A DNA stretch of 64,000 nt from a virus. The stretch spans positions 1 to 64,000 of IMG/VR virus record IMGVR_UViG_3300027974_001900, one strand, 5' to 3'. Positions 1 to 64,000 of this stretch are shown here, in pieces (within the stretch, counting starts at the first letter, position 1; each line of letters starts with the position of its first letter). Under the pieces are notes generated by a model. That model was given only the letters and a program-made list of their open reading frames with translations, had not been told where the DNA came from and searched no databases. The position numbers and the translations under genes are program-made.

Positions 1-1002
1 CTCCATTTCAAAATCATAAGGCGTATAAGTAAAGACAACTTTGATATTTTCTTTGTTTAATTCTGTTTTAATCCAGTTTGTAAATTTAAGCTCTGATTCA
101 AAGTTTATTAGCTGATCATTATATCTAACCGCCCAAGCACCTAATTTTGTTAAGATATCTACCTTATTCATAATAATAGAAGTAACTCCGTTCATTCTTG
201 CCGATCTTAACACAAGGCTCCAATCAAGCCAATTGACCTTTCTTTTTCTGTAGATAGTTACACCATATTCTTGTCCTTCTTCTACTATTCTTTCGAAGAT
301 TTCACCTTTTGGCTGAAAGTCTTTTTTACCATCATAAGTATCATAAGCCTTAATGACACCGTAAACATTTCGTAATTGTTTATAGTTAAATCCATTGAGA
401 AGAACAGAACCAACACTACAATGGCTTGATGTTACATAAGGATAGTCTCCCCAATCAATATCAAGGCCAAAAGCTTGTGCTCCCTCTGCTAATACAGCAA
501 AAGAACTATTATTTTGACTATAGAACTCCTCGTACATATCAATCAGATACGGTTTTAAAGCTTCTACACTTTCTGCGCGAATACCAATTCTTGAATATTT
601 ATCTTTATAACAAGGACCGTTACCTGTTTTTGTTGTACCAATATCCGTGTCTTTACCGTCTTCTTCTATGTGAGACGACTGAACTATGTGAGCATTTTTT
701 GCAACATAAACAAGACCTTCCGTATCAATTCCGTTTTCTTTTAGATAGGAAAGTTCTTTAAAGAAGTTATTTATATCTACAACACAACCTGGTCCTACAA
801 TTGACTTAACTCCAAAGAAAACGCCAGAAGGGATAAGATGTGTAGCCATCTTTTTACCTTCATGGTAAATCGTATGACCCGCATTTCCTCCACCATTAAA
901 TCTAATAACGTGAGTATATAATCCGTTTTTTAATAAACTATGACAAATTTTTCCTTTACCTTCATCTCCATAAGATAAACCCAAAACAACATCTAACTTC
1001 AT
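1..1002 (-). CDS. purA: Adenylosuccinate synthetase (PurA-type), C-terminus outside window
   Basis: Family reaction: IMP + aspartate + GTP to adenylosuccinate. The 334 codons read to the left edge, so about 100 residues are missing against the usual 430. Visible PurA marks are GDEGKGK (residues 12-18, with catalytic Asp13), NAGHT (catalytic His43), HLIPSG, GTTKTGNGP, EGAQ, LDIDWGDYPYVTSS and a guanine-recognition NKVD. Two conserved regions depart from PurA: the segment after KAY lacks VGxGPFPTE, and the aspartate loop reads TIYRKRKVNWLD instead of TTGRRRRTGWLD. Asp13 is kept, whereas phage PurZ (aminoadenine synthesis) is reported to have Ser there, so PurA activity is the better call; a PurZ0-like activity on dGMP is not excluded. 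The SD GGAG sits 4 nt before ATG, 9 nt after the GMP reductase stop. Confidence 0.85.
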   Translation of the reverse strand, partial: MKLDVVLGLSYGDEGKGKICHSLLKNGLYTHVIRFNGGGNAGHTIYHEGKKMATHLIPSGVFFGVKSIVGPGCVVDINNFFKELSYLKENGIDTEGLVYVAKNAHIVQSSHIEEDGKDTDIGTTKTGNGPCYKDKYSRIGIRAESVEALKPYLIDMYEEFYSQNNSSFAVLAEGAQAFGLDIDWGDYPYVTSSHCSVGSVLLNGFNYKQLRNVYGVIKAYDTYDGKKDFQPKGEIFERIVEEGQEYGVTIYRKRKVNWLDWSLVLRSARMNGVTSIIMNKVDILTKLGAWAVRYNDQLINFESELKFTNWIKTELNKENIKVVFTYTPYDFEME

Positions 1003-1011
1003 GCTTCTCCT

Positions 1012-1977
1012 TTAAATAAATTCTTTCTTTGCCACTAAAGCGAACTTTGGTAATTTATCACAACCAGCATAAGAAAGTCCACTCTTAATACCGCGAAGAA
1101 TTACGTCTACTGTTTCTGAAAGTGATTGTTCTTTCAGAGGAACAAGGATCTCTTTTCCCTCTGAAACAGAAACCCATCCTCTCCAATCTTTTTGAGCACT
1201 AGCTGATGCCATTCCTCTAAACTTTTTATAATGCGCATTATTGTGATTAATGATTTCACCTGGTGATTCTTTGTGACCTGAAAGCATAGAGCCTAACATA
1301 ACCATGTCAGCTCCACAGGCTAGAGCCTTAACAATATCTCCACTATCTCTGAACCCTCCGTCAGCAACCAAAATTGCATCTCTATCAGTTTTAGCACAAC
1401 GAATTACAGATTCTAATGTTGGCAGACCAAACCCTGTTTTATTTCTTGTTTCACACACGGTTCCACCAGAAACACCAACACGAATCAAATCTGCACCAGC
1501 ATCTGCCAAAAAATTAAAACCATTTAGGTCGGCAACATTACCAGCCATAATCAGTAAATTTTTGTCTTTGCGTTTTAGTAGTTTTATTGTTTCAGCTACA
1601 TTTAGATGAAATCCGTGTGCAACATCAATACAAAACAACCTACATCCAGCTTCGTATAACGCTTCAAATCTATCATAGTAATCCCCTGCTGCACCAACTG
1701 CACAAAAGATTCCAGTTTTATCTTGTACTTTTAGATACTCTCTTACTTGATCATTTATTGACATGTATCTGTGAAGAACTGCAGAGCTGCCAGATTGTCT
1801 CATAATATCAGCAACCTCTGCAGAAACAACAGTATCCATACAAGATGCTATAATAGGGGTTTTAATAGCAGCTTTTTCCAAGACTCTTGGAGTTAAGTCA
1901 ATAGAATGTCTTGTATTGATTTCACTATAACCAGGGACTAAATAAAGGTCATCAAAATTAACTACTTTTTTTTTCAT
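1012..1977 (-). CDS. guaC: GMP reductase (IMPDH/GMPR family, no CBS domains)
   Basis: Family role: NADPH-dependent deamination of GMP to IMP. The 321 residues form one TIM-barrel without the CBS pair of most IMP dehydrogenases, close to the 345 of GMP reductase. The catalytic loop is GGTVCETR with Cys175. Features that favour GMPR over IMPDH are Thr177 at the position of E. coli GMPR Thr188, Glu274 in the SEGK segment matching Glu289, and MLSGHKESPGE, where GMPR has GHxES and IMPDH has GTxEAPG. The usual GPGS before the Cys is replaced by VSGG, which is unusual. The start overlaps the GroES-like stop region and purA follows 9 nt later, so the two enzymes are probably co-translated. Together they would turn GMP into adenylosuccinate. 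A compact IMPDH is the alternative. Confidence 0.82.
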   Translation of the reverse strand: MKKKVVNFDDLYLVPGYSEINTRHSIDLTPRVLEKAAIKTPIIASCMDTVVSAEVADIMRQSGSSAVLHRYMSINDQVREYLKVQDKTGIFCAVGAAGDYYDRFEALYEAGCRLFCIDVAHGFHLNVAETIKLLKRKDKNLLIMAGNVADLNGFNFLADAGADLIRVGVSGGTVCETRNKTGFGLPTLESVIRCAKTDRDAILVADGGFRDSGDIVKALACGADMVMLGSMLSGHKESPGEIINHNNAHYKKFRGMASASAQKDWRGWVSVSEGKEILVPLKEQSLSETVDVILRGIKSGLSYAGCDKLPKFALVAKKEFI

Positions 1978-2237
1978 TATTCCTCGTGAATTTGGCCGAT
2001 TACTGCCGTTGATGGACAGATTTTAAACTTGTTCTTCTTGTATTCAAACTCTTGAATCATTGTAGAAATGACGATTACAGTATCGCCACTTACATATGTC
2101 TTTGTCTTCGGATCACTTGCAAGAACTTTTACAGCGGTTAAATCTCCACTTGTTTTTGCCCAAGCAAAGTTGCCATTAACTTCTTCTTCTTGCAATGTTT
2201 TAATATAAATGTATCCTTCTGCTGGTGTAAACTCCAT
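1977..2237 (-). CDS. GroES/gp31-like co-chaperonin
   Basis: The 86-residue protein fits the fold pattern of GroES-type co-chaperonins. It has an N-terminal strand (GYIYIKTL), a short central loop where the mobile loop would be, then VLASDP, a GDTVIVI strand and a C-terminal STAVIGQI. The last pair aligns with GDIVIF and SDILAIV of GroES. T4 uses gp31 in place of GroES so that the host chaperonin can fold the large capsid protein gp23; this phage's gp23 is larger still (628 aa), so the same role is plausible. The gene overlaps the upstream 80-aa gene by one base (TAATG) and is transcribed with the purine genes from the early promoter at 2526-2554. The assignment rests on pattern and length, not on a search. 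Confidence 0.6.
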   Translation of the reverse strand: MEFTPAEGYIYIKTLQEEEVNGNFAWAKTSGDLTAVKVLASDPKTKTYVSGDTVIVISTMIQEFEYKKNKFKICPSTAVIGQIHEE

Positions 2238-2479
2238 TAGTCCTCCTCTGACGGCATCATGTCAAACATTTCATTTAGTGAATCAATATCTGTCTTATCT
2301 TTACGAAGACGATAGGCTTTAAGTGCAGTCTTAATCTCTTCCTTGGTAAGCCACTTATTCTCCAAGTAAGATTTACGCAATTCTGCTTTCTGCTCTTTGT
2401 ACGGCTTCATTGCATCATCAAGTGCAGCGACAGACATAACATAATCAACAATCCGTTCTTCTTTTGATTTCTCGCTCAT
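2237..2479 (-). CDS. Hypothetical 80-aa charged helical protein
   Basis: I do not recognise this protein. It is 80 residues, rich in Lys and Glu, predicted mostly helical, with an acidic tail (MPSEED). A longer reading that starts 16 codons upstream is possible, but the ATG at 2479 follows a good ribosome-binding site (GAGAGGAA) and the longer version would begin inside the terminator/promoter element, so the shorter start is chosen. It is the first gene of the early operon ending in GMP reductase and purA, and is coupled to the GroES-like gene by a one-base stop/start overlap. Confidence 0.7.
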   Translation of the reverse strand: MSEKSKEERIVDYVMSVAALDDAMKPYKEQKAELRKSYLENKWLTKEEIKTALKAYRLRKDKTDIDSLNEMFDMMPSEED

Positions 2480-2499
2480 TTTTTCCTCTCTGCCCCGTA

Positions 2500-2535
2500 A
2501 ATAAGAAGGGCTACAACGTTGAGACATTGTAGCCC
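2500..2535 (-). terminator. Intrinsic terminator of the 76-aa gene, interlaced with an early promoter
   Basis: A perfect 9-bp stem (GGGCTACAA / TTGTAGCCC, 2508-2516 and 2527-2535) with a 10-nt loop is followed on the minus strand by CTTCTTATTT. It lies just after the 76-aa gene ending at 2561. Its upstream arm contains the -10 hexamer of the next promoter. Confidence 0.75.
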
Positions 2536-2554
2536 GGTAGGTTTAACTTGTCAA
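2526..2554 (-). promoter_or_regulatory. Sigma-70-type early promoter of the purine/GroES operon
   Basis: TTGACA (2549-2554), a 17-nt spacer and TACAAT (2526-2531) on the minus strand, 47 nt before the ATG at 2479. A transcript starting here would begin in the hairpin loop and carry only the second arm, so it would not be terminated by the overlapping hairpin. Confidence 0.75.
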
Positions 2555-2560
2555 CCTGGT

Positions 2561-2791
2561 TTATTGACTGTCGTTAAGATGAAATACTTTTTTTTCTAAT
2601 CTATCAATTCTTTTTTCTAGTTTATCAACTTCTTCAAACTTAGTAAGGAGCCTTTCAAGGATAACCTTTATAGATGAAATTTCTGTCTGCAGATTAACCT
2701 TGATAGATGAAATATCTGAATGTAGCTTCCAACTTGTTCCGACGAGGGTTATTAGGAATGCCGCTACGGCTACAATATCGCTAATACTCAT
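2561..2791 (-). CDS. Small membrane-anchored coiled-coil protein (holin-like candidate)
   Basis: The 76 residues hold one N-terminal transmembrane segment (about 3-21, VAVAAFLITLVGTSW) and then a heptad-rich coiled coil to the end. The coiled coil has a duplicated ISSIKV element and a charged stretch KLEKRIDRLEKKV. One transmembrane helix followed by a coiled coil is seen in several phage lysis or membrane-remodelling proteins, but no holin family is recognised. The SD is strong (AAGGAAGGAG) and a late-type element lies 22 nt upstream, ending on the nrdJ stop codon. It is flanked by early operons on both sides and has its own terminator, so it looks like a single-gene late unit. A lysis role is inference. 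Confidence 0.65.
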   Translation of the reverse strand: MSISDIVAVAAFLITLVGTSWKLHSDISSIKVNLQTEISSIKVILERLLTKFEEVDKLEKRIDRLEKKVFHLNDSQ

Positions 2792-2813
2792 TTATAGACT
2801 CCTTCCTTTACAC

Positions 2814-2823
2814 AATAAATAGT
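2814..2823 (-). promoter_or_regulatory. Late-promoter-like element ACTATTTATT
   Basis: Exact copy of the decamer, 22 nt before the ATG of the 76-aa membrane protein. It touches the nrdJ stop codon. Confidence 0.6.
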
Positions 2824-4679
2824 TATTTAATTTCGCAAGCGCCACCAGCACAAGCTAATTCTGCTTGCAGGTTGGTTTCATCATCTGTCTCAAAAATCTG
2901 AGATAAATCAACGTTTTTGAGTGATTCAAATAATCTATCAAAGGTTTCTTTATCACAATCTTCAAATGGAGCTTGCTTATAACTACCACCATCGTAAGGA
3001 AGAACACTTAGACCTGTATAAGAATCTCTATTCTCCCACATCCATTCACCAACTTCTTGCCACTCTTCTTGACGAACTGAAACCGTTGCAGAAACATTGT
3101 GAGTATTTTGACCTTTAATGTGTCCTGGTTTTACCCAGCGACCATGAATGTCCTTAACTCTTTCAAGCATTTCTAGGGCTGTTTCCGTTCGCATGGTGGC
3201 ACCTTCTGGAGCCTTCTGTGGCACAGAGATTACTGCTGTGTCATGTGGACGGAAGTATTCATCTTCAACAAGTTCAGGATGATTTTGGACAAGATATTTG
3301 TAGATTGCTTCATTCTTACCAACACGAATTCTACGAATGTAATAATCGTTATGCCAAGCATGAACACCACTAGAGGTTCCAAGGATTAAGCTTGTTGTGC
3401 CTGATGGCTTAACTGTTGTAACTCTTGCAGCCGGATTAACTCCAATTAGATTGGCAACTCTCTTATTCTCTTCAACGGCAACCTTTGCTGCTTTTTCCAT
3501 GTCTAGCTTCTGAACTTTGTTAGAAGCAATACCTGTCATTCCGATGCCTAATAGAGCTTCTTTCTCTGTTGTACGACGCCATACATCACGAAGATAATGG
3601 AAGTCAGTGTAAGATGCTTGTAGAGTACCTACAAACGCTGCTGCCTTAACTCTTGCCTCATAATCCTCTTGATCCTCTAGGTCGCTTACGTTGACCTCAC
3701 ATAAATTACAGAACTGATTACTGCGCAAAGCAATTTCTGCGCATGGATTAGTTCCCCATTCCTTATCATTAGTAAAGAAAATTCCTGGTTCACCTGCACC
3801 AGAGGACTTAATCCTCTCCCATAGATCTAAGAAGTATTCTTTCGTAACTCTATGGCGTAAAATCACAGCAGAGTTATTCGCTCTACCGCGTTGAGGTTGT
3901 GATTCCCACCAAGCACCTGACTTGGCTGAAATCATTTCATCGTCATCTGCGCTAAACAGAGCGATAAGAGCAGAACGTCTAATTCCACCTGCCAATACGG
4001 CATCTGCGATATGGCAGATAATGTCGTGAACTTCAATCGGCTGTAGTTTATCTCCATCTTCTTTAGCCTCCAGAATACCTTCTACTTTAATTAAACATTC
4101 TTTAAGAGGTTGCGGACCAGGAGCTTTACCACCGGCAGTTACAAGGCGAGCACCCTTTGGACGAATATCGCTGAAGTCAAAGATTACTTTCGATCCACCT
4201 TCAAAGTAAGACCTCATTAATGCTTTGATTGAATCTGCCCATCCTTCAATGCTATCGCCTACTAAGAAACGACGAGTTCTCTTGGAGTTTGGCTTGCGAA
4301 GCTCTGGTAGTTTCTCAACGTGATGCTTTTGAACTGAATAGCCAACGCCTGTTCCGCCAAGAAGGAGGAACATGATTTCATTAAATGCTCTTACGTCATC
4401 AACTGCTACGAATGAGCAGTTAAAGATTCTTGTTGGATTAACATCAATTGCTCTACCACCAAATTGCATTGATCTCATTGAGGGGAGAACTTTGCGATCA
4501 AATACAAACTGATATGCTGCTCTAATTTCTTGTTCTAATTGCGGATGCTTTTTAATATGCATCTCCATATTTCTTTTAACTGTATCTTCGTATTGTTCTC
4601 TTCTAAACTCATCTTTCATAAAGCGAGCATATTTCATGTGATGAGTAATATCGCTTAGAATTTTTTGTGAAACATCCAT
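2823..4679 (-). CDS. nrdJ: Adenosylcobalamin-dependent ribonucleotide reductase (class II, monomeric type)
   Basis: Reduces ribonucleotides to deoxyribonucleotides using a thiyl radical made with coenzyme B12. The 618-aa chain resembles the monomeric Lactobacillus leichmannii type (739 aa) rather than NrdA. It has NCSF with redox Cys88, NPCAEIALRS with radical Cys313 and Glu315, Cys324/Cys327 close by, the TTVKPSGTTS motif, and a C-terminal Cys610-x4-Cys615 tail (CAGGAC) for re-reduction. No metallo-cofactor subunit is needed, so oxygen is not required, but B12 must come from the host or its surroundings. A strong sigma-70-like promoter lies directly upstream and the SD is GAGG. It is the only gene of its unit; the next gene downstream has a late element. 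Family assignment is firm; substrate level (NDP or NTP) cannot be read. Confidence 0.93.
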   Translation of the reverse strand: MDVSQKILSDITHHMKYARFMKDEFRREQYEDTVKRNMEMHIKKHPQLEQEIRAAYQFVFDRKVLPSMRSMQFGGRAIDVNPTRIFNCSFVAVDDVRAFNEIMFLLLGGTGVGYSVQKHHVEKLPELRKPNSKRTRRFLVGDSIEGWADSIKALMRSYFEGGSKVIFDFSDIRPKGARLVTAGGKAPGPQPLKECLIKVEGILEAKEDGDKLQPIEVHDIICHIADAVLAGGIRRSALIALFSADDDEMISAKSGAWWESQPQRGRANNSAVILRHRVTKEYFLDLWERIKSSGAGEPGIFFTNDKEWGTNPCAEIALRSNQFCNLCEVNVSDLEDQEDYEARVKAAAFVGTLQASYTDFHYLRDVWRRTTEKEALLGIGMTGIASNKVQKLDMEKAAKVAVEENKRVANLIGVNPAARVTTVKPSGTTSLILGTSSGVHAWHNDYYIRRIRVGKNEAIYKYLVQNHPELVEDEYFRPHDTAVISVPQKAPEGATMRTETALEMLERVKDIHGRWVKPGHIKGQNTHNVSATVSVRQEEWQEVGEWMWENRDSYTGLSVLPYDGGSYKQAPFEDCDKETFDRLFESLKNVDLSQIFETDDETNLQAELACAGGACEIK

Positions 4680-4707
4680 TAAGACCTCTATTGTGTAGTG
4701 TCGGGTA

Positions 4708-4736
4708 AGTATAACAGGTTGTCAGTTGTTTGTAAA
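4708..4736 (-). promoter_or_regulatory. Sigma-70-type promoter of nrdJ
   Basis: TTTACA (4731-4736), 17-nt spacer, TATACT (4708-4713) preceded by TGT, 29 nt upstream of the nrdJ ATG. Unlike the promoters at 2526, 8176 and 10681, no terminator hairpin is interlaced here. Confidence 0.8.
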
Positions 4737-4740
4737 GTGT

Positions 4741-5505
4741 CTAGATATTTCTCAATAACTTTTTAACTTCTCTTGCTATTGATTCTTCTAGTCCACCAAG
4801 TTTAGGGTTAGGGGCTTCTTCTTCTTTTTTCTTGCCTAAATCCTTTACATCCTCAGCTTTTCTTACACCAAAACTTTTTGTTCCTACCGTTGGCTTTTGT
4901 ACCGGAGCTGTAACTCCTGTGCTGCTTGGTTTTGCTGTTGGCTCTGCAGGTTGTGCTGATTGACGAGCCTGATCTCTAGCGTTTGCAGCAGCAAGTGCTT
5001 TTGCTGCGGGATCTGCTGCCATGCCTGCACGATACTTGGCTACAAGTTTTTGCATATCTTGCTTATTACCAGCATTTAATGCCGCAACCATTGTATTGAT
5101 ATCTGTTAGTGGCATTTTCTTAATATCATTAAGATTCAATGCGCCAGATCCAGATGCTCCTAAATAAGCATTAATAGCAGCCGTAGTTTTTGGACCAAAT
5201 ATTCCAATTACATCTTTTTTATCTAAAAAACCAACTTGAGCTAATTTAGATTGTAATTTTAATACGGCAGCTTTTCTTTGTTCCGGTGTCTCAGAAGCTT
5301 GATTTATTATGTTTGCAAGACCGCCAAGATTTTTTCCAGCCGCTATGTCAGCTACTGTATCTGTTGCTGGCTTTGCTCTACCGCCAATATTTAGCGGTCC
5401 ACCAAGACTTTGTACATTACCTCTAGTATCGGCAACTGCGGCTTGCTCTTTTAATACTTTTTGTAATTCTTCTAAAATAATTTTTCTTAAAAACTCTGTG
5501 CCCAT
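4741..5505 (-). CDS. Putative capsid-internal protein with peptidoglycan-binding-like domain
   Basis: The 254-aa protein has three parts. Residues 1-22 form an amphipathic helix (LRKIILEELQKVLKEQ) ending in LKE-Q. The middle (about 85-125) matches the PG_binding_1 pattern, with LQSKLAQVGF and GIFGPKTTAAINAYL. An Ala/Pro/Lys-rich linker leads to a second short helix (ESIAREVKKLL). T4 capsid internal proteins carry a short N-terminal helix cut by the gp21 protease after (L/I)xE, and the same layout here suggests a protein packaged in the head. A late-type element 20 nt before the ATG supports a virion role. The alternative is a tail-associated wall-binding protein. It stands alone between the helicase and nrdJ. 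Confidence 0.6.
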   Translation of the reverse strand: MGTEFLRKIILEELQKVLKEQAAVADTRGNVQSLGGPLNIGGRAKPATDTVADIAAGKNLGGLANIINQASETPEQRKAAVLKLQSKLAQVGFLDKKDVIGIFGPKTTAAINAYLGASGSGALNLNDIKKMPLTDINTMVAALNAGNKQDMQKLVAKYRAGMAADPAAKALAAANARDQARQSAQPAEPTAKPSSTGVTAPVQKPTVGTKSFGVRKAEDVKDLGKKKEEEAPNPKLGGLEESIAREVKKLLRNI

Positions 5506-5525
5506 TTGAATCTCCTCAATGTACT

Positions 5526-5535
5526 AATAAATAGT
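5526..5535 (-). promoter_or_regulatory. Late-promoter-like element ACTATTTATT
   Basis: Exact decamer 20 nt before the ATG of the 254-aa peptidoglycan-binding-like protein; it lies in the short gap after the helicase gene. Confidence 0.6.
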
Positions 5536-5541
5536 CATTAA

Positions 5542-6906
5542 TTACTTTGGAGTCCTAAACTTCTCAAAAATTTCTTGCTTCTTATTTCTTGGCTTCTTAC
5601 TTTTTGTTTCTGTCACTTCCTCTTCCTTTATATCTTCTAGAACTTCCATCTTTACGACAGATGTATCCATGTAAAGTGGCATTACAATTCCGTCTGGGCC
5701 ATTACGATTCTTAGCAATAAAGATACGACCTGAATTGGTTTTCTTATCATCTACAGTTCTTGAAACTGAGAAAATAAAGTCAGCTACGAAACACTTATTG
5801 AATGCTTCTGAGATTGATTCCATCGTAACAACTTCAGCATTTAAGCCAGAGCGATTAGTCTGAGAAGCAGTCCACACAGGACAAATAAATTCCATTGCAA
5901 TTGCACGCAGCTCTTCGTAGATAGTTTCCAGCTCTGTTCTCTTTTCTTTGTAACGTACAGTTGGATTAAGCAAGTCGCCATAGTCAACAATAATCATATC
6001 TACCTTTTGACCAGATGATACAACTCTCTTTAAGTGATTCTTGATTACAGAAGTACTTGCTGATTTTGTTGGGTATTCTTTGATGATTAGCTTACCCTTG
6101 ACATTCTTAACTTCATCAAGAATATACTCTTTCTGATCCATAAGACCAGTTAGAGGAACACCAGTTAAACACGAGTCATAACGACTTGCGACAACTGTAT
6201 CGGAGAGTTCAAGAGTATAATGAACGACTTGCAAGCCAGCCTTAACTGCCATAGCTCCAAGATGAACCAAGGCCATAGACTTGCCAGCACCAGTTGGAGC
6301 AATAACAACACCAAGCTCTCCTCTTCCGAGTCCACCTTGTGTAATACCATCAACACGATTCCAGCCAGTAGAGACAGGGTTGCGTTCTTTAAGCATAAAT
6401 CTTTTTTCGAAATCGAGCTTATAGTCATAACCATAATTATTATCAGTTCCGAGTTTAAGCGCAGAAGTTACAATAACGCCAATCTCATCAAGAGTATTCG
6501 ACTTGTTCATAAGTCCAGCACTCTTGACAAGGGCTTCTTTGATTTTTTGACGACGACAGAAATCAAGAGAAGTATCCTTGATATAATCTTCGTCGTCAAT
6601 TTCTGGTGATGCTGTGATTCTCGCAAAGTAATCTCTTACTTGCTTGTTTAATGCATCGTTGTCGTCTTCCAACTCTGTCCGCAAGATTGTGGACATGATG
6701 TTGGCTGACGGATACATGTCATACTTATCTCTGTAATCAAATAGCTTCTTGCAGAAGCTTTGCAAATATTTTAACTCAAAGAAGTTTAAATCAAGAACTT
6801 CTCTTAATTGATCAGCAAACTGCCGATCTGAAAACATCAATTGTGCGAGTTTCTCTTGGAAAGATTTACCAAACTTTGAGAAGTCTAATTGATTATTGTT
6901 GCTCAT
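5542..6906 (-). CDS. 41: Replicative DNA helicase, T4 gp41/DnaB type
   Basis: Hexameric 5'-3' helicase that opens the fork ahead of the polymerase and carries the primase. The 454-aa chain has an N-terminal helical domain and a RecA-like core from about residue 178 (TGWNRVDGITQGGLGRGEL). Walker A is APTGAGKS (203-210) and Walker B lies in DMIIVDYGDLL (about 309-319); ASQTNRSG follows as in DnaB-family helicases. The C-terminal 40 residues are Lys/Glu-rich. It overlaps the RNase H gene by 14 nt and closes the operon started at the promoter near 8176. Confidence 0.93.
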   Translation of the reverse strand: MSNNNQLDFSKFGKSFQEKLAQLMFSDRQFADQLREVLDLNFFELKYLQSFCKKLFDYRDKYDMYPSANIMSTILRTELEDDNDALNKQVRDYFARITASPEIDDEDYIKDTSLDFCRRQKIKEALVKSAGLMNKSNTLDEIGVIVTSALKLGTDNNYGYDYKLDFEKRFMLKERNPVSTGWNRVDGITQGGLGRGELGVVIAPTGAGKSMALVHLGAMAVKAGLQVVHYTLELSDTVVASRYDSCLTGVPLTGLMDQKEYILDEVKNVKGKLIIKEYPTKSASTSVIKNHLKRVVSSGQKVDMIIVDYGDLLNPTVRYKEKRTELETIYEELRAIAMEFICPVWTASQTNRSGLNAEVVTMESISEAFNKCFVADFIFSVSRTVDDKKTNSGRIFIAKNRNGPDGIVMPLYMDTSVVKMEVLEDIKEEEVTETKSKKPRNKKQEIFEKFRTPK

Positions 6907-7864
6907 TCTTTACCTTCGATGTTATTGAAATCATATTTAGATCTGCGAATAATTCTGTCCAAGAGAAATTACCAGTTCCATCCTGCATCATCATCATACG
7001 AATGTTTGTTTTGTTGAACCCAACAGGATACTCATCAATGATGCCGCGAATTTTCTCTCTCACATCAATAGAAAGTGAGGGAGCATAAAGCTGCATCATA
7101 TCATAATTGTCTTTAATAAGTTTCTCTGATTCCAAAATTGATTCGTGAATCTTTAATGGCTTGGACTCATTCTTGCACGCATCGAAGATTTCTGTCAACA
7201 TCACAGATTTTTCTTCTTTAAGCTGAGGGAACTTCTTTGCCATTGTTTTTAGTCCAACACCCTTAGCACCAGGTAGGTTGTCAGAAGAATCACCAACGAC
7301 GGCTCTTGCAAGGGCAAAGTTTGTGGGGTGAATATCAAACTCATTTACTACTTTCTCCACGTCATAATATTCTTCTTTACAAGGACGATATAGCAGCGTT
7401 GTTGGATCAAGAAGCTGCAAAAAGTCCTTGTCGTTAGAGATAATTGTCTTTTTATCTGTTGGCAGTTCTCTGCACAGAACAGAAATAGCGTCATCTGCTT
7501 CGACAAAATCGAGATAGATTTGTGCAACAGGCATCTCGTTTAGATATTCAACCACTCTACCATACTGCCAATACTTATTCTTCTTCTCTTCATCTTCTGT
7601 TAGGTTGCCAAAGTTTCGATTAAGCCTAACTGGCTTGCGACCTTCTTTATAGTTGCTGTTTACTGCTCGTCTACGGATTGCAGATTTAGGACCATCCCAG
7701 CAGAAATAGATCTTATCAGGATTATTCTCCCTAATAAGTTTCTGCATTATTTTAAATGTACCCTTGATGCCTCCAGTCGGTTGTCCATTGGGTCCGAGTG
7801 AAGGGTCCATCATATACGCACGAAAGAACAGGTTTAACCCGTCAATTATTAATACATTACTCAT
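6893..7864 (-). CDS. rnh: 5'-3' exonuclease / RNase H (T4 rnh, FEN family)
   Basis: Removes RNA primers and flaps from lagging-strand fragments. The 323-aa chain begins MSNVLIIDGLNLFFRAY with metal ligand Asp8. It also has EADD (second acidic cluster), SNDKDFLQLL, and GDSSDNLPGAKGVGLKT, the helix-hairpin-helix region with two more aspartates. An upstream in-frame start (7966) would add 34 residues that overlap the preceding gene and resemble nothing; the ATG at 7864 has the site AAAGGAT and places the IDG motif at the N-terminus, as in the family. It overlaps its upstream neighbour by 8 nt and the helicase by 14 nt. Confidence 0.92.
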   Translation of the reverse strand: MSNVLIIDGLNLFFRAYMMDPSLGPNGQPTGGIKGTFKIMQKLIRENNPDKIYFCWDGPKSAIRRRAVNSNYKEGRKPVRLNRNFGNLTEDEEKKNKYWQYGRVVEYLNEMPVAQIYLDFVEADDAISVLCRELPTDKKTIISNDKDFLQLLDPTTLLYRPCKEEYYDVEKVVNEFDIHPTNFALARAVVGDSSDNLPGAKGVGLKTMAKKFPQLKEEKSVMLTEIFDACKNESKPLKIHESILESEKLIKDNYDMMQLYAPSLSIDVREKIRGIIDEYPVGFNKTNIRMMMMQDGTGNFSWTELFADLNMISITSKVKNEQQ

Positions 7865-8141
7865 TGTTATCCTTTGGTTGTGACCACAGAAAATCAGGGT
7901 CTTGTTGTTTCTTTTTTTCTTGTTTATCAACAAGATCTTGCATTGCTTTAATGAGGGTTCCCTCAAAATGACTTTGATCCCATTCTGCTAAATGAAATAG
8001 CTGGTTATAATTTTTTATAAATCTCTGATCAACATCAAATACAACATTCGCACTACCATCTTCATTATCTTTGATTTCAACAACTTTTATGTTTCCAAGT
8101 TGTTCAAGTTGTTTTTTTGTATTATCAAATTCTTGATTCAT
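7857..8141 (-). CDS. Hypothetical 94-aa protein, first gene of the RNase H-helicase operon
   Basis: I do not recognise this protein. It is small and acidic-to-neutral, with an N-terminal helix (KKQLEQLG), a beta-like stretch (GSANVVFDVDQRF) and a charged, Lys/Gln-rich C-terminus. It starts at an ATG with SD GGAG, downstream of a sigma-70-like promoter, and its end overlaps the RNase H start by 8 nt, so the two are translationally coupled. A replication accessory role is suggested only by position. Confidence 0.7.
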   Translation of the reverse strand: MNQEFDNTKKQLEQLGNIKVVEIKDNEDGSANVVFDVDQRFIKNYNQLFHLAEWDQSHFEGTLIKAMQDLVDKQEKKKQQDPDFLWSQPKDNNE

Positions 8142-8151
8142 AATGATCTCC

Positions 8152-8197
8152 TAATAGAAAACCCAAGGTTGAACCAGTGTAGCTCAACCTTGGGTTT
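8152..8197 (-). terminator. Intrinsic terminator of the 408-aa gene, interlaced with a promoter
   Basis: A 14-bp perfect stem (AAACCCAAGGTTGA 8159-8172 with TCAACCTTGGGTTT 8184-8197) and 11-nt loop, followed on the minus strand by TTTTCTATT. It lies 19 nt after the end of the 408-aa gene. Its upstream arm occupies the spacer of the promoter for the next operon. Confidence 0.85.
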
Positions 8198-8205
8198 CAT
8201 GTCAA
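8176..8205 (-). promoter_or_regulatory. Sigma-70-type promoter of the 94-aa/RNase H/helicase operon
   Basis: TTGACA (8200-8205), 18-nt spacer, TACACT (8176-8181), 35 nt before the ATG at 8141. The spacer is the upstream arm of the terminator hairpin, so transcripts initiated here lack an intact hairpin. Confidence 0.65.
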
Positions 8206-8215
8206 GGACAATTAA

Positions 8216-9442
8216 TTATAGAACTTTCTTTTTTGAAACGTCTTGAACCAATCTCTCAAACAAGCTAGATGAAGATCCTTCTCTTGTTTTAGTTATCCAG
8301 TTTTTAGATTCTTTAAATACTCCGTATTTTTTACCAACTTGAACAACTTCTGGATCTCCAATCTTATCTGGAGTGATTCCTTTTGAAGCATACGCTCTCG
8401 CTGCGTTCAATTTATCCATCTCGTTGGATTTATCTTCTTGTCCTTGTGTTTGGACACTAGATAAACCAGGAACTGATCTACCTTTTGTTTTAATAGCTCC
8501 TTGAATAAACTGTACGACTTCCTCACAGCCTATAGAAGTACTTCTTTTTGTTGCTTGAGATACAGCATTTGCAACAGCAAAAATTAGACTATCATCTCCT
8601 TGCTGTGATGATTGTAAATAATTTGGAACATATTGTTGAATTTCTTCAAATGTATAAGGACCAGTTGGCTTAATAAATGATGGGCATTTTAACTTATCAA
8701 CTGTTGATCCATATTTATTTGTTGGATCTATTTTTTGACCACTCTTTGTATCTAATTTTGCTCCGCTAATCCATGCTGCGCCTGTTTTAGCTAAGGCCTC
8801 ACAAACAGATCTTTGATAAGTTTCTTTCATCTTGGGATCTTTGTTGCCAATTAATTCTGGTAACTTAATTCCTTTTGATGCAAAATCAACTCCACCAGAT
8901 TTAATTGTTGGATCTAGGACTAGTTCTGCAAAGGTGCTTGATCCAATTTTTCCATCCGGCGTTAATCCTTTTGATTTTTGGAAATTTTTTGTTGCCTCAA
9001 CTTCTGCTGGCATCTTGCAAACAAAATATTTCTTTGGTCCGCTTACAGCTTGCGGTCTTTTATTTTGACCAGTTCCTGTCCCTTGAGATGCGCGACCTTG
9101 AACAGCTCCAGCGGCTCCCGAAGATCTATAAGAAAAATTTGCAGGTTGATTACCGACCAATTTTGGATTATTTTTAGTAGAAGGATTATCCTTAATAAAA
9201 TTTTGGTATATATTATCTGTGTCAGATCCATTCCTTAATGCAGAATCAAAGCTTGCTAAAAATTTTGAAAAAGGAGTGTTATTAGTATCATAAGGGCGTG
9301 TTGTATCCCATAGTTTTTTAATAAACGCTTTATGTTCTGACGGAATTCTGTTACCTACATTAGTTGTATCATCCGGCATTTGAAAAGATTGTTCATTTAA
9401 TATTTTTTTAATTTCGTTTAAAACTTGTTGCCTAAGGGACAT
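8216..9442 (-). CDS. Putative capsid-internal protein with peptidoglycan-binding-like motif
   Basis: The 408-aa protein starts with an amphipathic helix (LRQQVLNEIKKILNEQ) ending ILNE-Q, closely like the N-terminus of the 254-aa protein at 4741-5505. A Gly/Ser/Thr-rich linker follows (about 110-135), then a peptidoglycan-binding-like helix pair with FQKSKGLTPDGKIGSSTF (about 155-172). The rest is unrecognised, with several Cys and Gln/Ser-rich parts. A late-type element lies 25 nt before the ATG and a strong terminator follows, so it is a one-gene late unit inside the replication region. The N-terminal (L/I)xE suggests delivery to the prohead and cutting by the gp21-type protease. A wall-degrading activity cannot be shown: no catalytic motif is visible. 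Confidence 0.6.
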   Translation of the reverse strand: MSLRQQVLNEIKKILNEQSFQMPDDTTNVGNRIPSEHKAFIKKLWDTTRPYDTNNTPFSKFLASFDSALRNGSDTDNIYQNFIKDNPSTKNNPKLVGNQPANFSYRSSGAAGAVQGRASQGTGTGQNKRPQAVSGPKKYFVCKMPAEVEATKNFQKSKGLTPDGKIGSSTFAELVLDPTIKSGGVDFASKGIKLPELIGNKDPKMKETYQRSVCEALAKTGAAWISGAKLDTKSGQKIDPTNKYGSTVDKLKCPSFIKPTGPYTFEEIQQYVPNYLQSSQQGDDSLIFAVANAVSQATKRSTSIGCEEVVQFIQGAIKTKGRSVPGLSSVQTQGQEDKSNEMDKLNAARAYASKGITPDKIGDPEVVQVGKKYGVFKESKNWITKTREGSSSSLFERLVQDVSKKKVL

Positions 9443-9467
9443 CTTTATTCTCCTATGAATAACTAAA

Positions 9468-9477
9468 AATAAATAGT
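9468..9477 (-). promoter_or_regulatory. Late-promoter-like element ACTATTTATT
   Basis: Exact decamer 25 nt before the ATG of the 408-aa putative internal protein, in the gap after recA. Confidence 0.6.
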
Positions 9478-9496
9478 CACTTAGGCAAGAAAAAGC

Positions 9497-10651
9497 TTAT
9501 TCTTCCTCAAAATCTACATCAGACTCATCTTCACCATCGATATTGTAAAAGTTCTTTGCGTGCCCTTCTCTTGAGTCAAACTTTTGAATGACCTCTTTCT
9601 CCATCAAACGAAGGATCTGGTCCTTAAATGCTTGATCTTTTAACATGTCCAACCACTTTGTGGTCTGGAATTTAACTTCTTTACCATCATCAAAGACCAG
9701 TGTATACCAAGCTCCTGTCTGCTTGATTTGATCAGAGTTCTTGATCGCTTCAAACCACGATTCTTCATCTTGAACGGCAACATCATCACCGCCCCAAAGA
9801 ATCTTAAAGGTACACTCTCTACCTTGTGTACCAAATCTAGACTTTTCAATCTTAGCTTTGACTTCATTACCAACTCTAAATCCAGCATCATTAAGTAGAA
9901 AGCTCGCCTTTCCTTTTCTTGCTGTTAGCCAAATTCTTAGTGAATAAGCATAAGCCAGTGCTTTACCGCCTGGAGTAAAATACGGGCTTAGGAGAGCCTC
10001 TTGCGGGCTTCTGGTGATGTTTGTTTTCAGCTGGTTGAGACACAGAAGAGTGCTACCACTATTTGCCAAAGGCTGAATAAGTTTAGAGAACGCTTTTGAT
10101 AGAATTCTCGGTTTAACTGCCATTGATGACTGCGGATCGAAGTCTCCTTCAACATCTGTCTCAGTTGGAGTAAATGCGATTGAGTCCCAAATAAACATCA
10201 TCTTGCTTGGATTGTTAGCAAGTAATTCTTCAATTGTTTCCAATACAAATTCTACCGAACGTGCTTGTACATAAAGCAGTCTTGATACATCAACTCCTGC
10301 CTTTACCATAAAGTCAGAAGCGATTGCAGATTCAGAGTCAAAGTAAATTACATCTATTCCTTTCTTCTGTGCATTAGCTGCAATTTGTGCAGCCATATAG
10401 CTTTTACCAGCAGATTCAAGACCAGCAAGCTCTACAATTTTACCCATTGGAATACCAGCCAACTTTCCTCGACAGATAATCGAGTCAAGCCAACGAGAAC
10501 CAGTTGGAATCCAGTCTTCAACATCAGTTGGGTTTGTTTCTTCTAGCGAGTAGGCAACAATACTACCCGCTTTCTTATTGAGAATATCTCTCATTTGATC
10601 TATTGAGATTCTTCCCTTAACATCTTTGTCTTTCTTTTTAACGTTTGCCAT
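9497..10651 (-). CDS. uvsX: RecA/UvsX recombinase
   Basis: Forms filaments on single-stranded DNA and drives strand exchange for recombination-dependent replication. The 384 residues include Walker A GLESAGKS (77-84), the FDSESAI segment after it, Walker B MMFIWDSI (about 145-152), the CLNQLKTNI region, and an acidic tail (DGEDESDVDFEEE) typical of RecA and UvsX. It lies directly after ssb but is separated by a terminator and has its own promoter, so the two can be expressed at different levels. The SD is TGGAG. It is the last gene before the late 408-aa unit. Confidence 0.93.
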   Translation of the reverse strand: MANVKKKDKDVKGRISIDQMRDILNKKAGSIVAYSLEETNPTDVEDWIPTGSRWLDSIICRGKLAGIPMGKIVELAGLESAGKSYMAAQIAANAQKKGIDVIYFDSESAIASDFMVKAGVDVSRLLYVQARSVEFVLETIEELLANNPSKMMFIWDSIAFTPTETDVEGDFDPQSSMAVKPRILSKAFSKLIQPLANSGSTLLCLNQLKTNITRSPQEALLSPYFTPGGKALAYAYSLRIWLTARKGKASFLLNDAGFRVGNEVKAKIEKSRFGTQGRECTFKILWGGDDVAVQDEESWFEAIKNSDQIKQTGAWYTLVFDDGKEVKFQTTKWLDMLKDQAFKDQILRLMEKEVIQKFDSREGHAKNFYNIDGEDESDVDFEEE

Positions 10652-10662
10652 TTATTTCTCCA

Positions 10663-10697
10663 AATAAAAAAGGATGGTAGATTTTACCCTACCATCC
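10663..10697 (-). terminator. Intrinsic terminator after ssb, interlaced with the recA promoter
   Basis: A 9-bp stem (GGATGGTAG / CTACCATCC, 10672-10680 and 10689-10697) with 8-nt loop, followed on the minus strand by TTTTTTATTT. It ends the polymerase-tubulin-like-ssb transcript. Confidence 0.85.
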
Positions 10698-10709
10698 CCA
10701 ATTAGTCAA
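10681..10709 (-). promoter_or_regulatory. Sigma-70-type promoter of recA/uvsX
   Basis: TTGACT (10704-10709), 17-nt spacer, TAAAAT (10681-10686), 30 nt before the recA ATG. The spacer contains the upstream arm of the terminator hairpin and the -10 is its loop. Confidence 0.7.
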
Positions 10710-10712
10710 GCA

Positions 10713-11462
10713 CTATACGCCAAGATCTTTCAGGGCGGAATCTAGATCTTCCCCGCCATCGTCCGCAGCATTGGTGGAACCACCTCCTTCATCGCTCGGT
10801 CCATTAAGGAATTCATCAAGAATCTCGGCAACTTGACTTGCTGTTTTTCGCTCAAACAACGAGTCGAAATCAGTACCATGATTAACTAGTTCCGTCATCA
10901 GCTCTTTCTTCATGGAGAGAGGAGAAGATTTACGTTTTGGTGTTAAACTTGTTTCTGGATAGAGTTTACCAGACTTTTTGGACACAGACACAACTAGGTC
11001 CAAACCTTCATCAGTATCGGTAATGTCGCCATACTCAGGGTTAAGCATTAGTTTGAGAAGTTCTTCGTAGATGGTCTTAGAGAAGCCCCAAACTTGGGCA
11101 CCCTTATCTTCTTCGCCACGAACGACGATCGGGGAGAAGAAACGCTGCTTGGCAGTCATGTCCTTAGCGAGCTTACGGCTTTCCTCATCACCTTCTTTGT
11201 AGAGTTTGGAAACCAGATCACACATTGGGCAGTTCTCGCCAAAGTTCTTCTTCGGACACAGAACACTTTGAAACTTTTTCTCTGTGCGAAGATAGTGGAA
11301 ATAGAACTCTTTCAGAGGATCTCCGTCATCAGTTGGAAGAATACGGATGGTTGAATCCACGCCGTCAAGAGGCTTCCAGTATTGTGTGGTCTTACCTTTT
11401 GCGCCACTTTTGTTGTTGAGGTTGTTTAGTTTTTCACGCATTTTTTTGAGATCAATAGCCAT
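10713..11462 (-). CDS. 32: Single-stranded DNA-binding protein, T4 gp32-like
   Basis: Coats single-stranded DNA and organises the replication and recombination proteins. The 249 residues follow the gp32 plan: a basic N-terminus for cooperativity (KKMREKLNNLNNKSGAKGK), a core with a zinc-type cluster (Cys69, Cys78, Cys81 in LCP and NCPMCD), and an acidic C-terminal tail (EGGGSTNAADDGGEDLD) used by gp32 to bind partners. It is slightly shorter than T4 gp32 (301 aa). It lies 11 nt after the tubulin-like gene in the polymerase operon and is closed by a terminator. Confidence 0.85.
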   Translation of the reverse strand: MAIDLKKMREKLNNLNNKSGAKGKTTQYWKPLDGVDSTIRILPTDDGDPLKEFYFHYLRTEKKFQSVLCPKKNFGENCPMCDLVSKLYKEGDEESRKLAKDMTAKQRFFSPIVVRGEEDKGAQVWGFSKTIYEELLKLMLNPEYGDITDTDEGLDLVVSVSKKSGKLYPETSLTPKRKSSPLSMKKELMTELVNHGTDFDSLFERKTASQVAEILDEFLNGPSDEGGGSTNAADDGGEDLDSALKDLGV

Positions 11463-11473
11463 TGTTTTTTCCT

Positions 11474-12298
11474 TTATTCTTGAATAATGTTGGTGTTTGA
11501 AATAATATAGACAAAGTTGGATTCGTAGTTTGTCGTTGTGATTTTGTACGAAATGTCCAACTCTGTACCAGAGTACGAATTTCTCGTCTGCTGTTGGATC
11601 AGTTTAATCAACTCTTTATTTGTTGTCAAGTCCTCTTGTTTAACTGCATAGAGAAAAACTTTCTGTCTTGCTGATGCCAAATTATAGAGGTAATTTTCTG
11701 TTCCATCTTCGACATTTAAAATGCCGACAGTAGAAATTCTGTCCACATCTCTTTCTGCTGACATCTTGCCAAAGACATCTTTTGCTGTCAACAGGTAGTT
11801 TACCATGTGAATTGTTGATACGATCACTTTGTTTAAACTATCATAGTATTCCATGATTGATAAACCGCCAAGCAAATTTTCTACTTGAGGATTTGAAATA
11901 AGAAGCATTTTTTTAAAGAGTCCGCTTCTTGTAAACTCTTGAAGGATACCAAAGATTGCTCTATCTTTTACTGCTATCTCTGTTGAAATTAAGTTTGGGT
12001 CTGGTCGAACATATAGAACAGTGATGTTTGTATGTTTTACTTGTTCAAGTATTCTAAGAGAAGCACCAGATATATTACCTCCACCGCATAAGACTAACAA
12101 GGTCTCGCCTTTTAGTTTTGTCAAAGGCTTAAATTCTGGTAGTTTTTCTTCATATTCTTCTATCGTTTTACAAGCTGGGATACTTAAACAGTTTTTACCT
12201 TTTAAACCAACATCAGCTTTAAAAACTTTATACTCTGGGTATTGAGAGAACAAGTCCGCTATTGCACAGCCACCTTTGCCAAGTCCTAGAATGTTCAT
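11474..12298 (-). CDS. Tubulin/FtsZ-superfamily-like protein
   Basis: The 274 residues match the N-terminal GTPase fold pattern of FtsZ/TubZ. The first strand and T1 loop are MNILGLGKGGCAIADLF (1-17). ETLLVLCGGGNISGAS (65-80) fits the strand plus Gly-rich T4 loop, with GGGNISG where FtsZ has GGGTGTG. VLYVRPDP aligns with VAVVTKPF. RAIFGILQEF with LLISNPQVENLL aligns with AxxGIxxL and LIVIPNDRLL, and a long helix (DSLNKVIVSTIHMVNYLL) parallels the central H7. A T7-like acidic stretch (ERDVDRISTV) follows. The chain stops soon after, so much of the FtsZ C-terminal domain is reduced. It overlaps the polymerase stop by 4 nt (ATGA) and precedes ssb. Whether it binds GTP or polymerises is unknown; relation to jumbo-phage PhuZ is inference. 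Confidence 0.55.
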   Translation of the reverse strand: MNILGLGKGGCAIADLFSQYPEYKVFKADVGLKGKNCLSIPACKTIEEYEEKLPEFKPLTKLKGETLLVLCGGGNISGASLRILEQVKHTNITVLYVRPDPNLISTEIAVKDRAIFGILQEFTRSGLFKKMLLISNPQVENLLGGLSIMEYYDSLNKVIVSTIHMVNYLLTAKDVFGKMSAERDVDRISTVGILNVEDGTENYLYNLASARQKVFLYAVKQEDLTTNKELIKLIQQQTRNSYSGTELDISYKITTTNYESNFVYIISNTNIIQE

Positions 12299-13473
12299 AG
12301 TTTTTTCATGTCTCCATAATTCTTACCAACTTTTTTAGTAATCATAAATTTACCAAAGTCAGTGTTTGCAAATGTATTACAAATATCTTTAACCAGATCT
12401 TTATCTTCTGTTGCTATATCTAGCACAATTGAATCGTGAACCAAAAACTTAATAAAAGATTTTTTATCTTTTAACAATTTATTTACTTTAATTGCTTGTC
12501 TCAAAAAACAATCAGAAGCTGTGCTTTGTAGAATATAATTGATTGCGTGCTCATTATCTGCCCTTATCTCTCTTCCATAGCAATTTTTAACAACACAGCC
12601 GTCATAATATTTGTCACGAACAACATTCTTGTCATAGAAGATCTTCACCTTCTTATCCTGCTGAGGGGGTAGTGTAGTAGTCCCCTTCTCATCGTACATC
12701 CAAGCAAGGAATCTCTTCTTAGCTCCATCACGATTTGTACCAATAAAAATGTTATCTTTATTCCATTCGTGGAGATCTGTATTTGGTTGTTTTTTTCCGT
12801 TTAAAGCAAGTAAGACTCTTGGTTCAAATGCGTTAAAGTCTAATTCCAACAAGAAATCATTGGTCGGTTCGACAATACAGCGAAGGTTCTTATTCATCGT
12901 AAGAATCGAGAAACTGTCATGGTCGGCAGATAAACGACCAGTTACGGTTCCAAACATATTATATTTAACTTTTTTCTTCATCTTGCTGGCACTGCGAATT
13001 TCTCCAATAGCAGGAAGATTCTTCATCTCAACTTTTACATCATTTTGAGATATTTCGTGCAGCATTTTATTAAGATTATAAAGAAATTCATAATTTTCCG
13101 GTCTTTTCTTTGTTTGGAAGATTTCATTCATTATTGCAGAACGAACTGAAAATAATTCATGAATGAAAGAAACCGGTACAAGATCAAAAAAGCAGTTCTC
13201 ATCAAGAGAGACTTGAGCTGTAATAAACGATTTCATGTACGCTCTTAGCTTTGAACGTATTAATAAATACCTTTCTCTCATTTCGTGAGAACAGGCATCT
13301 TCAATATTCTTTGTTCCAGCGTAAAGACAGGCAAGTTCATATTGCTTGTCACCCATGAGTGGGCTATAATCCCAGGAATGAGTCAAATTATCTACCGACG
13401 CAAACGGAACCACCTTTCCATCAACGTAGCAGGAATCGCAAATTTTCTTGGAATCAATTAGTTCAAAAATCAT
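12295..13473 (-). CDS. Family A DNA polymerase, short form without 3'-5' exonuclease domain
   Basis: The phage DNA polymerase or its catalytic half. The 392 residues carry the Pol I palm and fingers: TVTGRLS (176-182), motif A LLELDFNAFEPRVL with Asp212, an O-helix RDGAKKRFLAWMY (248-260), QSTASD, and motif C FLVHDSIVLDI. In motif C the usual HDE is HDS (346-348). There is no room for an exonuclease domain; T7 polymerase is 704 aa and most phage polA are longer. The ATG at 13473 is chosen over a GTG two codons upstream because the predicted transcription start falls on it. The sigma-70-like promoter ends 6 nt before the ATG and no Shine-Dalgarno is present, so the mRNA may be leaderless. The next gene overlaps by 4 nt. 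Confidence 0.88.
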   Translation of the reverse strand: MIFELIDSKKICDSCYVDGKVVPFASVDNLTHSWDYSPLMGDKQYELACLYAGTKNIEDACSHEMRERYLLIRSKLRAYMKSFITAQVSLDENCFFDLVPVSFIHELFSVRSAIMNEIFQTKKRPENYEFLYNLNKMLHEISQNDVKVEMKNLPAIGEIRSASKMKKKVKYNMFGTVTGRLSADHDSFSILTMNKNLRCIVEPTNDFLLELDFNAFEPRVLLALNGKKQPNTDLHEWNKDNIFIGTNRDGAKKRFLAWMYDEKGTTTLPPQQDKKVKIFYDKNVVRDKYYDGCVVKNCYGREIRADNEHAINYILQSTASDCFLRQAIKVNKLLKDKKSFIKFLVHDSIVLDIATEDKDLVKDICNTFANTDFGKFMITKKVGKNYGDMKKL

Positions 13474-13479
13474 GACCAC

Positions 13480-13508
13480 ATCTTATGGCATCTTAGATTT
13501 CGTGTCAA
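13480..13508 (-). promoter_or_regulatory. Sigma-70-type promoter giving a leaderless polymerase mRNA
   Basis: TTGACA (13503-13508, overlapping the stop of the preceding tail gene), 17-nt spacer, TAAGAT (13480-13485). Only 6 nt separate the -10 from the ATG at 13473, which puts +1 at or next to the A of the start codon. Confidence 0.75.
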
Positions 13509-14758
13509 GCTGGACCTTGAATTGGTCCTCCTTGTTTTATACTTCTTTCTCTGAAAGGTAATGTAGAAACATTATTATTGAATATAGAAATAGCTTCACA
13601 TACTGCCTTTTTAGTGTTTTCTTTGTACAGATCATCAAATCTTGACAAAGCAATTGAAGTATAGTATTCTAAATTTTGATCATTTATATTATCTCTTATT
13701 TCTATTTTTCTCATCTCAAAAAATAGTTTAATATAAAACTTATGCATTTCAGAAGTTGAAGAGAACATAGTAATTTTTGATTTTTCATTATTAACAGCTT
13801 TTGCATTTTCACATCTATCAAATTCTAGTTTCTTAAAAGTAGGAAATTGAAATGTAAAACTTTTATAAAAAGTTTCTAATGCAACAATAAATTCTCTATA
13901 ATAATCATAATCTTTTTCTTCTACCGGTATAACTCTTTCATAATAAACATCAAACAATTTTTGAAGATTATCTTTTAAATCTTCTGGTATAATTTTTAAT
14001 TTTGATGTTTTTGTTTCTTCTGCTATTTTTTCTGCAACCAACTTTTGTCGTATGTCGCAAGTTAATCTCCAAGGAATTTCTTTATTTAAAATAAAACCAT
14101 GTTTTAAACATAATTCTAAAAATGCAGAATAATTTATATCATTATAAAATTTTTCTTTTATAATTGAGTCAGAAGCATTACCTGAATAAACATCTAGTAC
14201 TAATCCCGTTTGTAAAGGAGAAAATTCTCTAGATTCTATGAATCCTGCTCTTGTAAAATAAAAATCTTTTTCAAAAAGAAAAATTTTTAATTCTTCTAAG
14301 AAGATTTCGTAATTATTTATTTTGTTTAAATAACCATCATTAACAATATAATCTAAAAATAAAGAATAGATGCTTTTTAATTTCTCTAAATAAAGAGGTC
14401 TTGAAGTTGTAAACCCAGCAACAGGAGATAATGTTTCTTTAAAAAATTGGCTTCTTTTACTAAGATTACCTTGTTTATAGTTTCTCTCATATTCTCTCTT
14501 TACATCTTTAAAAAGTTCTGCTACAAAGTCAAAAGCTTGAATCTGTTTAGGGTCTGTTGCAAATGTTGCAAATTTAAGTTTCTGTTCTCTTGGTATTACA
14601 GCATTACCTTTGGTATCCACCTTGCCATAAAATGGTTTATTGTACCAAGTATCAACATAATATTCTTCAAATAAATAATCATCCAATTTTCCTGTTGGAT
14701 TGGAATTTTCATTTAATGTTTTTCTAGCGTTAAACAAATTTTTAAATTTATTTGGCAT
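13505..14758 (-). CDS. Hypothetical structural protein at the end of the tail operon (417 aa)
   Basis: I do not recognise a family. The 417 residues are Lys/Glu/Phe/Tyr-rich and look largely helical, with no membrane segment or enzyme motif. The N-terminus (NLFNARKTLNEN) is short and basic, and the C-terminus is Gly/Pro-rich (GGPIQGPA). It follows the 914-aa hub-like gene by 15 nt and is the last gene of the transcript that begins in the sheath region, so a baseplate or tail component is likely by position. Its stop codon overlaps the -35 of the polymerase promoter. Confidence 0.6.
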   Translation of the reverse strand: MPNKFKNLFNARKTLNENSNPTGKLDDYLFEEYYVDTWYNKPFYGKVDTKGNAVIPREQKLKFATFATDPKQIQAFDFVAELFKDVKREYERNYKQGNLSKRSQFFKETLSPVAGFTTSRPLYLEKLKSIYSLFLDYIVNDGYLNKINNYEIFLEELKIFLFEKDFYFTRAGFIESREFSPLQTGLVLDVYSGNASDSIIKEKFYNDINYSAFLELCLKHGFILNKEIPWRLTCDIRQKLVAEKIAEETKTSKLKIIPEDLKDNLQKLFDVYYERVIPVEEKDYDYYREFIVALETFYKSFTFQFPTFKKLEFDRCENAKAVNNEKSKITMFSSTSEMHKFYIKLFFEMRKIEIRDNINDQNLEYYTSIALSRFDDLYKENTKKAVCEAISIFNNNVSTLPFRERSIKQGGPIQGPA

Positions 14759-14773
14759 TTTCTATACCTTATA

Positions 14774-17518
14774 TTATTTTTTAGCGTTTTCTTTTTCACT
14801 ATAATCTTGTGGCTTCTTTACATTTGGCTCTTTAGGTTTATTTTTATTTCCTTTTGTTTTTTGTTTATTAGTATTAAGGCCAAAATTAGTTAAAGTCTTT
14901 ATGTCTGTTTTGATTAAAAGATCTATGTATGATGCTGGGTCGTAAGTATCTGCCGGTATATAATCTAATATTTGAGATAATTTTTGTCCCTTATTATCAT
15001 TTTCTGTAGTTGGTTTACCGTTTTTACCGTATCTTCCTCCCGACCAGAACCAATCTCCTGATACAACGCTTTTGTATGAGCCATTTGCATCAATAGAATC
15101 TTTTAGACCCTTTACTTTATAATACCCGACTATGCCTATGTCGTATTCTGATCCGGCTAGTCCAAGTGGAGGAGTTGGAATACAGATTATACTACCATGA
15201 TTAAAGATAGAACTTCCGAAAGTTTCCGCACTTAATGAGTACTGATAAAAGAAATAACTACTATTTTCATCTGTCATAGCCTGCAAAGCAATACCAGATC
15301 TAAGACCTTTAAGATCAATTTGCTGGAAATCAGCGCTCAAAAACATTCCACCGTCTGAGCCGATTATTAAATGAGGTATTCCGTTTTTTGCATCTTCTGC
15401 TTCATTTAATTGCAATTCTCTTGTATTAGAAACAGAAAAATTATTTGCTGTTGTCTCTTTTAAAGTTGAGATATTAAGTTTTGAATAAACAATTAGTGGT
15501 TCACTATTTTTATCATCGTAAAAGTTGTTTCTAATATTTGAAGCAAACTCTGCCATAAATGCAGAGTTTGGGTCTGTATGTTCTAAGAACCATTTTGAAT
15601 TAGTATTATTCCAAGTCTTCTTAATATAGAAAGAAGGATTAAAATCTTGTACTGTTATTCTAGTTGTATTCTGAGGATATGTTTTATTTCTATATAAAAC
15701 TTCTGGTACTAAATCATCTATTAGTTCTTTTACAAAGTGCCCAAAAGATATATCGACAAATCCTTTATTATAAAATTTATTATGCATCCATCTTTGAAAG
15801 TAGTTTAATTCTATCAAAATATTGCCAGCATTAATATTATATGTTTTATCATAAACTCTTGCAGTTAAATTTCCAAATAAGATTGTTGGAACATAAAGCT
15901 GCTCTTGATTAACTTCTTCATTTATCATTTGATAAGCGGCTCTTATGAGCGCTCTAAGTGGAAAGAAAACTATATGTCCACTTCTTTTATCAGAGTTTAT
16001 ATGCTCCCTCGGAGTGTTAAACAATCTGTTTAGGATACCCTCCATTTTATTTTTAACATTTTCTGGGATCGTATCTTTTCTAAAAAAATCATCTAATTTA
16101 TATTCTTTAGATGCTAGATCACAAAACTTAATTTCTCTGCCATCGTCAGGACTTATTAGATTTAAAGATGCGTTTAAAGAATAAGATTTTAACTTATCAT
16201 CTTTTTTAGTATTAAAAGAAATAGAATATAAATCAAAATTATTTTGTAATGTCTTAACAAAGACATCTTTAAAGTAAGGAACAAGTTGTCTCTTTACCAA
16301 AGATAAATTTTTAGAAATTTCGGTTTCTAAGTTACGAAGATTTTCTAATCTTTTCTTTTTTGTCTTTTGAAGATCTTCTATACTATCTTGACCTTTTTTA
16401 ACTTTCTCTGCGTCTTTAATTTGATACAATAAAAGATTTTCTATCTTTTCTTTTGTTTCTTCTAACTTTAATTTATTTTGATTATACTCAGATAGAAGAG
16501 TAACAGCACCGGCAGACTTTGCTTTTAATTCGTTTATTAATTGCTTATTTGAAGAAGAATCTGCTGGAATCGTTATGTTATTATCTGAATCTAAAAATGC
16601 TTCTGCTAAATTTACATAAGTAACAGATATGTCAACTCCGCCCTCTTTGTTAAACTTAAAATTATGAGAGGTCTTTAGTAGTCCAAATTTTTTAACTTCT
16701 CTAGTATTAATGTAATTACAAATTTTTAATGGTATCTGATGCTGGTGTTCTAACCCAGGGTCAACGTAATAACCATATTCCAATTTTAATACTTCTTTTT
16801 TTATTCCTATATTGGAAAACAACTTCATAAATGAGAAGCCATATTTTGGTTCTGGCTCTCCTTCTTTCGTCGGTATTTTTCTAGTTAGAATATTCATATT
16901 ACTAAAAAAATAACTTATAGAAATATTACAATTTTTCTTAGTTCCTAAATTAAACTGAATATCGTTTGTAACATTTTTTATACCACTCCCTTCCATAAAG
17001 GCATTTGGATTGGATAAAATTTTATCTAATTCAAAATATTGAGAGAACGGAAATTCTACGAATTTGAATTGTTCATTTTTATTTTTTGGATTATCTTTCC
17101 ATCCATAATATAATTTTACATAAGGTTGAATAAATGCCATTTGAAACGGTTTAATACCATTCATAAATAAAATGTAATCTTTTAAATCATCTCTATTACC
17201 CGCTGCAAGATGACCGGTAGAAATATTATTTTCTAAAATATCAGAATACTTTCCATTAAGAAAAACAAATTTCTCTTCATTTTTAAATTTGTTTTTATTG
17301 GCATTTAAAAATGCTTCAAATAATTTTTCTTTTTCCAAAATAGTTTTTATTGGTTCTGCTGAATTATCTATTATTTTTGAAAAATCGTTGTACAACAAAG
17401 AATAAGCAACACTTTCTTTGTTTCTCATTATTTGAGGCGTAATAAAATCGTTTAGCCACCCTTCTGGGTTTAGCTCGTTAAAAGGAAAAAATAAATTAAA
17501 CTCTTCTGTGTTTGCCAT
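14774..17518 (-). CDS. Large baseplate/tail hub-like protein (914 aa)
   Basis: Unrecognised at sequence level. The 914-aa protein has an N-terminal part with tail-like beta segments (IQPYVKLYYGW, LEYGYYVDPGLEHQHQIPLKICNYINTREVKKFG split by loops) and a coiled coil at about 340-405 (KLKLEETKEKIENLL, then KKKRLENLRNLETEISK). A central region follows, then a beta-rich C-terminal region (HLIIGSDGGMFLSADF, GLRSGIALQAM, VGYYKVKGL), and a Lys/Asn/Pro-rich tail. It lies between the gp53-like wedge gene and the 417-aa gene, 2 nt from the former, and size and place suit a baseplate hub component (gp27 or gp5 position). No lysozyme motif is visible. Confidence 0.55.
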   Translation of the reverse strand: MANTEEFNLFFPFNELNPEGWLNDFITPQIMRNKESVAYSLLYNDFSKIIDNSAEPIKTILEKEKLFEAFLNANKNKFKNEEKFVFLNGKYSDILENNISTGHLAAGNRDDLKDYILFMNGIKPFQMAFIQPYVKLYYGWKDNPKNKNEQFKFVEFPFSQYFELDKILSNPNAFMEGSGIKNVTNDIQFNLGTKKNCNISISYFFSNMNILTRKIPTKEGEPEPKYGFSFMKLFSNIGIKKEVLKLEYGYYVDPGLEHQHQIPLKICNYINTREVKKFGLLKTSHNFKFNKEGGVDISVTYVNLAEAFLDSDNNITIPADSSSNKQLINELKAKSAGAVTLLSEYNQNKLKLEETKEKIENLLLYQIKDAEKVKKGQDSIEDLQKTKKKRLENLRNLETEISKNLSLVKRQLVPYFKDVFVKTLQNNFDLYSISFNTKKDDKLKSYSLNASLNLISPDDGREIKFCDLASKEYKLDDFFRKDTIPENVKNKMEGILNRLFNTPREHINSDKRSGHIVFFPLRALIRAAYQMINEEVNQEQLYVPTILFGNLTARVYDKTYNINAGNILIELNYFQRWMHNKFYNKGFVDISFGHFVKELIDDLVPEVLYRNKTYPQNTTRITVQDFNPSFYIKKTWNNTNSKWFLEHTDPNSAFMAEFASNIRNNFYDDKNSEPLIVYSKLNISTLKETTANNFSVSNTRELQLNEAEDAKNGIPHLIIGSDGGMFLSADFQQIDLKGLRSGIALQAMTDENSSYFFYQYSLSAETFGSSIFNHGSIICIPTPPLGLAGSEYDIGIVGYYKVKGLKDSIDANGSYKSVVSGDWFWSGGRYGKNGKPTTENDNKGQKLSQILDYIPADTYDPASYIDLLIKTDIKTLTNFGLNTNKQKTKGNKNKPKEPNVKKPQDYSEKENAKK

Positions 17519-17519
17519 T

Positions 17520-17864
17520 TTATAAACCGTATGTTGTTAGTACATAATCTAGTGGTTGCGGTATTTCAATAACGTTACCAAAAGTTAATTCGTTTTCTGT
17601 TCCTATCTTATTATACCATGCTATGACCCACCAATAAGATGGATCTCCATAATAAATATAAGAATATTTATATAATCTAGACCCAAAACCCCAGGTTTCT
17701 GTTTGTACTTTCATGCCTAGTCTTTCTGTTAATGTTGGGTATCTTAAATTCTCTGTGTTATATTGAGCTATACCATTATAAGGAAATCTAGAAGAAAAAA
17801 TTAATTTATAATCATCATCTACATTTCTTATTATTTGCATTTCTTTGTATCTAGATAAAGACAT
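17520..17864 (-). CDS. 53: Baseplate wedge protein, gp53-like with LysM-type C-terminus
   Basis: T4 gp53 joins the baseplate wedges around the hub. The 114 residues have the gp53-type C-terminal pattern: YSYIYYGDPSYWWVIAWYNKI followed closely by GNVIEIPQP, which is the LysM-like fold also seen in gp53. The length is about half of T4 gp53 (196 aa), as in many phage wedge proteins of this class. It starts with MSLSRYKEM and lies 2 nt before the hub-like gene and 14 nt after the tube-cap-like gene, all in the tail transcript. Confidence 0.75.
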   Translation of the reverse strand: MSLSRYKEMQIIRNVDDDYKLIFSSRFPYNGIAQYNTENLRYPTLTERLGMKVQTETWGFGSRLYKYSYIYYGDPSYWWVIAWYNKIGTENELTFGNVIEIPQPLDYVLTTYGL

Positions 17865-17878
17865 TTTTTAAACTCCAA

Positions 17879-18676
17879 TTAACCAAATAGTTTTTTTTCT
17901 GCTTCTTTGATTCTATCTTGTTGATTTTTTGCAGTTGTGCTAGGTTTCGTGCTATCATTAAAAGAAACACCTGGAAAAACCATTTTTCCTTCTTGAAAAG
18001 GTGCTTCATCTTTTCCGACTAAAACAAATCCTGGTGTAAACTCATGTAATACATCCATGTTTAAACTTAGTGAATATTTCTTTGCATAAATTTCCTGTCC
18101 TGGCCATTCTGTAAAAACTCCACTGGCGAGGTCGTTGCTTATTGATAAACCTCCTTTTAAAATTCCAAGAAGACCACTATATTCATCTAGTGGATTACAT
18201 ATAATATTACCAAATTTAATACGTATTAAAGGTGGTTTTCTTATGATAAGTCTTGAATTAGAGCCAGAAGCTTTTTCAAAAGTAGGATACATGTTTTTTG
18301 CCATTATATCTAATTTTTTTCTTATTTCTCTGGCATCATTAATACTATTTGCTGGTATGTTAAATGCAACCTTTATTGATCTTGTTGTTTTTGAATAGAT
18401 TGGAATAGGATCCATTCTACCAAACACACTACCAGCATCAGAATAAGTTGGCGTAAATGTATCAGTTATTGCTTCGCTAATGTATGCTGGGAACATTACT
18501 CTATTATAATTTTTATTTTTAATAGTTGGAAATTCAATAAACAAATTGTACATAGGATACTGCACTTTTAATGCAGTTTCTGAGAAGAACGAAGTCTTTG
18601 ATCTTGGGTCTTCATTAACTAACTGTATCATGTCAGCTGGTTTAAGACCTAATTTATCTTTTATATCGTTTGCCAT
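17879..18676 (-). CDS. Tail-tube terminator / baseplate cap-like protein (gp48/gp54 type)
   Basis: The 265 residues resemble proteins that cap the baseplate end of the tail tube. Visible traits are YNLFIEFPTI, GRMDPIPIYSKTTRSIKVAFN, a helix NDAREIRKKLDIMAKNMYP, and PPLIRIKFGNIICNPL, a combination common in myophage tube-baseplate connectors. The C-terminus is charged and Lys-rich. It follows the tape measure gene by 12 nt and precedes the gp53-like gene, which is where T4-like phages keep gp48 and gp54. The family call is from pattern and place, and I cannot tell gp48 from gp54. Confidence 0.5.
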   Translation of the reverse strand: MANDIKDKLGLKPADMIQLVNEDPRSKTSFFSETALKVQYPMYNLFIEFPTIKNKNYNRVMFPAYISEAITDTFTPTYSDAGSVFGRMDPIPIYSKTTRSIKVAFNIPANSINDAREIRKKLDIMAKNMYPTFEKASGSNSRLIIRKPPLIRIKFGNIICNPLDEYSGLLGILKGGLSISNDLASGVFTEWPGQEIYAKKYSLSLNMDVLHEFTPGFVLVGKDEAPFQEGKMVFPGVSFNDSTKPSTTAKNQQDRIKEAEKKLFG

Positions 18677-18688
18677 CTTTTTTCTCCA

Positions 18689-20305
18689 CTACACTTGTGC
18701 GATTAAATTACTTACGCCAACTTGTCTACCCTCTTTGTCAATTAGTCTAACATTGATAGAAACTTCTTTTGGTTTTTCATTTGATCTAGCAGTTGCCATA
18801 CCTTTTATTACCCCATCTTCAGCAGCTTTAGCGTGTCTTTTGCTATCTTCTTCTCTTCTAGTTTTATCAATTTGCTGAAGTTTCTCTGCATGTTTATTTA
18901 AATTTTCTTGATATTTATCTGAATCTAGAGTAGTTAAATTTTTCTTGAAAGTAGCAGCTACCGAATCAACTGCTGGAACTAAACCGCGATTAAGCGCTGT
19001 TTGAAATTGTTCAAACCCACCTTGTTTGGTAAATGCCTTTGTTGTTAAATCAATTGCAGAAGCAAAGCTGGTCAACATGCCAGGAACATCTCCTGTTTTT
19101 AATAATTTTGAAAAGCCTTTATCTACTTCTCCAGCCACAAGTCTACTTGTTTCTACTATCATAGATTTTTGATTTGCCTGAAATTTTTCTAGAGCAAAAG
19201 TTAAAGGACCAATATATAAATTTTCTTTTTTAATTTCATCTACCTCTGCTTGAGAAGTGACAGCCATAGCCATTCTCTTCTTCTCTTCTGCGGGTATCTC
19301 GGGACCAATACCGGTAACAGTTGGTGTTCTTATTATTGATTGTAAATCTTTAGATAAATCATTGTTTTTATTTAGAAGACCAGTTATGGTATTTATATCT
19401 AAACCAGTTTGTTTTGTTAATTCTTTTAGTACGCTTCTTCTCGCATTAGGATCTGTCATCTGAGCATTAAACTGCTCTGAGATACTGCTAATTGATTGTA
19501 AAAGCATCTGCGCTTTTTCTTCTTCGCTGGCACTTGCCATTGCTAATGTATCAAGGCTTCCACCGAAATAAGATAGAACTCTGTTAATTTGTCCGCCCGA
19601 TGAGAAAGCTTCGTCGATATCATCAAACTTTGAAATACTACCAACAAGAGCACTTACAGAAGATCCAGCTCTTCTAGCTAAAAGCTCTAATGTAGTAAAA
19701 GATTTTATAGCAGCGTCAGAACTTATGGCAGTAACAAATCTTTCTGAGTAGGTTCCAAATTCGCGTAGTGTATTTGAAAATGGTTGTCCTGTTTCTTTAG
19801 AAAATTTCAATAAAGTATCAGAAAATTTAACTACACCACCAATATTATTAAAAACTGAATTGGTTAATTTATTTGCCAAATCAATCGTTTCTCTTTGTCC
19901 TACTCCAAATTTTTCATTTACAGTTACTAACTTTTGTAACGTCTCTCTTTCTTCTTCAAAATTTTGTCTGGTTTTGGCAGAAGAAAATGTCGCTTTAGAA
20001 TAACTTTCTGCGATTGCAACGTTTGCTTCTACAACCTTTTTATATGAAACGCCGTATTCATTTAAAGCATATGTTTGTTTTCTTATTTGCTCTGCAAATT
20101 CAGATGTAGCACCTGAGGCTTTGGTTAATTGAATTCTATAGGACTCAACGGTATCAACATTTTTTGCTACCGCATTATAAACCCCTTGCGCACCAGACGA
20201 TAAATCTTTAAATAAAGTAACTGCTTCGGAAGCCCCTGGTATAATTCTTCCAAGTGCATTTCCTAAAGCAGTTACTTCTGCAGATAAACTAGTTTCTACT
20301 GCCAT
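18689..20305 (-). CDS. Tape measure-like protein (538 aa)
   Basis: The chain is a long, Ala/Ser-rich, mostly helical protein of low complexity (NALGRIIPGASEAVTLFKDL, KTRQNFEEERETLQKL, KYQENLNKHAEKLQQIDKTRR with short helices between), with no enzyme motif. T4 gp29 (590 aa) is similar in size and composition, sets tail length and is threaded through the tube. The C-terminus ends in a short beta segment (VSINVRLIDKEGRQVGV). Its place after the gp26-like and 69-aa genes and before the tube-cap-like gene fits tape measure. Confidence 0.65.
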   Translation of the reverse strand: MAVETSLSAEVTALGNALGRIIPGASEAVTLFKDLSSGAQGVYNAVAKNVDTVESYRIQLTKASGATSEFAEQIRKQTYALNEYGVSYKKVVEANVAIAESYSKATFSSAKTRQNFEEERETLQKLVTVNEKFGVGQRETIDLANKLTNSVFNNIGGVVKFSDTLLKFSKETGQPFSNTLREFGTYSERFVTAISSDAAIKSFTTLELLARRAGSSVSALVGSISKFDDIDEAFSSGGQINRVLSYFGGSLDTLAMASASEEEKAQMLLQSISSISEQFNAQMTDPNARRSVLKELTKQTGLDINTITGLLNKNNDLSKDLQSIIRTPTVTGIGPEIPAEEKKRMAMAVTSQAEVDEIKKENLYIGPLTFALEKFQANQKSMIVETSRLVAGEVDKGFSKLLKTGDVPGMLTSFASAIDLTTKAFTKQGGFEQFQTALNRGLVPAVDSVAATFKKNLTTLDSDKYQENLNKHAEKLQQIDKTRREEDSKRHAKAAEDGVIKGMATARSNEKPKEVSINVRLIDKEGRQVGVSNLIAQV

Positions 20306-20316
20306 TCATTAATACC

Positions 20317-20526
20317 TCATTCATTAACTACTTCGTTTTCAGATTTTTTCTTATCCATCCACTTATCAAAAAACCAGTTTCTTAATTTGACAGGAAGAGA
20401 GTAGGCATCAAAAAAAGTCCAATTCATATAATAAGTCATCATAAATATTTGTTCATATGAGTTATTGACAAATTCAGCGCTTAATTTAATAAAATTAAAA
20501 TTTTGGCCAAAAAAAGTCGGTTCCAA
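20317..20526 (-). CDS. 69-aa ORF overlapping the gp26-like gene (tail chaperone extension candidate)
   Basis: Aromatic-rich protein (FFGQNFNFIK, MMTYYMNWTFF, RNWFFDKW) with a charged tail, unrecognised. It has no ATG; the frame opens with a TTG at 20526 that follows a strong SD (AAGGAGG, spacing 8), so it can be started independently. It overlaps the gp26-like gene by 32 nt in the +1 frame, and a run of seven T (20509-20515) lies in the overlap. In many tailed phages the two tail assembly chaperones just before the tape measure are joined by ribosomal frameshifting, so a fused product is an alternative to re-initiation. Confidence 0.55.
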   Translation of the reverse strand: MEPTFFGQNFNFIKLSAEFVNNSYEQIFMMTYYMNWTFFDAYSLPVKLRNWFFDKWMDKKKSENEVVNE

Positions 20527-21313
20527 TGGGAACCCCTCCTTCTAAAATCCTGTCACACTTTAAACAATTATGTGAATAATTAAATGAAATATCTGGCACC
20601 ATTTCCATAAATCTTTTTCTCAAAAATCTCGAATCTGCAATTCCAAGGTTATTAATTATAAAATTATTAATATATGCCGCATCTGATGATCCATCTATTG
20701 AAACAATCATTCTTCTATATCTTGTTATTAATTCCTCTGCTGGAAGATTATTTTTAATTCTCTTCTTTGTTGTTTCCTCTATTACTTTCTCGTCTTCTGA
20801 GTTTAATATCTTTACTTCAACAGAGGCTTTGCTTTTGGGTAAAACGATTAAAATATTGCTACTCTCTAAATATTTTGCAGACTCGTCTTCAACAATTTCT
20901 TTTATTTTAACATTGTCCAATGATTCTTGTATTTGATTTTCTGTTAAACAACTTGGACAAACAACAGAGAAAGAATACTCACTGCCATAAGCACTTTTTC
21001 TAGCAGCCATAAGAATTGCATTCTTATCACCAGGAATTAATGTAGCAGCATCAACTCTTGTATTTATAATTAAACTTTCAATAACTCTATCAAGAGCTAC
21101 GCCTTTTTCATTTAGAGAAGGAGAAATAAGTAAATCTTCTTCTTTGGTTGTCATAAATTTAATTTCTACTGTTTCAGCGTCTTTTAGCGGATGATCATCG
21201 GAATATAATTTTCCTCTTGATGGTAGTTCTACTATTTCTGTAGGAGTTTGATACCCACTAGAAAAATTATTAGGAACAGTTTGTGACTGTCCAAACTTAT
21301 CTGAATTTCTCAT
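20495..21313 (-). CDS. Baseplate hub assembly protein, gp26-like with zinc ribbon
   Basis: The 272 residues resemble the T4-like gp26 group. IVELPSRGKLYSDDHPL near the N-terminus is followed by EIKFMTTKEEDLLISPSL, and GDKNAILMAARKSAYGSEY leads to a zinc ribbon with CPSC (about 119-122) and CLKC (about 254-257). The C-terminus is IGTDFFWPKF, a common ending of this group. These proteins act in hub assembly and may work as tail chaperones. It follows the 242-aa tube paralogue by 10 nt and precedes the tape measure. Its end overlaps the 69-aa ORF in another frame. Confidence 0.65.
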   Translation of the reverse strand: MRNSDKFGQSQTVPNNFSSGYQTPTEIVELPSRGKLYSDDHPLKDAETVEIKFMTTKEEDLLISPSLNEKGVALDRVIESLIINTRVDAATLIPGDKNAILMAARKSAYGSEYSFSVVCPSCLTENQIQESLDNVKIKEIVEDESAKYLESSNILIVLPKSKASVEVKILNSEDEKVIEETTKKRIKNNLPAEELITRYRRMIVSIDGSSDAAYINNFIINNLGIADSRFLRKRFMEMVPDISFNYSHNCLKCDRILEGGVPIGTDFFWPKF

Positions 21314-21323
21314 TTATACCTCT

Positions 21324-22052
21324 TTATTTTGTTTTTGGTTTTAATTTTTTATTTACAGCATCTCTTAAAACGCTATCTAGTTGTGGGAACGTTCCTCTAA
21401 ATTTATCATAAGTTCCACCATAATTATAGTTACCATTTCTTCCAAAATCAACATAATCAAATGTTAAAGTTAAAGTTATTTTATTTATGTCTGATGAAGA
21501 ATATTTTAGACCACTAAATTTTACATTCGTTACCATAGCACCGCTTAATCTCATGCTTTCGTATTTTCTACCATCGGCATCTAAAGTATGAATTACAACA
21601 GAAGATCTTGTGCCCATAGATAATGCATCCGTTAAAGCTTCTTTAGATAAATTAAAAGTATTATTTGTAGAACCTTGATTAATTACTCCAACTCCCCCTA
21701 CGGCTTTTGGTTGTCCAATAAAAGGATTTTTTGGTTCTCTTATACCTGATGGGGTTGTATAAAAATTATTATTTAATAATCGTGACATTACATTTTCCAT
21801 TTGAGTCAAACTAATCTCTGGATCTAACAACTCAATGATTACTAAATCAATTGTATTATCATACTCTACTCTTTTTGGAAAATTAAATTTATATTCCATT
21901 AGCTGAAATGCTTCTGTTTCTATTTTATAACCTGGTCTTGAAACACTTTCTACTAAAGCAAAATCAAGCCCCTCTATCTCCAACATAAATCTGTCAGATA
22001 AAGCGGCTTGAGTTCCATCTTTTAAATGTTCTTTACCAAAAATAGCTGCCAT
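21324..22052 (-). CDS. Tail tube paralogue, gp19-family (242 aa)
   Basis: A second gp19-type protein: RFMLEIEGLDFALVESVSRP, KFNFPKRVEYDNTIDL and VVIHTLDADGRKYESMRLSGA, then VKFSGLKYSSSDINKITLTLTFDYVD, give the tube-fold strand pattern. It shares with the 191-aa tube gene the order of strand, ADG-Y-S and final TLTFDY segment (TITYDW in the other). It is 51 residues longer, with an insert around residues 100-145 and a basic C-terminus. It may form a special ring at one tube end or a minor tube. It lies 6 nt after the 191-aa gene. Confidence 0.65.
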   Translation of the reverse strand: MAAIFGKEHLKDGTQAALSDRFMLEIEGLDFALVESVSRPGYKIETEAFQLMEYKFNFPKRVEYDNTIDLVIIELLDPEISLTQMENVMSRLLNNNFYTTPSGIREPKNPFIGQPKAVGGVGVINQGSTNNTFNLSKEALTDALSMGTRSSVVIHTLDADGRKYESMRLSGAMVTNVKFSGLKYSSSDINKITLTLTFDYVDFGRNGNYNYGGTYDKFRGTFPQLDSVLRDAVNKKLKPKTK

Positions 22053-22058
22053 TTGTTT

Positions 22059-22634
22059 TTACTTCGGATAAGCAGGTACATTACCCTTTGAATCTCTAAG
22101 TTCAGCCCAGTCGTATGTAATACTTACTGTGACATTCATTAAGTCTTCTTTATCATAACCATGATCACCAAATTGTACTTTATTGATAAAACAGTTATTT
22201 AAAACCCAAGATTCATACATAACGCCATCTGCATCAATTCTGTCCAATCTCATTTGCTTAAATGGAAACTTAGCTTTAGAAATTGTTTTTCTAAAGAACT
22301 GTGGATCAGATGAACTTTCATTCCACTGAGATGGATAGACATAGCCAGCTGTTCTAATATAATCTGCAAATTTTTGAGCCATGTTATAATCAATTGTATC
22401 TACGAGAACAACGTCTAGTGAATCATTCCAAGTTGCAGACCCTGGAAACTTGAATGTATGTCCAAGAAATTGATGTTTTGCAGAGTTTGCAATTGTCAAT
22501 TGAGGAACACCGGATGTCTTAACGAAATAGGCAGGAACATCTGCTAAGTTCAAAATAAACCGATGTGCTCTTTTTGGGTCTAGCCCAGATGAGTCTGCTG
22601 CCCAAATTGGAATTGCTGGTGCCTGTTTAGCCAT
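22059..22634 (-). CDS. 19: Major tail tube protein, gp19-like
   Basis: T4 gp19 (163 aa) stacks in hexamers to make the inner tube. The 191 residues follow the same plan: HRFILNLADVPAYFVKTSGVP near the start, FKFPGSATWNDSLDVVLVD, a middle YNMAQKFADYIRTAG helix, then DADGVMYESWVLNNCFINKVQFG and VTVSITYDWAEL. It sits directly after the sheath gene (14 nt), as in T4, and before the 242-aa paralogue. The shared pattern with the neighbour suggests gene duplication. Confidence 0.8.
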   Translation of the reverse strand: MAKQAPAIPIWAADSSGLDPKRAHRFILNLADVPAYFVKTSGVPQLTIANSAKHQFLGHTFKFPGSATWNDSLDVVLVDTIDYNMAQKFADYIRTAGYVYPSQWNESSSDPQFFRKTISKAKFPFKQMRLDRIDADGVMYESWVLNNCFINKVQFGDHGYDKEDLMNVTVSITYDWAELRDSKGNVPAYPK

Positions 22635-22648
22635 AAATTAATCTCCTA

Positions 22649-25543
22649 TTAATCTGCGAATGATGCGCCTGTATTTGTGATAAAGAAGTCAACTGCGATG
22701 TATTCAATTGCTCTTGCTGGCTTAATAAAGATCTTTGCATACATGATGTTTTGATCAATTAAGTCAGGAGTTGTTGTTGTAGAGTCCAGAACAATTCTGA
22801 AGTCTGTAACACCAAATCTAGACTTAACTTCTGCCAAGAACGGATCGGCTCTACCAACAAACTTGTTCCAAGTTGCCTCAACATTTGGCTCAAAGAGAAC
22901 ATCTTTGGAAATGATTGAGATTCCTCTCTTAACGTATAGAAGTAGTCTACGAACGTTGATTCTATCAAGAGCACTCTTAGTGGCTTGTAGAGTCTTCTGT
23001 CCGAAGATAACTAGTCCTTCGGCTGGAAATGAAGCAATTGGATTGATGCTTACATCGTATAGTTTATCTCTGTCTTGAGAGTTTAATCTGTATACAGAGT
23101 TAACTACTGTTAGACCAGAGTTCCCTAGTGATAATCCACCACGATTAAAGCCAGCTGGAGCGAACCAAGGAGCTTGTACGTTGTCTGTGTAAGACATTGC
23201 ACCTAGAGCAACAACAGAAGGAGGAATGTTAACAATCTGTCCTGTTGTATCATCAGAAATTTGAACCCAAGGATAGTAAGCTGCACCGTAGCTTGAGTTG
23301 AGGTTTCTGTTCTTGATTTGTAGAACAGTTGTATCAACATCTTGAATTCTTGCTGCCTCTGTACTTAAAGTCTTTTCATAGGAAGAGATGTAAGTAGGTT
23401 GGTTTATTGAACCAGCGGAGAGGTCAACGACTGCTAAACAGTCTCCTCTGTTCTCAGCTAATTGCATTAAATATAGAGTCAAAGGCTCATAAACTAGTCC
23501 AGGGACAGAAACAATGTTTGTTTCAATGAATTCTGGATCCTTGATTGTATCGATTGCTCTCTTGTATGTATTGTAAACATAGCTAGATTGAGCAGTAGAA
23601 CCAGCGCTGATTGCTAGGTTTCTTAGTGGTTCTTTCTCGAATACGTTAAATCCGTCAGTGCCGCCTTGTAACGGGGAACAGAAAGAACTGATTTGTTCTG
23701 TGTTTAATAGATCAATATAAGTTTTTCCTGTTGTTGCAGTATAAGCAGAACCACCTGTTCTAGAACCTGGTGTATTTGTAAACGAAATACTTGATGATGT
23801 ACCTGTTTTTACTAGTTCATCTAGAGTGAAATACCAAGAGTATTCTGTTGCGCTAGAAGCGATACCGGATACAAATTCACTCAAAGCTGTAGAACCAGCA
23901 GGTAATCTTAGTGTATCTACGTTTGATGTATCATAAACAAAAGAAGCTGTTGTTCTTGTGGATTTAAATCCAAATGAAGCTTGCTTATAGCTTGATAAAC
24001 CATCTTCGGAAGTCGTGCTTCTTACAAGTGTCTCTGGGAATGCAAGCTTGATAGCTGTCATCGAAGTTAGAGAACCCGTAGAATTAGTGGCGGATGCCAT
24101 GCTGAAGCCGTTTGCAGCTACAAGTCCTGTAGCACCACCGTCTACTGTAGTAGTAAATGTGCCACTTAAGGTAATTGGTTTTAGAGGACCAAATACTCCG
24201 AAAGGTAATGCATCTGGTGATAATGTTTGATAAAAATCTGGATGTAAATCTACTCTAATGTATTTAGAAACATTTTCGTTTGTTCCTTGTCTTATTAATT
24301 TTTGTGTAACCGAATCATAAGTGTATGATACATCACCAATCTTTCTTGAAATAAAATCAGGAGAGGTCGGATCTAAAGAGCAAGCAGTAAATGATTCTAG
24401 TTGTTTTCTGTTGTTATCAACATCGTCAATTCTTCTAACGACAACATCAAACGATCCATACTTGATTAGATCATTTACTGGCGGTTTGATATTTGAAATT
24501 TCAATTTTAACATTTGATCTTGCCCAGTCGCCGCCATCAATTGCGATAAATCTAAACAATTTTGTCATTGATGTAGCAGCGTAGCTGGTATCAGCAGCGC
24601 CCTGAACAGGTGATTGTCTAAAATACCATCCTGTTCTTGCTGCATGTGTATCTGGTGTTTCACCAAGGTGATTGCTATAATAATTCAAAGGAAGAACCAT
24701 TGCATAAAAATCAGATGAATTTGTAGATGCAGTGTTTGCTGTTCCATTTGAGCCAAATGATTCTGCATTTAGTAAGAATTGGTTTTCAAATGTTTCTCCT
24801 AACCACAAACCAGCAGGGCTGCTTGGACCAGCAATACCCGTATCACAGTTTCTTGGGCTTGTATTGAATACTTTTCTAATAAAGTTTCCAGAAGTAGAAT
24901 CAAAAGAAAATTGAACTTTTTTATTTGCATCTGTTTGTGTTGAGCCAGAAACATAAACGGTAAATTTACCAGAATCGGCTTTAATCATAACACCGTTAGA
25001 TTGTGTTAGTAATGAAGCACCAGCAACTGTACCAGATAAAATAGGAACTGAACCTGTACAATACCAAATTGCGGCTAATGTTCCAGAAATATTTGTAGCT
25101 GCTGCTGAAGAGCTTGGGAACACAAACAAACCATGAGCGCCAGCAGGAGCGCCAGCAGATGGATCATTTACTTTCCATCCAGAAAAACCAGCATTGTTTG
25201 TTGTTCCGCTGGCTTGATCGTCTTGAACACCAAGTAGTCTTACGAAATTAACTGTTTCACTGTTTGCCAACCAAGCTTGTGCAGCATAAGCAGCATAAGT
25301 TGGAGCATCATAATTTCCATCTCTCCATCCATCACCAGTAGCACCGCCACCAGCAACAGGCTCGCCAAATAACTCAACAAATTCAGAATATGAATTCACT
25401 GTTACAGGTCTTAATGCCGGACCTCTTTTTGAACGACCAATAATGGTTGGTCCAATTGGTTGTGGTTGTGCAGGAATTTGTGATTGATCTATTTCTCTTA
25501 AAAATACCCCAGGTGAAACAAATTTAAATTTCTTTACTGACAT
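22649..25543 (-). CDS. 18: Contractile tail sheath protein, gp18-like (964 aa)
   Basis: Forms the outer contractile layer of the tail. The N-terminus (KFVSPGVFLREIDQSQ) and the C-terminal half (NPIASFPAEGLVIFGQKTL, RINVRRLLLYVKRGI, then a final beta segment RAIEYIAVDFFIT) carry the sheath-family arrangement. The protein is much longer than T4 gp18 (659 aa); the extra is a Thr/Ser/Gly-rich middle (about 110-560), probably surface-exposed domains. A late-type element 26 nt before the ATG and SD AGGAGA mark it as the first gene of the tail transcript. The tube gene follows 14 nt later. Confidence 0.9.
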   Translation of the reverse strand: MSVKKFKFVSPGVFLREIDQSQIPAQPQPIGPTIIGRSKRGPALRPVTVNSYSEFVELFGEPVAGGGATGDGWRDGNYDAPTYAAYAAQAWLANSETVNFVRLLGVQDDQASGTTNNAGFSGWKVNDPSAGAPAGAHGLFVFPSSSAAATNISGTLAAIWYCTGSVPILSGTVAGASLLTQSNGVMIKADSGKFTVYVSGSTQTDANKKVQFSFDSTSGNFIRKVFNTSPRNCDTGIAGPSSPAGLWLGETFENQFLLNAESFGSNGTANTASTNSSDFYAMVLPLNYYSNHLGETPDTHAARTGWYFRQSPVQGAADTSYAATSMTKLFRFIAIDGGDWARSNVKIEISNIKPPVNDLIKYGSFDVVVRRIDDVDNNRKQLESFTACSLDPTSPDFISRKIGDVSYTYDSVTQKLIRQGTNENVSKYIRVDLHPDFYQTLSPDALPFGVFGPLKPITLSGTFTTTVDGGATGLVAANGFSMASATNSTGSLTSMTAIKLAFPETLVRSTTSEDGLSSYKQASFGFKSTRTTASFVYDTSNVDTLRLPAGSTALSEFVSGIASSATEYSWYFTLDELVKTGTSSSISFTNTPGSRTGGSAYTATTGKTYIDLLNTEQISSFCSPLQGGTDGFNVFEKEPLRNLAISAGSTAQSSYVYNTYKRAIDTIKDPEFIETNIVSVPGLVYEPLTLYLMQLAENRGDCLAVVDLSAGSINQPTYISSYEKTLSTEAARIQDVDTTVLQIKNRNLNSSYGAAYYPWVQISDDTTGQIVNIPPSVVALGAMSYTDNVQAPWFAPAGFNRGGLSLGNSGLTVVNSVYRLNSQDRDKLYDVSINPIASFPAEGLVIFGQKTLQATKSALDRINVRRLLLYVKRGISIISKDVLFEPNVEATWNKFVGRADPFLAEVKSRFGVTDFRIVLDSTTTTPDLIDQNIMYAKIFIKPARAIEYIAVDFFITNTGASFAD

Positions 25544-25569
25544 TCATCATTCTCCTATGAATAGCTCCT

Positions 25570-25579
25570 AATAAATAGT
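25570..25579 (-). promoter_or_regulatory. Late-promoter-like element ACTATTTATT
   Basis: Exact decamer 26 nt before the sheath ATG, in the 52-nt gap after the gp15-like gene. Confidence 0.65.
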
Positions 25580-25595
25580 TTTAAGAATCTCAAAA

Positions 25596-26441
25596 TCATT
25601 CTCTAAAAGGAGTATCTGGGTCACCTAAATTATTTATGTCTCCCATTATTACTCTTTCTCTTTGTATTCTAATTTTTGCTGGACCTTCTCGGTAAACTAT
25701 GTTTGGTGTCTTTTGATTTATCTCGCTTGTTGTTGTAAACCCTAAAACAGTTACTGAAAGTTTTGATTCATAAATTTTTTCATTTTCGCCAACATCTGGA
25801 GAGTTGCTAGTAAATCCATTGTCTGTTGTGGTAAACAATTCATACTTAAAGCCGCCATACTTTATTGTTTGAACATTAGAATTGTTTACTGTATTAGTCC
25901 TTTGAAATGGTGCTATCATTTCATTTAATTGTTGCATGTAAAGAGCCTTTAAAGCAATCTCATATTTTATTTCGTAATAAGATGGATAAGGAATAAATAC
26001 ATATTGATTAACTATTTCTGTATTTTGTGATTTGAAATTTGGATCTCCAAATAATCTTTGCGCTCTTGCGTTTGCAAAGTTCTTTGTTTTATCTTGTTGA
26101 ACTTTTTTCCAAATACCAAGTTGTCCATCTTTATAATCATAGGCTGCACGGAACACTCCTGGGACTGGTCTTTTATTGGCATCTGCTAAAGCAAATGAAG
26201 ATCTTTGAACTTGTATTTGTGGAAAATCAAGAAACCCGTTATTATCTCTATTATCTTTTTGTTCTTTAATTTGAAAAGCTCTTTCTCTTGAAAACCAATC
26301 AACTGGAACTTTTCTTATTCCTTCGTTTGTTGTGGCATGAACATCAACCGTTTCATTAACCCAATTATATAAAGCCATGTCGATTGTTTCAAAAGTCGAA
26401 ACTGGTGTTGGATTATCTTGTTGTTTGTATGATGTATCCAT
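25596..26441 (-). CDS. 15: Tail sheath stabiliser / tail completion protein, gp15-like
   Basis: T4 gp15 (272 aa) forms the ring at the top of the tail that joins the head. The 281 residues have the matching plan: an N-terminal TIDMALYNWVNETVDV helix, FSRERAFQIKEQKD, QRSSFALADANKRP, and KYEIALKALYMQQLNEM, then beta-rich segments. It is between the gp14-like gene and the sheath, as in T4-like phages, and has the length of the family. The name rests on place, size and pattern; the sequence shows no diagnostic residue. Confidence 0.7.
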   Translation of the reverse strand: MDTSYKQQDNPTPVSTFETIDMALYNWVNETVDVHATTNEGIRKVPVDWFSRERAFQIKEQKDNRDNNGFLDFPQIQVQRSSFALADANKRPVPGVFRAAYDYKDGQLGIWKKVQQDKTKNFANARAQRLFGDPNFKSQNTEIVNQYVFIPYPSYYEIKYEIALKALYMQQLNEMIAPFQRTNTVNNSNVQTIKYGGFKYELFTTTDNGFTSNSPDVGENEKIYESKLSVTVLGFTTTSEINQKTPNIVYREGPAKIRIQRERVIMGDINNLGDPDTPFRE

Positions 26442-26498
26442 TTATATACCTTTCTTAGTTAAATATAATTCTTAATGATTTTCTTTTCTTTGATTCTT

Positions 26499-26585
26499 CT
26501 ATCGGGATGGTTTCATAATCATCTCTTTTCTTTTCATATTAACTTCGTTAAGAAGTTTTTTGTTTTCAAAAATTATTCTAATCAT
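26499..26585 (-). CDS. Possible 28-aa peptide coupled to gp14-like gene
   Basis: The ATG overlaps the stop of the gp14-like gene (ATGA) and the frame runs 28 codons (MIRIIFENKKLLNEV..., basic, Met/Lys-rich) to TAG. It fills most of the 140-nt gap before the gp15-like gene; the remainder (26442-26498) shows no other feature besides the gp15 SD (AAAGG). No family is recognisable. The coupled start is the only support, so it may be a chance frame. Confidence 0.35.
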   Translation of the reverse strand: MIRIIFENKKLLNEVNMKRKEMIMKPSR

Positions 26586-27079
26586 TGTGCGTTGAATAAT
26601 CCTTTTCTGCTCTTAATACAGGTTGCTGTGATCTCAACTCTATTTTCTGTTTGACCATATGGAGAAGCTGGTTCTGATAACTTGACTATTTCATAAAGAA
26701 TATTATTATGTAAAACAAAATCACCTTCTCTAACATAAACATCTTGATCTTCTGTCAATCTTCTCTTATGGAAATGGATAGTCATTGTTGTATCCTTTTC
26801 CAAACCAAATTTATCTACTTTTGTTTCTATATACTTACCAGAAAACTCTACGAAAGCATAAACTCTAACTGGCGGAAGAAATGTTTTAACAATTGCTTCA
26901 CCATAGAGAGGGTGGAACTCTGTCCTATCAATATCGATAGGATAATATAGAACTGGCTGACCGCTTACTCTTTCAGCAACTTCTGAGACAACTTGCTTAT
27001 TAAAATCCCTTTCAGGCTGATTGATAAACATCGGAACTGGAGGAGCTGCTGGTTGTGTGAACTGGTTTCTTTTAGCCAT
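26582..27079 (-). CDS. 14: Neck protein, gp14-like
   Basis: The 165 residues fit the shorter gp14 type seen in marine T4-like phages (T4 gp14 is 256 aa), which with gp13 closes the filled head. Features are an N-terminal PPVPMFINQPERDFN, YYPIDIDRTEFHPLYGEA, VYAFVEFSGKYIE, and a beta-rich end with GDFVLHNNILYEIVKL. It follows the GIY-YIG endonuclease gene, whose end overlaps this start by 8 nt, and precedes the gp15-like gene. Confidence 0.65.
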   Translation of the reverse strand: MAKRNQFTQPAAPPVPMFINQPERDFNKQVVSEVAERVSGQPVLYYPIDIDRTEFHPLYGEAIVKTFLPPVRVYAFVEFSGKYIETKVDKFGLEKDTTMTIHFHKRRLTEDQDVYVREGDFVLHNNILYEIVKLSEPASPYGQTENRVEITATCIKSRKGLFNAQ

Positions 27080-27719
27080 TTAAATTATCCTTTGTATTTT
27101 GTTCTTTCCAACTTCTTCCTGCTGTTATGTTGCTAACAGACGCTAAACAAATATTAAATTTAGTGGCAATTTCTTTAGAGGTTTCTCCGCTTTCATATAA
27201 TTTTCTAATCTGTCTTACACTTTCCCAACTTAATTTTGCGGAAGGATTTTTATCTCCCATTAGACTTTCTGGGTGCGCTTTTCTATAATTATTTTCCGAG
27301 ATTCTCTTTTTGTGTTCTTCTGAAAATTTAATTCCCTTTCTTTTAAGAGACATTTTTAATTTTGTTTCTTCTGTTGCTTTTTTGCCTACATTAGCTAGTG
27401 CTAATTTCAATTTGTGACTTTCAGATTTTATTTGTCTTCCACCAGAAAAAGTTGTTTTATTATATTCTGGTTTTAATTCATTGATTGCTTTTTCTTCTCT
27501 TTCTATTAATAAATTTTCTTCGCATTCTTCTAAAATAAAGAATTTAAAATTATTTTCTCCATACTTATTCCAAGAACTTTGAAGATGCGAATTACCGTGT
27601 CTATTATTTTTTAAATCACCCCTATGTTTCCGCCACCGTTTATGGACTTCTTTACTAGAACCGACATAGCGTTTACCGTTTGATAAATTTTCTATTATAT
27701 AAATTCCACTTATTTTCAT
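27072..27719 (-). CDS. GIY-YIG homing endonuclease, free-standing
   Basis: Selfish endonuclease that cuts intron- or gene-free alleles. The 215 residues start with a GIY-YIG domain (GIYIIENLSNGKRYVGSS, with an Arg and Glu further on: KRWRKHR, LIEREEKAINELKPEYN). Basic NUMOD-type DNA-binding repeats follow (SEEHKKRISE, HPESLMGDKNPSAKLS), and a helix-turn-helix closes (TSKEIATKFNICLASVSNI). It sits between the neck genes gp13 and gp14, begins one base after the gp13 stop and overlaps the gp14 start by 8 nt, so it was inserted without breaking either gene. No intron signs are seen around it. Confidence 0.92.
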   Translation of the reverse strand: MKISGIYIIENLSNGKRYVGSSKEVHKRWRKHRGDLKNNRHGNSHLQSSWNKYGENNFKFFILEECEENLLIEREEKAINELKPEYNKTTFSGGRQIKSESHKLKLALANVGKKATEETKLKMSLKRKGIKFSEEHKKRISENNYRKAHPESLMGDKNPSAKLSWESVRQIRKLYESGETSKEIATKFNICLASVSNITAGRSWKEQNTKDNLNG

Positions 27720-29030
27720 TTAGCACCCCAAGATATTAGCAACCAACGGAATTTGAGAAGCTAAACATAACAAAAAGCTTCCTACAAAGATTGGAAGTGG
27801 TGCATACTTCATTGTTTCAGCGGCATTCTTGGCTATACCAGCTTGTGTTTCTGTAATCTTGGCATAGGTTAATTCGTCAAGAACCTTAACAAGTTCATCT
27901 CTTAGTTTATCTTTTTCGTCTTTTGCTTCTGACGCTAATGCCGTGGCATTTAGAGTAATTGTAACACCAGGAGAAGGAACGTTACCGCCAAACTTACCAC
28001 GAATCTGACTTAACATTTCTTTTGATAAAGCTAGCGCATATCTTCTGATCCATTGCTTTCCTATGCTGTTGATGTTAGTATATGGTATGTTCTCGAAAGG
28101 TAGAGTGTTTAGGTTATTGACGCCACCAATTCCATCGTTTGTTGTACCAGCCTGCCAAGCGTCAGGAACGATGTAAAATCTAAAATACATCTTTGATACA
28201 TCTGTAGCTGCTGGTACTGGATAAAGCCTTAATTTGTTATCTACAATCTCATAAGAGTGATGGGATGTTCTTGTATAGATTGAATCTTCATACATCATAG
28301 CTTGTAGTTTATTCTGCCACGTTGGAACAACCTCAAAAGTAGAGTCATCAGTATACATACCATAAGTTGTCATGTTACCAATAACGTTAATACCGCCATA
28401 GTAGGCAAAAAATCTCCACATGGCTCTTGGAGTAATATAGTAAACTCTAGTTACGACTGCTCTCTTCCCCATTAGTTCTGGGTGCCCAGACGCACTTAAT
28501 GCGGTATCTGCTGCTGTTTGTAAATCATAATCTTGAACACTAGAGGTTAAATTAATTGATGCTGAATAAACAGGAACATCGCCACCGACTCCAACAGAAG
28601 CTCCAAAACCTTTGGCAACATTTCTTGGTAATTGTGCTTGGAATCTTGGGAACTTTAGTGCAACACTACTTCCAGTTGGTCCAGATAATAAATGTCCAAG
28701 ATGATCAAAAGTTCCTGTCGTTGCACCAAGCATGTTTGGTAAAGAATTCTTTGCCTGATGAATGTTTACAAGATAAGAATATTCCATACAGGCAGCTTGA
28801 TAAGCTGCATAAACATTTTGATTTGTTAATTCAATATCTAATACGTCACCACCAAGCATCTTATAAACATAGGCTACTTGCTCTGCAGCTCCAGATAAAA
28901 AATATTGGTCTGTACTATATTCTGCTATGTTAAACGGTAATGAAGTAGCTGCTACTGCTGCTGCTGTTGAAGAAGCAGATAATCTTACAGTTGTCGTTGT
29001 CGATGCTGGGGTAAGAACGGGTAATGCCAT
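27720..29030 (-). CDS. 13: Neck protein, gp13-like
   Basis: The 436 residues match the gp13-type neck protein. The N-terminus is Thr/Ala/Ser-rich, then come AYVYKMLGGDVLDIELTNQ and YAAYQAACMEYSYLVNIHQAKN, found in the family as the helical platform that meets the portal. Strand-rich parts follow (VYSASINLTSSVQDYDL, VVTRVYYITPRAMWRFF, LRLYPVPAATDVSKMYF), and a final helical region (SEAKDEKDKLRDELVKVLDEL). The last 20 residues are hydrophobic (FVGSFLLCLASQIPLV) and odd for a soluble neck protein. A late-type element lies 18 nt before the ATG, inside the end of the lytic transglycosylase gene. Confidence 0.7.
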   Translation of the reverse strand: MALPVLTPASTTTTVRLSASSTAAAVAATSLPFNIAEYSTDQYFLSGAAEQVAYVYKMLGGDVLDIELTNQNVYAAYQAACMEYSYLVNIHQAKNSLPNMLGATTGTFDHLGHLLSGPTGSSVALKFPRFQAQLPRNVAKGFGASVGVGGDVPVYSASINLTSSVQDYDLQTAADTALSASGHPELMGKRAVVTRVYYITPRAMWRFFAYYGGINVIGNMTTYGMYTDDSTFEVVPTWQNKLQAMMYEDSIYTRTSHHSYEIVDNKLRLYPVPAATDVSKMYFRFYIVPDAWQAGTTNDGIGGVNNLNTLPFENIPYTNINSIGKQWIRRYALALSKEMLSQIRGKFGGNVPSPGVTITLNATALASEAKDEKDKLRDELVKVLDELTYAKITETQAGIAKNAAETMKYAPLPIFVGSFLLCLASQIPLVANILGC

Positions 29031-29497
29031 AAATTATTTCTCCACTTAACTAAATAGTCCTTGTTATCTAAATAAGTATTAATGAACCCACCTATTATAG
29101 AACAACTCGGAATGTTTAATCTTTTAAATTGGATATTTCTTCCCAGAACAGAATTGGCATAGCCAACTCCACATTTGCCTTTTAAACCAGCATTACCACA
29201 ATTATATGCAGCAAGAGCCAGCTTCATATTGCCGGATCTTCGCTTCCAATAACGAATGGCTCTTGTGCCAACGATTCTATTGATGTAAGGAATTCTTAAA
29301 AGCTGTCTTGGCACTGGTGAATAACGATAATCGATTTGCATCACGCCCGTGCAGTATGTATTACTTTTAACGAATATATTTCCTCTTGATTCCTGATATT
29401 CAATAGAGTCGATTATTTTGTTGCTTATCTCCGGATCATTGGCTCTGCAAGTGAGCAATAAGCTGATCCAGAAACTCAGCTTAAAAATAACAAACAT
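28985..29497 (-). CDS. Secreted lytic transglycosylase (SLT-type), putative lysis or virion muralytic enzyme
   Basis: Cleaves glycan strands of peptidoglycan. The 170-aa chain has an N-terminal hydrophobic signal (MFVIFKLSFWISLLLTC), then an SLT fold: catalytic Glu in EYQESRGN, GVMQIDYRYSP, and LALAAYNCGNAGLKG. The family pattern ESRxNPxA ... GxMQIxP ... AAYNxG is complete. The last 46 nt overlap the gp13 gene in another frame, and the gp13 late element lies inside this coding region. The ATG at 29497 has no clear SD. The Cys at the end of the hydrophobic segment suggests a lipoprotein site, but Thr precedes it, so a plain signal peptide or signal-arrest helix is as likely. Confidence 0.8.
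   Translation of the reverse strand: MFVIFKLSFWISLLLTCRANDPEISNKIIDSIEYQESRGNIFVKSNTYCTGVMQIDYRYSPVPRQLLRIPYINRIVGTRAIRYWKRRSGNMKLALAAYNCGNAGLKGKCGVGYANSVLGRNIQFKRLNIPSCSIIGGFINTYLDNKDYLVKWRNNLWHYPFLPQHRQRQL
29049..29058 (-). promoter_or_regulatory. Late-promoter-like element ACTATTTAGT
   Basis: One mismatch from the decamer; 18 nt before the gp13 ATG and inside the transglycosylase reading frame. Confidence 0.5.
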
Positions 29498-29513
29498 TGT
29501 TATAAGTAGTTTC

Positions 29514-29554
29514 TAAAAACACAAAACCCCTGTCAAGTTTCCCTGACAGGGGTT
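29514..29554 (-). terminator. Intrinsic terminator after the major capsid gene
   Basis: An 11-bp perfect stem (AACCCCTGTCA / TGACAGGGGTT, 29525-29535 and 29544-29554), 8-nt loop, then TTTTGTGTTTTT on the minus strand. It lies 23 nt after the capsid stop and separates the most abundant head mRNA from the lytic transglycosylase gene. Confidence 0.9.
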
Positions 29555-29577
29555 CTGCTTAATTAACCCTTAGTTGA

Positions 29578-31464
29578 TTAACCAATTAGGTCGGCAACAA
29601 CTACTAGACCAAACATGTCTGGACGAACCATCTTCTTGGCGTAGCGAGTCATTAGACCCTTTCTTGGTACAAAGTCTTCTGTACCAAAGATTGTTGGTGT
29701 AATCATTAGTGGTACGTATGGAGCGTAGACATAACCACTTTCGAGGAATGCCTTGCCTCTACGACCAACGAGGATTAGGTTGCGTGGGAAGTATGGATCA
29801 ACATAGAGATCCCACTTCTTGCTGAGGCTACCAGCCTTGACTGCGCCAACTGAACCGCCCTTTAGATCTTCCATGCTGACATCAGCGCGGAAACCAGAGG
29901 TGAATTCTAGGATGTTGGCAACTTCAGGTGAAGTTACAAGAAAGTTCGCACCACCACGTCTTGTCTTTCTGTGGATTTGAGCTGAAACGTCATTAATTGT
30001 TTCAATGAGTGTTTCATACCACATGCTGACATTGCCTGTGAAGTCCGGTGGAGCACCGACTGATGTGATGCTTGCGCCTGAATCACGGTTGACGAACTTA
30101 CCTGGTCTGCGGCTCCAGTACTTGACTGCAGCTGTTGCACCCTTAACGAGATCGTTGAGGATTTCTTGATCAATTTCAAGAGCAACGTGTTCAGATAGGA
30201 TGCTTGTTAGCTCAACTTCAGCATCAAGGTTGTGGTAAGCGTTTAGGTCTTGACCTAATTCTGGTGACCACTTGGCCTTGAGTTTCTTGGTTTGAGCTGT
30301 TACAGCGATGCTATCGACTTTGATATCGATTTCTGGGATTGTAGCATTAAAGCCAGTTGCGCTAGTTGGAGTGTAGTTTGAACCACTACCGGCACCTTCA
30401 AGATACAATGATTCAGCAATTGATCCCAAAGTATTACCACCTGGTGATACTCCATCTCTGACTGCAAATGTTACTAGCGGTGTAGCTGAACGAGCAACCA
30501 TTGTTGCCAAGTCTATTGCTTTGGCAGCAGTTGCTGAACCTGTTGCTTGAACAACGAATAACAAGCCAGCTGTAGTGGAGTTGAGAGAAACAAGACCATT
30601 ACTTCCGACAAAAGCTCCCTTTGTTAATCTTCTTACTATTGAGCCAGTTGTTGGGTATAATTTATGTGGACTATCAGAACCAACTGTTGGTGAGAAAGTA
30701 ATGATATTCTTCATATCAAGATTTGCTGCAGCTGCTGGAAGTGTGCTACCTGTTACAACAAATACTGCAACAGCTTGACCTACTAGATCTGCATCATAGT
30801 CTACTAATTGCGATAATGTTGTAGCATTTGGGAAAATTGTTGCAGCAGGACCAGTTAATGTGCTGACAAGAGCAGCGTCATCACCAACTCCGCCACCAAC
30901 AGTTCCAGATGCAATACAAACAAATGCAGCATTTCCCGCTCCTGATCCAGTAGGAGATGAAAAGCCGTTATTTAGTGAGTAGAAGCTTTTTTCTAGGTTT
31001 TGAACACCATTGCTATCAACACCAGTTAAGCTAACACCACCAGTGATTTGGCTAGCTACAACGTTACCACCGTAAATAGATTGAGCACCAATTGCACCTA
31101 CATTTGTTTTACTTGCTGTATCATTGCTATATGTAAAATCAAGGAAGAAGATTAGACCGGATGGTAGGCTCATTGGTTGAACTGCTACGAGTTCATTTGC
31201 AATTAGACCACCGAATACGCGTCTAACAATTGGGAATGCAACTGCAGCAAAACCTTCAACGTCACCAGCGGACATTGTGGAAGCTTCACGGAGTAGTTCC
31301 TTTGCTTGATTTTCTAATAGACGTGACATTGTTGTTCTTGTTACGTCGCTATCGATTCCTTCGAGTAGACCTGTTCTCTCCCATTTCTTTGAGAGGGCAG
31401 CGCCTTCACGAAGGAGATTTCTTTCTACAATATTTTCTGTTAATCTTTCGACTATACTTGCCAT
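29578..31464 (-). CDS. 23: Major capsid protein, gp23-like (628 aa)
   Basis: Main shell protein, HK97 fold. The N-terminal 60 residues (SIVERLTENIVERNLLREG to KELLREAST) look like the T4 delta domain, with LLRE-A at residues 57-61 a good gp21-type cut site ((L/I)xE). T4 cuts after residue 65. The mature region ends in SLSKKWDLYVDPYFPRNL and LVGRRGKAFLESGYVYAPYVP, then PTIFGTEDFVPRKGLMTRYAKK, the usual gp23 ending. It is about 107 residues longer than T4 gp23 (521), the excess being Ala/Ser/Thr-rich near residues 140-350. The SD is AAAGGAGA; it follows the scaffold gene by 30 nt. Confidence 0.93.
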   Translation of the reverse strand: MASIVERLTENIVERNLLREGAALSKKWERTGLLEGIDSDVTRTTMSRLLENQAKELLREASTMSAGDVEGFAAVAFPIVRRVFGGLIANELVAVQPMSLPSGLIFFLDFTYSNDTASKTNVGAIGAQSIYGGNVVASQITGGVSLTGVDSNGVQNLEKSFYSLNNGFSSPTGSGAGNAAFVCIASGTVGGGVGDDAALVSTLTGPAATIFPNATTLSQLVDYDADLVGQAVAVFVVTGSTLPAAAANLDMKNIITFSPTVGSDSPHKLYPTTGSIVRRLTKGAFVGSNGLVSLNSTTAGLLFVVQATGSATAAKAIDLATMVARSATPLVTFAVRDGVSPGGNTLGSIAESLYLEGAGSGSNYTPTSATGFNATIPEIDIKVDSIAVTAQTKKLKAKWSPELGQDLNAYHNLDAEVELTSILSEHVALEIDQEILNDLVKGATAAVKYWSRRPGKFVNRDSGASITSVGAPPDFTGNVSMWYETLIETINDVSAQIHRKTRRGGANFLVTSPEVANILEFTSGFRADVSMEDLKGGSVGAVKAGSLSKKWDLYVDPYFPRNLILVGRRGKAFLESGYVYAPYVPLMITPTIFGTEDFVPRKGLMTRYAKKMVRPDMFGLVVVADLIG

Positions 31465-31494
31465 TGTTTTATCTCCTTTGATAAAGTTAAGTTA

Positions 31495-33156
31495 TTATAA
31501 ACCTGCTAACCGTTTCATACGTTCAGCAATATCATCTTGCTTCTTAGGCTCCGCACGAGTGCCTCTTAGCAAAAGTGAAGAAGAACGTCTTTCAACTGCC
31601 TCGCTCAATGATTTGGGTGTACTTCTACTGGTTCCATCCCGCATTGTGCTTTTTAATGTTTCATAAAGCAATTTTACTTCTTCAGCTGTCTTGGCACCAT
31701 CAATAGATTCAGCAATTTTATTTTTTTGCTGTCCATTTAGGGAACTATCTGATAGCGCCTTATTAGTATATAGTAGCTTATAATTCAATATTCTTGACTC
31801 ATGTAATTTTTCTTCATAATTCTTGATTTTATTAACCAAAGTTTCATTTAATTTTACAGAATCTTTTAAGCCACTCTTTAATCTCTTGTTTGATTCTTTT
31901 AGAGAATCTACTTCTTGCTCTAATTCTTCAATCTGAGCTTGTAGTTCTTCTAACATATAATCGTGTTCTGCTTCTTCTTTGAACATACCAGTAAATGGTG
32001 ATCTTTGACCTGATCTCTTCCAGTCAAGTTTAATAGCTTCTTTAAGATCTTCTCTTTTGGCTGTTGCTAATAGTGTTTTTAATCTTGTTGCCCAACCTGG
32101 ATGTTGTTTTTCCTGTGTTGTATTAAGAGCGTTTTCAAGTTGTTTTATTAACTCTTTAATAAGTTCAGCATCTGTTAATTCTTTTTTATCAGATTTCTTT
32201 GTTTCTTCTAAATCTTCTTCCTCGTCATCGTCTTCTTCGTCGGATTCTTCTTCGTCTTCTTCGTCGGATTCTTCTTCGTCTTCTTCGTCTTGCTCGTCAT
32301 CATAATACTCTTCATCATCAAAATCTTCTACGTCGGCGTCTGGATTATAATCCTCGTCGTCTTCTTCATCTTCATCTTCTTCTGAATCATAATCAATGTG
32401 GAATCCAACATCGTCTTCTGCGCCGTAAAGATCTTCGTCTCCGAGATCTTCATCATCTTCAAAGTCTTCATCTTCGATGTCAACGTCCATGTCTTCTTCA
32501 TCATCTAAATCAACGTCTTCATCCTCGTCATCAAATTCTTCATCACCTTCATCATTAAAATCATTTAGGTCAGAAAGTTCTTCGGCATCATCTTCAGAAT
32601 CTTCGTCGTCATCTTCAAAATCATCTTCGTCAGATTCTTCTTCGTCATCGTATGGGAAGGTTTCTGATTCATCATCAAAGTCTTCATCATCATTCATTTC
32701 TTCTTCTAATTCTTCATTAAGTTTAGATTTCTTTGATAATACCTTTAATTCTTGAAGAGCAAGTTGTTCTGGGGTTTCTTTGTTTTTGCTGAATTCAAAT
32801 TCTGTTAAAGAATCAAGATCAATTTCAACAACGCCAGTTGGGTAAGCTTTGTCTGCAATCATTTCGCCATCCTTAAAAGCATAATCAAGCTTTGTGAAAA
32901 TAGAAGATTTATTATCTTCATCTGCTTTTGCTTTCTCTGGATCAACAGGAGCAGAACCAGGAGTTACTGGCATACCAGGCATAGGAGCGGCAGCAGGAGC
33001 AGGATCAGCGGCAGGAGCGGCTTGTTCTAAAAGCCTCTCAATTTCTCCTTCAAATTCTCCAGAATATTTTTCAATTAAAGATTGTTGTGCATTTTTAATT
33101 GCAGCTTCCTTTAATTCTTTTGCGTCTAAAATTGCTTGTTCTAACATTGAACTCAT
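31495..33156 (-). CDS. 22: Prohead scaffolding core protein, gp22-like, very acidic
   Basis: The 553 residues form the internal scaffold on which the capsid assembles, later cut up by the prohead protease. The N-terminal helix is followed by a Pro/Ala/Met-rich linker (about 48-68), then an extremely acidic stretch (about 150-325, mostly Asp and Glu with Ser), and coiled-coil helices (YMLEELQAQIEELEQEVDS and LKESNKRLKSGLKDS). T4 gp22 is only 269 aa, acidic and helical; the extra is the acidic insert. It precedes the capsid gene as in T4 and has a late-type element 24 nt before its ATG. On the other strand the acidic repeat makes Ser-rich open frames, which are shadows. Confidence 0.8.
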   Translation of the reverse strand: MSSMLEQAILDAKELKEAAIKNAQQSLIEKYSGEFEGEIERLLEQAAPAADPAPAAAPMPGMPVTPGSAPVDPEKAKADEDNKSSIFTKLDYAFKDGEMIADKAYPTGVVEIDLDSLTEFEFSKNKETPEQLALQELKVLSKKSKLNEELEEEMNDDEDFDDESETFPYDDEEESDEDDFEDDDEDSEDDAEELSDLNDFNDEGDEEFDDEDEDVDLDDEEDMDVDIEDEDFEDDEDLGDEDLYGAEDDVGFHIDYDSEEDEDEEDDEDYNPDADVEDFDDEEYYDDEQDEEDEEESDEEDEEESDEEDDDEEEDLEETKKSDKKELTDAELIKELIKQLENALNTTQEKQHPGWATRLKTLLATAKREDLKEAIKLDWKRSGQRSPFTGMFKEEAEHDYMLEELQAQIEELEQEVDSLKESNKRLKSGLKDSVKLNETLVNKIKNYEEKLHESRILNYKLLYTNKALSDSSLNGQQKNKIAESIDGAKTAEEVKLLYETLKSTMRDGTSRSTPKSLSEAVERRSSSLLLRGTRAEPKKQDDIAERMKRLAGL

Positions 33157-33180
33157 TTATAATTTCTCCATTTATGGTAT

Positions 33181-33190
33181 AATAAATAGT
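33181..33190 (-). promoter_or_regulatory. Late-promoter-like element ACTATTTATT
   Basis: Exact decamer 24 nt before the scaffold ATG, preceded on the minus strand by AATAAATAT, giving a near-palindrome. Confidence 0.6.
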
Positions 33191-33201
33191 ATATTTATTC
33201 C

Positions 33202-33270
33202 CTAATGATTTTTTTTCTTAATTCCGCCAATAGACAGAGAATTTCCTTTTTTACCAAATCTACTTTTCAT
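33202..33270 (-). CDS. 22-aa basic peptide between decoration and scaffold genes
   Basis: The ATG at 33270 shares a base with the stop of the 141-aa gene (TAATG) and has an SD (GGGAG) inside the end of that gene. The frame gives a 22-residue, Lys-rich peptide (MKSRFGKKGN... ending KKKNH) to TAG at 33202. Coupling and SD support translation; no family is recognisable. It lies immediately before the scaffold promoter element. Confidence 0.5.
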   Translation of the reverse strand: MKSRFGKKGNSLSIGGIKKKNH

Positions 33271-33695
33271 TATCCAACTCCCAATGAACCAGACCAGTTA
33301 TTACCAGTAGCAACAAAGGAAGGAACTCCTCTTGGAATTGGAGTTAATCCTGCTATAATTGAAGCAGAACTTTGCACTGTTGTATTTGAAATTAAGAATA
33401 AATCTTCAATTCTCCATTCGCCAGTATAAGATTCTCCAAAAGCTAGTGAAAAATAATTTGAAGTATTAGTAGTTCCAAGAGCGCTAAAGCCGACTCTAAT
33501 AGCTGGAGCACCAGAGACAGAACCAGTATTAACAATTGTTACAAATTTAGTTACATATGGGAACTGAACCTTCAATATTGCTGCATTACTTGCTGGTACT
33601 GTTAAGCTAGAAGTAACAAAAGGAATCCCACCTAATTGATAAGAACCCACTGACCCCAATCCAGGATTTGGCCATTGCATTGTTTCATTTGCCAT
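33270..33695 (-). CDS. Putative capsid decoration or surface protein (141 aa)
   Basis: A small beta-rich, Ser/Thr/Gly/Val-rich protein (PGLGSVGSYQLGGIPFVTSS, KFVTIVNTGSVSGAPAIRVGF), without Cys, membrane segment or enzyme motif. A late-type element lies 22 nt before its ATG, and it is placed between the ribosomal protein gene and the scaffold gene. A high-copy virion protein such as a head decoration protein is a reasonable guess; the sequence does not prove it. T4 Soc and Hoc are not similar by eye. Confidence 0.5.
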   Translation of the reverse strand: MANETMQWPNPGLGSVGSYQLGGIPFVTSSLTVPASNAAILKVQFPYVTKFVTIVNTGSVSGAPAIRVGFSALGTTNTSNYFSLAFGESYTGEWRIEDLFLISNTTVQSSASIIAGLTPIPRGVPSFVATGNNWSGSLGVG

Positions 33696-33717
33696 AATAA
33701 TTAACTCCTTAAGTTAC

Positions 33718-33727
33718 AATAAATAGT
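33718..33727 (-). promoter_or_regulatory. Late-promoter-like element ACTATTTATT
   Basis: Exact decamer 22 nt before the ATG of the 141-aa gene. It overlaps the last codons of nothing: the bS21 stop is 1 nt away at 33728. Confidence 0.6.
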
Positions 33728-33970
33728 TTACTCTTTCTTTTCTTTTGGCATGTCTTTTGCTTCTCTTTCTCTGCGAAGTTTAGCTATAACTTTTTTCCTA
33801 CGATTCTTCATTCTCGATCTTTTTGCAGTTGGAGTTTCATAATATTTTCTATTTTGAATCTCTTCTACAATCTTTTCTTTCTTAACTTTGTTAAGAAATC
33901 TTTTAACCATTCTTTCTGGGTGTTCACCTTGTCTTAGTTTAACTTCGACATTGCATCTCTTGTTTGCCAT
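33728..33970 (-). CDS. rpsU: Phage-encoded ribosomal protein bS21
   Basis: bS21 binds the 30S subunit at the 3' end of 16S rRNA, near the anti-Shine-Dalgarno, and helps start-site selection. The 80 residues follow the bS21 plan: CNVEVKLRQGEHPERMVKRF (with the family's acidic/aromatic N-terminal strand and RF), KKEKIVEEIQNRKYYETPTAKR (family: LxExxxRxFYEKPTxxR), then a very basic tail (RRKKVIAKLRRERE). It lies in the head operon between the 125-aa prohead gene (6 nt before it) and the 141-aa gene, an unusual place for a translation protein. bS21 genes are known from several phages, including a SAR11 myophage. Confidence 0.93.
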   Translation of the reverse strand: MANKRCNVEVKLRQGEHPERMVKRFLNKVKKEKIVEEIQNRKYYETPTAKRSRMKNRRKKVIAKLRREREAKDMPKEKKE

Positions 33971-33976
33971 ACTTCC

Positions 33977-34354
33977 TCATTTAAATCCCTTTAATCCTGG
34001 GATGTTGTTAAGAATGGATAAATCCATTCCTGGATCTCCGTCATCAACGGAACGATTATCTGGACCTGGTGCTGGCTCTAAGCCTTCAAATACGCTGGCG
34101 TATGCACCTTTACCAATAGAATCAGCAAGTTTTTTTCTTACTTCGTTTATTTGTGGTTTTGATTGTGGTTGTTGTGGCTGTTTTTTTGGAGAAGTAACTT
34201 CTGGATCTCTTCTGGTTGATTCAGAAAAGATTTGTTTATTGCCTTTATTAACTTCGTTAATAAGACTGGACAACAGCCCTTCTTCTAGCAACATCTCTTG
34301 TAAACATTCTTTAACAAGAGGCTTCATAATTTTTTTCATTTCGCTCTTTGTCAT
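33977..34354 (-). CDS. Prohead core-type protein (125 aa)
   Basis: The N-terminus is an amphipathic helix (MKPLVKECLQEMLLEEGLLS, then NEVNKGN), the middle is Pro/Gln/Lys-rich (SPKKQPQQPQSKPQ) and the end is Gly/Pro/Asp-rich. Small proteins with such a start lie next to the gp21 protease in several marine T4-like phages, and T4 has gp67 and gp68 there. The helix with LLEE and LINE gives possible gp21 cut sites, so an internal core role is likely. Its start overlaps the protease stop (34354/34355) directly. Confidence 0.6.
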   Translation of the reverse strand: MTKSEMKKIMKPLVKECLQEMLLEEGLLSSLINEVNKGNKQIFSESTRRDPEVTSPKKQPQQPQSKPQINEVRKKLADSIGKGAYASVFEGLEPAPGPDNRSVDDGDPGMDLSILNNIPGLKGFK

Positions 34355-34945
34355 TTAATCCTCAATTAGAATGTCATTCATTGCTCTAAAAATCTTATCT
34401 GATTTGGTAAAGATATTTGGTTCTTTGTGTTCCTTAAATAAGAAAGCACCAGTTGTTGATGGTTCCGAAACAAGATCAAAGCAGATTAACTGAAAGTCAT
34501 CTTGTACCATTGTTGTTCCGCCTTGGTCCTTTGTCGAACCAAGACCGCGAGAAGAAACGCCAAGCTTAACTCCGCCCCTAATAAGATCCTTTGCAATTCT
34601 ACCAGCAGGAGTATCTAATAGGCGAAGCTTTCCAATAACTTCATCATTTCTCATCTCAATGTGTGTTACGATGTGAGAAGCATTTTTTAATTCGATAACA
34701 GAGGAGTCTGGGTGGTCTAACTCGCCAAGTGCTCTTTTTTCTTGAACAAGTTTTTTATAGTTTTCTACTTCTCTTTGAAGTGTTCTCTTTGGATAAACTC
34801 TGCCGTTGCCATTCTTAGCATCTGCCCTTTGCAGACGACCAGCAAGAATGACATCGCCAGCTTCAATCATTCTCTTATCATCTTCTGTTAAAAGAGAAGA
34901 ATCATTATCAAGTTCAAGAAATTCTGTTAAAACGTATTTATTCAT
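34355..34945 (-). CDS. 21: Prohead core protease, gp21-like
   Basis: Serine protease that cuts scaffold and capsid N-termini during head maturation. The 196 residues have the family's ordered motifs: AGRLQRADAKNGNGRVYPKR, RALGELDHPDSS with catalytic His78, and GGVKLGVSSRGLG with the catalytic Ser at 131/132. It is cut short relative to T4 gp21 (212). It lies between portal-side genes and the scaffold, as in T4, one base after the 65-aa gene stop region and directly before the 125-aa core protein. Confidence 0.9.
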   Translation of the reverse strand: MNKYVLTEFLELDNDSSLLTEDDKRMIEAGDVILAGRLQRADAKNGNGRVYPKRTLQREVENYKKLVQEKRALGELDHPDSSVIELKNASHIVTHIEMRNDEVIGKLRLLDTPAGRIAKDLIRGGVKLGVSSRGLGSTKDQGGTTMVQDDFQLICFDLVSEPSTTGAFLFKEHKEPNIFTKSDKIFRAMNDILIED

Positions 34946-35142
34946 TATTTTATTGCCTTTAACAAACCAGTCAATCTAACTGTCTCTTCTCTAGTTTTAG
35001 CCATGCTTTTAATTCTATCCATTTCTAAATCTAGTGCAACCACAGCAGGATCTTTGGCCAATGGAGTATCTTCATTCAGGCTCTTAAACCTAGTAACTTC
35101 TTCTTCAATAATCTGATTTAGTCTTTCGTATGATATTTTCAT
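34945..35142 (-). CDS. Small prohead-associated protein (65 aa)
   Basis: Starts with an amphipathic helix (YERLNQIIEEEVTRFKSLNE) ending SLNE-D, matching the (L/I)xE cut pattern of the prohead protease encoded next door, and then a helical tail (ALDLEMDRIKSMAKTREE). An upstream in-frame Met 7 codons earlier is possible, but the ATG at 35142 has a strong SD (AAGGAGG, 9 nt) so it is preferred. The end overlaps the gp21 start. I expect an internal core peptide; no family is known to me. Confidence 0.6.
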   Translation of the reverse strand: MKISYERLNQIIEEEVTRFKSLNEDTPLAKDPAVVALDLEMDRIKSMAKTREETVRLTGLLKAIK

Positions 35143-35163
35143 AGTCAGCAACCTCCTTTGCAA

Positions 35164-35511
35164 TTAGTTGGTGGTCTTTTCATCCACTTGTTTGTCCAGA
35201 GATTGTGCCCCTGATTTGATTTTAAAATTAAAGCCATCATCGCTTACTCCCATATTTAATATGTAGCTAGTTCCAGAGCTTAAAAATCCCAATAACATAA
35301 AATTTATTATAGACTGCTCAAAACTAAATAGTTCGGTATATGGAGAAACTCCACATAAAAACATTCCTACCCAAAATCCCATACACATAGGACATTGGAA
35401 TAATTCTCCAAACCATCCTTTTGTAGGTCTAATGAATTTTAAAATTGCACCATAACAAAGTATTTGGGTTAAGCCATAAGCAATAAGAATAAAATAAATT
35501 AGTTGAAGCAT
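35164..35511 (-). CDS. DUF1360-type membrane protein (115 aa)
   Basis: Three hydrophobic segments (about 3-22 LQLIYFILIAYGLTQILC; 43-58 GFWVGMFLCGV; 68-88 IINFMLLGFLSSGTSY) and the signature FQCPMCMGFWVG, which is typical of the DUF1360 family found in tailed phages and some bacteria. The Cys pair may bind metal or form a disulfide. The C-terminus is soluble and Lys/Asp-rich. Function is unknown. It lies between the 65-aa gene and the 203-aa gene in the portal-protease interval. Confidence 0.75.
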   Translation of the reverse strand: MLQLIYFILIAYGLTQILCYGAILKFIRPTKGWFGELFQCPMCMGFWVGMFLCGVSPYTELFSFEQSIINFMLLGFLSSGTSYILNMGVSDDGFNFKIKSGAQSLDKQVDEKTTN

Positions 35512-35547
35512 TTATCCTCTATTGTTGTTCGAACCAATTAATTCTTC

Positions 35548-36159
35548 CTACACCCTATAAAGAATACCATAAGCAGTTTGATAAATGTTTACGTGTCCTT
35601 TTCTTGGTTTTTGTGGAACTTCACCAAGTTCGGTTGTATCTTCTTCTTCTGGATTTACAAACATATCTTCAACGTTTTCTTCATAATTCTTGGAAATGTC
35701 AATGAACTCCATTTCTTTTTCCATAAATCTCTTTGTAAGAAGAATTATGACTTGCATAACGTCAATCTTGTCGTTTGGAGGATAAAATGACTCTAACGAA
35801 TTAATAATCGCTCCACTTCTAATTGTTCCCTTAATTAAGACACCTTTTCTATCTAAAAATTTAAAGTATCTATTTTGAGCAGGATACGTATCAGATGTTA
35901 CATTGTCTTTTGGAATTGTAAATATTTTATTTTTTGATGGAATAATAACTATGTCAATCAAAGGATGGTCATAAATAACAATGTTGTTATCCAATGTTTT
36001 TCTTATATTAAGCTTAACTTTTATGAATCTTGGTCCAAAGATAATTTTAATTTCTTCTTTCTTTGGCTCCTCATCTGCGCCCATAGGTGTTCCAATGTCT
36101 TCTGGATTAACACCAGCAGCTGCAACTTCTTTACCTGTTATTTTAATAGTTATTGCCAT
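35548..36159 (-). CDS. Hypothetical head-operon protein (203 aa)
   Basis: Unrecognised. Begins with a short beta region (AITIKITGKEVAAAG), an acidic Pro/Glu loop, then a beta-rich domain (IIFGPRFIKVKLNIRKTL, NNIVIYDHPLIDIVIIP, YFKFLDRKGVLIKGTIRSG). After a helix (KIDVMQVIILLTKRFMEKE) the end is acidic (NPEEEDTTELGE). It is coupled to its neighbours (3 nt before the 272-aa gene end, 36 nt after it to the DUF1360 gene). A virion-assembly role is inferred from position only. Confidence 0.6.
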   Translation of the reverse strand: MAITIKITGKEVAAAGVNPEDIGTPMGADEEPKKEEIKIIFGPRFIKVKLNIRKTLDNNIVIYDHPLIDIVIIPSKNKIFTIPKDNVTSDTYPAQNRYFKFLDRKGVLIKGTIRSGAIINSLESFYPPNDKIDVMQVIILLTKRFMEKEMEFIDISKNYEENVEDMFVNPEEEDTTELGEVPQKPRKGHVNIYQTAYGILYRV

Positions 36160-36162
36160 ATT

Positions 36163-36981
36163 TTAGTTCTCTAATTCGTTGACGAGCTTTTGGAATTTAA
36201 GGATCTTTTGTAGATACTTCTCGTCAATTTCTTCGTCTTTGAGAGCGTTAAATCTCTTTTTAACCTCAACAAGCTTCTTTAAAATTTCTTTATCTTCTTT
36301 TACCTCCGCGACGCTATGAGCGGAGTTTAATTTAGAAGAGATGTTTTGTAGTTCTTCGTTTAGAAAGACAACAAAATCGGTATTATCATCCTCTGTTGCT
36401 GTCATATATTTCTTTAACAAAGATTTTTGGTTTTCTAATAGATCGGAGTATTTCTTATTAAAAGCGTTTAAATAGCTGTGAACAACATACTTATCAATTT
36501 TCTCATTAATTTGATCCAACGTTTGTTCGCCAACTGTCATTTTTTCAATTGCTTGTCTTTCCATTAGCATTCTTGCTGGAATGGAAGCTTTGTCTCCAAA
36601 AATTTGTTGAAGAGTTGCAATATCTTTATAGTTTGGAACATAGTTTGCAAAAAATTTAGGAGTCAGTGAACGATTAACTTTTGCGATTAAAGAACTCTGT
36701 TGTTGGAATACTTTATCCATTCCAAGACCAGCATACATTCTTTTTGCTTCTGATAAAATTCTTTCTGCCAATTCTTTATCTACATTCTTTGTTTCAAGAA
36801 CAGCTTTGTAGATCTTTAATTCTTCTTTGAGAACTTTTCCTTCTGAAAAATATTCCACAAATAAATTACGAATTTCTTGTAATTTTCTTGGATCATTATC
36901 TAATTTTGCTTTTGTATATTCTCTTACAAGAGCTTCGTATAAAAACAATGTATTTCTTTTTTTATTGTGGCTTATTTTCAT
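36163..36981 (-). CDS. Hypothetical helical head-operon protein (272 aa)
   Basis: Unrecognised all-helical protein, Lys/Glu/Leu-rich, with many heptad-like stretches (NDPRKLQEIRNLFVEYF, KVLKEELKIYKAVLE, KKRFNALKDEEIDEKYLQ). The N-terminus is basic (MKISHNKKRN). It lies 3 nt after the portal gene, in the place where T4 has small prohead core genes, so a scaffold or portal-associated core protein is a reasonable guess. Its length excludes gp67 and gp68. Confidence 0.6.
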   Translation of the reverse strand: MKISHNKKRNTLFLYEALVREYTKAKLDNDPRKLQEIRNLFVEYFSEGKVLKEELKIYKAVLETKNVDKELAERILSEAKRMYAGLGMDKVFQQQSSLIAKVNRSLTPKFFANYVPNYKDIATLQQIFGDKASIPARMLMERQAIEKMTVGEQTLDQINEKIDKYVVHSYLNAFNKKYSDLLENQKSLLKKYMTATEDDNTDFVVFLNEELQNISSKLNSAHSVAEVKEDKEILKKLVEVKKRFNALKDEEIDEKYLQKILKFQKLVNELEN

Positions 36982-36984
36982 TTT

Positions 36985-39042
36985 TTACTCTTCCATTATG
37001 GTTTCTAAATCCCGGTCAAGTTTATTTAATTGATCCTCGGCTGACTTATTATAATTAGTATCGATTGACTCTGCAATACCTTTTGCTAAACGATCTGATG
37101 TAACATAACCGAATCCAAAGGCATTTCTTTTAGAATTCTTACCGTAAGCTTGACTTCCCCATAAAGACTTAACGTGTCTTGTAAATGGTCCACGATCTTC
37201 TCTTTTGTCATCATCAGTTGGTTTATATTTTTTACCTTTAGAACTAAGAGTTAAGTAAGAACCATCAGCGTATTCAATCTTTACAGGTTTATCTTGTTTA
37301 TCTCTTTTTACAACACTATCTCTTTTAGCTGGGGCTTCTGGCGGTGGTGCTGCCAAAAGTGGTGAACCACCTTCTTCCCCAGGGGCTGGAGCTGCTTCTG
37401 GAGCTGGAGCTGCTTCTCCGCCAGCTGGTGCGGCTCCAGCTTCTCCTCCTTCTGGTGGAGGCGGAGTTATTGCTGCCCCTAATGTTCCTGGTCCTCCACC
37501 TAGTCCGCCTTCTATACCACCTGTAGGTTCAGCCGAAAGCGATGGACCGCCCATTCCACTCATATCACCTGCTGACGGCATATCTTGTGCAGATGCTTCA
37601 ATTGCAGCATCAACTCTCTTATCATAGAAACGTTGTCTTTCAATCTTCTCAAAATCTTCATCAGACATACCGAATATATTTTTTGAAACATATTGACGAG
37701 AAAAGAAGTTTGCACCAAGTGCTTTAGATGCAACGTCTAGTTTTTGGCTCAATCCCTCTAATTCTTGCATCATTGCAATACGAGAAGGATTATTTAGAGA
37801 GAGTTTAAAAGAAATTAAGTCATCACCTCTGAACCCAAGAGTATAAAGATGCACGATGCCAATCTTTTCCATTTCTGAAAGCATTGCTCTTTGCAGTCTT
37901 TGAACTGTTCTTGCAAAACGAATGTCTTTTTGAGCAAGTGTAGACTTATCTTCTTTATCTGACTCAGATTGTGAAAGATAAGCTCCTGGGATTTTAATTG
38001 CGGCAAATAACTTATTCTTTAAGTATTTAATATCTTCAATTGAATCAATACCTTTTTGACCGGCAAGTGGAGTAATCTTAGATACAGAACCAGCGCGGAC
38101 AGGAAGGTAATAATCTTCCTCAACGCTTAGAGGATTATAGCGAAGATCTACTTGTCCTGTTGTATCATCTACAACTTGATGTCTTTTAAGCTGTGTAATA
38201 ACGCGCTGCATATATTGCTCAACATCTTCTGGAGGAATGCCTGAAACGTCGATCTCAAATACTTTTCTGTCTGGTGCGCGAATAACTCTTGCTGCCATCA
38301 TCGCATCTTCTACGAGAATTAACTGACGCCAAATTCTTCTTGCTGGATCTAATACTGATGTGCCGTATGGAGCATACTTATCATTTCCTAATACACGAAA
38401 GTGAGCAATCTGCCAATTTTCAAACGTCAAACCGCCAGCATTCCATTGGAATTGTAGATAATTAGGGTTTGTTTGATCTTGACCTTCTAATCTCTCAACT
38501 TCCTGCGAAGGAAGGCCAATCGCTGCTTTAACACCAAGAACTTCGTCTGTATCAAGATACAAAAAGAAATCTCCATACTTACACATTGTTCTTGCCCAGT
38601 TAAAGAGATTTGATTCAATGTTTAGTGTTTTGTAGAATAAAGTATCAATAATGTTCTTGATTTCTTCGTTGTGGCAATCAATCTTTAATAGCTTTGAAAC
38701 CTCTGTAAAGGTCGTCATTTCATCTGCATAAACATCAAGAGCAGATGCCAACTCTGGATAAAATTCCATTTGCTCAAAGTCAACATATCTTTCTGCACGG
38801 CTTTGAATAGCCATGTTCCCAGAACGAAGTGAATCAAACGGGTTATAAACATTTTTCTTGTATGATAAGCCTTGTAGAGAATTAAACTTGCTTGCATACT
38901 TGTCTAATTGAAACTTTCTTTCTCTTGTTGGTTTTTGTGCTCTAAAATTAATGATAGGACCAGAGAACAACTTTGTTAATCTCTTAAATAAAGGAGACGC
39001 ACTATTTTTTGGATTGTTTCTCTGATCTGCTTTATTTGCCAT
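36985..39042 (-). CDS. 20: Portal protein, gp20-like (685 aa)
   Basis: Dodecameric channel at the head vertex used for DNA packaging and tail attachment. The chain holds the family's conserved core: FNSLQGLSYKKNVYNPFDSL, YPELASALDVYADEMTTF, and QIAHFRVLGNDKYAPYGTS, then KRHQVVDDTTGQVDLRYNP and a later GFRGDDLISFKLSLNNPSR. The C-terminal part has a long Gly/Pro/Ala-rich linker (about 490-580) not found in T4 gp20 (524 aa), and a charged end. It lies 9 nt after the terminase gene, in T4 order. Confidence 0.9.
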   Translation of the reverse strand: MANKADQRNNPKNSASPLFKRLTKLFSGPIINFRAQKPTRERKFQLDKYASKFNSLQGLSYKKNVYNPFDSLRSGNMAIQSRAERYVDFEQMEFYPELASALDVYADEMTTFTEVSKLLKIDCHNEEIKNIIDTLFYKTLNIESNLFNWARTMCKYGDFFLYLDTDEVLGVKAAIGLPSQEVERLEGQDQTNPNYLQFQWNAGGLTFENWQIAHFRVLGNDKYAPYGTSVLDPARRIWRQLILVEDAMMAARVIRAPDRKVFEIDVSGIPPEDVEQYMQRVITQLKRHQVVDDTTGQVDLRYNPLSVEEDYYLPVRAGSVSKITPLAGQKGIDSIEDIKYLKNKLFAAIKIPGAYLSQSESDKEDKSTLAQKDIRFARTVQRLQRAMLSEMEKIGIVHLYTLGFRGDDLISFKLSLNNPSRIAMMQELEGLSQKLDVASKALGANFFSRQYVSKNIFGMSDEDFEKIERQRFYDKRVDAAIEASAQDMPSAGDMSGMGGPSLSAEPTGGIEGGLGGGPGTLGAAITPPPPEGGEAGAAPAGGEAAPAPEAAPAPGEEGGSPLLAAPPPEAPAKRDSVVKRDKQDKPVKIEYADGSYLTLSSKGKKYKPTDDDKREDRGPFTRHVKSLWGSQAYGKNSKRNAFGFGYVTSDRLAKGIAESIDTNYNKSAEDQLNKLDRDLETIMEE

Positions 39043-39051
39043 TTTTTATTC

Positions 39052-40635
39052 TCACTTCATTAACCAAGAGAACTCTCTTGCGTTGTTGTATGCTTCAGCC
39101 CACTTCTTGCGATTTTCGGCTTTTGCGTGTTCAGGCATTCCAGGTATTGATGACTCAAATGTTCTTCCGCCAGTATTTATTCCGCTGATAAATGCTTGAC
39201 GGTATTGTACATCTCTTTGAGAAATTATTAAGGCCCCTTCTCTTACCCAGCAGGCAATTGCACAGGACATTACTAAATCGTCATTACTACCTTTAATTGC
39301 CTCCGCTTTTCCGTTGTTCCAAACAAATGTTTCTAACTCATTAATTAGTCTTTCAGAATTGATTTTTATTATCTTGTTTCTTAAAAATTCTTCCATCTTT
39401 GCAATAGCAAGGGGGCGCATCTTAACGTTTGTATTGAAACCAGGAACGGCACTTGAATCATACAATGCTGTCATCGGCTCAATAAAATCATAACTTGATT
39501 TTTTGTGGTGGTAAATAGCTGGATGTCTCATTGATTTGAGTTTTTCTAACACTCCGTAACCAAATGAGTTATTCTCTACAACCGTTAAACAAAAACCATA
39601 ATCTTTTGATGTCTCAAATAATAATTCTGCGTATGCTTCTGGGGCTAACTTGCCTTGGTATTCTGCCACTTGTTCCATAGAATCAACATCGTAAATGTTA
39701 AATGCAGAATTATCTTCCGCATCTCCACGGGCAACGTCGGCAGAAAGTAAGTACCTTCTTCCTGGTTCTGGTTCTTTCCAAATCCATAGATTTCCATCAA
39801 AACCACCTCTTCTTATTGGTTTTGATGTTCCATCTTTCATCTCTTGTAGAATTACACCGTCAACAATTGTGTTTCCAGAAAAATTAAAAGAGCATTCGTA
39901 TTCTTGTGCAATGTCCTTCGCACTAAGGTTTTTAGTATTTTCTTCCCACCATTTTTGGTCTCTGTCTGGGTGGGCGTCCCAGTTTAGCTTAATAGGATTA
40001 AAGTTGTTCTTTCCTGTCTCCGCATCTGTATAAGTCTTGTGAAACCAGTTACCAACGCCTTTTGGAGTTGATACGGCGATACAGCGACCACCAGTGGCAA
40101 TTGTAGGATAAATACCAGCCCACATTTCATCCATACCTTGAATGATGCCAGCTTCGTCAACAATGAGCAAAGAAAGAGCTTCGGAACGACCAGAGTCGCC
40201 AGTTGTTGATGCTGCCTTAACCCAAGAGCCATTATTTAATTCAAGAGTGCTTTTGTTGTCATTCTTAACCTTAGCAATCTTCATCCAATCAGGAAGATTG
40301 TTATACATTAACTTAACCTTCTTAACCATACCAACGGCAACGTTTAATTGCGTGGCAACAGATAAGACAGTCTTTTCCCTATGGAATAATACCATCCAAA
40401 GAATAAAGCCCGCAGTTGCAGTCGAAAGACCCATCTGGCGAGCTTTGAGTACGATGTTAAATCTATAATCTTGAAATTGTTTTATACAATCTTCTTGGAA
40501 TGGATAAAGTTTAAAACTAATAAGTCCTTGGACTGGATGAGAAATTTTGACAAAGTTATTGATAAAATAAATGGGGTCTTTCCCACATTTAATTATTTCT
40601 TTAACAACTTCCTTCTTAGTTAATTGGACACTCAT
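39052..40635 (-). CDS. 17: Terminase large subunit, gp17-like
   Basis: Packaging motor and headful nuclease. ATPase motifs are Walker A in ARQMGLST (65-72) and Walker B LLIVDEAG with Asp160-Glu161; the coupling AVSTPKGVGN motif follows. The nuclease domain has LLSADVARGDAEDN with the first metal Asp, and GSNDDLVMSCAIA with another. The 527 residues are a little shorter than T4 gp17 (610). It overlaps the 196-aa gene by 4 nt. Confidence 0.93.
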   Translation of the reverse strand: MSVQLTKKEVVKEIIKCGKDPIYFINNFVKISHPVQGLISFKLYPFQEDCIKQFQDYRFNIVLKARQMGLSTATAGFILWMVLFHREKTVLSVATQLNVAVGMVKKVKLMYNNLPDWMKIAKVKNDNKSTLELNNGSWVKAASTTGDSGRSEALSLLIVDEAGIIQGMDEMWAGIYPTIATGGRCIAVSTPKGVGNWFHKTYTDAETGKNNFNPIKLNWDAHPDRDQKWWEENTKNLSAKDIAQEYECSFNFSGNTIVDGVILQEMKDGTSKPIRRGGFDGNLWIWKEPEPGRRYLLSADVARGDAEDNSAFNIYDVDSMEQVAEYQGKLAPEAYAELLFETSKDYGFCLTVVENNSFGYGVLEKLKSMRHPAIYHHKKSSYDFIEPMTALYDSSAVPGFNTNVKMRPLAIAKMEEFLRNKIIKINSERLINELETFVWNNGKAEAIKGSNDDLVMSCAIACWVREGALIISQRDVQYRQAFISGINTGGRTFESSIPGMPEHAKAENRKKWAEAYNNAREFSWLMK

Positions 40636-41222
40636 GCAACTCGCTTAGGAGCTTCTTCTGCCTTCTTCTTGTTCTTAAAGAGGCTCTTGTGATACTTTTC
40701 GTAATCAGCAACAATCTGACTCTTATACTCTTCTGGCTCGGGAATACCAGTAAGTTCGTAGCATTTATGTGCCGTTACAGACGTTCTAAAACGAGAAATT
40801 GGCTGAATTAAAACGTCGAAATCCTTAACTGTTTTTCCGTTCTTTAATGTTTTCTTGGCTTCTTTTGTTGCAAGACTTTTCTTTGTTGTAGCCTTAAATT
40901 GTTTTTTGACGAATGCAAGACATTTTTCAATAGTGCTTTCGATTTCGTCTTCAAACTTTCCAGCTCCCATCCTATGAATCTCGTTGAGCGGAATTTCTGC
41001 GTGGTAATTAATAGTCAGCTTTCTACCACCGACTTTAACGTGAAAACCATCCATAATTCTTTTGTCTACTAAGTAATTGCCTTCTTCTCTTCGTAAGCCA
41101 ACTTTGTTGTCAATGTCTTCGTTGTAGGTTGGTCCATCATAAGCCAGAGACATCGCTTGACCAATCCCACGGACAATTTCGTAAATATCATTTTGGACCT
41201 CGTTGTTTACTATTTCTGCCAT
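40632..41222 (-). CDS. Hypothetical protein upstream of terminase (196 aa)
   Basis: Unrecognised. After MAEIVNNEVQNDIYEIVRG come EEGNYLVDKRIMDGFHVK, a strand-rich part (KVGGRKLTINYHAEIP), a helix (EDEIESTIEKCLAFVKKQF), a basic segment (KKSLATKEAKKTLKNGK) and RFRTSVTAHKCYEL. A longer start at 41258 is possible; the ATG at 41222 is chosen because it gives a better N-terminus and only 13 nt overlap with the zinc-ribbon gene. Terminase small subunit is possible by place, but the coiled-coil N-terminus of gp16 is not seen. Confidence 0.55.
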   Translation of the reverse strand: MAEIVNNEVQNDIYEIVRGIGQAMSLAYDGPTYNEDIDNKVGLRREEGNYLVDKRIMDGFHVKVGGRKLTINYHAEIPLNEIHRMGAGKFEDEIESTIEKCLAFVKKQFKATTKKSLATKEAKKTLKNGKTVKDFDVLIQPISRFRTSVTAHKCYELTGIPEPEEYKSQIVADYEKYHKSLFKNKKKAEEAPKRVA

Positions 41223-41566
41223 TTTGTTTCTCTTCCTTCTAGGTGTAAGACGTAGCAATTAAAACAACAATTAAACTTTGTCATATACATTTCGTCTGCT
41301 GCTTTATATACTTGATCTCCGCAGTAAGAACAATTTTTAAAGTTCCTCTTATTAAGTAGTTTTTCCCTGAGAATAAAACCACCCTGATCAACTTGGTTTT
41401 CATAAGGTTGTTGACGATAAAAATTCTCAACTGCCTTAACCTGATCAAGGTAGGTTTTTTCTTTCTCGGGTGTCCAAAGAGAAGAAGGGTCTAATACAGC
41501 TTTTTCACCGTATTTATCTTCAACGGCTTTTTCTAGTGCCGAGATCTGTTTTGGATCAAAAGGCAT
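41210..41566 (-). CDS. Small zinc-ribbon protein (118 aa)
   Basis: The C-terminal half has two CxxC pairs, CSYCGD (about 81-86) and CCFNCYV (about 101-107), spaced like a zinc ribbon. The N-terminal half is helical and charged (EKAVEDKYGEKA, EKEKTYLDQVKAVEN). No family is recognised. It lies at the head of the packaging transcript, overlapping the 196-aa gene by 13 nt, and could be a DNA- or protein-binding packaging accessory. SD AAGAGG precedes the ATG. Confidence 0.65.
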   Translation of the reverse strand: MPFDPKQISALEKAVEDKYGEKAVLDPSSLWTPEKEKTYLDQVKAVENFYRQQPYENQVDQGGFILREKLLNKRNFKNCSYCGDQVYKAADEMYMTKFNCCFNCYVLHLEGRETKWQK

Positions 41567-41575
41567 AACTACCTC

Positions 41576-41734
41576 TTATTTTGGCTTTGGAGCGCCACCT
41601 TTGTGGACTTTCTCGTTCCAGCCTTTGGTGTTTGGATCACCGGCTTTTGGCCAGTTATGACCTTTTCCACCTGGGCTTTGTGTGAATGGAGCAACTTTTG
41701 CTGGTCCGTGTCCTTTTGGCTTTTGATCTGACAT
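41576..41734 (-). CDS. 52-aa basic Gly/Pro/Lys-rich protein, first gene of packaging operon
   Basis: The ATG at 41734 has SD AGGAGG (7 nt spacing) and a late-type element 23 nt upstream. The product is Lys/Gly/Pro-rich and probably disordered (SDQKPKGHGPAKVAP, then HNWPKAGDPNTKGW and KVHKGGAPKPK), with no membrane segment or Cys. It ends 9 nt before the zinc-ribbon gene start. Function unknown; a small basic head or packaging protein is possible. Confidence 0.75.
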   Translation of the reverse strand: MSDQKPKGHGPAKVAPFTQSPGGKGHNWPKAGDPNTKGWNEKVHKGGAPKPK

Positions 41735-41757
41735 AATTAATCCTCCTGAGATTATAC

Positions 41758-41767
41758 AATAAATAGT
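41758..41767 (-). promoter_or_regulatory. Late-promoter-like element ACTATTTATT of the head/packaging operon
   Basis: Exact decamer 23 nt before the ATG of the 52-aa gene, placed a few bases after the terminator of the recombination operon. It should start the transcript that carries terminase and portal. Confidence 0.65.
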
Positions 41768-41771
41768 ATCA

Positions 41772-41809
41772 TAAAATAAAAAGGCGTCAAGGTTTTAATC
41801 TTGACGCCT
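41772..41809 (-). terminator. Intrinsic terminator of the recombination operon
   Basis: A 10-bp perfect stem (AGGCGTCAAG / CTTGACGCCT, 41782-41791 and 41800-41809), 8-nt loop, then TTTTTATTTTATG on the minus strand. It follows the 17-aa ORF. Confidence 0.9.
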
Positions 41810-41827
41810 CCGAATTATTAGAAGAAA

Positions 41828-41881
41828 TTATTTCTTTTTCTTCTCGTCTTTCTTTACTGGTTTTTCTTGCTTCTTTGCCAT
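41828..41881 (-). CDS. 17-aa Lys-rich peptide with its own late element and strong SD
   Basis: The ATG at 41881 has a near-perfect SD (AGGAGG, spacing 6) and the frame gives MAKKQEKPVKKDEKKKK, 17 residues, 9 of them Lys, then TAA. A late-type element lies 25 nt before the ATG, overlapping the stop of the Mre11-Rad50 gene, and a strong terminator follows 19 nt after the stop, so the unit is one tiny gene between two signals. Translation is likely; function unknown. Confidence 0.55.
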   Translation of the reverse strand: MAKKQEKPVKKDEKKKK

Positions 41882-41906
41882 GATATACCTCCTAACCTTT
41901 CGGTGT

Positions 41907-41916
41907 TATAAATAGT
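41907..41916 (-). promoter_or_regulatory. Late-promoter-like element ACTATTTATA
   Basis: One mismatch from the decamer; 25 nt before the 17-aa ORF, touching the Mre11-Rad50 stop codon. Confidence 0.5.
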
Positions 41917-44900
41917 TAGTTAATGTATGCAAATCCCTCTTCATCCTTCTGAATCTCGATAATTTTATCCACTGAGTCTTTTAATGTATCTAAGTGAGTG
42001 ATTAATAATACAGTTTTAAATTGAGATTTAATCATTTCTAAAACTTTGATAAAACTGTCCATATGTTCCGCATCCAAAGATGTAGCTGGCTCATCAAGAA
42101 TAAATACGTTGCTTACTGGCAAGCTGCCACATTTAATCAGAGCTAATCTAATCGCCATAGCAACCAAGGACTTTTCTGCTCCTGAGCAGTTTTCAATCGC
42201 TCTCGGAGAAGAATTAGGATGCTGAATGTAAATTTCTAATCTACCTTCTTCATTTGCAAAGTAAGCTTCAAACTCGACAATGTTTGCCAAAAGACCGTTT
42301 ATTTCTTCGTTGATTATTGGCAGAGTTCTTTTAATTAATTCAAACGGAATACCGCTATTATGTGTGCATTTTAGAAATAACTCATAAGATGAATGTTCTG
42401 CTTTTAGTTTATTAAGTTCCTCTATTTCTTTCTCGTATGTATCAATTTGTTGCTCTAATGACGCTAAGTTTCCTACTGCTTTTGTATGATCGTTTTCCGC
42501 TGTCTTTAAAGATTCTTGTGTAGAATTCTTTTTCTTAACGAGATTAACAAGGTCTTTTTTCAATTCGTTAATGTTGTCGTATAAATCTTTGTTTGATTCA
42601 TAACGATTAATTATTTTTTCATTCTCCACAAGTTCTGTCTCAACCTCTGACTTGGTATTTTGCAACTTAACTATCTCTTTTAAGAGAGAGGAGATTTTGC
42701 TGGATGCTTCATTAGATTTATCTTTAAGCTTTGTAAGTTTATCAAGGTATTCGTTAACTTTGTCTATCTCTAACTTTAATAGATCACCTCTTAAAGCTGC
42801 TTCTTGTTCTTCGATCGTTTTAAGAGCCAACTCTACTATTGAGATTTCTGTTAGGGATTCCAGTGCGCTCTTCTTAAATGAGCATTCTTTAAATTGGTCT
42901 TTGCCGCAAGCAGCTAAATCAATAAGCTCGGCAGACTTTCTATAGATTGAAAGAGAATTGTTTTTCATCTTCTTCTCGGAGAGAAGAGAATCAATCTCTT
43001 TTAGAATCTTTTTAGAAGCTTCCTGTTTTACTTTAAGTTCTTCTACATTAAGTTTCTCTACGACTTGATTAATCTTTTCAATGGTTTCTTCGTGAGTTTT
43101 TAATTCAGCTGATTTTTTCTCAATAGCTATTTTTGTCAGAGAAAGCTGAAAGTTTAATTCTCCGTGAGTCAACCAAGCTTTCTCGATGTCAATTGGCTCT
43201 TCTACCTTTGCAAGGTCAGCGGTCAGCTTTGTAATTTTATCTTGTAAAACTTGTTGCTCTGCTTTTAAAGCTTCTACATTCTTGGCTTCTTCGTATAATT
43301 TATCAATCGCTAAATGATGCTTTATGTGTATGTCGCCAAGTATTTTTGAGTAATCTTTGTCAGTTTTCTTAATCAAGGTTTTAAGTTCATTGGCATACTG
43401 GTTAGCTGGCTTATGTTTATTTTCAAAGATCTGTAAATCAAGAAAGTTAGCAAGGACTTCCTTTCTTTTTGTTGACCCTTCATTAATAAAGTCTAATGAG
43501 CCGTGTTGAGTTGACAGACAAGTATTACAGAAGTCTTCATAAGTTCCGATCTCTTTGCGAATGTTCTTGTCTGTCTCCATTCTATCGTTGCCATTAAATG
43601 GCATAACGCTTGCTCCCGCAAAAATCTCGAAATCTAATTCTGTTTTGCCTTCTTCTATTATCTTCCCTTTTGATTTCTTAGTAATTTTTTCTGTCTTTCT
43701 TGTTATCGAGAGAATTTCATTCTCACTTAAACTAATGTAGGCGCTTCCATTACCTTCTTTCTTACGCTCATTAACTACATCAAAATTCTTACGAATGTTC
43801 TTAGAAGTTGTGTTAAACAAGGTGTAAAGAAGGCTGTCGATTATGCTGGACTTACCAGAATAATTCTTTCCAAAGATTCCAACAATTCCGCTTAATTCAT
43901 AAAAATCTATCTTGTTACCATCTTTATAATTAAAGAGATTATCCCACTCAAAATTATCAAGACTCCATTTAACATTTCTTGCAACATTATCAGATACTTC
44001 TGCATCAAGATTGAACTTAGTATTAATGTCTAATACTTGCTGCATCTGTTCTTCTGTAAGGTTTTCGGAAGCTAAGAACTCTTTGATTAGCTGTTGCTGA
44101 ACATTATTATCTCGGAGATTTAATTTTGTCTTATCACCCTTCTCTATCTCATTCTCAACCTCTTTGGCGTGCTTATTGACAACAGTAATAGACTTAGGTG
44201 AATAATTTTTTAGTATGTCTGTTTTAAGTTTATTGATCTGCTCTTGGTCATAATACTTATCCAATACTAAACGAACGTGTGAACCAACCTGGATAACAGG
44301 AAAAGATCCATCGTATTCAACAGTTATGAAAGGAGCTGGATTATTAAAGATTATTGGTTTTACAGAGAACTTATTTTTATCCTTGATGTCCCAAATAAGA
44401 ATTCCTTTCTCTGTCTCCTCTCCAAAGTTCTGTTGAATGGTTGAACCGCAATAAGCCACCTTGTCATTTAAGAATTGATGCTTATGAATGTCTCCAAGAA
44501 AACCATAATCAAAATCATCAAAGATTGACAGATTATCATCTGTATTCTTCATTGCCCAGCCAGTATCAGTCTTGGAGCCTTGAATTGCTCCGTGATACAA
44601 TGCAATGTTAATCTTTTCTGCGCTAGTTGGTTTAATCCAATTATCTCGATCAAAGATCGATAAAACATTCAGACAGAATTTATCATTAAGATGGAACTCA
44701 CCAGAATCTTTTAGAAGCTTAACTCTTGGACTATTAATAGCTTGAACAATTGGACTAATTGCATCTTGGCGATCAGCATTATTTAAATTACCATCGTGAT
44801 TACCAAGAATAATGTATAGAGGAGCTATGTCTGAAAGATTGTTGAATAGTTTTGTTGTCATCTCAACAAATTCTGGTGAGATGTTTGTTTTTGTATGTGC

Positions 44901-45035
44901 AACGTCTCCGCAACAAATGATTGCGTCTACTTTCTCTTTTTCAAGAGCATTATACATTTGTCCAAAGATGTTTTCGTAAATGTTGTGGTGTTTTAGATTT
45001 TTAATGTGAATATCTGCTAAATGGGCGAATTTCAT
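41916..45035 (-). CDS. Fused Mre11-Rad50 (gp47-gp46 / SbcD-SbcC) recombination nuclease
   Basis: One 1039-aa chain holds both halves of a complex normally made by two genes (T4 47 and 46). The N-terminal part (1-240) is an Mre11-type phosphoesterase: Asp8 and His10 in LADIHI, GDVAH (43-47), GNHD (79-82), and YHGAI with GDIHKH. The Rad50 part starts with Walker A GKNYSGKS (389-396), a long coiled coil follows, and near the end come the signature NCSGAEKSLVAMA and Walker B VFILDEPATSLD. The hook is odd: instead of CxxC I see C-x7-C (CGKDQFKEC). It overlaps the primase gene by 4 nt. Confidence 0.93.
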   Translation of the reverse strand: MKFAHLADIHIKNLKHHNIYENIFGQMYNALEKEKVDAIICCGDVAHTKTNISPEFVEMTTKLFNNLSDIAPLYIILGNHDGNLNNADRQDAISPIVQAINSPRVKLLKDSGEFHLNDKFCLNVLSIFDRDNWIKPTSAEKINIALYHGAIQGSKTDTGWAMKNTDDNLSIFDDFDYGFLGDIHKHQFLNDKVAYCGSTIQQNFGEETEKGILIWDIKDKNKFSVKPIIFNNPAPFITVEYDGSFPVIQVGSHVRLVLDKYYDQEQINKLKTDILKNYSPKSITVVNKHAKEVENEIEKGDKTKLNLRDNNVQQQLIKEFLASENLTEEQMQQVLDINTKFNLDAEVSDNVARNVKWSLDNFEWDNLFNYKDGNKIDFYELSGIVGIFGKNYSGKSSIIDSLLYTLFNTTSKNIRKNFDVVNERKKEGNGSAYISLSENEILSITRKTEKITKKSKGKIIEEGKTELDFEIFAGASVMPFNGNDRMETDKNIRKEIGTYEDFCNTCLSTQHGSLDFINEGSTKRKEVLANFLDLQIFENKHKPANQYANELKTLIKKTDKDYSKILGDIHIKHHLAIDKLYEEAKNVEALKAEQQVLQDKITKLTADLAKVEEPIDIEKAWLTHGELNFQLSLTKIAIEKKSAELKTHEETIEKINQVVEKLNVEELKVKQEASKKILKEIDSLLSEKKMKNNSLSIYRKSAELIDLAACGKDQFKECSFKKSALESLTEISIVELALKTIEEQEAALRGDLLKLEIDKVNEYLDKLTKLKDKSNEASSKISSLLKEIVKLQNTKSEVETELVENEKIINRYESNKDLYDNINELKKDLVNLVKKKNSTQESLKTAENDHTKAVGNLASLEQQIDTYEKEIEELNKLKAEHSSYELFLKCTHNSGIPFELIKRTLPIINEEINGLLANIVEFEAYFANEEGRLEIYIQHPNSSPRAIENCSGAEKSLVAMAIRLALIKCGSLPVSNVFILDEPATSLDAEHMDSFIKVLEMIKSQFKTVLLITHLDTLKDSVDKIIEIQKDEEGFAYIN

Positions 45036-45970
45036 GCAACCTCTAATTCTTGTTGTAGTAATGTATCATAGGTCATCAATCTGGCACAAGCCTTTCTCTT
45101 CTGGAATTGTTCTTTTGTCATTTCTCCTGCGTCTTTATAAGGTAGAATATCTATCTTATAGACCTCAACACCATAATTGATAAGCTTTCGTATAATCTCA
45201 CTTTCTTTCTTCGTCGCATCTGGATCTAACGCCATATACACAGTTGTATCATAGCCGACGATCTTCTGGAACAATTTACTTTCCTCTCTCAAAGTTGAAC
45301 CAAGCATTGGAATTGCGTTGTGCCCTGCTTTGATTGCGTCAAAGATTCCTTCGACAAGAATAATATCGCTGTCAAAATCTATGTATAGTTCATTAAAGAT
45401 TATATCTTTAGAAGACGGCGGTTGCTTAAACTTAGCAAACTTATCGCCAGTAATAGTTCTACCAATGAAGTAGTTTAGGTCACCATTAGAGTTGAACGAT
45501 GGAAAAATTATTCTGTCTTTGTATTCTCCGTCAAAGCAGAAACCAATCTTCCAATAAAGTATGTCTTCTTGAGTTACACCACGCTTCTTAAGATAGTTTA
45601 ATGATTTAGCGTGCGCTAGGAGCGTCGTTTTATTTGTGAGCGTCACGAACTTCTCTGGTAAAGAGAAAACCTCTTCACGAGCCTCTGGAGTGTCTGCAAA
45701 TAGATCGTCTAGGTTTGTATCAAGATCAACCTCTCCATCGAGCATTTTCCATCTCTGGAACATCTCAAAGGTGCCTTTTTTACGCACAAGTTTGCGAATA
45801 TTGCCTGCAACATCGCAGACCCAACACTTGTACTTGCTTTTCGTAAAATTTACAGAGAGTTTCTTTTTATGGTGTTTACAGAACGGACAATAATAAAGAT
45901 ATTCATTTCCTACTTTATGATGTTCACCAAGGAAAGAATCAACAATATTTAGCTTTTCAGTGATTTCCAT
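45032..45970 (-). CDS. 61: DNA primase, gp61/DnaG type
   Basis: Makes RNA primers for lagging-strand synthesis, with the gp41-type helicase. The 312 residues begin with a zinc-binding domain (Cys28, Cys31, Cys49, Cys52: CPFC and CWVC) for template recognition. A TOPRIM core follows, with Glu in LVEGIFDAIKAG and the DPD motif in MALDPDATKK, where metal is bound. The size is near T4 gp61 (342). It overlaps ruvC by 22 nt and the Mre11-Rad50 gene by 4 nt, so the three are translationally coupled. Confidence 0.92.
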   Translation of the reverse strand: MEITEKLNIVDSFLGEHHKVGNEYLYYCPFCKHHKKKLSVNFTKSKYKCWVCDVAGNIRKLVRKKGTFEMFQRWKMLDGEVDLDTNLDDLFADTPEAREEVFSLPEKFVTLTNKTTLLAHAKSLNYLKKRGVTQEDILYWKIGFCFDGEYKDRIIFPSFNSNGDLNYFIGRTITGDKFAKFKQPPSSKDIIFNELYIDFDSDIILVEGIFDAIKAGHNAIPMLGSTLREESKLFQKIVGYDTTVYMALDPDATKKESEIIRKLINYGVEVYKIDILPYKDAGEMTKEQFQKRKACARLMTYDTLLQQELEVA

Positions 45971-46473
45971 TGTAAATAACCGGCCTTAGCGATAATAAAA
46001 CTATCGCTTCTATCCATAGAACCCGGAACAGGGTTCCCGTGTGCGGTCAATTCTACCTTAAAGTCTGGTTCTTGGTCAAGTACAGCTTCAAACACAACTT
46101 CTTTTGCTTTTCTTCCTTTCTCCATTTTCACGCCATACATTCTACGAGCCGTAGCAGCAGAAATAAATTGAGGATCTAAACCAATTACATCACAACAAAT
46201 CCAGGAAACAATACCATTGAATCTCATTAATGTTGAAATTGTTTTAGCAGAAGACATACCAGCGGAGAAAGACATAAGAGGTTCTTCTACATAGATTGCT
46301 TTAATGTCGTATGTTTTATTAAGATTATCAACATACTTTTTAATATTTGAAGCTTTAATAAAAATGTCTTTAAGTTTTTCTAATCTTACCGCTTCACACA
46401 AGACGATCTTACCATCTTCGTCCAAGATAGTAAACGCAGTAATTGTTGTTGAGATATCAAGTCCTAAAATCAT
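45949..46473 (-). CDS. RuvC-like Holliday junction resolvase
   Basis: Cuts four-way DNA junctions made by recombination-dependent replication. The 174-aa chain has the RuvC/RNase H-fold acidic set: Asp6 in LGLDIST, Glu in YVEEPLM (63/64), and MDRSDSFIIAKAG near the end, where RuvC has HxxxDAxAIA. T4 uses gp49 (endonuclease VII), an unrelated enzyme, so this is a different solution. It is the first gene of the recombination operon. A -10 like TACAAT lies 6 nt before the ATG and there is no SD, which suggests leaderless translation as for the polymerase. Confidence 0.88.
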   Translation of the reverse strand: MILGLDISTTITAFTILDEDGKIVLCEAVRLEKLKDIFIKASNIKKYVDNLNKTYDIKAIYVEEPLMSFSAGMSSAKTISTLMRFNGIVSWICCDVIGLDPQFISAATARRMYGVKMEKGRKAKEVVFEAVLDQEPDFKVELTAHGNPVPGSMDRSDSFIIAKAGYLQWKSLKS

Positions 46474-46479
46474 GATTAA

Positions 46480-46507
46480 ATTGTATCAGATTAAATATCA
46501 AGTTTAA
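46480..46507 (-). promoter_or_regulatory. Extended -10 promoter of the ruvC-primase operon, leaderless start
   Basis: TGATACAAT on the minus strand (extended -10; hexamer at 46480-46485) with a weak -35 TTAAAC (46502-46507, 16-nt spacer). Exactly 6 nt separate the -10 from the ATG at 46473, as at the polymerase gene. Confidence 0.55.
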
Positions 46508-47789
46508 GTTTTATTGTATAATCTAATTCTGGTGTCTTTCTTACCGGATTTGCTAATTTTGCTATGGCTATTAAGTCGCCTTCTTCATTATAAACTCCGA
46601 CTTCGCTTATAAACACTTGAGATTTATAAGGAGAATTATAATTGGTAAAAGAACTTGAAATAGTGTTTTTTATTACTAACTGGTCGTTTTCAAAGTATTG
46701 TCCATTGGATGGAACAAAATAACTTCCAGTTGGAGCATTGTAAGTTGTGCCGTTAACCACTATTGAGCTTGTTTGCCCAAGAACTAAAGAATTAAGTTGT
46801 CCACCGCTTATAAACGTTCTGTTGTTGCTCCAGGTGAAATCATTCTTTTCGGCAGAACAGAACATTGTTATAGTGCTTCTTTCTGTTGAGCCTTGAAAGT
46901 TTAATTCATATGATGCAGAAACAATCGGAGTATTGCTTCCTGCATCAGTCGTCGTCTTTTGATGTGCACCAAAATAAATCCATTTTAAATTATCAGAAAT
47001 AGCAGTATAAGTATAATCTACACTATACTTGGGATCAGAAACGGGCTGAACGTAAAACTCGCTTGTATTTGCTAATTTTGAACTTCCTGTTAAGATAATA
47101 ATTCCTTCGTCGTAAAGAACAGTTCCAATTTCTGTTCCAACTAAAGAAGAATTATAAGAAGAATAAGTTTGATATATCTTTGTATTTTTTTGAGAGTCAC
47201 TAGCTTCGGCAACCAAGGTTCCGGTAACATAAATTTTTAAATTTAACATCCCTGGCTGTAATTTAATACCGTAATAAGCCGATGGTATTTCTATAAAATT
47301 TATGTCCATTAATGGCTTCAAAAAATAGTCTGAGTACCCAGAAGGATAGATGTTCTTTAAGCTACCAGCTTGAACCAAAGACGTGTTTAAATATTTTGCC
47401 GTGCTTGCATTGTTGTTATCTAAAGAATATTTTATGAATATATTATTTAATGCATAAAGTTTTTTAACTGTATTATACAACGTATAATGTTCGTAAAAGG
47501 CTCCACCAGGCTGATAAGCAATAAAATTTCTTTGTACTTGTGGAGTATAAGAAAAAGTACCACTAATAGAAAAAGAAGCGGAATAGAAAAAATTATTTTT
47601 AGTAAAGTTTTCTGATAATGATGCAGTATAAATTGTGTTCCTCTCTAACATCGTGATAGAGGAACTTACCTTATTACCTTCAGACAATTGATCGTTAACA
47701 GTTACATTGCCGTTATAAAAGACGACCTTGTAAGATGGATTTGCAGATAGAGTATTATAAAATACATCATTTTTGCCAAATTTTTTCAT
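46491..47789 (-). CDS. Tail/baseplate structural protein with shared C-terminal domain (432 aa)
   Basis: Unrecognised by family. It is a beta-rich, Ser/Thr/Asn/Tyr-rich virion-type protein. The last 40 residues (SEVGVYNEEGDLIAIAKLAN...) repeat closely in the next gene (338 aa), so the two are paralogues at least there. It is the last gene of the tail transcript and its stop overlaps the -35 of the ruvC promoter. A fibre or baseplate-periphery protein is likely. Confidence 0.6.
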   Translation of the reverse strand: MKKFGKNDVFYNTLSANPSYKVVFYNGNVTVNDQLSEGNKVSSSITMLERNTIYTASLSENFTKNNFFYSASFSISGTFSYTPQVQRNFIAYQPGGAFYEHYTLYNTVKKLYALNNIFIKYSLDNNNASTAKYLNTSLVQAGSLKNIYPSGYSDYFLKPLMDINFIEIPSAYYGIKLQPGMLNLKIYVTGTLVAEASDSQKNTKIYQTYSSYNSSLVGTEIGTVLYDEGIIILTGSSKLANTSEFYVQPVSDPKYSVDYTYTAISDNLKWIYFGAHQKTTTDAGSNTPIVSASYELNFQGSTERSTITMFCSAEKNDFTWSNNRTFISGGQLNSLVLGQTSSIVVNGTTYNAPTGSYFVPSNGQYFENDQLVIKNTISSSFTNYNSPYKSQVFISEVGVYNEEGDLIAIAKLANPVRKTPELDYTIKLKLDI

Positions 47790-47790
47790 A

Positions 47791-48807
47791 TTAGTAATCT
47801 AGTCTAACAGAAAGTGTATAATTAACTGCGTCAGTATTTCTTAGAGGTTCACTTAACTTAGCGACTGCAAGTAGTTCATCGTTATCAGAATACAAGCCAA
47901 TTGTTGTTACGTAAGAATAGTTTTTGTCTGTTGGGTTGTTCTTTACAACAATCTTACTAGAACTTACATAAGTTGGATTTGAGCTAAAATTAAATTCATT
48001 AGCATCAATTCTGCAGTTATATACAGTAGAATATAATTGAGTATTGTTGCTGAATTGGATATTACCGACTAGTCTTCTAAACGAGTCTGCAATTTCTGTA
48101 ATTGAGGCAGAAGAGAATCCTTGATCAGTAGAACCTGTTCCAGTTGTTATGTAACTGCTAGAGATCCAATTACTGGTATCTAGTGTAGCCGCATTCAAAA
48201 CTAATACACCTGCTTGGTAGAATACTGTTCCGTAGGTTGTACCTCCAGAAGTTAGATAATAATATTCTCCAGCTGGGGAATCAGAGTAAACAGTTGTTGC
48301 GGAAGCTCCTGTGTCAGTTATTGTTCTTAGTCCGCCACCAAAAGGAGAAGCGTAAGAAGAAGTACCATGAGAAATTTGAACAGTTGCATATCTAATCTCA
48401 TCTTTAATTAAAAGTCTTGAGATAGGAATAAAAATAGCTTTATCTATTATTGTAGAGGAAGTATTAACTGTAAAGTTTTTTACTGTTCCTGTTACGTCAA
48501 ACCCTAATAGAGTTTGTGCCATTTGAGTATAGATTCTATTCTTATTTGTTGTTCCAGAAACCACAGTAAAACTTCCACTTCTTACACCAGCAGTTAAGTC
48601 AAAAATGTGATTTGCAGAAGAGCTTAGGTAAGGATAATCATAGACAGATTCAAACAAACCATGAGTCGCTGTAAATTTCTTTACGTTTGTATCATTTGGC
48701 CAAGTTCCGTATGTACCAGAAAGAATTGTTCCAGTAATTGGGATGTATTCAGACAAACTTTCTTTGGCTGATTGAATGTCGTTCTCTGCAAAAAATTTAT
48801 AACTCAT
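47791..48807 (-). CDS. Tail/baseplate structural protein with shared C-terminal domain (338 aa)
   Basis: Beta-rich and Ser/Thr-rich, with a C-terminal domain (TTIGLYSDNDELLAVAKLSE...RLDY) matching that of the 432-aa neighbour (GVYNEEGDLIAIAKLAN). The N-terminal part (AENDIQSAKESLSEYIP) differs. It sits between the 337-aa gene and the 432-aa gene with spacers of 12 and 1 nt. Likely a small surface protein of tail or baseplate. Confidence 0.6.
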   Translation of the reverse strand: MSYKFFAENDIQSAKESLSEYIPITGTILSGTYGTWPNDTNVKKFTATHGLFESVYDYPYLSSSANHIFDLTAGVRSGSFTVVSGTTNKNRIYTQMAQTLLGFDVTGTVKNFTVNTSSTIIDKAIFIPISRLLIKDEIRYATVQISHGTSSYASPFGGGLRTITDTGASATTVYSDSPAGEYYYLTSGGTTYGTVFYQAGVLVLNAATLDTSNWISSSYITTGTGSTDQGFSSASITEIADSFRRLVGNIQFSNNTQLYSTVYNCRIDANEFNFSSNPTYVSSSKIVVKNNPTDKNYSYVTTIGLYSDNDELLAVAKLSEPLRNTDAVNYTLSVRLDY

Positions 48808-48819
48808 TATTTAACTCCG

Positions 48820-49833
48820 TTATGGTTGGTAAATTAATACTACTGGAATGTCAATTGAATGCCCAATGTTAGCTCCAACAACTCTTAAAGAAGAGAAGAT
48901 GTGCAAAGCTGTACTGGAATTTAGACCAGAAATTGTAGTTGCTTGTGTTCTTCCGTAAGTAGTAAAATAATACGAAGGATTTGAAGCTAAGAAATCAGAA
49001 ATTCTCAAGCTAAATGCCAAATCTTTTCCTACTTGACTAATGTATGTGGCGTTCAAGCTTGTTGCTGGAGCTGAAGTTGTTGACCCATTGTTGTATACAT
49101 TAACTGTCTTGAAGAAGTTAGGATTATTAGAAGAATTTACTGTATACAAATTATAAGCCTGATTTCTATTAAATGCCGTTGAACTTACAATTGGACTTGC
49201 AGAAAAAGCTCCATTTGAGTCGATAACTTCCAAGAATAATCTATTTGCATAAACATCAAATTCATTATCTTCTAGATCTGCCAATTCTTTTTGAACGTTG
49301 CCATTTGTTGAATCAAAGCCTTGAGAAACTCTTACATTTCGTGCAACAGCTCTTGTTCCGCCAGCAGCAGCGCCAGTTCCTGTGGCAATGTTTCTGCGTC
49401 CGTCAATTAAGCCATCAATTGTAGTAATGCTGGTTCCTACACTAGCAATTGCTGTATCATTTACTAAAACAACAAATGCGTTAAATGTTGAATTTAAAAT
49501 TGATTTAGTTACAGAATCAATAAATTGGCTTTGATTTAATTTTAATACAGGCAAATAAAGAATGTTTGGGTTTGCATAGGTTTTAAGTTTGAATTGTAAT
49601 CCGGAATTTGAATTTGTTGTAGGTTCTAGTGCTGGGGTTAAATTAATGTTTAAATCATAATAAGCAGAACCGCTTGGATTGTTAATATTGAATAAACTAT
49701 AATCAATTTCATCATCAGCTACTGCAAATTTTGTTACTTTAAAATTTCCATTACCTTCTGCTAATTTTTTTCTTCCTAATTCTGTTAAAACCGCATCAAG
49801 GATTATGTCACCTGAATTATCTAAAAATGCCAT
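48820..49833 (-). CDS. Virion structural protein with N-terminal VLTxxGRxxLAxG domain (337 aa)
   Basis: Begins MAFLDNSGDIILDAVLTELGRKKLAEGNGNFKVTKFAVADDEIDY in pattern, which I know from structural proteins of marine T4-like phages. The same pattern (VLTPKGRELLAKGMF) begins the 275-aa gene at 55180. The rest is beta-rich with a Gly/Ala/Arg-rich loop. It is preceded by a late-type element 20 nt before its ATG and starts the small-gene end of the tail transcript. Confidence 0.6.
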   Translation of the reverse strand: MAFLDNSGDIILDAVLTELGRKKLAEGNGNFKVTKFAVADDEIDYSLFNINNPSGSAYYDLNINLTPALEPTTNSNSGLQFKLKTYANPNILYLPVLKLNQSQFIDSVTKSILNSTFNAFVVLVNDTAIASVGTSITTIDGLIDGRRNIATGTGAAAGGTRAVARNVRVSQGFDSTNGNVQKELADLEDNEFDVYANRLFLEVIDSNGAFSASPIVSSTAFNRNQAYNLYTVNSSNNPNFFKTVNVYNNGSTTSAPATSLNATYISQVGKDLAFSLRISDFLASNPSYYFTTYGRTQATTISGLNSSTALHIFSSLRVVGANIGHSIDIPVVLIYQP

Positions 49834-49853
49834 TGTTTGACTCCTTTGTCTCT

Positions 49854-49863
49854 ATTAAATAGT
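49854..49863 (-). promoter_or_regulatory. Late-promoter-like element ACTATTTAAT
   Basis: One mismatch from the decamer; 20 nt before the 337-aa virion gene, in the 52-nt gap after the 1353-aa gene. Confidence 0.5.
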
Positions 49864-49885
49864 TGTTCAAAAATTAATTTCTCTA

Positions 49886-52800
49886 CTATGCTAGAGAAAT
49901 GCTAAACGCTGCATATGCTGCACCCCAACTAGAGGTTGTAATCTTTTTGGTAATATTTTGTACGGTATCATAGTAAAGTTTTTCACTTCCGTAGAAGAAT
50001 GCTTTATCTCCAAGATCTGTAAATTTTACTTTAACAGTTGTATTGGCAGATGAAACTAAGCCTGCATGTAACACTGCAAGTCTAAAGTCACTGTCTACTG
50101 TATAGTATGGAGTACTAACGAAAGTACCTTTAACGGCGTCATATTTAAATCCACCACCCCATACTCCACTACCTAATTCTTGTGATTTAATGTTTGCAGT
50201 TAAATCATTATTTAAAGTTATACCAAGGTTTGCTAATTTACTTTTTAAAATTAATGCGTTCGCTGACAAAGTTGGAGTCAAAGAAGTATCGTTTAAAGTT
50301 ATTGGTCCAACTGCTGCAACAATTGATCCATTAAGGGTTTCTCTAATATTTACCCTAAAAGATTCAATGCCTTCTGTTATTGAATCTTTTAGAGCAGTAG
50401 TATTAAAACCACCTCTTCCAGAAGTCAAATCTCCACTGTTAATTGTTAATGTTCCATTGATTTGCGTGAAATCTCCAGAAGTTATATTTGTTCCTGATAA
50501 ATCCCAAAATAAGGTAGTACCTACTGGAACGTTTGAGGTATAAACGAAACAACTAAATACATCTCCTTCATTTATTGAGAAGAGATCTGGCGTTATTTTG
50601 TAAGTTCTTTGTGATGTGGATGTATCATTTATTGTATAAACCTTAGATGTTGATAGAATATCTGAAGCCGCTGTTTTTCTAATGTTTATTACAAAAGTTT
50701 CCGGACCTTCCGTTAAAAGATCTTGTTTTATGTTTATTTTCAAATAAGCGCTTTTAATTTCATTAAACAATAATTTTCCAGCAGTTATTCCATCAACAAA
50801 ATCACTTGCGTTTAAGTTGCCACTTTTTCCAACAACTTCCCAATAATATTCATCCTGAGAGTTGACATCTTTACTTTGTATTATTAAATCTAAAGTTTCA
50901 CCTTCATTTAAGCTGTTTGAGGTATTTATGCTATTTGATACAAAAGAAAATACAGGCAACTTAATTGAAGTATCATTTACAGTTACAGATGGGCTTACTG
51001 CTATTATGTCTCCTCCGCCTAATACATTTGCTGGAGCTGACCTTACATTAACAAAGAATGTTTTTTGCCCATCAGTTCTTAAGTCCTTTGAAGTTGTTAT
51101 TTTTAATAAAGCAGAGTTATTGAAAATAGTAACTTTTCCTTCTGTAACCTGGTCTACTCCAAATACCGCTCTAAATGTACTGTTCAATCCATTAGAATAT
51201 TCAGCTGATTCAAAATCTAGATCATCTATATTATTACCCTCTAGATCCCAAAATAATTGTGTGCCGTCTGGTAATCCAATCGTTTTAAGTATAAAGCTTA
51301 CGGAGCTACCTTCATTAATTACATTAATATTGTCAGATAAATTTATACTAACTGGTATAATATTATTAATTGAATACTCAATGTCTTTAGAATATGTGCT
51401 ACCAAATTCATCAGTAATATTAAAAACAACCTTTAAGAATTTTAAATAATCGGTTGGTAAACTATCTTTTTTTCTAAGATCATCATAAAATCCAGGTATA
51501 TTATCTAATGAATAATTTTTTACTAAATATTTTGTTTCTTCCGGATTATTAAATATTTTTTCTGCTTCACTGTAAGATATTTGCGGCAAAGAATTAAAAT
51601 AAATTGGAACATATTTTCTGTCACTATTTCCGACAAAAACTGTAATATTATTTTTTAATTTAGTAATATAAGTTGGATAGGTTGGGTTTTTAATTCCAAC
51701 AGTAAGATATAACATCGGAAGTTGAATGTTATATTTTAAACTTTTGAAGTTATATTTTATATCAACAAATTCTTTTTTACTTGGATCGCTAATTGAAGAT
51801 AAAATTTCTGGCATTAAATGTGAATAAACTTCTTTGATTTTTTTATTTCCGAATGCTACATTTAAATCGTCTATGGTAATTACTTGGTTTTTATCAAGAA
51901 AATTTGGAAAATCATTAAGAAAATATCGTAAATTTAAATCAATTTTCTTATTAGTTTTTGGTGAAGATAATCTTAATTTTACGGTTAAACCTTTACCAAG
52001 ATCATAAGAATCGACCCGCTTAACTGTATTGTCCCATAATTGCATAGAGCCTTTTGGAGGAACAAACCTTTCTAGTTCTGGATCATAGGTTTTTTGTAAA
52101 TCTGATGCAGATACTTTTATTTTTGACAAGAAATTTTTAGTTTTATTATAAAACTCTTTTTGCTCTGGCGTATAAAAACTATAATCTAGATATGTAGAAT
52201 TATCTGTTGAGATCATCTCTAACTCTAGAACTTTTGTTGGAGAAGAAAAGTGTTTAACTATTCTAGATCCTTCATATAACTTTAATACTTCTTGATAAAC
52301 ATCGTAATCTCTTTCAGATAGAAAACAATAATAATATTTTGTATTTGCCTGTATATCATCTATTAAAGTTACATTATCTTCAATTGTTTTAGGAATTAAT
52401 TTTGTAGTATCCAGTTCTAAATCTAAAATTTTATATAATTTCTCATCTTGCAAAATATCTTCGTAAGTTGAAGGCTTTTCATTAGTTCTATAAACATAAA
52501 CTCTTTGCAAAATTAAATCATTCGAGTGAACAACTTGATCATTAAATGTAATGTTAGAAACTACTAGACTTGTTTTTACTTTCCCATTATTGCTTGGGAG
52601 CATTTTTTGTGGCGTTGGTTCTTTGAAAGTATCATAAGCAGCTTGATTTAGTTGCTTGAAGATATTAAATAATTCTTCTCTATTATAATTGCCAACTATT
52701 TGTGGTTCATTTTCTTCAAGAAAATCTAAGAAAGTATTAGAAAGATTATTTACCGAATTTTCATCTCCTACTAAATTTAATAAATTTATTAATAATTCTT

Positions 52801-53947
52801 TTGTATAAATCTTTAACCTCTTTAACATGAGATCATCTTTATATTCTTTTGATAAATCTGAAATTAATTTATTGGTTGCATTGTCAAAAATATTTTCTTC
52901 ACTGTTCGAAAGTTTTTCATAATATTCAAAATCTATGATGGCATTTTTTAAAATGTAATGAACTAAATTAAAATAACCTGCAACAGAATTAATATAATTT
53001 TTAACAATTTTAGAAGATGTTTCTTCTGATAAAGAAGTCAATAAAGCACGGTTTTTATAATAAAAGAAGGAATCAATAGGTATCACAGATGGTTTATTTA
53101 ATAAAATACCAGAAAGAAATTCTTCTTTTGTATCCTCAAATTCTATTTGCTTTGGTGGCAATAATGTAGAAGAGTAATTTGTTCTAATAGCACTGGATTT
53201 TATGGAAACTTTGTTTTTTATTTTTTGGAAAGAATCAACCGATATATTCAAATAATTTGGAGCTTCGCCAATTCCTGGAACATAAACTGTTTGCCCGTTT
53301 TTGGTTGTTACAGTAGCTCCTTTTTTTGTATATACAAGACTATTAGAATTATTAATAGTAAACCCATAATAACCATCTACATTAAAATATTTAAATAAAG
53401 TATTATAAAAGATATTTTCAACAACTTTATTTAAATCATTTGTGTTTGAAATAAAACTCTCATCTAAAAAACTATATGTAAAAGAATTAAAAAAATCCCA
53501 CCCATCGGATTCTGTAAGAGGAAATCCATTTTTTATAGAATCAAATCTTTTTTTAATTCCAAATAATCTACCATCTACAAAATAATCAATAGGAACTTTC
53601 AACTCTTCAGTTTTTTTATTTATATTTTTTATCTGCGAAGTTTCATCAGAACAAACATAATTCATAAAAAAATAAGGCAAAATACTTTGATAATAAGTAT
53701 TATTATTATTTCCTATGTTTTGTATAACATTATCAAAGTTTTGTTTAATATCTCCAACTTTTTTAAATACTGGTATTTCTTGACCAAAAACAAAAATAGA
53801 TGATTCTTTTTGTAAAATTGGCGTCATAAAGTCATCAATTTTTTTATAAGGATCATTTGTATAGTTGTTGGTTGTAAATGTATCAAAAACTTTTTTGTAG
53901 TTTCCGTACACTGTTGATCCTGAATAATTGATATTGTTAAACGCCAT
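49886..53947 (-). CDS. Large tail protein with Calx-beta repeats and LCCL-like C-terminus (1353 aa)
   Basis: The N-terminal two-thirds are unrecognised and rich in Lys/Asn/Phe/Tyr. From about residue 870 three related Calx-beta-like repeats follow, each with an NEGxxxxF start, a TxxWDLxG strand, an SGDF or SDF turn, and a DTS end (for example FSINEGDVFSCFVYTSN). The C-terminal 125 residues resemble an LCCL domain (GSGVWGGGFKYDA, RLAVLHAGLVSS). Such modules bind surfaces or calcium, so this is a good candidate for a receptor-binding or baseplate adhesion protein. It lies 3 nt from its upstream neighbour. Confidence 0.65.
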   Translation of the reverse strand: MAFNNINYSGSTVYGNYKKVFDTFTTNNYTNDPYKKIDDFMTPILQKESSIFVFGQEIPVFKKVGDIKQNFDNVIQNIGNNNNTYYQSILPYFFMNYVCSDETSQIKNINKKTEELKVPIDYFVDGRLFGIKKRFDSIKNGFPLTESDGWDFFNSFTYSFLDESFISNTNDLNKVVENIFYNTLFKYFNVDGYYGFTINNSNSLVYTKKGATVTTKNGQTVYVPGIGEAPNYLNISVDSFQKIKNKVSIKSSAIRTNYSSTLLPPKQIEFEDTKEEFLSGILLNKPSVIPIDSFFYYKNRALLTSLSEETSSKIVKNYINSVAGYFNLVHYILKNAIIDFEYYEKLSNSEENIFDNATNKLISDLSKEYKDDLMLKRLKIYTKELLINLLNLVGDENSVNNLSNTFLDFLEENEPQIVGNYNREELFNIFKQLNQAAYDTFKEPTPQKMLPSNNGKVKTSLVVSNITFNDQVVHSNDLILQRVYVYRTNEKPSTYEDILQDEKLYKILDLELDTTKLIPKTIEDNVTLIDDIQANTKYYYCFLSERDYDVYQEVLKLYEGSRIVKHFSSPTKVLELEMISTDNSTYLDYSFYTPEQKEFYNKTKNFLSKIKVSASDLQKTYDPELERFVPPKGSMQLWDNTVKRVDSYDLGKGLTVKLRLSSPKTNKKIDLNLRYFLNDFPNFLDKNQVITIDDLNVAFGNKKIKEVYSHLMPEILSSISDPSKKEFVDIKYNFKSLKYNIQLPMLYLTVGIKNPTYPTYITKLKNNITVFVGNSDRKYVPIYFNSLPQISYSEAEKIFNNPEETKYLVKNYSLDNIPGFYDDLRKKDSLPTDYLKFLKVVFNITDEFGSTYSKDIEYSINNIIPVSINLSDNINVINEGSSVSFILKTIGLPDGTQLFWDLEGNNIDDLDFESAEYSNGLNSTFRAVFGVDQVTEGKVTIFNNSALLKITTSKDLRTDGQKTFFVNVRSAPANVLGGGDIIAVSPSVTVNDTSIKLPVFSFVSNSINTSNSLNEGETLDLIIQSKDVNSQDEYYWEVVGKSGNLNASDFVDGITAGKLLFNEIKSAYLKINIKQDLLTEGPETFVINIRKTAASDILSTSKVYTINDTSTSQRTYKITPDLFSINEGDVFSCFVYTSNVPVGTTLFWDLSGTNITSGDFTQINGTLTINSGDLTSGRGGFNTTALKDSITEGIESFRVNIRETLNGSIVAAVGPITLNDTSLTPTLSANALILKSKLANLGITLNNDLTANIKSQELGSGVWGGGFKYDAVKGTFVSTPYYTVDSDFRLAVLHAGLVSSANTTVKVKFTDLGDKAFFYGSEKLYYDTVQNITKKITTSSWGAAYAAFSISLA

Positions 53948-53949
53948 TT

Positions 53950-55176
53950 TTATGCCTCTAATACAAAATACTCATAAGCCACTTTATCAAAGTATTTTTT
54001 ATTTTTTAAACTTATTCTGCAGAAAATAGAATTGAAATTAGTAACAGAATTAATATTTTCTTGGGTTATTTGTTCCCATGTTTCATGCATAGAATTTGGA
54101 TCTATTGAAACTAAATATTCTATTTTAAATTTTAAAACATGTTTAAAAAAGTAAGTTGGATATTCAAAAGAATCAATTAAGAAAGATCTATAATCATTAT
54201 TTTCTTCTTCTGTTGTTGGCTTTATGATTCCATCATTTAAAATAAAAGATAGGAATAAATTAGCACTGTCTTTTGCTTCATCTGTTTTGAGACTGGTATT
54301 TTCTTTTTTAAACAATCCCTCTTCAGAAGAAGTGTTTGCATTTGCAGTATTTGCTCTAACCAATTCTGGATCGACTACTTTTTTAGAGTTATCTTCATTT
54401 TTAACAAAAATACTCAATTGATTTAAAAATCTTTTATAATCATAATCACTTATAGAATTAACAAGCTTTCCATAATATTCTGCTAATTTTTGTTTATCTG
54501 CATCAAAGATGTTTTGAATTTGTTTGTCTATTATTATTTTCTCAAATTTAGTATAGCCATTGCTATCAAATAAAATTTGTTGTAATAATGATTTACTATC
54601 TCTTTCTGAGCTTGTGAATGCTGCTCTTTCTTTTACTTCGTCATAATTTCTAAAGTCTATGTATCCCGTTGAAACGGTTTCTGTATGTCTTATCAATTCT
54701 GAATTATCATAGTTTACCAATGCTTCATCATAATTTGCAATCTCGTTGTATAATACTCTAAGATCTCTATCTATATCTATTTCAGTTCTAGCATTTATAT
54801 TTTTTAATTTTTCATCTAAAAATCTATAATATCTAAACTTAAATGAATAGTTAAAAAGTATTCTAGCAGGAAACTCTATAAGATTGTTTTTTAATTTTAT
54901 TAGATATGTCGTAAATTGTTGATTATCTAAAATATTAATTTGTGATATTTCTGCAACGGATTCGATTGGATAAGTTCTTAAATCAGATCCTTGCAATAAA
55001 ATTTTCTTTGTTACAACTTTACTAAAAATATCTAACAGCTCTTGCTCTGTAAAGAGCTTATATAATTCTGCTCTATCTTTCAGCATAAGATTTTCGTTGA
55101 TAGAAAGAAAAATGTATAGATTATCATCTAAACTTCTAGATACATACATATTTGAAAGATAGTTTTTAGAATTCAT
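53950..55176 (-). CDS. Hypothetical tail/baseplate protein (408 aa)
   Basis: Unrecognised; Lys/Glu/Asn/Phe-rich and mainly helical, with no membrane segment. Features such as SRSLDDNLYIFLSINENLM near the start and a helical middle (KQIQNIFDADKQKLAEYYG) give no family. It is packed between the 275-aa and the 1353-aa genes (3 nt each side), so it should be part of the same tail structure. Confidence 0.6.
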   Translation of the reverse strand: MNSKNYLSNMYVSRSLDDNLYIFLSINENLMLKDRAELYKLFTEQELLDIFSKVVTKKILLQGSDLRTYPIESVAEISQINILDNQQFTTYLIKLKNNLIEFPARILFNYSFKFRYYRFLDEKLKNINARTEIDIDRDLRVLYNEIANYDEALVNYDNSELIRHTETVSTGYIDFRNYDEVKERAAFTSSERDSKSLLQQILFDSNGYTKFEKIIIDKQIQNIFDADKQKLAEYYGKLVNSISDYDYKRFLNQLSIFVKNEDNSKKVVDPELVRANTANANTSSEEGLFKKENTSLKTDEAKDSANLFLSFILNDGIIKPTTEEENNDYRSFLIDSFEYPTYFFKHVLKFKIEYLVSIDPNSMHETWEQITQENINSVTNFNSIFCRISLKNKKYFDKVAYEYFVLEA

Positions 55177-55179
55177 GGT

Positions 55180-56007
55180 TTAGCAATTTGAAGGAGTTTC
55201 CTTTCCTCCTGGTCCGTAAATATCTGCTGTTTTCATCTTTTGTTCAAAGTCAGCATTATTATCAAAAGAAATATTTAAATAATTTTCTATTGAATATTCG
55301 TTGTTTATTTCTTTATTAAATAGAAGTTGAACTAATTTTCCCTTATCTTTGCCGTCTGACGCTTCTAAATAAACTTCGATAAAATAATTATCTGTTTCAT
55401 TTTCTTCAAATGCATTTATTTCTTCAATTTCAGCTAGAAGCTCGTTGTCCTCTACTATAAATGTTTTTATATATTTTTTACCATCTTTATCAACAAAATT
55501 TTTAACTTCAACTTTTTGATAATAAGATGTTATGTTTAATTGAGGTATTACTTCTTCTAGCCCTTCGTTTTCAATAATGTTCTCAAAAGTATTTGCAGTA
55601 ATATATGTTGTATAATATTTTGGAGTTATCAAAGCACTGCCTGAAACATAGTTTTGAAAATCCGGAGAATTAATAAACTTTATTTTCCATGCTGGAGCGT
55701 ATTGATTACCAAGTATTTTATCACCAATTCTATTAGCTAGATTATGTTTTCTTATTACTTGTCCTGTTTTGCCATCTCTATAATAATCTTCTCCACTTGA
55801 ATAATAAGAAGGAGCTTTTAAACGAGCAGAAGTTTTAATTCTTGAAGCTATCTCATTCTGGGGTTCTCCATTGTTGCTTTCATATTTTACATCAATGTCG
55901 TGGAAAGAATAGCTAGCTGGTGTAAACATTCCCTTTGCTAGCAACTCTCTTCCTTTTGGAGTTAAAACTAGATCAATGACTTCTTCATTTTGTTTAAAAA
56001 ATTCCAT
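55180..56007 (-). CDS. Virion structural protein with VLTxxGRxxLAxG N-terminus (275 aa)
   Basis: The start (EVIDLVLTPKGRELLAKGMF) repeats the N-terminal domain of the 337-aa gene at 48820, followed in both by SFHDIDVKY or FAVADDEIDY. The rest is beta-rich and acidic, ending in a short Cys-containing tail. It is likely a baseplate or tail structural component; the shared domain suggests related assembly partners. Confidence 0.6.
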   Translation of the reverse strand: MEFFKQNEEVIDLVLTPKGRELLAKGMFTPASYSFHDIDVKYESNNGEPQNEIASRIKTSARLKAPSYYSSGEDYYRDGKTGQVIRKHNLANRIGDKILGNQYAPAWKIKFINSPDFQNYVSGSALITPKYYTTYITANTFENIIENEGLEEVIPQLNITSYYQKVEVKNFVDKDGKKYIKTFIVEDNELLAEIEEINAFEENETDNYFIEVYLEASDGKDKGKLVQLLFNKEINNEYSIENYLNISFDNNADFEQKMKTADIYGPGGKETPSNC

Positions 56008-56015
56008 GTTTTTTC

Positions 56016-59000
56016 CTACTTGTTAGTTTCAGAATCTTTTACAACATTACCTTGATTATCTAAATGAAATCCTTTAGCAACATTATTTGTCTTATCGTAT
56101 TCTAGTTCAACTTCTACTTCACCACCAGCAATCAACTCTGCTTTAGAATAAGGCCAATTGTAAGCTAATTTATAACTATCATTAATTGGATCGTTCAAAG
56201 TTCTGTTGATAACATTTTTGTAATCAGTTTCTGCTCTATAGCTTACTTTAAATACTTTGAATCTTAGATTCTTTGGCAATGTATTGCCAAATTTTACTAA
56301 ATCATCATAAGAAAAAATATTGCTATTTTTTAGATCAAATTCAATTGTTTTATTATCCATTTCCATAGTTTTTGCTATGTCTGGCATTATTCCTTGCCAA
56401 ATTTTTATTAAATCACTTCTTGTTATAACTGATTTAAATTCTTCAAAGAAGAACAAAAATGGAGCAGAAACTTTTCCATAATCTTGTAATTTTAATGGAA
56501 TCTTAGAATTTCTTCTTATTCTCATAAAATCCATAAGAGGAGGCATAATGTATTTTTTGCTAAAATTATCCATTTTTATTAAATCTTGATCTTTGCCATA
56601 ATTTTTTTCAAATTTATCTAAATTTAAATATAAAAGTTTTTCTTCAATTTCATTTTCAAGATAAACTGGAACTATCACCAATGCCTCTTCAAATGTTTTT
56701 GATGTGGCAACTTCGCCAATTCTAATTCTTTCTTTCGGATTAAATCCAACTATGTCTAGCAAAGAGCCTGTTAATGTGTTTGAATTATCTGTTGCTTGAA
56801 AAAACAAACCCGTTGTATCATCAACATCAACACCTAACTGATGCCAAACTCCTCTTATTGCATCTCCAGGAGTTGTCCCACCTGAATCATAGCCAGAAGA
56901 ATTGGTTAGTTTTGCCATTGTTCCGGAAAAATTTAAATTAGCAGTTGGATTTGTCCATTTAACATACGGAGTCCAAGTTTTATTAGTCTCTGAAAATCCA
57001 AAAATTTCTACACAATCTCCTAGATTTACTGCCTTATTAGCGACGGTAGATGATGTTACGAAAGAGCTTTCATAGGTTACTGTACTGTATCTCTTAATTT
57101 CATTAAAAGTAAATTGAGCACCTTTACCCGCGACAATCTGTACGCCAGCAGAAGCGGTAATCAAAGAGGGCTTAAACGTAATTGTTGCTGCAGCATAAGA
57201 AGCATTTTTCCAAGAAGAAGAAGGAGCTAAGTTTAAATCAGAATTAAACGAAGAGCCAGTAATTGTTTGCAAAGTAGCATCCCCACTTGTTGTTATCCAA
57301 GGTGGATTGTGGAAAATATATGGTCTTGGTCCAAAATTTTCTAAAGAAGAATAGGTTGTAAAATTAGGAGTCTTATTTATTACAAGTCTCATAGAGTAAT
57401 CTTTTGTTAAATCTGAGAAATACCAAAACTGTTCTGGGGTAGAACTTAACGATGGTAGTTTTTCATCTTTTATAAAAAATTCAACTATTTCTGAATAAAG
57501 ATTATTAGCTAGCTCTTTATAAGCAGAATCTTTTTGGAAACCTTTTTGTAATGTTGCAGAAGCACTATTAGCAAATTGTATATCCGGATCTGCATCATAG
57601 ATCTTTACATCTGCAAATTTACTTGGATCTAATGCTGCCTCAAATGGAATTTTTGTATAATAATTTCCATTTAAATTACCTGTTATTGCATTTGCACCTG
57701 TTGTACTTAAATCTGTCGTAACAACATTAAACGGCATTGCAATACCAGATTTTATTGAATTAAAAGTAATTCCAGGATAAAACAATGGTTGTAACGCTGG
57801 TTTAACCCAATAGTATGTTCCGCTATAAGATCCGGAAAATATAAAAGCCCCAGTGGCTGCATCAGTTATTGATACACCATTTTTAATAAAATATTTATAA
57901 AAATTCTTTGGTAAAACTTTGCTTAATTGTTCTGACGGGTAAAATTCTGATAATGGTACAAATTTTTTAACAGTATTTAAATTAAATTTAATTTTAGAAA
58001 TTTTTAAATCTTCATTTTTATTAAAATCAGGCAATACGTCTATAAAATCTGTATAGTTACGTCGGTCTGCGTAAAATTGACTTAAAGTTATTTGGCCAGT
58101 AGAATAATCGATATTAAAGCCTAATGGATCATATTCTGTTGATAATGAAACAATTAAATTATAAGAATCTATATATTCATAATTAACTGGTGGAGTTGTT
58201 CCTTCATTATAATAATTTCCTAACACAACTGTTGGATTATAAGAAGAAAAAACGGCATAATTTTTAAAATTATATTTTACGTCATAAGCTACAGTTTTGT
58301 AGCTATCATAATAAGGTACACTAACAGAATCCTGTATAGTGTTTTGTGGTCTATTGGTATTAAAATTTCTTCCAAATAAACATGTCCCAAGCATTTCGGT
58401 GCCATAAGGGGGAAATAAATAAGAACCAGTGAAATTAATGCCAGCATAACTATTTGAAATAAATGTTGGATTGTCTAAATGCATCAAAACACCAGATTTT
58501 TCTATAAATACAGTTCCGCTTTGATAAGTATAAGTATCCATAGGCCAAACGCTAGCATACTCTTTGCCACTTGCTGGATAGTTAAGTTGCCCTGCAGAAC
58601 TATCCTTTCCTGGATCCCAACCAAAAATTTGTGTTGACGCTCTTGAGCGATTATTAAAATTACTATTCCACGTATATAAAACACTTAGCAAACTTCTTCC
58701 TGTTGCTATGTTTCTATAAGAATTCTCTGTTTTTGGCCAAAGTTTTTCTTTATAATAAATTTTATTTATTTTTGAATTTGTTATGTTGTTTTGAATTTTT
58801 TCTTTATCAACTTCTAATAACTTATAAAACAAAGAACCGCTCTTATCTGCGTATCTTATGTTTCTTTCATCTTTATAAAGAGTATCTAATCTATCTAAAG
58901 AAATGTTGTAAAAATCTCCTAAATAAGAATAATTTGATGCAAATGGTAAAGAAATGTTTTCTTTATTACCATCACTTAAATTGTATTCTACAACTATATT

Positions 59001-60791
59001 TCTGTATTTAGAATTAATAGGAGATTGTTGATAATAAACAAATTGTTTTTTATCATCAATGTTTCCCACATAATTTGATTTTATAATTTCGAAATCAGCA
59101 CCAGAATAACCAATCCCAGAAACTACTGAACTTACTTGTTTTCTTGTTTTTAATCTAATTGGGTTGTAATAATTTGAAAGCTGTCTTTGTGTGCCAAACC
59201 CCATAAGCTTATTTCTAGAAATCAAATAAGTATTTAATGAAGTTGCACTACTGGCTGTAAATGTGGTTGAATAAGCAGAAAAACTCGAACTTTTAACCAT
59301 TTCATCTTGTGTTGTGTTAAATCCATAAGTTTCAAAATAGACGCTTCTATCTAAGGACTTACTTAAGAATGTTATCCCAGGATTTGAATAATCTTTTACA
59401 AAAACATTGTTATCAAACGACCCAGTTCCAAATCTTGAATTTATCCAACTGTACCCTCTAGGAGAAGCCGGTATTTCTCTTCTTATAAAAGCATTGTCGT
59501 ATTTTTTAACAATACCACCAGAAGATGTAATATTATAGTTTGTATTTCTTTGAATTCCGTGGAATGAAGCTGTCAAGCCATAACCAGCGGTTGTATAATT
59601 TCCGTACTCAGCATGATCAACTAAAAATTTCTTATTTAGGTAATAACGAGCAGAAGGATTTCTATAGTTAACTGTATTATACGGAGAAAATTGTCTTGAT
59701 GTTGGATCTAGATTTTGCGCTGCTCTTGTCTCTGGACCGCCTGGCGCTCCGAAAGTTTGAGCAATAATCATTTCACTATTTGTACCGTCACCAAGAGTAA
59801 AATCTTGTACTTGAAAATCTTGAGCGCCGGAAATGAACGGGCTATCAATAAGAGGGAAACTTGCAGTTGGATAAGATCTAAACCAGAGATTGTTTTCATT
59901 TCTATTTGTCGCCTGAAACACTTCATAATTTTTTGAGTAATTTCCGGCAATTCTTGGATCAGTTGTCTTAATTCTTTTTGTGCTTACAACTCTTCTAGCT
60001 CCACCTTCTCTAGAAAAACGAACTGCTAGTTTATTATAATTTGGAGTGGAGCCAAGAGGACTTGTAAAACTTATTGAAGTCCCAGAAGCAGAAATAGAGA
60101 ACATTTCTGGTCTATTAAACTGATTATCACTGCCAGTATTTATGGCAACATGTCTATGCGCATATCCACCAACATGTTGAGTAGTAAACGGACCTTGTAA
60201 TGTAGATTTTATATCTCCTTCATTATGTATTTTAGTTATGTCATAAGCCTTTGTAACACCAGAACTTGATAACACACTTCTATAACCATTAAAGTCAGAT
60301 GGAGCAATTATTGTCACGGGCATGTAGGAATTTTTTAATCCAACATTAGATCCATAAACTTTTATATTTCTTATGTACATTCCTGTTTTTGCAACCAAGT
60401 CTGCACTTTGCTGTTCTGTAAACGTTATTACTTGAGTTGGATCTCTTTGCAATAATTCATTAACATAACCATATATCTTTTGCTCATCAGTATTGTATCC
60501 TTGAGTATACGAAAAACTTGTTAAAGACTCTTTTAGTTTAACAACATTAACTTGGTCTTTATTATAATCTGTATACACAGAATCATGAACTTGTGTTCTT
60601 GTTTCTGTATTAGTTCCACTAGTAAATAAATTAGTATCGTTTCTGTTGGCATAATATTTGTAAAAAGTATCTAAAGGATTAGTTTCTGAAGTGTAAAGAT
60701 AAGAGCGGGATTTAAAGGCATCGCCTTTTATCTTTTCTTCGTCCTGAGAAACTACATTATATTTTATTTTGTTTCTTGTGCTTTGGCTCAT
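56016..60791 (-). CDS. Very large tail/baseplate protein (1591 aa)
   Basis: The biggest gene in the window and unrecognised by family. It is Ser/Thr/Asn/Tyr-rich, strongly beta-type in composition, without membrane or coiled-coil segments, and ends in a Lys/Glu-rich C-terminus (VEVELEYDKTNNV). Its middle has many aromatic Gly/Ser repeats typical of phage fibre or baseplate proteins. It is preceded by the LamG-type gene (11 nt) and followed by the 275-aa gene (8 nt). The size fits a large wedge protein or a tail fibre; position does not decide. Confidence 0.6.
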   Translation of the reverse strand: MSQSTRNKIKYNVVSQDEEKIKGDAFKSRSYLYTSETNPLDTFYKYYANRNDTNLFTSGTNTETRTQVHDSVYTDYNKDQVNVVKLKESLTSFSYTQGYNTDEQKIYGYVNELLQRDPTQVITFTEQQSADLVAKTGMYIRNIKVYGSNVGLKNSYMPVTIIAPSDFNGYRSVLSSSGVTKAYDITKIHNEGDIKSTLQGPFTTQHVGGYAHRHVAINTGSDNQFNRPEMFSISASGTSISFTSPLGSTPNYNKLAVRFSREGGARRVVSTKRIKTTDPRIAGNYSKNYEVFQATNRNENNLWFRSYPTASFPLIDSPFISGAQDFQVQDFTLGDGTNSEMIIAQTFGAPGGPETRAAQNLDPTSRQFSPYNTVNYRNPSARYYLNKKFLVDHAEYGNYTTAGYGLTASFHGIQRNTNYNITSSGGIVKKYDNAFIRREIPASPRGYSWINSRFGTGSFDNNVFVKDYSNPGITFLSKSLDRSVYFETYGFNTTQDEMVKSSSFSAYSTTFTASSATSLNTYLISRNKLMGFGTQRQLSNYYNPIRLKTRKQVSSVVSGIGYSGADFEIIKSNYVGNIDDKKQFVYYQQSPINSKYRNIVVEYNLSDGNKENISLPFASNYSYLGDFYNISLDRLDTLYKDERNIRYADKSGSLFYKLLEVDKEKIQNNITNSKINKIYYKEKLWPKTENSYRNIATGRSLLSVLYTWNSNFNNRSRASTQIFGWDPGKDSSAGQLNYPASGKEYASVWPMDTYTYQSGTVFIEKSGVLMHLDNPTFISNSYAGINFTGSYLFPPYGTEMLGTCLFGRNFNTNRPQNTIQDSVSVPYYDSYKTVAYDVKYNFKNYAVFSSYNPTVVLGNYYNEGTTPPVNYEYIDSYNLIVSLSTEYDPLGFNIDYSTGQITLSQFYADRRNYTDFIDVLPDFNKNEDLKISKIKFNLNTVKKFVPLSEFYPSEQLSKVLPKNFYKYFIKNGVSITDAATGAFIFSGSYSGTYYWVKPALQPLFYPGITFNSIKSGIAMPFNVVTTDLSTTGANAITGNLNGNYYTKIPFEAALDPSKFADVKIYDADPDIQFANSASATLQKGFQKDSAYKELANNLYSEIVEFFIKDEKLPSLSSTPEQFWYFSDLTKDYSMRLVINKTPNFTTYSSLENFGPRPYIFHNPPWITTSGDATLQTITGSSFNSDLNLAPSSSWKNASYAAATITFKPSLITASAGVQIVAGKGAQFTFNEIKRYSTVTYESSFVTSSTVANKAVNLGDCVEIFGFSETNKTWTPYVKWTNPTANLNFSGTMAKLTNSSGYDSGGTTPGDAIRGVWHQLGVDVDDTTGLFFQATDNSNTLTGSLLDIVGFNPKERIRIGEVATSKTFEEALVIVPVYLENEIEEKLLYLNLDKFEKNYGKDQDLIKMDNFSKKYIMPPLMDFMRIRRNSKIPLKLQDYGKVSAPFLFFFEEFKSVITRSDLIKIWQGIMPDIAKTMEMDNKTIEFDLKNSNIFSYDDLVKFGNTLPKNLRFKVFKVSYRAETDYKNVINRTLNDPINDSYKLAYNWPYSKAELIAGGEVEVELEYDKTNNVAKGFHLDNQGNVVKDSETNK

Positions 60792-60802
60792 ACTTCACTC
60801 TC

Positions 60803-63800
60803 TTAAGATTTAATTAAAGAACCTATTGGTTTTATGCCTTCTTTACCCGTCGCTCCATTATTTATATCTGCCTTGCCAACATATAAATATTGATCCCCAG
60901 CATTATTTTTTGCATCTTTCACATAATAAATAAATGATTTTGGATAAATTTGTTTCTTTACTTTATTTCTTTGTAAAATTGTATTTTCAATAATTGTTCT
61001 TGCTTTTTCTGAAACATTTGCAGATGCTGGTATTAAATTTCCTAAAATTCCATCTAATGCATCGTCAATCCATTTGTACACTTCAACGTATCTTTCTAAA
61101 TCTATCGTATTTTGTATTTTTTCAAAAAAGATTCTTCTAAAAAAGTCTAAATCTTTATACTCAAATCTATACTCCGCTAACGGATCGGCAATAAGATTAT
61201 TAAATTCTACTATTGATCCAAAGAAATTTAACATGTTTTTAGAAATAATGTCATACATGCTTGTTTCAATTGCAAAGAAAAACTTTTCTGGTCTATCTTG
61301 TTTTGTATAATAATCATCATTACTTTCTAAAATGTTAACCAAATTACTTGAAAGTATATTTTCTGGGTCTTGTTGTTCTTGTCCATAAATCATTTCTTTT
61401 GATTTAATTGTGACTGATGGTTCAAATCCATACCCTGCGGCTGTATAAACTTTTGATTTAAAATTCGACAAGTAGCCAGTTGCGTATGGTGCAGAAACAG
61501 AACCAGAAGTTAAGTCATTTATGTAAAAAACATTACCAGATGCATCACTAGAAGTTATAGTAGAATAATCCCAGTGAAGTATAAGTGTTTCTGCTTTTGG
61601 TATGTAAGTACTATTACCTATCAAAGCATTCTGACTAACGTTCTTTCTACCAACATTATTTGCATTTTTTGAATGCTCTTTTAGTTCATAAGAACTTAAC
61701 TGATCCATCCAAACCATAGTTGATGCAATTCTATGGTTACTAGAATAATTTATCGTTCCTGTTGTATTTGTTCTTTCTGCTCCAACATAAACTCTCTTAT
61801 TAGAAGAGAAAAAAGCAGAAGCACTTGCTTGACTTAGGGAAGAAGTTAGTTCAAAACTGTTAAAAGTATCATCATTGATGTAAGAGTACCCAGAAAACTT
61901 AACGATGAATCCAGGATTTGTTAAAACTTTTTCTTGGTAAACCTGAAACGAGATATTCCAAAGATTATTGTTGTAAAATTCATCAAAATAACTTGATGTT
62001 AGATCTATACCATGTTTAGCAGAGTAAAGCTGGAAATAAGCTTTATCATCTCTTTCACAATATCTAACGCTAAAGGATGCGCTATCTTGTGCAACATTTG
62101 TCACAGAAGAGGATGTATCACTTGCGCCTCTTGTTCCAAACAAAGAATAGGTTTTTAAATTACTTTTCTCTGCTGCTGTTTCATAAATGTTTATTGGTTT
62201 TGATGGAAAATAAAAATTACTTTCAAAACAAATAGCACCAGTAATGTTACCAGATGATGTTATACAAGAGGTTGTATTTGAATCGGAGCTGTTATAATAA
62301 GAGTAAATTACAGAATTAGAATTCTGATTATATCTATAATTTGTTTGATCTAATACGTCTTTCTTAATCGATCGATTTACATAAGAACTTGTTAGTTGAT
62401 AATTTGTTTTATTAGAATAAATGTTAAGTTTGTATAGATCATCATCTGCGCCAAAACATTTAATTAAGTTTCTAAAAGACTTCTCAGTTCCTTTAGATTT
62501 ATAAATAACATCTAAATTGTTATAGATATTCTTGTAAACAATGTTTTTTAAATCATTAATTAAAACTGTATATTCTTTTTGATTATTTTGGGATACTACA
62601 GAAGATAGCTCGTCAAGACTTATAAACAAATTTGGAGTTTCAAAGCCCGCAGATGATAACAATAAATCATTAAATGGAGCTTCACTTCCGCTGTATTGTA
62701 AATAATCTTTGTTCTTTATATCTTTTGATTTATCAATCTGTAAATAAAGGGTATCTAAATAACTGGAGATTACTTGTGTAAAATTTAGTAATGTTTCTCC
62801 ATTTTGTAAATCATCATCAACTATCCAAGATGGTAATAAATTTTTTAAACTAAAATTATTTGTATAATCATGAGAATCAGCTAAATACAATTTTTCTGTC
62901 AAAAAAGACTGGACGCTGGGATTATCGTAATAAGTTATTGGAGAGCCAACTTCTATATTTTGCGTAGCTGTACTTATTGCTGATCCTGTATTGCGGCTAG
63001 TAGTAGAATAGCCAGTAAACGTTCCATTACATAAATGTCCAGAATAATCTAATACAACTGAATCTGTTGAATTCGCTCCTACTATACCTTCGTTAAATTT
63101 AAAATAAACACCTAAATTTATATTAGCATCATCAGTATTTGCCCCGCCGCCAACATTCTTAAAATAATTTAAACCTATTTGTTGGGCGTCTCTTTTTGTG
63201 TTCCAGAATCTAAATTCGTCAACAGATCCAGATAATTTTCCATAACCAGTTAAATCAGTTGAAGAGTTGTATTTGCCACCAAGAGCACCAATATAACCAA
63301 GGCAAGATCCTGTAATATTTACAATCGTCGCTGATTGAGTGCTCGTTGTTTTATAGGCTCCATCTAGATAAAAATCTATGCTATAACCATTAGAAGAAGT
63401 GCCATATACAAAAGCATAATGATGCCAATTTGAATCAGCTATGGTTGTAAGACCAGTATTAAATCCTATAGAAAACTGTGATGTTGAAGTACCAGAATAA
63501 AATTCTGTATATATCGAAGATGTGTTTGAAGAACCACCAGATACATAAATTGCCACTCTTTTATCTGAGTCGCTTGTTCTAGTGTAAAAGATACACTCTT
63601 TATTGGTCTGTGAGGACGTGTTTGTAAAAGAATTCTTCTTCAGCCAAAATTCAATAGTACTACCAGATGTAAAAATAAATCTAGTATTTTCTCTTCTTAA
63701 ATTTGTTGGATCATAAATATTACTTTTTGTTTGATTAAAAAAACTAATATATTCTGGTGCGCTTGATGAACCAAAACCGTTGTTTAGGTTACTTGCTCCT

Positions 63801-64000
63801 GCCCATGTTCTACCAAATTCAACATAACCTGTTGATCTTGGATACTCAAAACTATAAATATATCTTTCTAGTGGGTTTAAATCATTTTCAAACTTTAACT
63901 GTTCATATTTTGAACCGTCATAAGGAAAATAGTCTGTAATTCTTCCAACTATATTTTCATAATATTTTCTAGCCAATCCAAATTTTGCAAAGTTTTTTGG
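60803..64000 (-). CDS. Large tail/baseplate protein with LamG-like domain, N-terminus outside window
   Basis: The frame stays open to the right edge, with no stop upstream of a TTG at 63976, so the start is beyond the window. Near the N-terminus (about residues 85-260) lies a concanavalin/LamG-like jelly roll (STIEFWLKKNSF, SNWHHYAFVYGTSSNG, GSVDEFRFWNTKRDA), typical of sugar or surface binding. A later part (DVIYKSKGTEKSFRNLIKCFGA) resembles the GT-rich helix of baseplate wedge proteins of the tail protein I class. The C-terminal end is helical and charged. Likely a wedge or fibre-bearing baseplate protein. Confidence 0.6.
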   Translation of the reverse strand, partial: PKNFAKFGLARKYYENIVGRITDYFPYDGSKYEQLKFENDLNPLERYIYSFEYPRSTGYVEFGRTWAGASNLNNGFGSSSAPEYISFFNQTKSNIYDPTNLRRENTRFIFTSGSTIEFWLKKNSFTNTSSQTNKECIFYTRTSDSDKRVAIYVSGGSSNTSSIYTEFYSGTSTSQFSIGFNTGLTTIADSNWHHYAFVYGTSSNGYSIDFYLDGAYKTTSTQSATIVNITGSCLGYIGALGGKYNSSTDLTGYGKLSGSVDEFRFWNTKRDAQQIGLNYFKNVGGGANTDDANINLGVYFKFNEGIVGANSTDSVVLDYSGHLCNGTFTGYSTTSRNTGSAISTATQNIEVGSPITYYDNPSVQSFLTEKLYLADSHDYTNNFSLKNLLPSWIVDDDLQNGETLLNFTQVISSYLDTLYLQIDKSKDIKNKDYLQYSGSEAPFNDLLLSSAGFETPNLFISLDELSSVVSQNNQKEYTVLINDLKNIVYKNIYNNLDVIYKSKGTEKSFRNLIKCFGADDDLYKLNIYSNKTNYQLTSSYVNRSIKKDVLDQTNYRYNQNSNSVIYSYYNSSDSNTTSCITSSGNITGAICFESNFYFPSKPINIYETAAEKSNLKTYSLFGTRGASDTSSSVTNVAQDSASFSVRYCERDDKAYFQLYSAKHGIDLTSSYFDEFYNNNLWNISFQVYQEKVLTNPGFIVKFSGYSYINDDTFNSFELTSSLSQASASAFFSSNKRVYVGAERTNTTGTINYSSNHRIASTMVWMDQLSSYELKEHSKNANNVGRKNVSQNALIGNSTYIPKAETLILHWDYSTITSSDASGNVFYINDLTSGSVSAPYATGYLSNFKSKVYTAAGYGFEPSVTIKSKEMIYGQEQQDPENILSSNLVNILESNDDYYTKQDRPEKFFFAIETSMYDIISKNMLNFFGSIVEFNNLIADPLAEYRFEYKDLDFFRRIFFEKIQNTIDLERYVEVYKWIDDALDGILGNLIPASANVSEKARTIIENTILQRNKVKKQIYPKSFIYYVKDAKNNAGDQYLYVGKADINNGATGKEGIKPIGSLIKS

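Follow-up and report, generated by a model that had tools for sequence, protein, structure and literature searches.

A degenerate tubulin/FtsZ-fold protein encoded beside the DNA polymerase of uncultured Far-T4-like phages

The window analyzed here is a stretch of 64,000 nucleotides (positions 1 to 64,000) of the IMG/VR virus record IMGVR_UViG_3300027974_001900, and it carries a block of replication genes in which one open reading frame encodes a 274-residue protein of the tubulin/FtsZ fold (Table 1). The preliminary description of this DNA, made from the letters alone, had placed the frame between a polymerase and an ssb gene and had singled out four segments of its product, GLGKGG, CGGGNISGAS, RAxFGILQEF (RAIFGILQEF in the translation) and LLISNPQ. 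All four are found in the frame in the order claimed, and Pfam identifies a family-A DNA polymerase on one side and a gp32-type ssDNA-binding protein on the other. The stop of the polymerase gene and the start of the FtsZ-like gene overlap by 4 bases in the window, and the plus strand across the frame contains many stops. Among close relatives (78-82% identity), dN ranges from 0.11 to 0.15 and dS from 1.6 to 3.0 (dN/dS < 0.1); since dN lies far below dS, these comparisons of coding sequence indicate that the frame is a real, selected protein gene under strong purifying selection.

Table 1. Genes of the replication block and features of the FtsZ-like protein, with window coordinates.
Feature	Position	Strand	Basis
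FtsZ/tubulin-fold protein, 274 aa	11474..12298	minus	ORF with ATG start, AF2 model, Foldseek, hhalign, relatives
T1 loop GLGKGGC, residues 5-11	12266..12286	minus	Alignment: G5, G7 invariant; G10, C11 nearly
D29, aligned to FtsZ T2-loop Asp (S. aureus D46)	12212..12214	minus	D in 51/56
Shortened T4 region GGGNISGAS, residues 72-80, replacing GGGTGTG	12059..12085	minus	Alignment and model
Family signature QE(F/Y)TRS, residues 120-125	11924..11941	minus	Q120, R124, S125 invariant; end of predicted helix 106-124
N136, T6-loop Asn equivalent	11891..11893	minus	52/56
Central helix H7, residues 148-171	11786..11857	minus	AF2 model
Linker in place of T7 loop and helix H8	11738..11785	minus	AF2 model and alignment
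Reduced C-terminal domain, S7-S10 and H10-like helix	11477..11737	minus	AF2 model
Cluster c3, 417 aa, conserved, upstream of polymerase, no known family	13505..14758	minus	Locus comparison
Minimal family-A DNA polymerase, ~394 aa, without exonuclease domain	12295..13479	minus	Pfam DNA_pol_A 1.4e-10, AF2, Foldseek
gp32-type ssDNA-binding protein	10713..11462	minus	Pfam gp32 2.9e-20, PHROG 5.6e-30
UvsX-like recombinase	9497..10651	minus	PHROG 2e-59
5'-3' exonuclease	6893..7966	minus	PHROG 2.3e-34
DnaB-like replicative helicase	5542..6906	minus	PHROG 4.4e-71

In the loci fetched for comparison, the order c3, PolA, FtsZ-like gene, gp32, UvsX, 5' exonuclease and DnaB recurs with small insertions, and all 82 upstream polymerases and all 80 downstream ssb genes share one strand with the FtsZ-like gene, without exception. 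Of 83 loci, 49 have a polymerase gene that overlaps the FtsZ-like gene and 62 have the two within 20 bases of each other, while the remaining 21 show a spacing of at least 60 bases, several with a small ORF between. Such inserted ORFs of about 85-120 aa were seen both between the polymerase and the FtsZ-like gene (c10; L010, L044 and L086) and between the latter and ssb (c11; L018, L024 and L062), and they are possible partners. Upstream of the polymerase, three clade-conserved ORFs of 417, 914 and 114 aa (13505-17864, minus) have no Pfam family. Peptidoglycan-binding-like domains also occur amid the replication genes, at 4741-5505 and 8216-9442 (minus), the second below the Pfam cut-off.

The virus itself resembles Rhodothermus phage RM378, against which phmmer matched the major capsid protein (MCP; 2.5e-67), terminase (7e-71), portal (2.1e-43) and ribonucleotide reductase (1.5e-103), and the window's sheath, prohead protease and DnaB helicase proteins match that phage as well. 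A phoH gene is present in another part of the record, and published work describes phoH in Far-T4 phages (PMC4360716). From these protein similarities we assign the virus to the Far-T4-like phages; the earlier label of a T4-like phage does not hold in the sense of a close relative of T4. RM378, the sole cultured Far-T4 phage, was considered as a carrier of the FtsZ-like gene and rejected (HMM best E 0.22); it has no detectable homologue of the neighbouring PolA, gp32 or UvsX either. The capsid protein (29578-31464, minus) matches at least 598 IMG/VR contigs, and the clade is very common and uncultured. Marine Far-T4-like viruses have been linked to Bacteroidetes/Flavobacteriales (PMC7198788, PMC13037479).

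Presence of the gene was assessed in 34 contigs picked on the capsid gene alone. Sixteen carry it, 16.7-21.8 kb downstream of the MCP gene by their coordinates, and the other 18 stop no more than 17.8 kb downstream, before or about the place where the gene would be expected; three of these, L134, L186 and L142, extend 16.7-17.8 kb and are therefore ambiguous. The gene is thus present in every MCP contig that clearly reaches the site, which suggests that it belongs to the core genes of the uncultured Far-T4-like clade.

A single-sequence search of IMG/VR with the FtsZ-like protein returned 8 loci, and an alignment-based search yielded 336 tblastn-confirmed relatives, the best 80 of which were retained; the working alignment (A2) contains 56 members, whose identity with the window protein is mostly 30-43%. 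No relatives were found in cultured phages, and three members of the family used as tblastn queries had no match among 50,697 phage records. Neither Pfam nor PHROGs provided a named family: the best PHROG match, phrog_24038 (7e-5 in 3 members), is without function, and the sole Pfam matches are weak and to Rossmann or other families (TrkA_N, E 0.036, in 3 members). With the PF00091 tubulin model the virus record gave no hit, even when the threshold was relaxed to E 10, and searches of PDB sequences with a single sequence and with an eight-member profile returned nothing meaningful. We found no literature joining "Far-T4" and "FtsZ", and the Far-T4 papers examined are silent on FtsZ. A scan of genome contigs gave one locus, L102, in a WOR-3 MAG with the same phage gene order. 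Its contig (CP070664.1), which bears the label of a chromosome of candidate division WOR-3, carries the polymerase/FtsZ-like/ssb/UvsX block, which is either phage sequence in the bin or a hint of the host. On the contig of L182, the family member at 62823-63686 contains an internal TGA stop, either an error or a sign of decay.

The preliminary description had proposed a tubulin/FtsZ-like protein and had named structure prediction beforehand as a possible means of refuting it. The AlphaFold2 (AF2) model, built with the A2 alignment as input, is confident (mean pLDDT 93.2, pTM 0.91) and does have the tubulin fold, with a GTPase-type N-domain, a long central helix H7 and a C-terminal alpha/beta domain. 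In FtsZ terms, and by our own assignment, its elements follow the order S1-H1-S2-S3-(short H2)-S4-H3-S5-H4-S6-H5-H7 (24 residues)-linker-S7-S8-H10-S9-S10. In a Foldseek search of the PDB, Aquifex FtsZ ranked first (E 2.2e-13; TM 0.74, normalized to the query, over 318 columns), and the best 50 matches listed comprise 49 FtsZ chains and one Bacillus cereus TubZ (4ei7, rank 49, E 3.7e-11), with identity to FtsZ and TubZ of only 10-16% in the structural alignments. Among viral models, an annotated phage FtsZ was the best match, followed by other proteins including annotated tubulins.

Profile comparison, which had also been proposed as a check, led to the same family, which single-sequence and Pfam searches had not detected. 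Aligned by hhalign to 20 FtsZ sequences, the family matched colinearly over 177 columns (P 8e-5), while six unrelated families from elsewhere in the operon, used as controls, gave P 0.057 or worse. The core-column profile score against FtsZ was 41.0, compared with 15.3 (SD 2.8, maximum 25.4) for 150 column-shuffled versions, 14.5 for the reversed alignment, and 19.6 and 25.6 for two NAD-type Rossmann proteins, these last over short, non-colinear stretches. The match to PhuZ profiles was weak (P 6e-4, 28% probability); FtsZ and PhuZ profiles matched each other with P 4e-12. Given a confident model that matches FtsZ best, along its entire length, and a significant colinear profile alignment, the first reading was right on both fold and homology, and we consider a true FtsZ/tubulin fold with descent shared with FtsZ to be close to certain. 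The proteins form a new, degenerate family of this fold, named by no family library and found in an unexpected location.

Within this fold, the nucleotide-binding loops are partly retained and partly lost. The T1, T2, T5 and T6 sites were placed by profile alignment and the H7 sites by gapless comparison, none of them from coordinates. The T1 glycines G5 and G7 are present in 56/56 members and G10 in 55/56; P99, the T5 proline equivalent, is present in 55/56; and H7 conserves an aromatic residue at position 151 (Y151) together with N156. Because the T1 loop, the T2 aspartate, the T5 proline and the T6 asparagine are retained, nucleotide binding is still possible, an inference made without any nucleotide-binding data. 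The T3 gamma-phosphate loop (GAGANPE in FtsZ) is shortened, with about 10-15 columns absent from the profile alignment. In the T4 region, where the model has a strand at 65-71 and a helix at 75-86, the family consensus G-S/G-G-x-I-S-G-A-S does not meet the tubulin signature GGGTG[ST]G; the Gly loop had been called non-canonical, and both alignment and model agree that GGGTGTG is gone. A further signature, QE(Y/F)(T/A)RS, is nearly invariant and family-specific, and we know of no FtsZ counterpart for it. In FtsZ, the T2 and T3 loops touch the beta and gamma phosphates and T4 touches the alpha and beta phosphates (PMC8456036).

Further losses lie beyond the central helix. That helix, expected from the first inspection, is predicted, and the C-terminal half is reduced as had been suggested, according to both model and alignment. 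The T7 motif NxDxxD and helix H8, which serve GTP hydrolysis and longitudinal contact in FtsZ, are both lacking: H8 is missing from the model, and residues 168-187, exactly 20 long in 56/56 members, contain no conserved acid. The short T7-like acidic segment proposed earlier (AERDVDR in the window protein) is not conserved, since acidic residues reach at most 66% of members at any site of the H7-S7 linker. N167 (55/56) is paired by hhalign with the T7 asparagine, but it lies inside the predicted H7. Assembly of S. aureus FtsZ requires each of D46 (T2) and N208, D210 and D213 (T7) (PMC8936486). The T3/T4 changes together with the loss of T7/H8 make a classical GTP-driven protofilament unlikely, the absence of filaments being inferred, and the missing interface favours the earlier suggestion of a perhaps non-polymerising protein. 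Filaments could still form via non-canonical longitudinal contacts.

The adjoining polymerase was likewise modelled with confidence (AF2 pLDDT 91.9) and is of Pol I type, with Foldseek matches in the Pol I family and no exonuclease domain. This small polymerase forms a conserved family of its own, with only distant matches in cultured phages. Each of ten long contigs has a single PolA place, which adjoins the FtsZ-like gene in those contigs in which the positions of both were established; a family-B polymerase was found in none of the ten. No clamp (PF02916) scored above the cut-off in ten related contigs; as the controls included no T4-type virus, this absence is weak evidence. Pairwise amino-acid distances of the FtsZ-like protein correlate with those of PolA (r 0.88), gp32 (r 0.81) and UvsX (r 0.40). 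Since the PolA and gp32 distances also correlate mutually (r 0.83), linkage accounts for part of this co-divergence.

The gene is thus conserved, coupled to the polymerase and co-diverging with it, its product lacks the filament parts, and the only recognized replicase is unusually small; for these reasons we judge a role accessory to replication the most likely one, with a filamentous DNA organizer, a nucleotide sensor and a decoy of host FtsZ as weaker readings, none of them experimentally tested. Overall, the protein is best explained as an accessory factor of the phage replisome that derives from FtsZ and forms no filaments, a reading to which we give slightly less than even confidence. 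The accessory role taken by itself remains tentative in the absence of interaction or localization data, and the specific proposal that a tubulin fold was recruited as a dedicated non-polymerising replisome subunit, accessory to the small exonuclease-less family-A polymerase, is a shade more tentative still. Under this proposal, the FtsZ-like protein would be produced together with the minimal polymerase and would most likely bind it, and perhaps also gp32-coated DNA, the binding being inferred; the polymerase would be stabilized or regulated by it, and a nucleotide, if bound as the retained loops would allow, would act as a structural or regulatory ligand and not as fuel for filament turnover. 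Only context speaks for involvement in the replisome, namely the fixed position, the gene overlap and the correlated divergence with the polymerase, and genetic linkage alone can explain both the neighbourhood and the divergence.

The rival that survives best, still an unlikely one, is a divergent phage cytoskeletal protein, analogous to PhuZ or TubZ, which would assemble into filaments through altered contacts and would position or organize the replicating phage DNA. The T7/H8 interface with its catalytic acids and the T3 gamma-phosphate sensor are missing or shortened, however, and there is no C-terminal tail of the kind used by PhuZ. The shared fold, the TubZ among the PDB matches listed and the weak PhuZ profile match are compatible with it, as is the precedent of AlpC, a prophage actin-like protein on which efficient replication of the viral DNA depends (PMC4446434).

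More doubtful is a regulator or enzyme that has the FtsZ fold and senses nucleotides, coupling replication or nucleotide synthesis to the GTP/dNTP level. The positions on the base and ribose side (P99, N136, N156 and Y151) show stronger conservation than those on the phosphate side, and the phage has genes for ribonucleotide reductase and for an IMPDH/GMP reductase-like enzyme, but no catalytic motif was recognized and we know of no FtsZ-fold enzyme of this sort. The latter phage enzyme, of the IMP dehydrogenase/GMP reductase type (1012-1977, minus; Pfam 1.2e-76), lies near ribonucleotide reductase.

Slightly less credible again is a decoy that caps or co-polymerises with host FtsZ and so prevents the infected host from dividing. 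Division inhibitors are known from phages, and a protein that keeps the nucleotide-loop half and has lost the T7 end is arranged as a filament cap would be; it is nevertheless doubtful that the protein still binds host FtsZ, because identity to FtsZ and TubZ is so low, and a single replication-operon site across a very diverse clade, with divergence that follows the polymerase, is unlike an anti-host accessory gene. Finally, an ordinary Rossmann nucleotide- or NAD-binding protein, unrelated to tubulin and with a Gly-rich loop resembling that of FtsZ, would suit the weak Pfam matches but is highly improbable given the confident model and listed matches that consist solely of FtsZ and TubZ and extend along the full length, central helix and C-terminal domain included, and a generic Rossmann protein was rejected on the poor, non-colinear alignments of the two NAD-type controls.

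To our knowledge, all tubulin-fold proteins are defined by filament formation, and we know of no replisome subunit of tubulin descent. A tubulin fold without its filament and hydrolysis parts, retained as an apparent core gene and fixed to a DNA polymerase in a widespread uncultured clade, suggests that the fold has been reused inside viral DNA-copying machinery. Should the protein prove to be a replisome subunit, it would illustrate what the tubulin fold can do without polymerising and how an unexpected partner may complete a minimal polymerase; the gene also offers a marker and a named, testable function for Far-T4 phages.

FtsZ, the cell-division GTPase of bacteria and archaea and the best structural and profile match, has in common with the phage protein the S1-S10 fold and order, the T1 Gly loop, the T2 aspartate, the T5 proline and the T6 asparagine, whereas the phage protein is only 10-15% identical to it, has a short T3, no T4 signature and no T7/H8, and is encoded in a phage replication operon. 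The best viral structure match, A0A6J5RW92 of an uncultured Caudovirales phage (E 6e-13, TM 0.74), differs in being 452 aa long, only 15% identical and annotated as "FtsZ Cell division GTPase". AlpC of prophage CGP3 is likewise a phage cytoskeletal-fold protein tied to viral DNA replication (PMC4446434), but it has an actin fold and is unrelated to the FtsZ-like protein. TubZ, the plasmid and phage partition tubulin, shares the fold; in the present protein, by contrast, the polymerising parts are missing, and its neighbours are replication genes with no partition partner seen. PhuZ, of the phiKZ-type nucleus-forming jumbo phages, is also a phage-encoded protein of the tubulin/FtsZ fold, but the genome studied here is Far-T4-like and not phiKZ-like, there is no convincing profile relation, and the FtsZ-like protein is shorter, lacks T7/H8 and is encoded within a replication operon.
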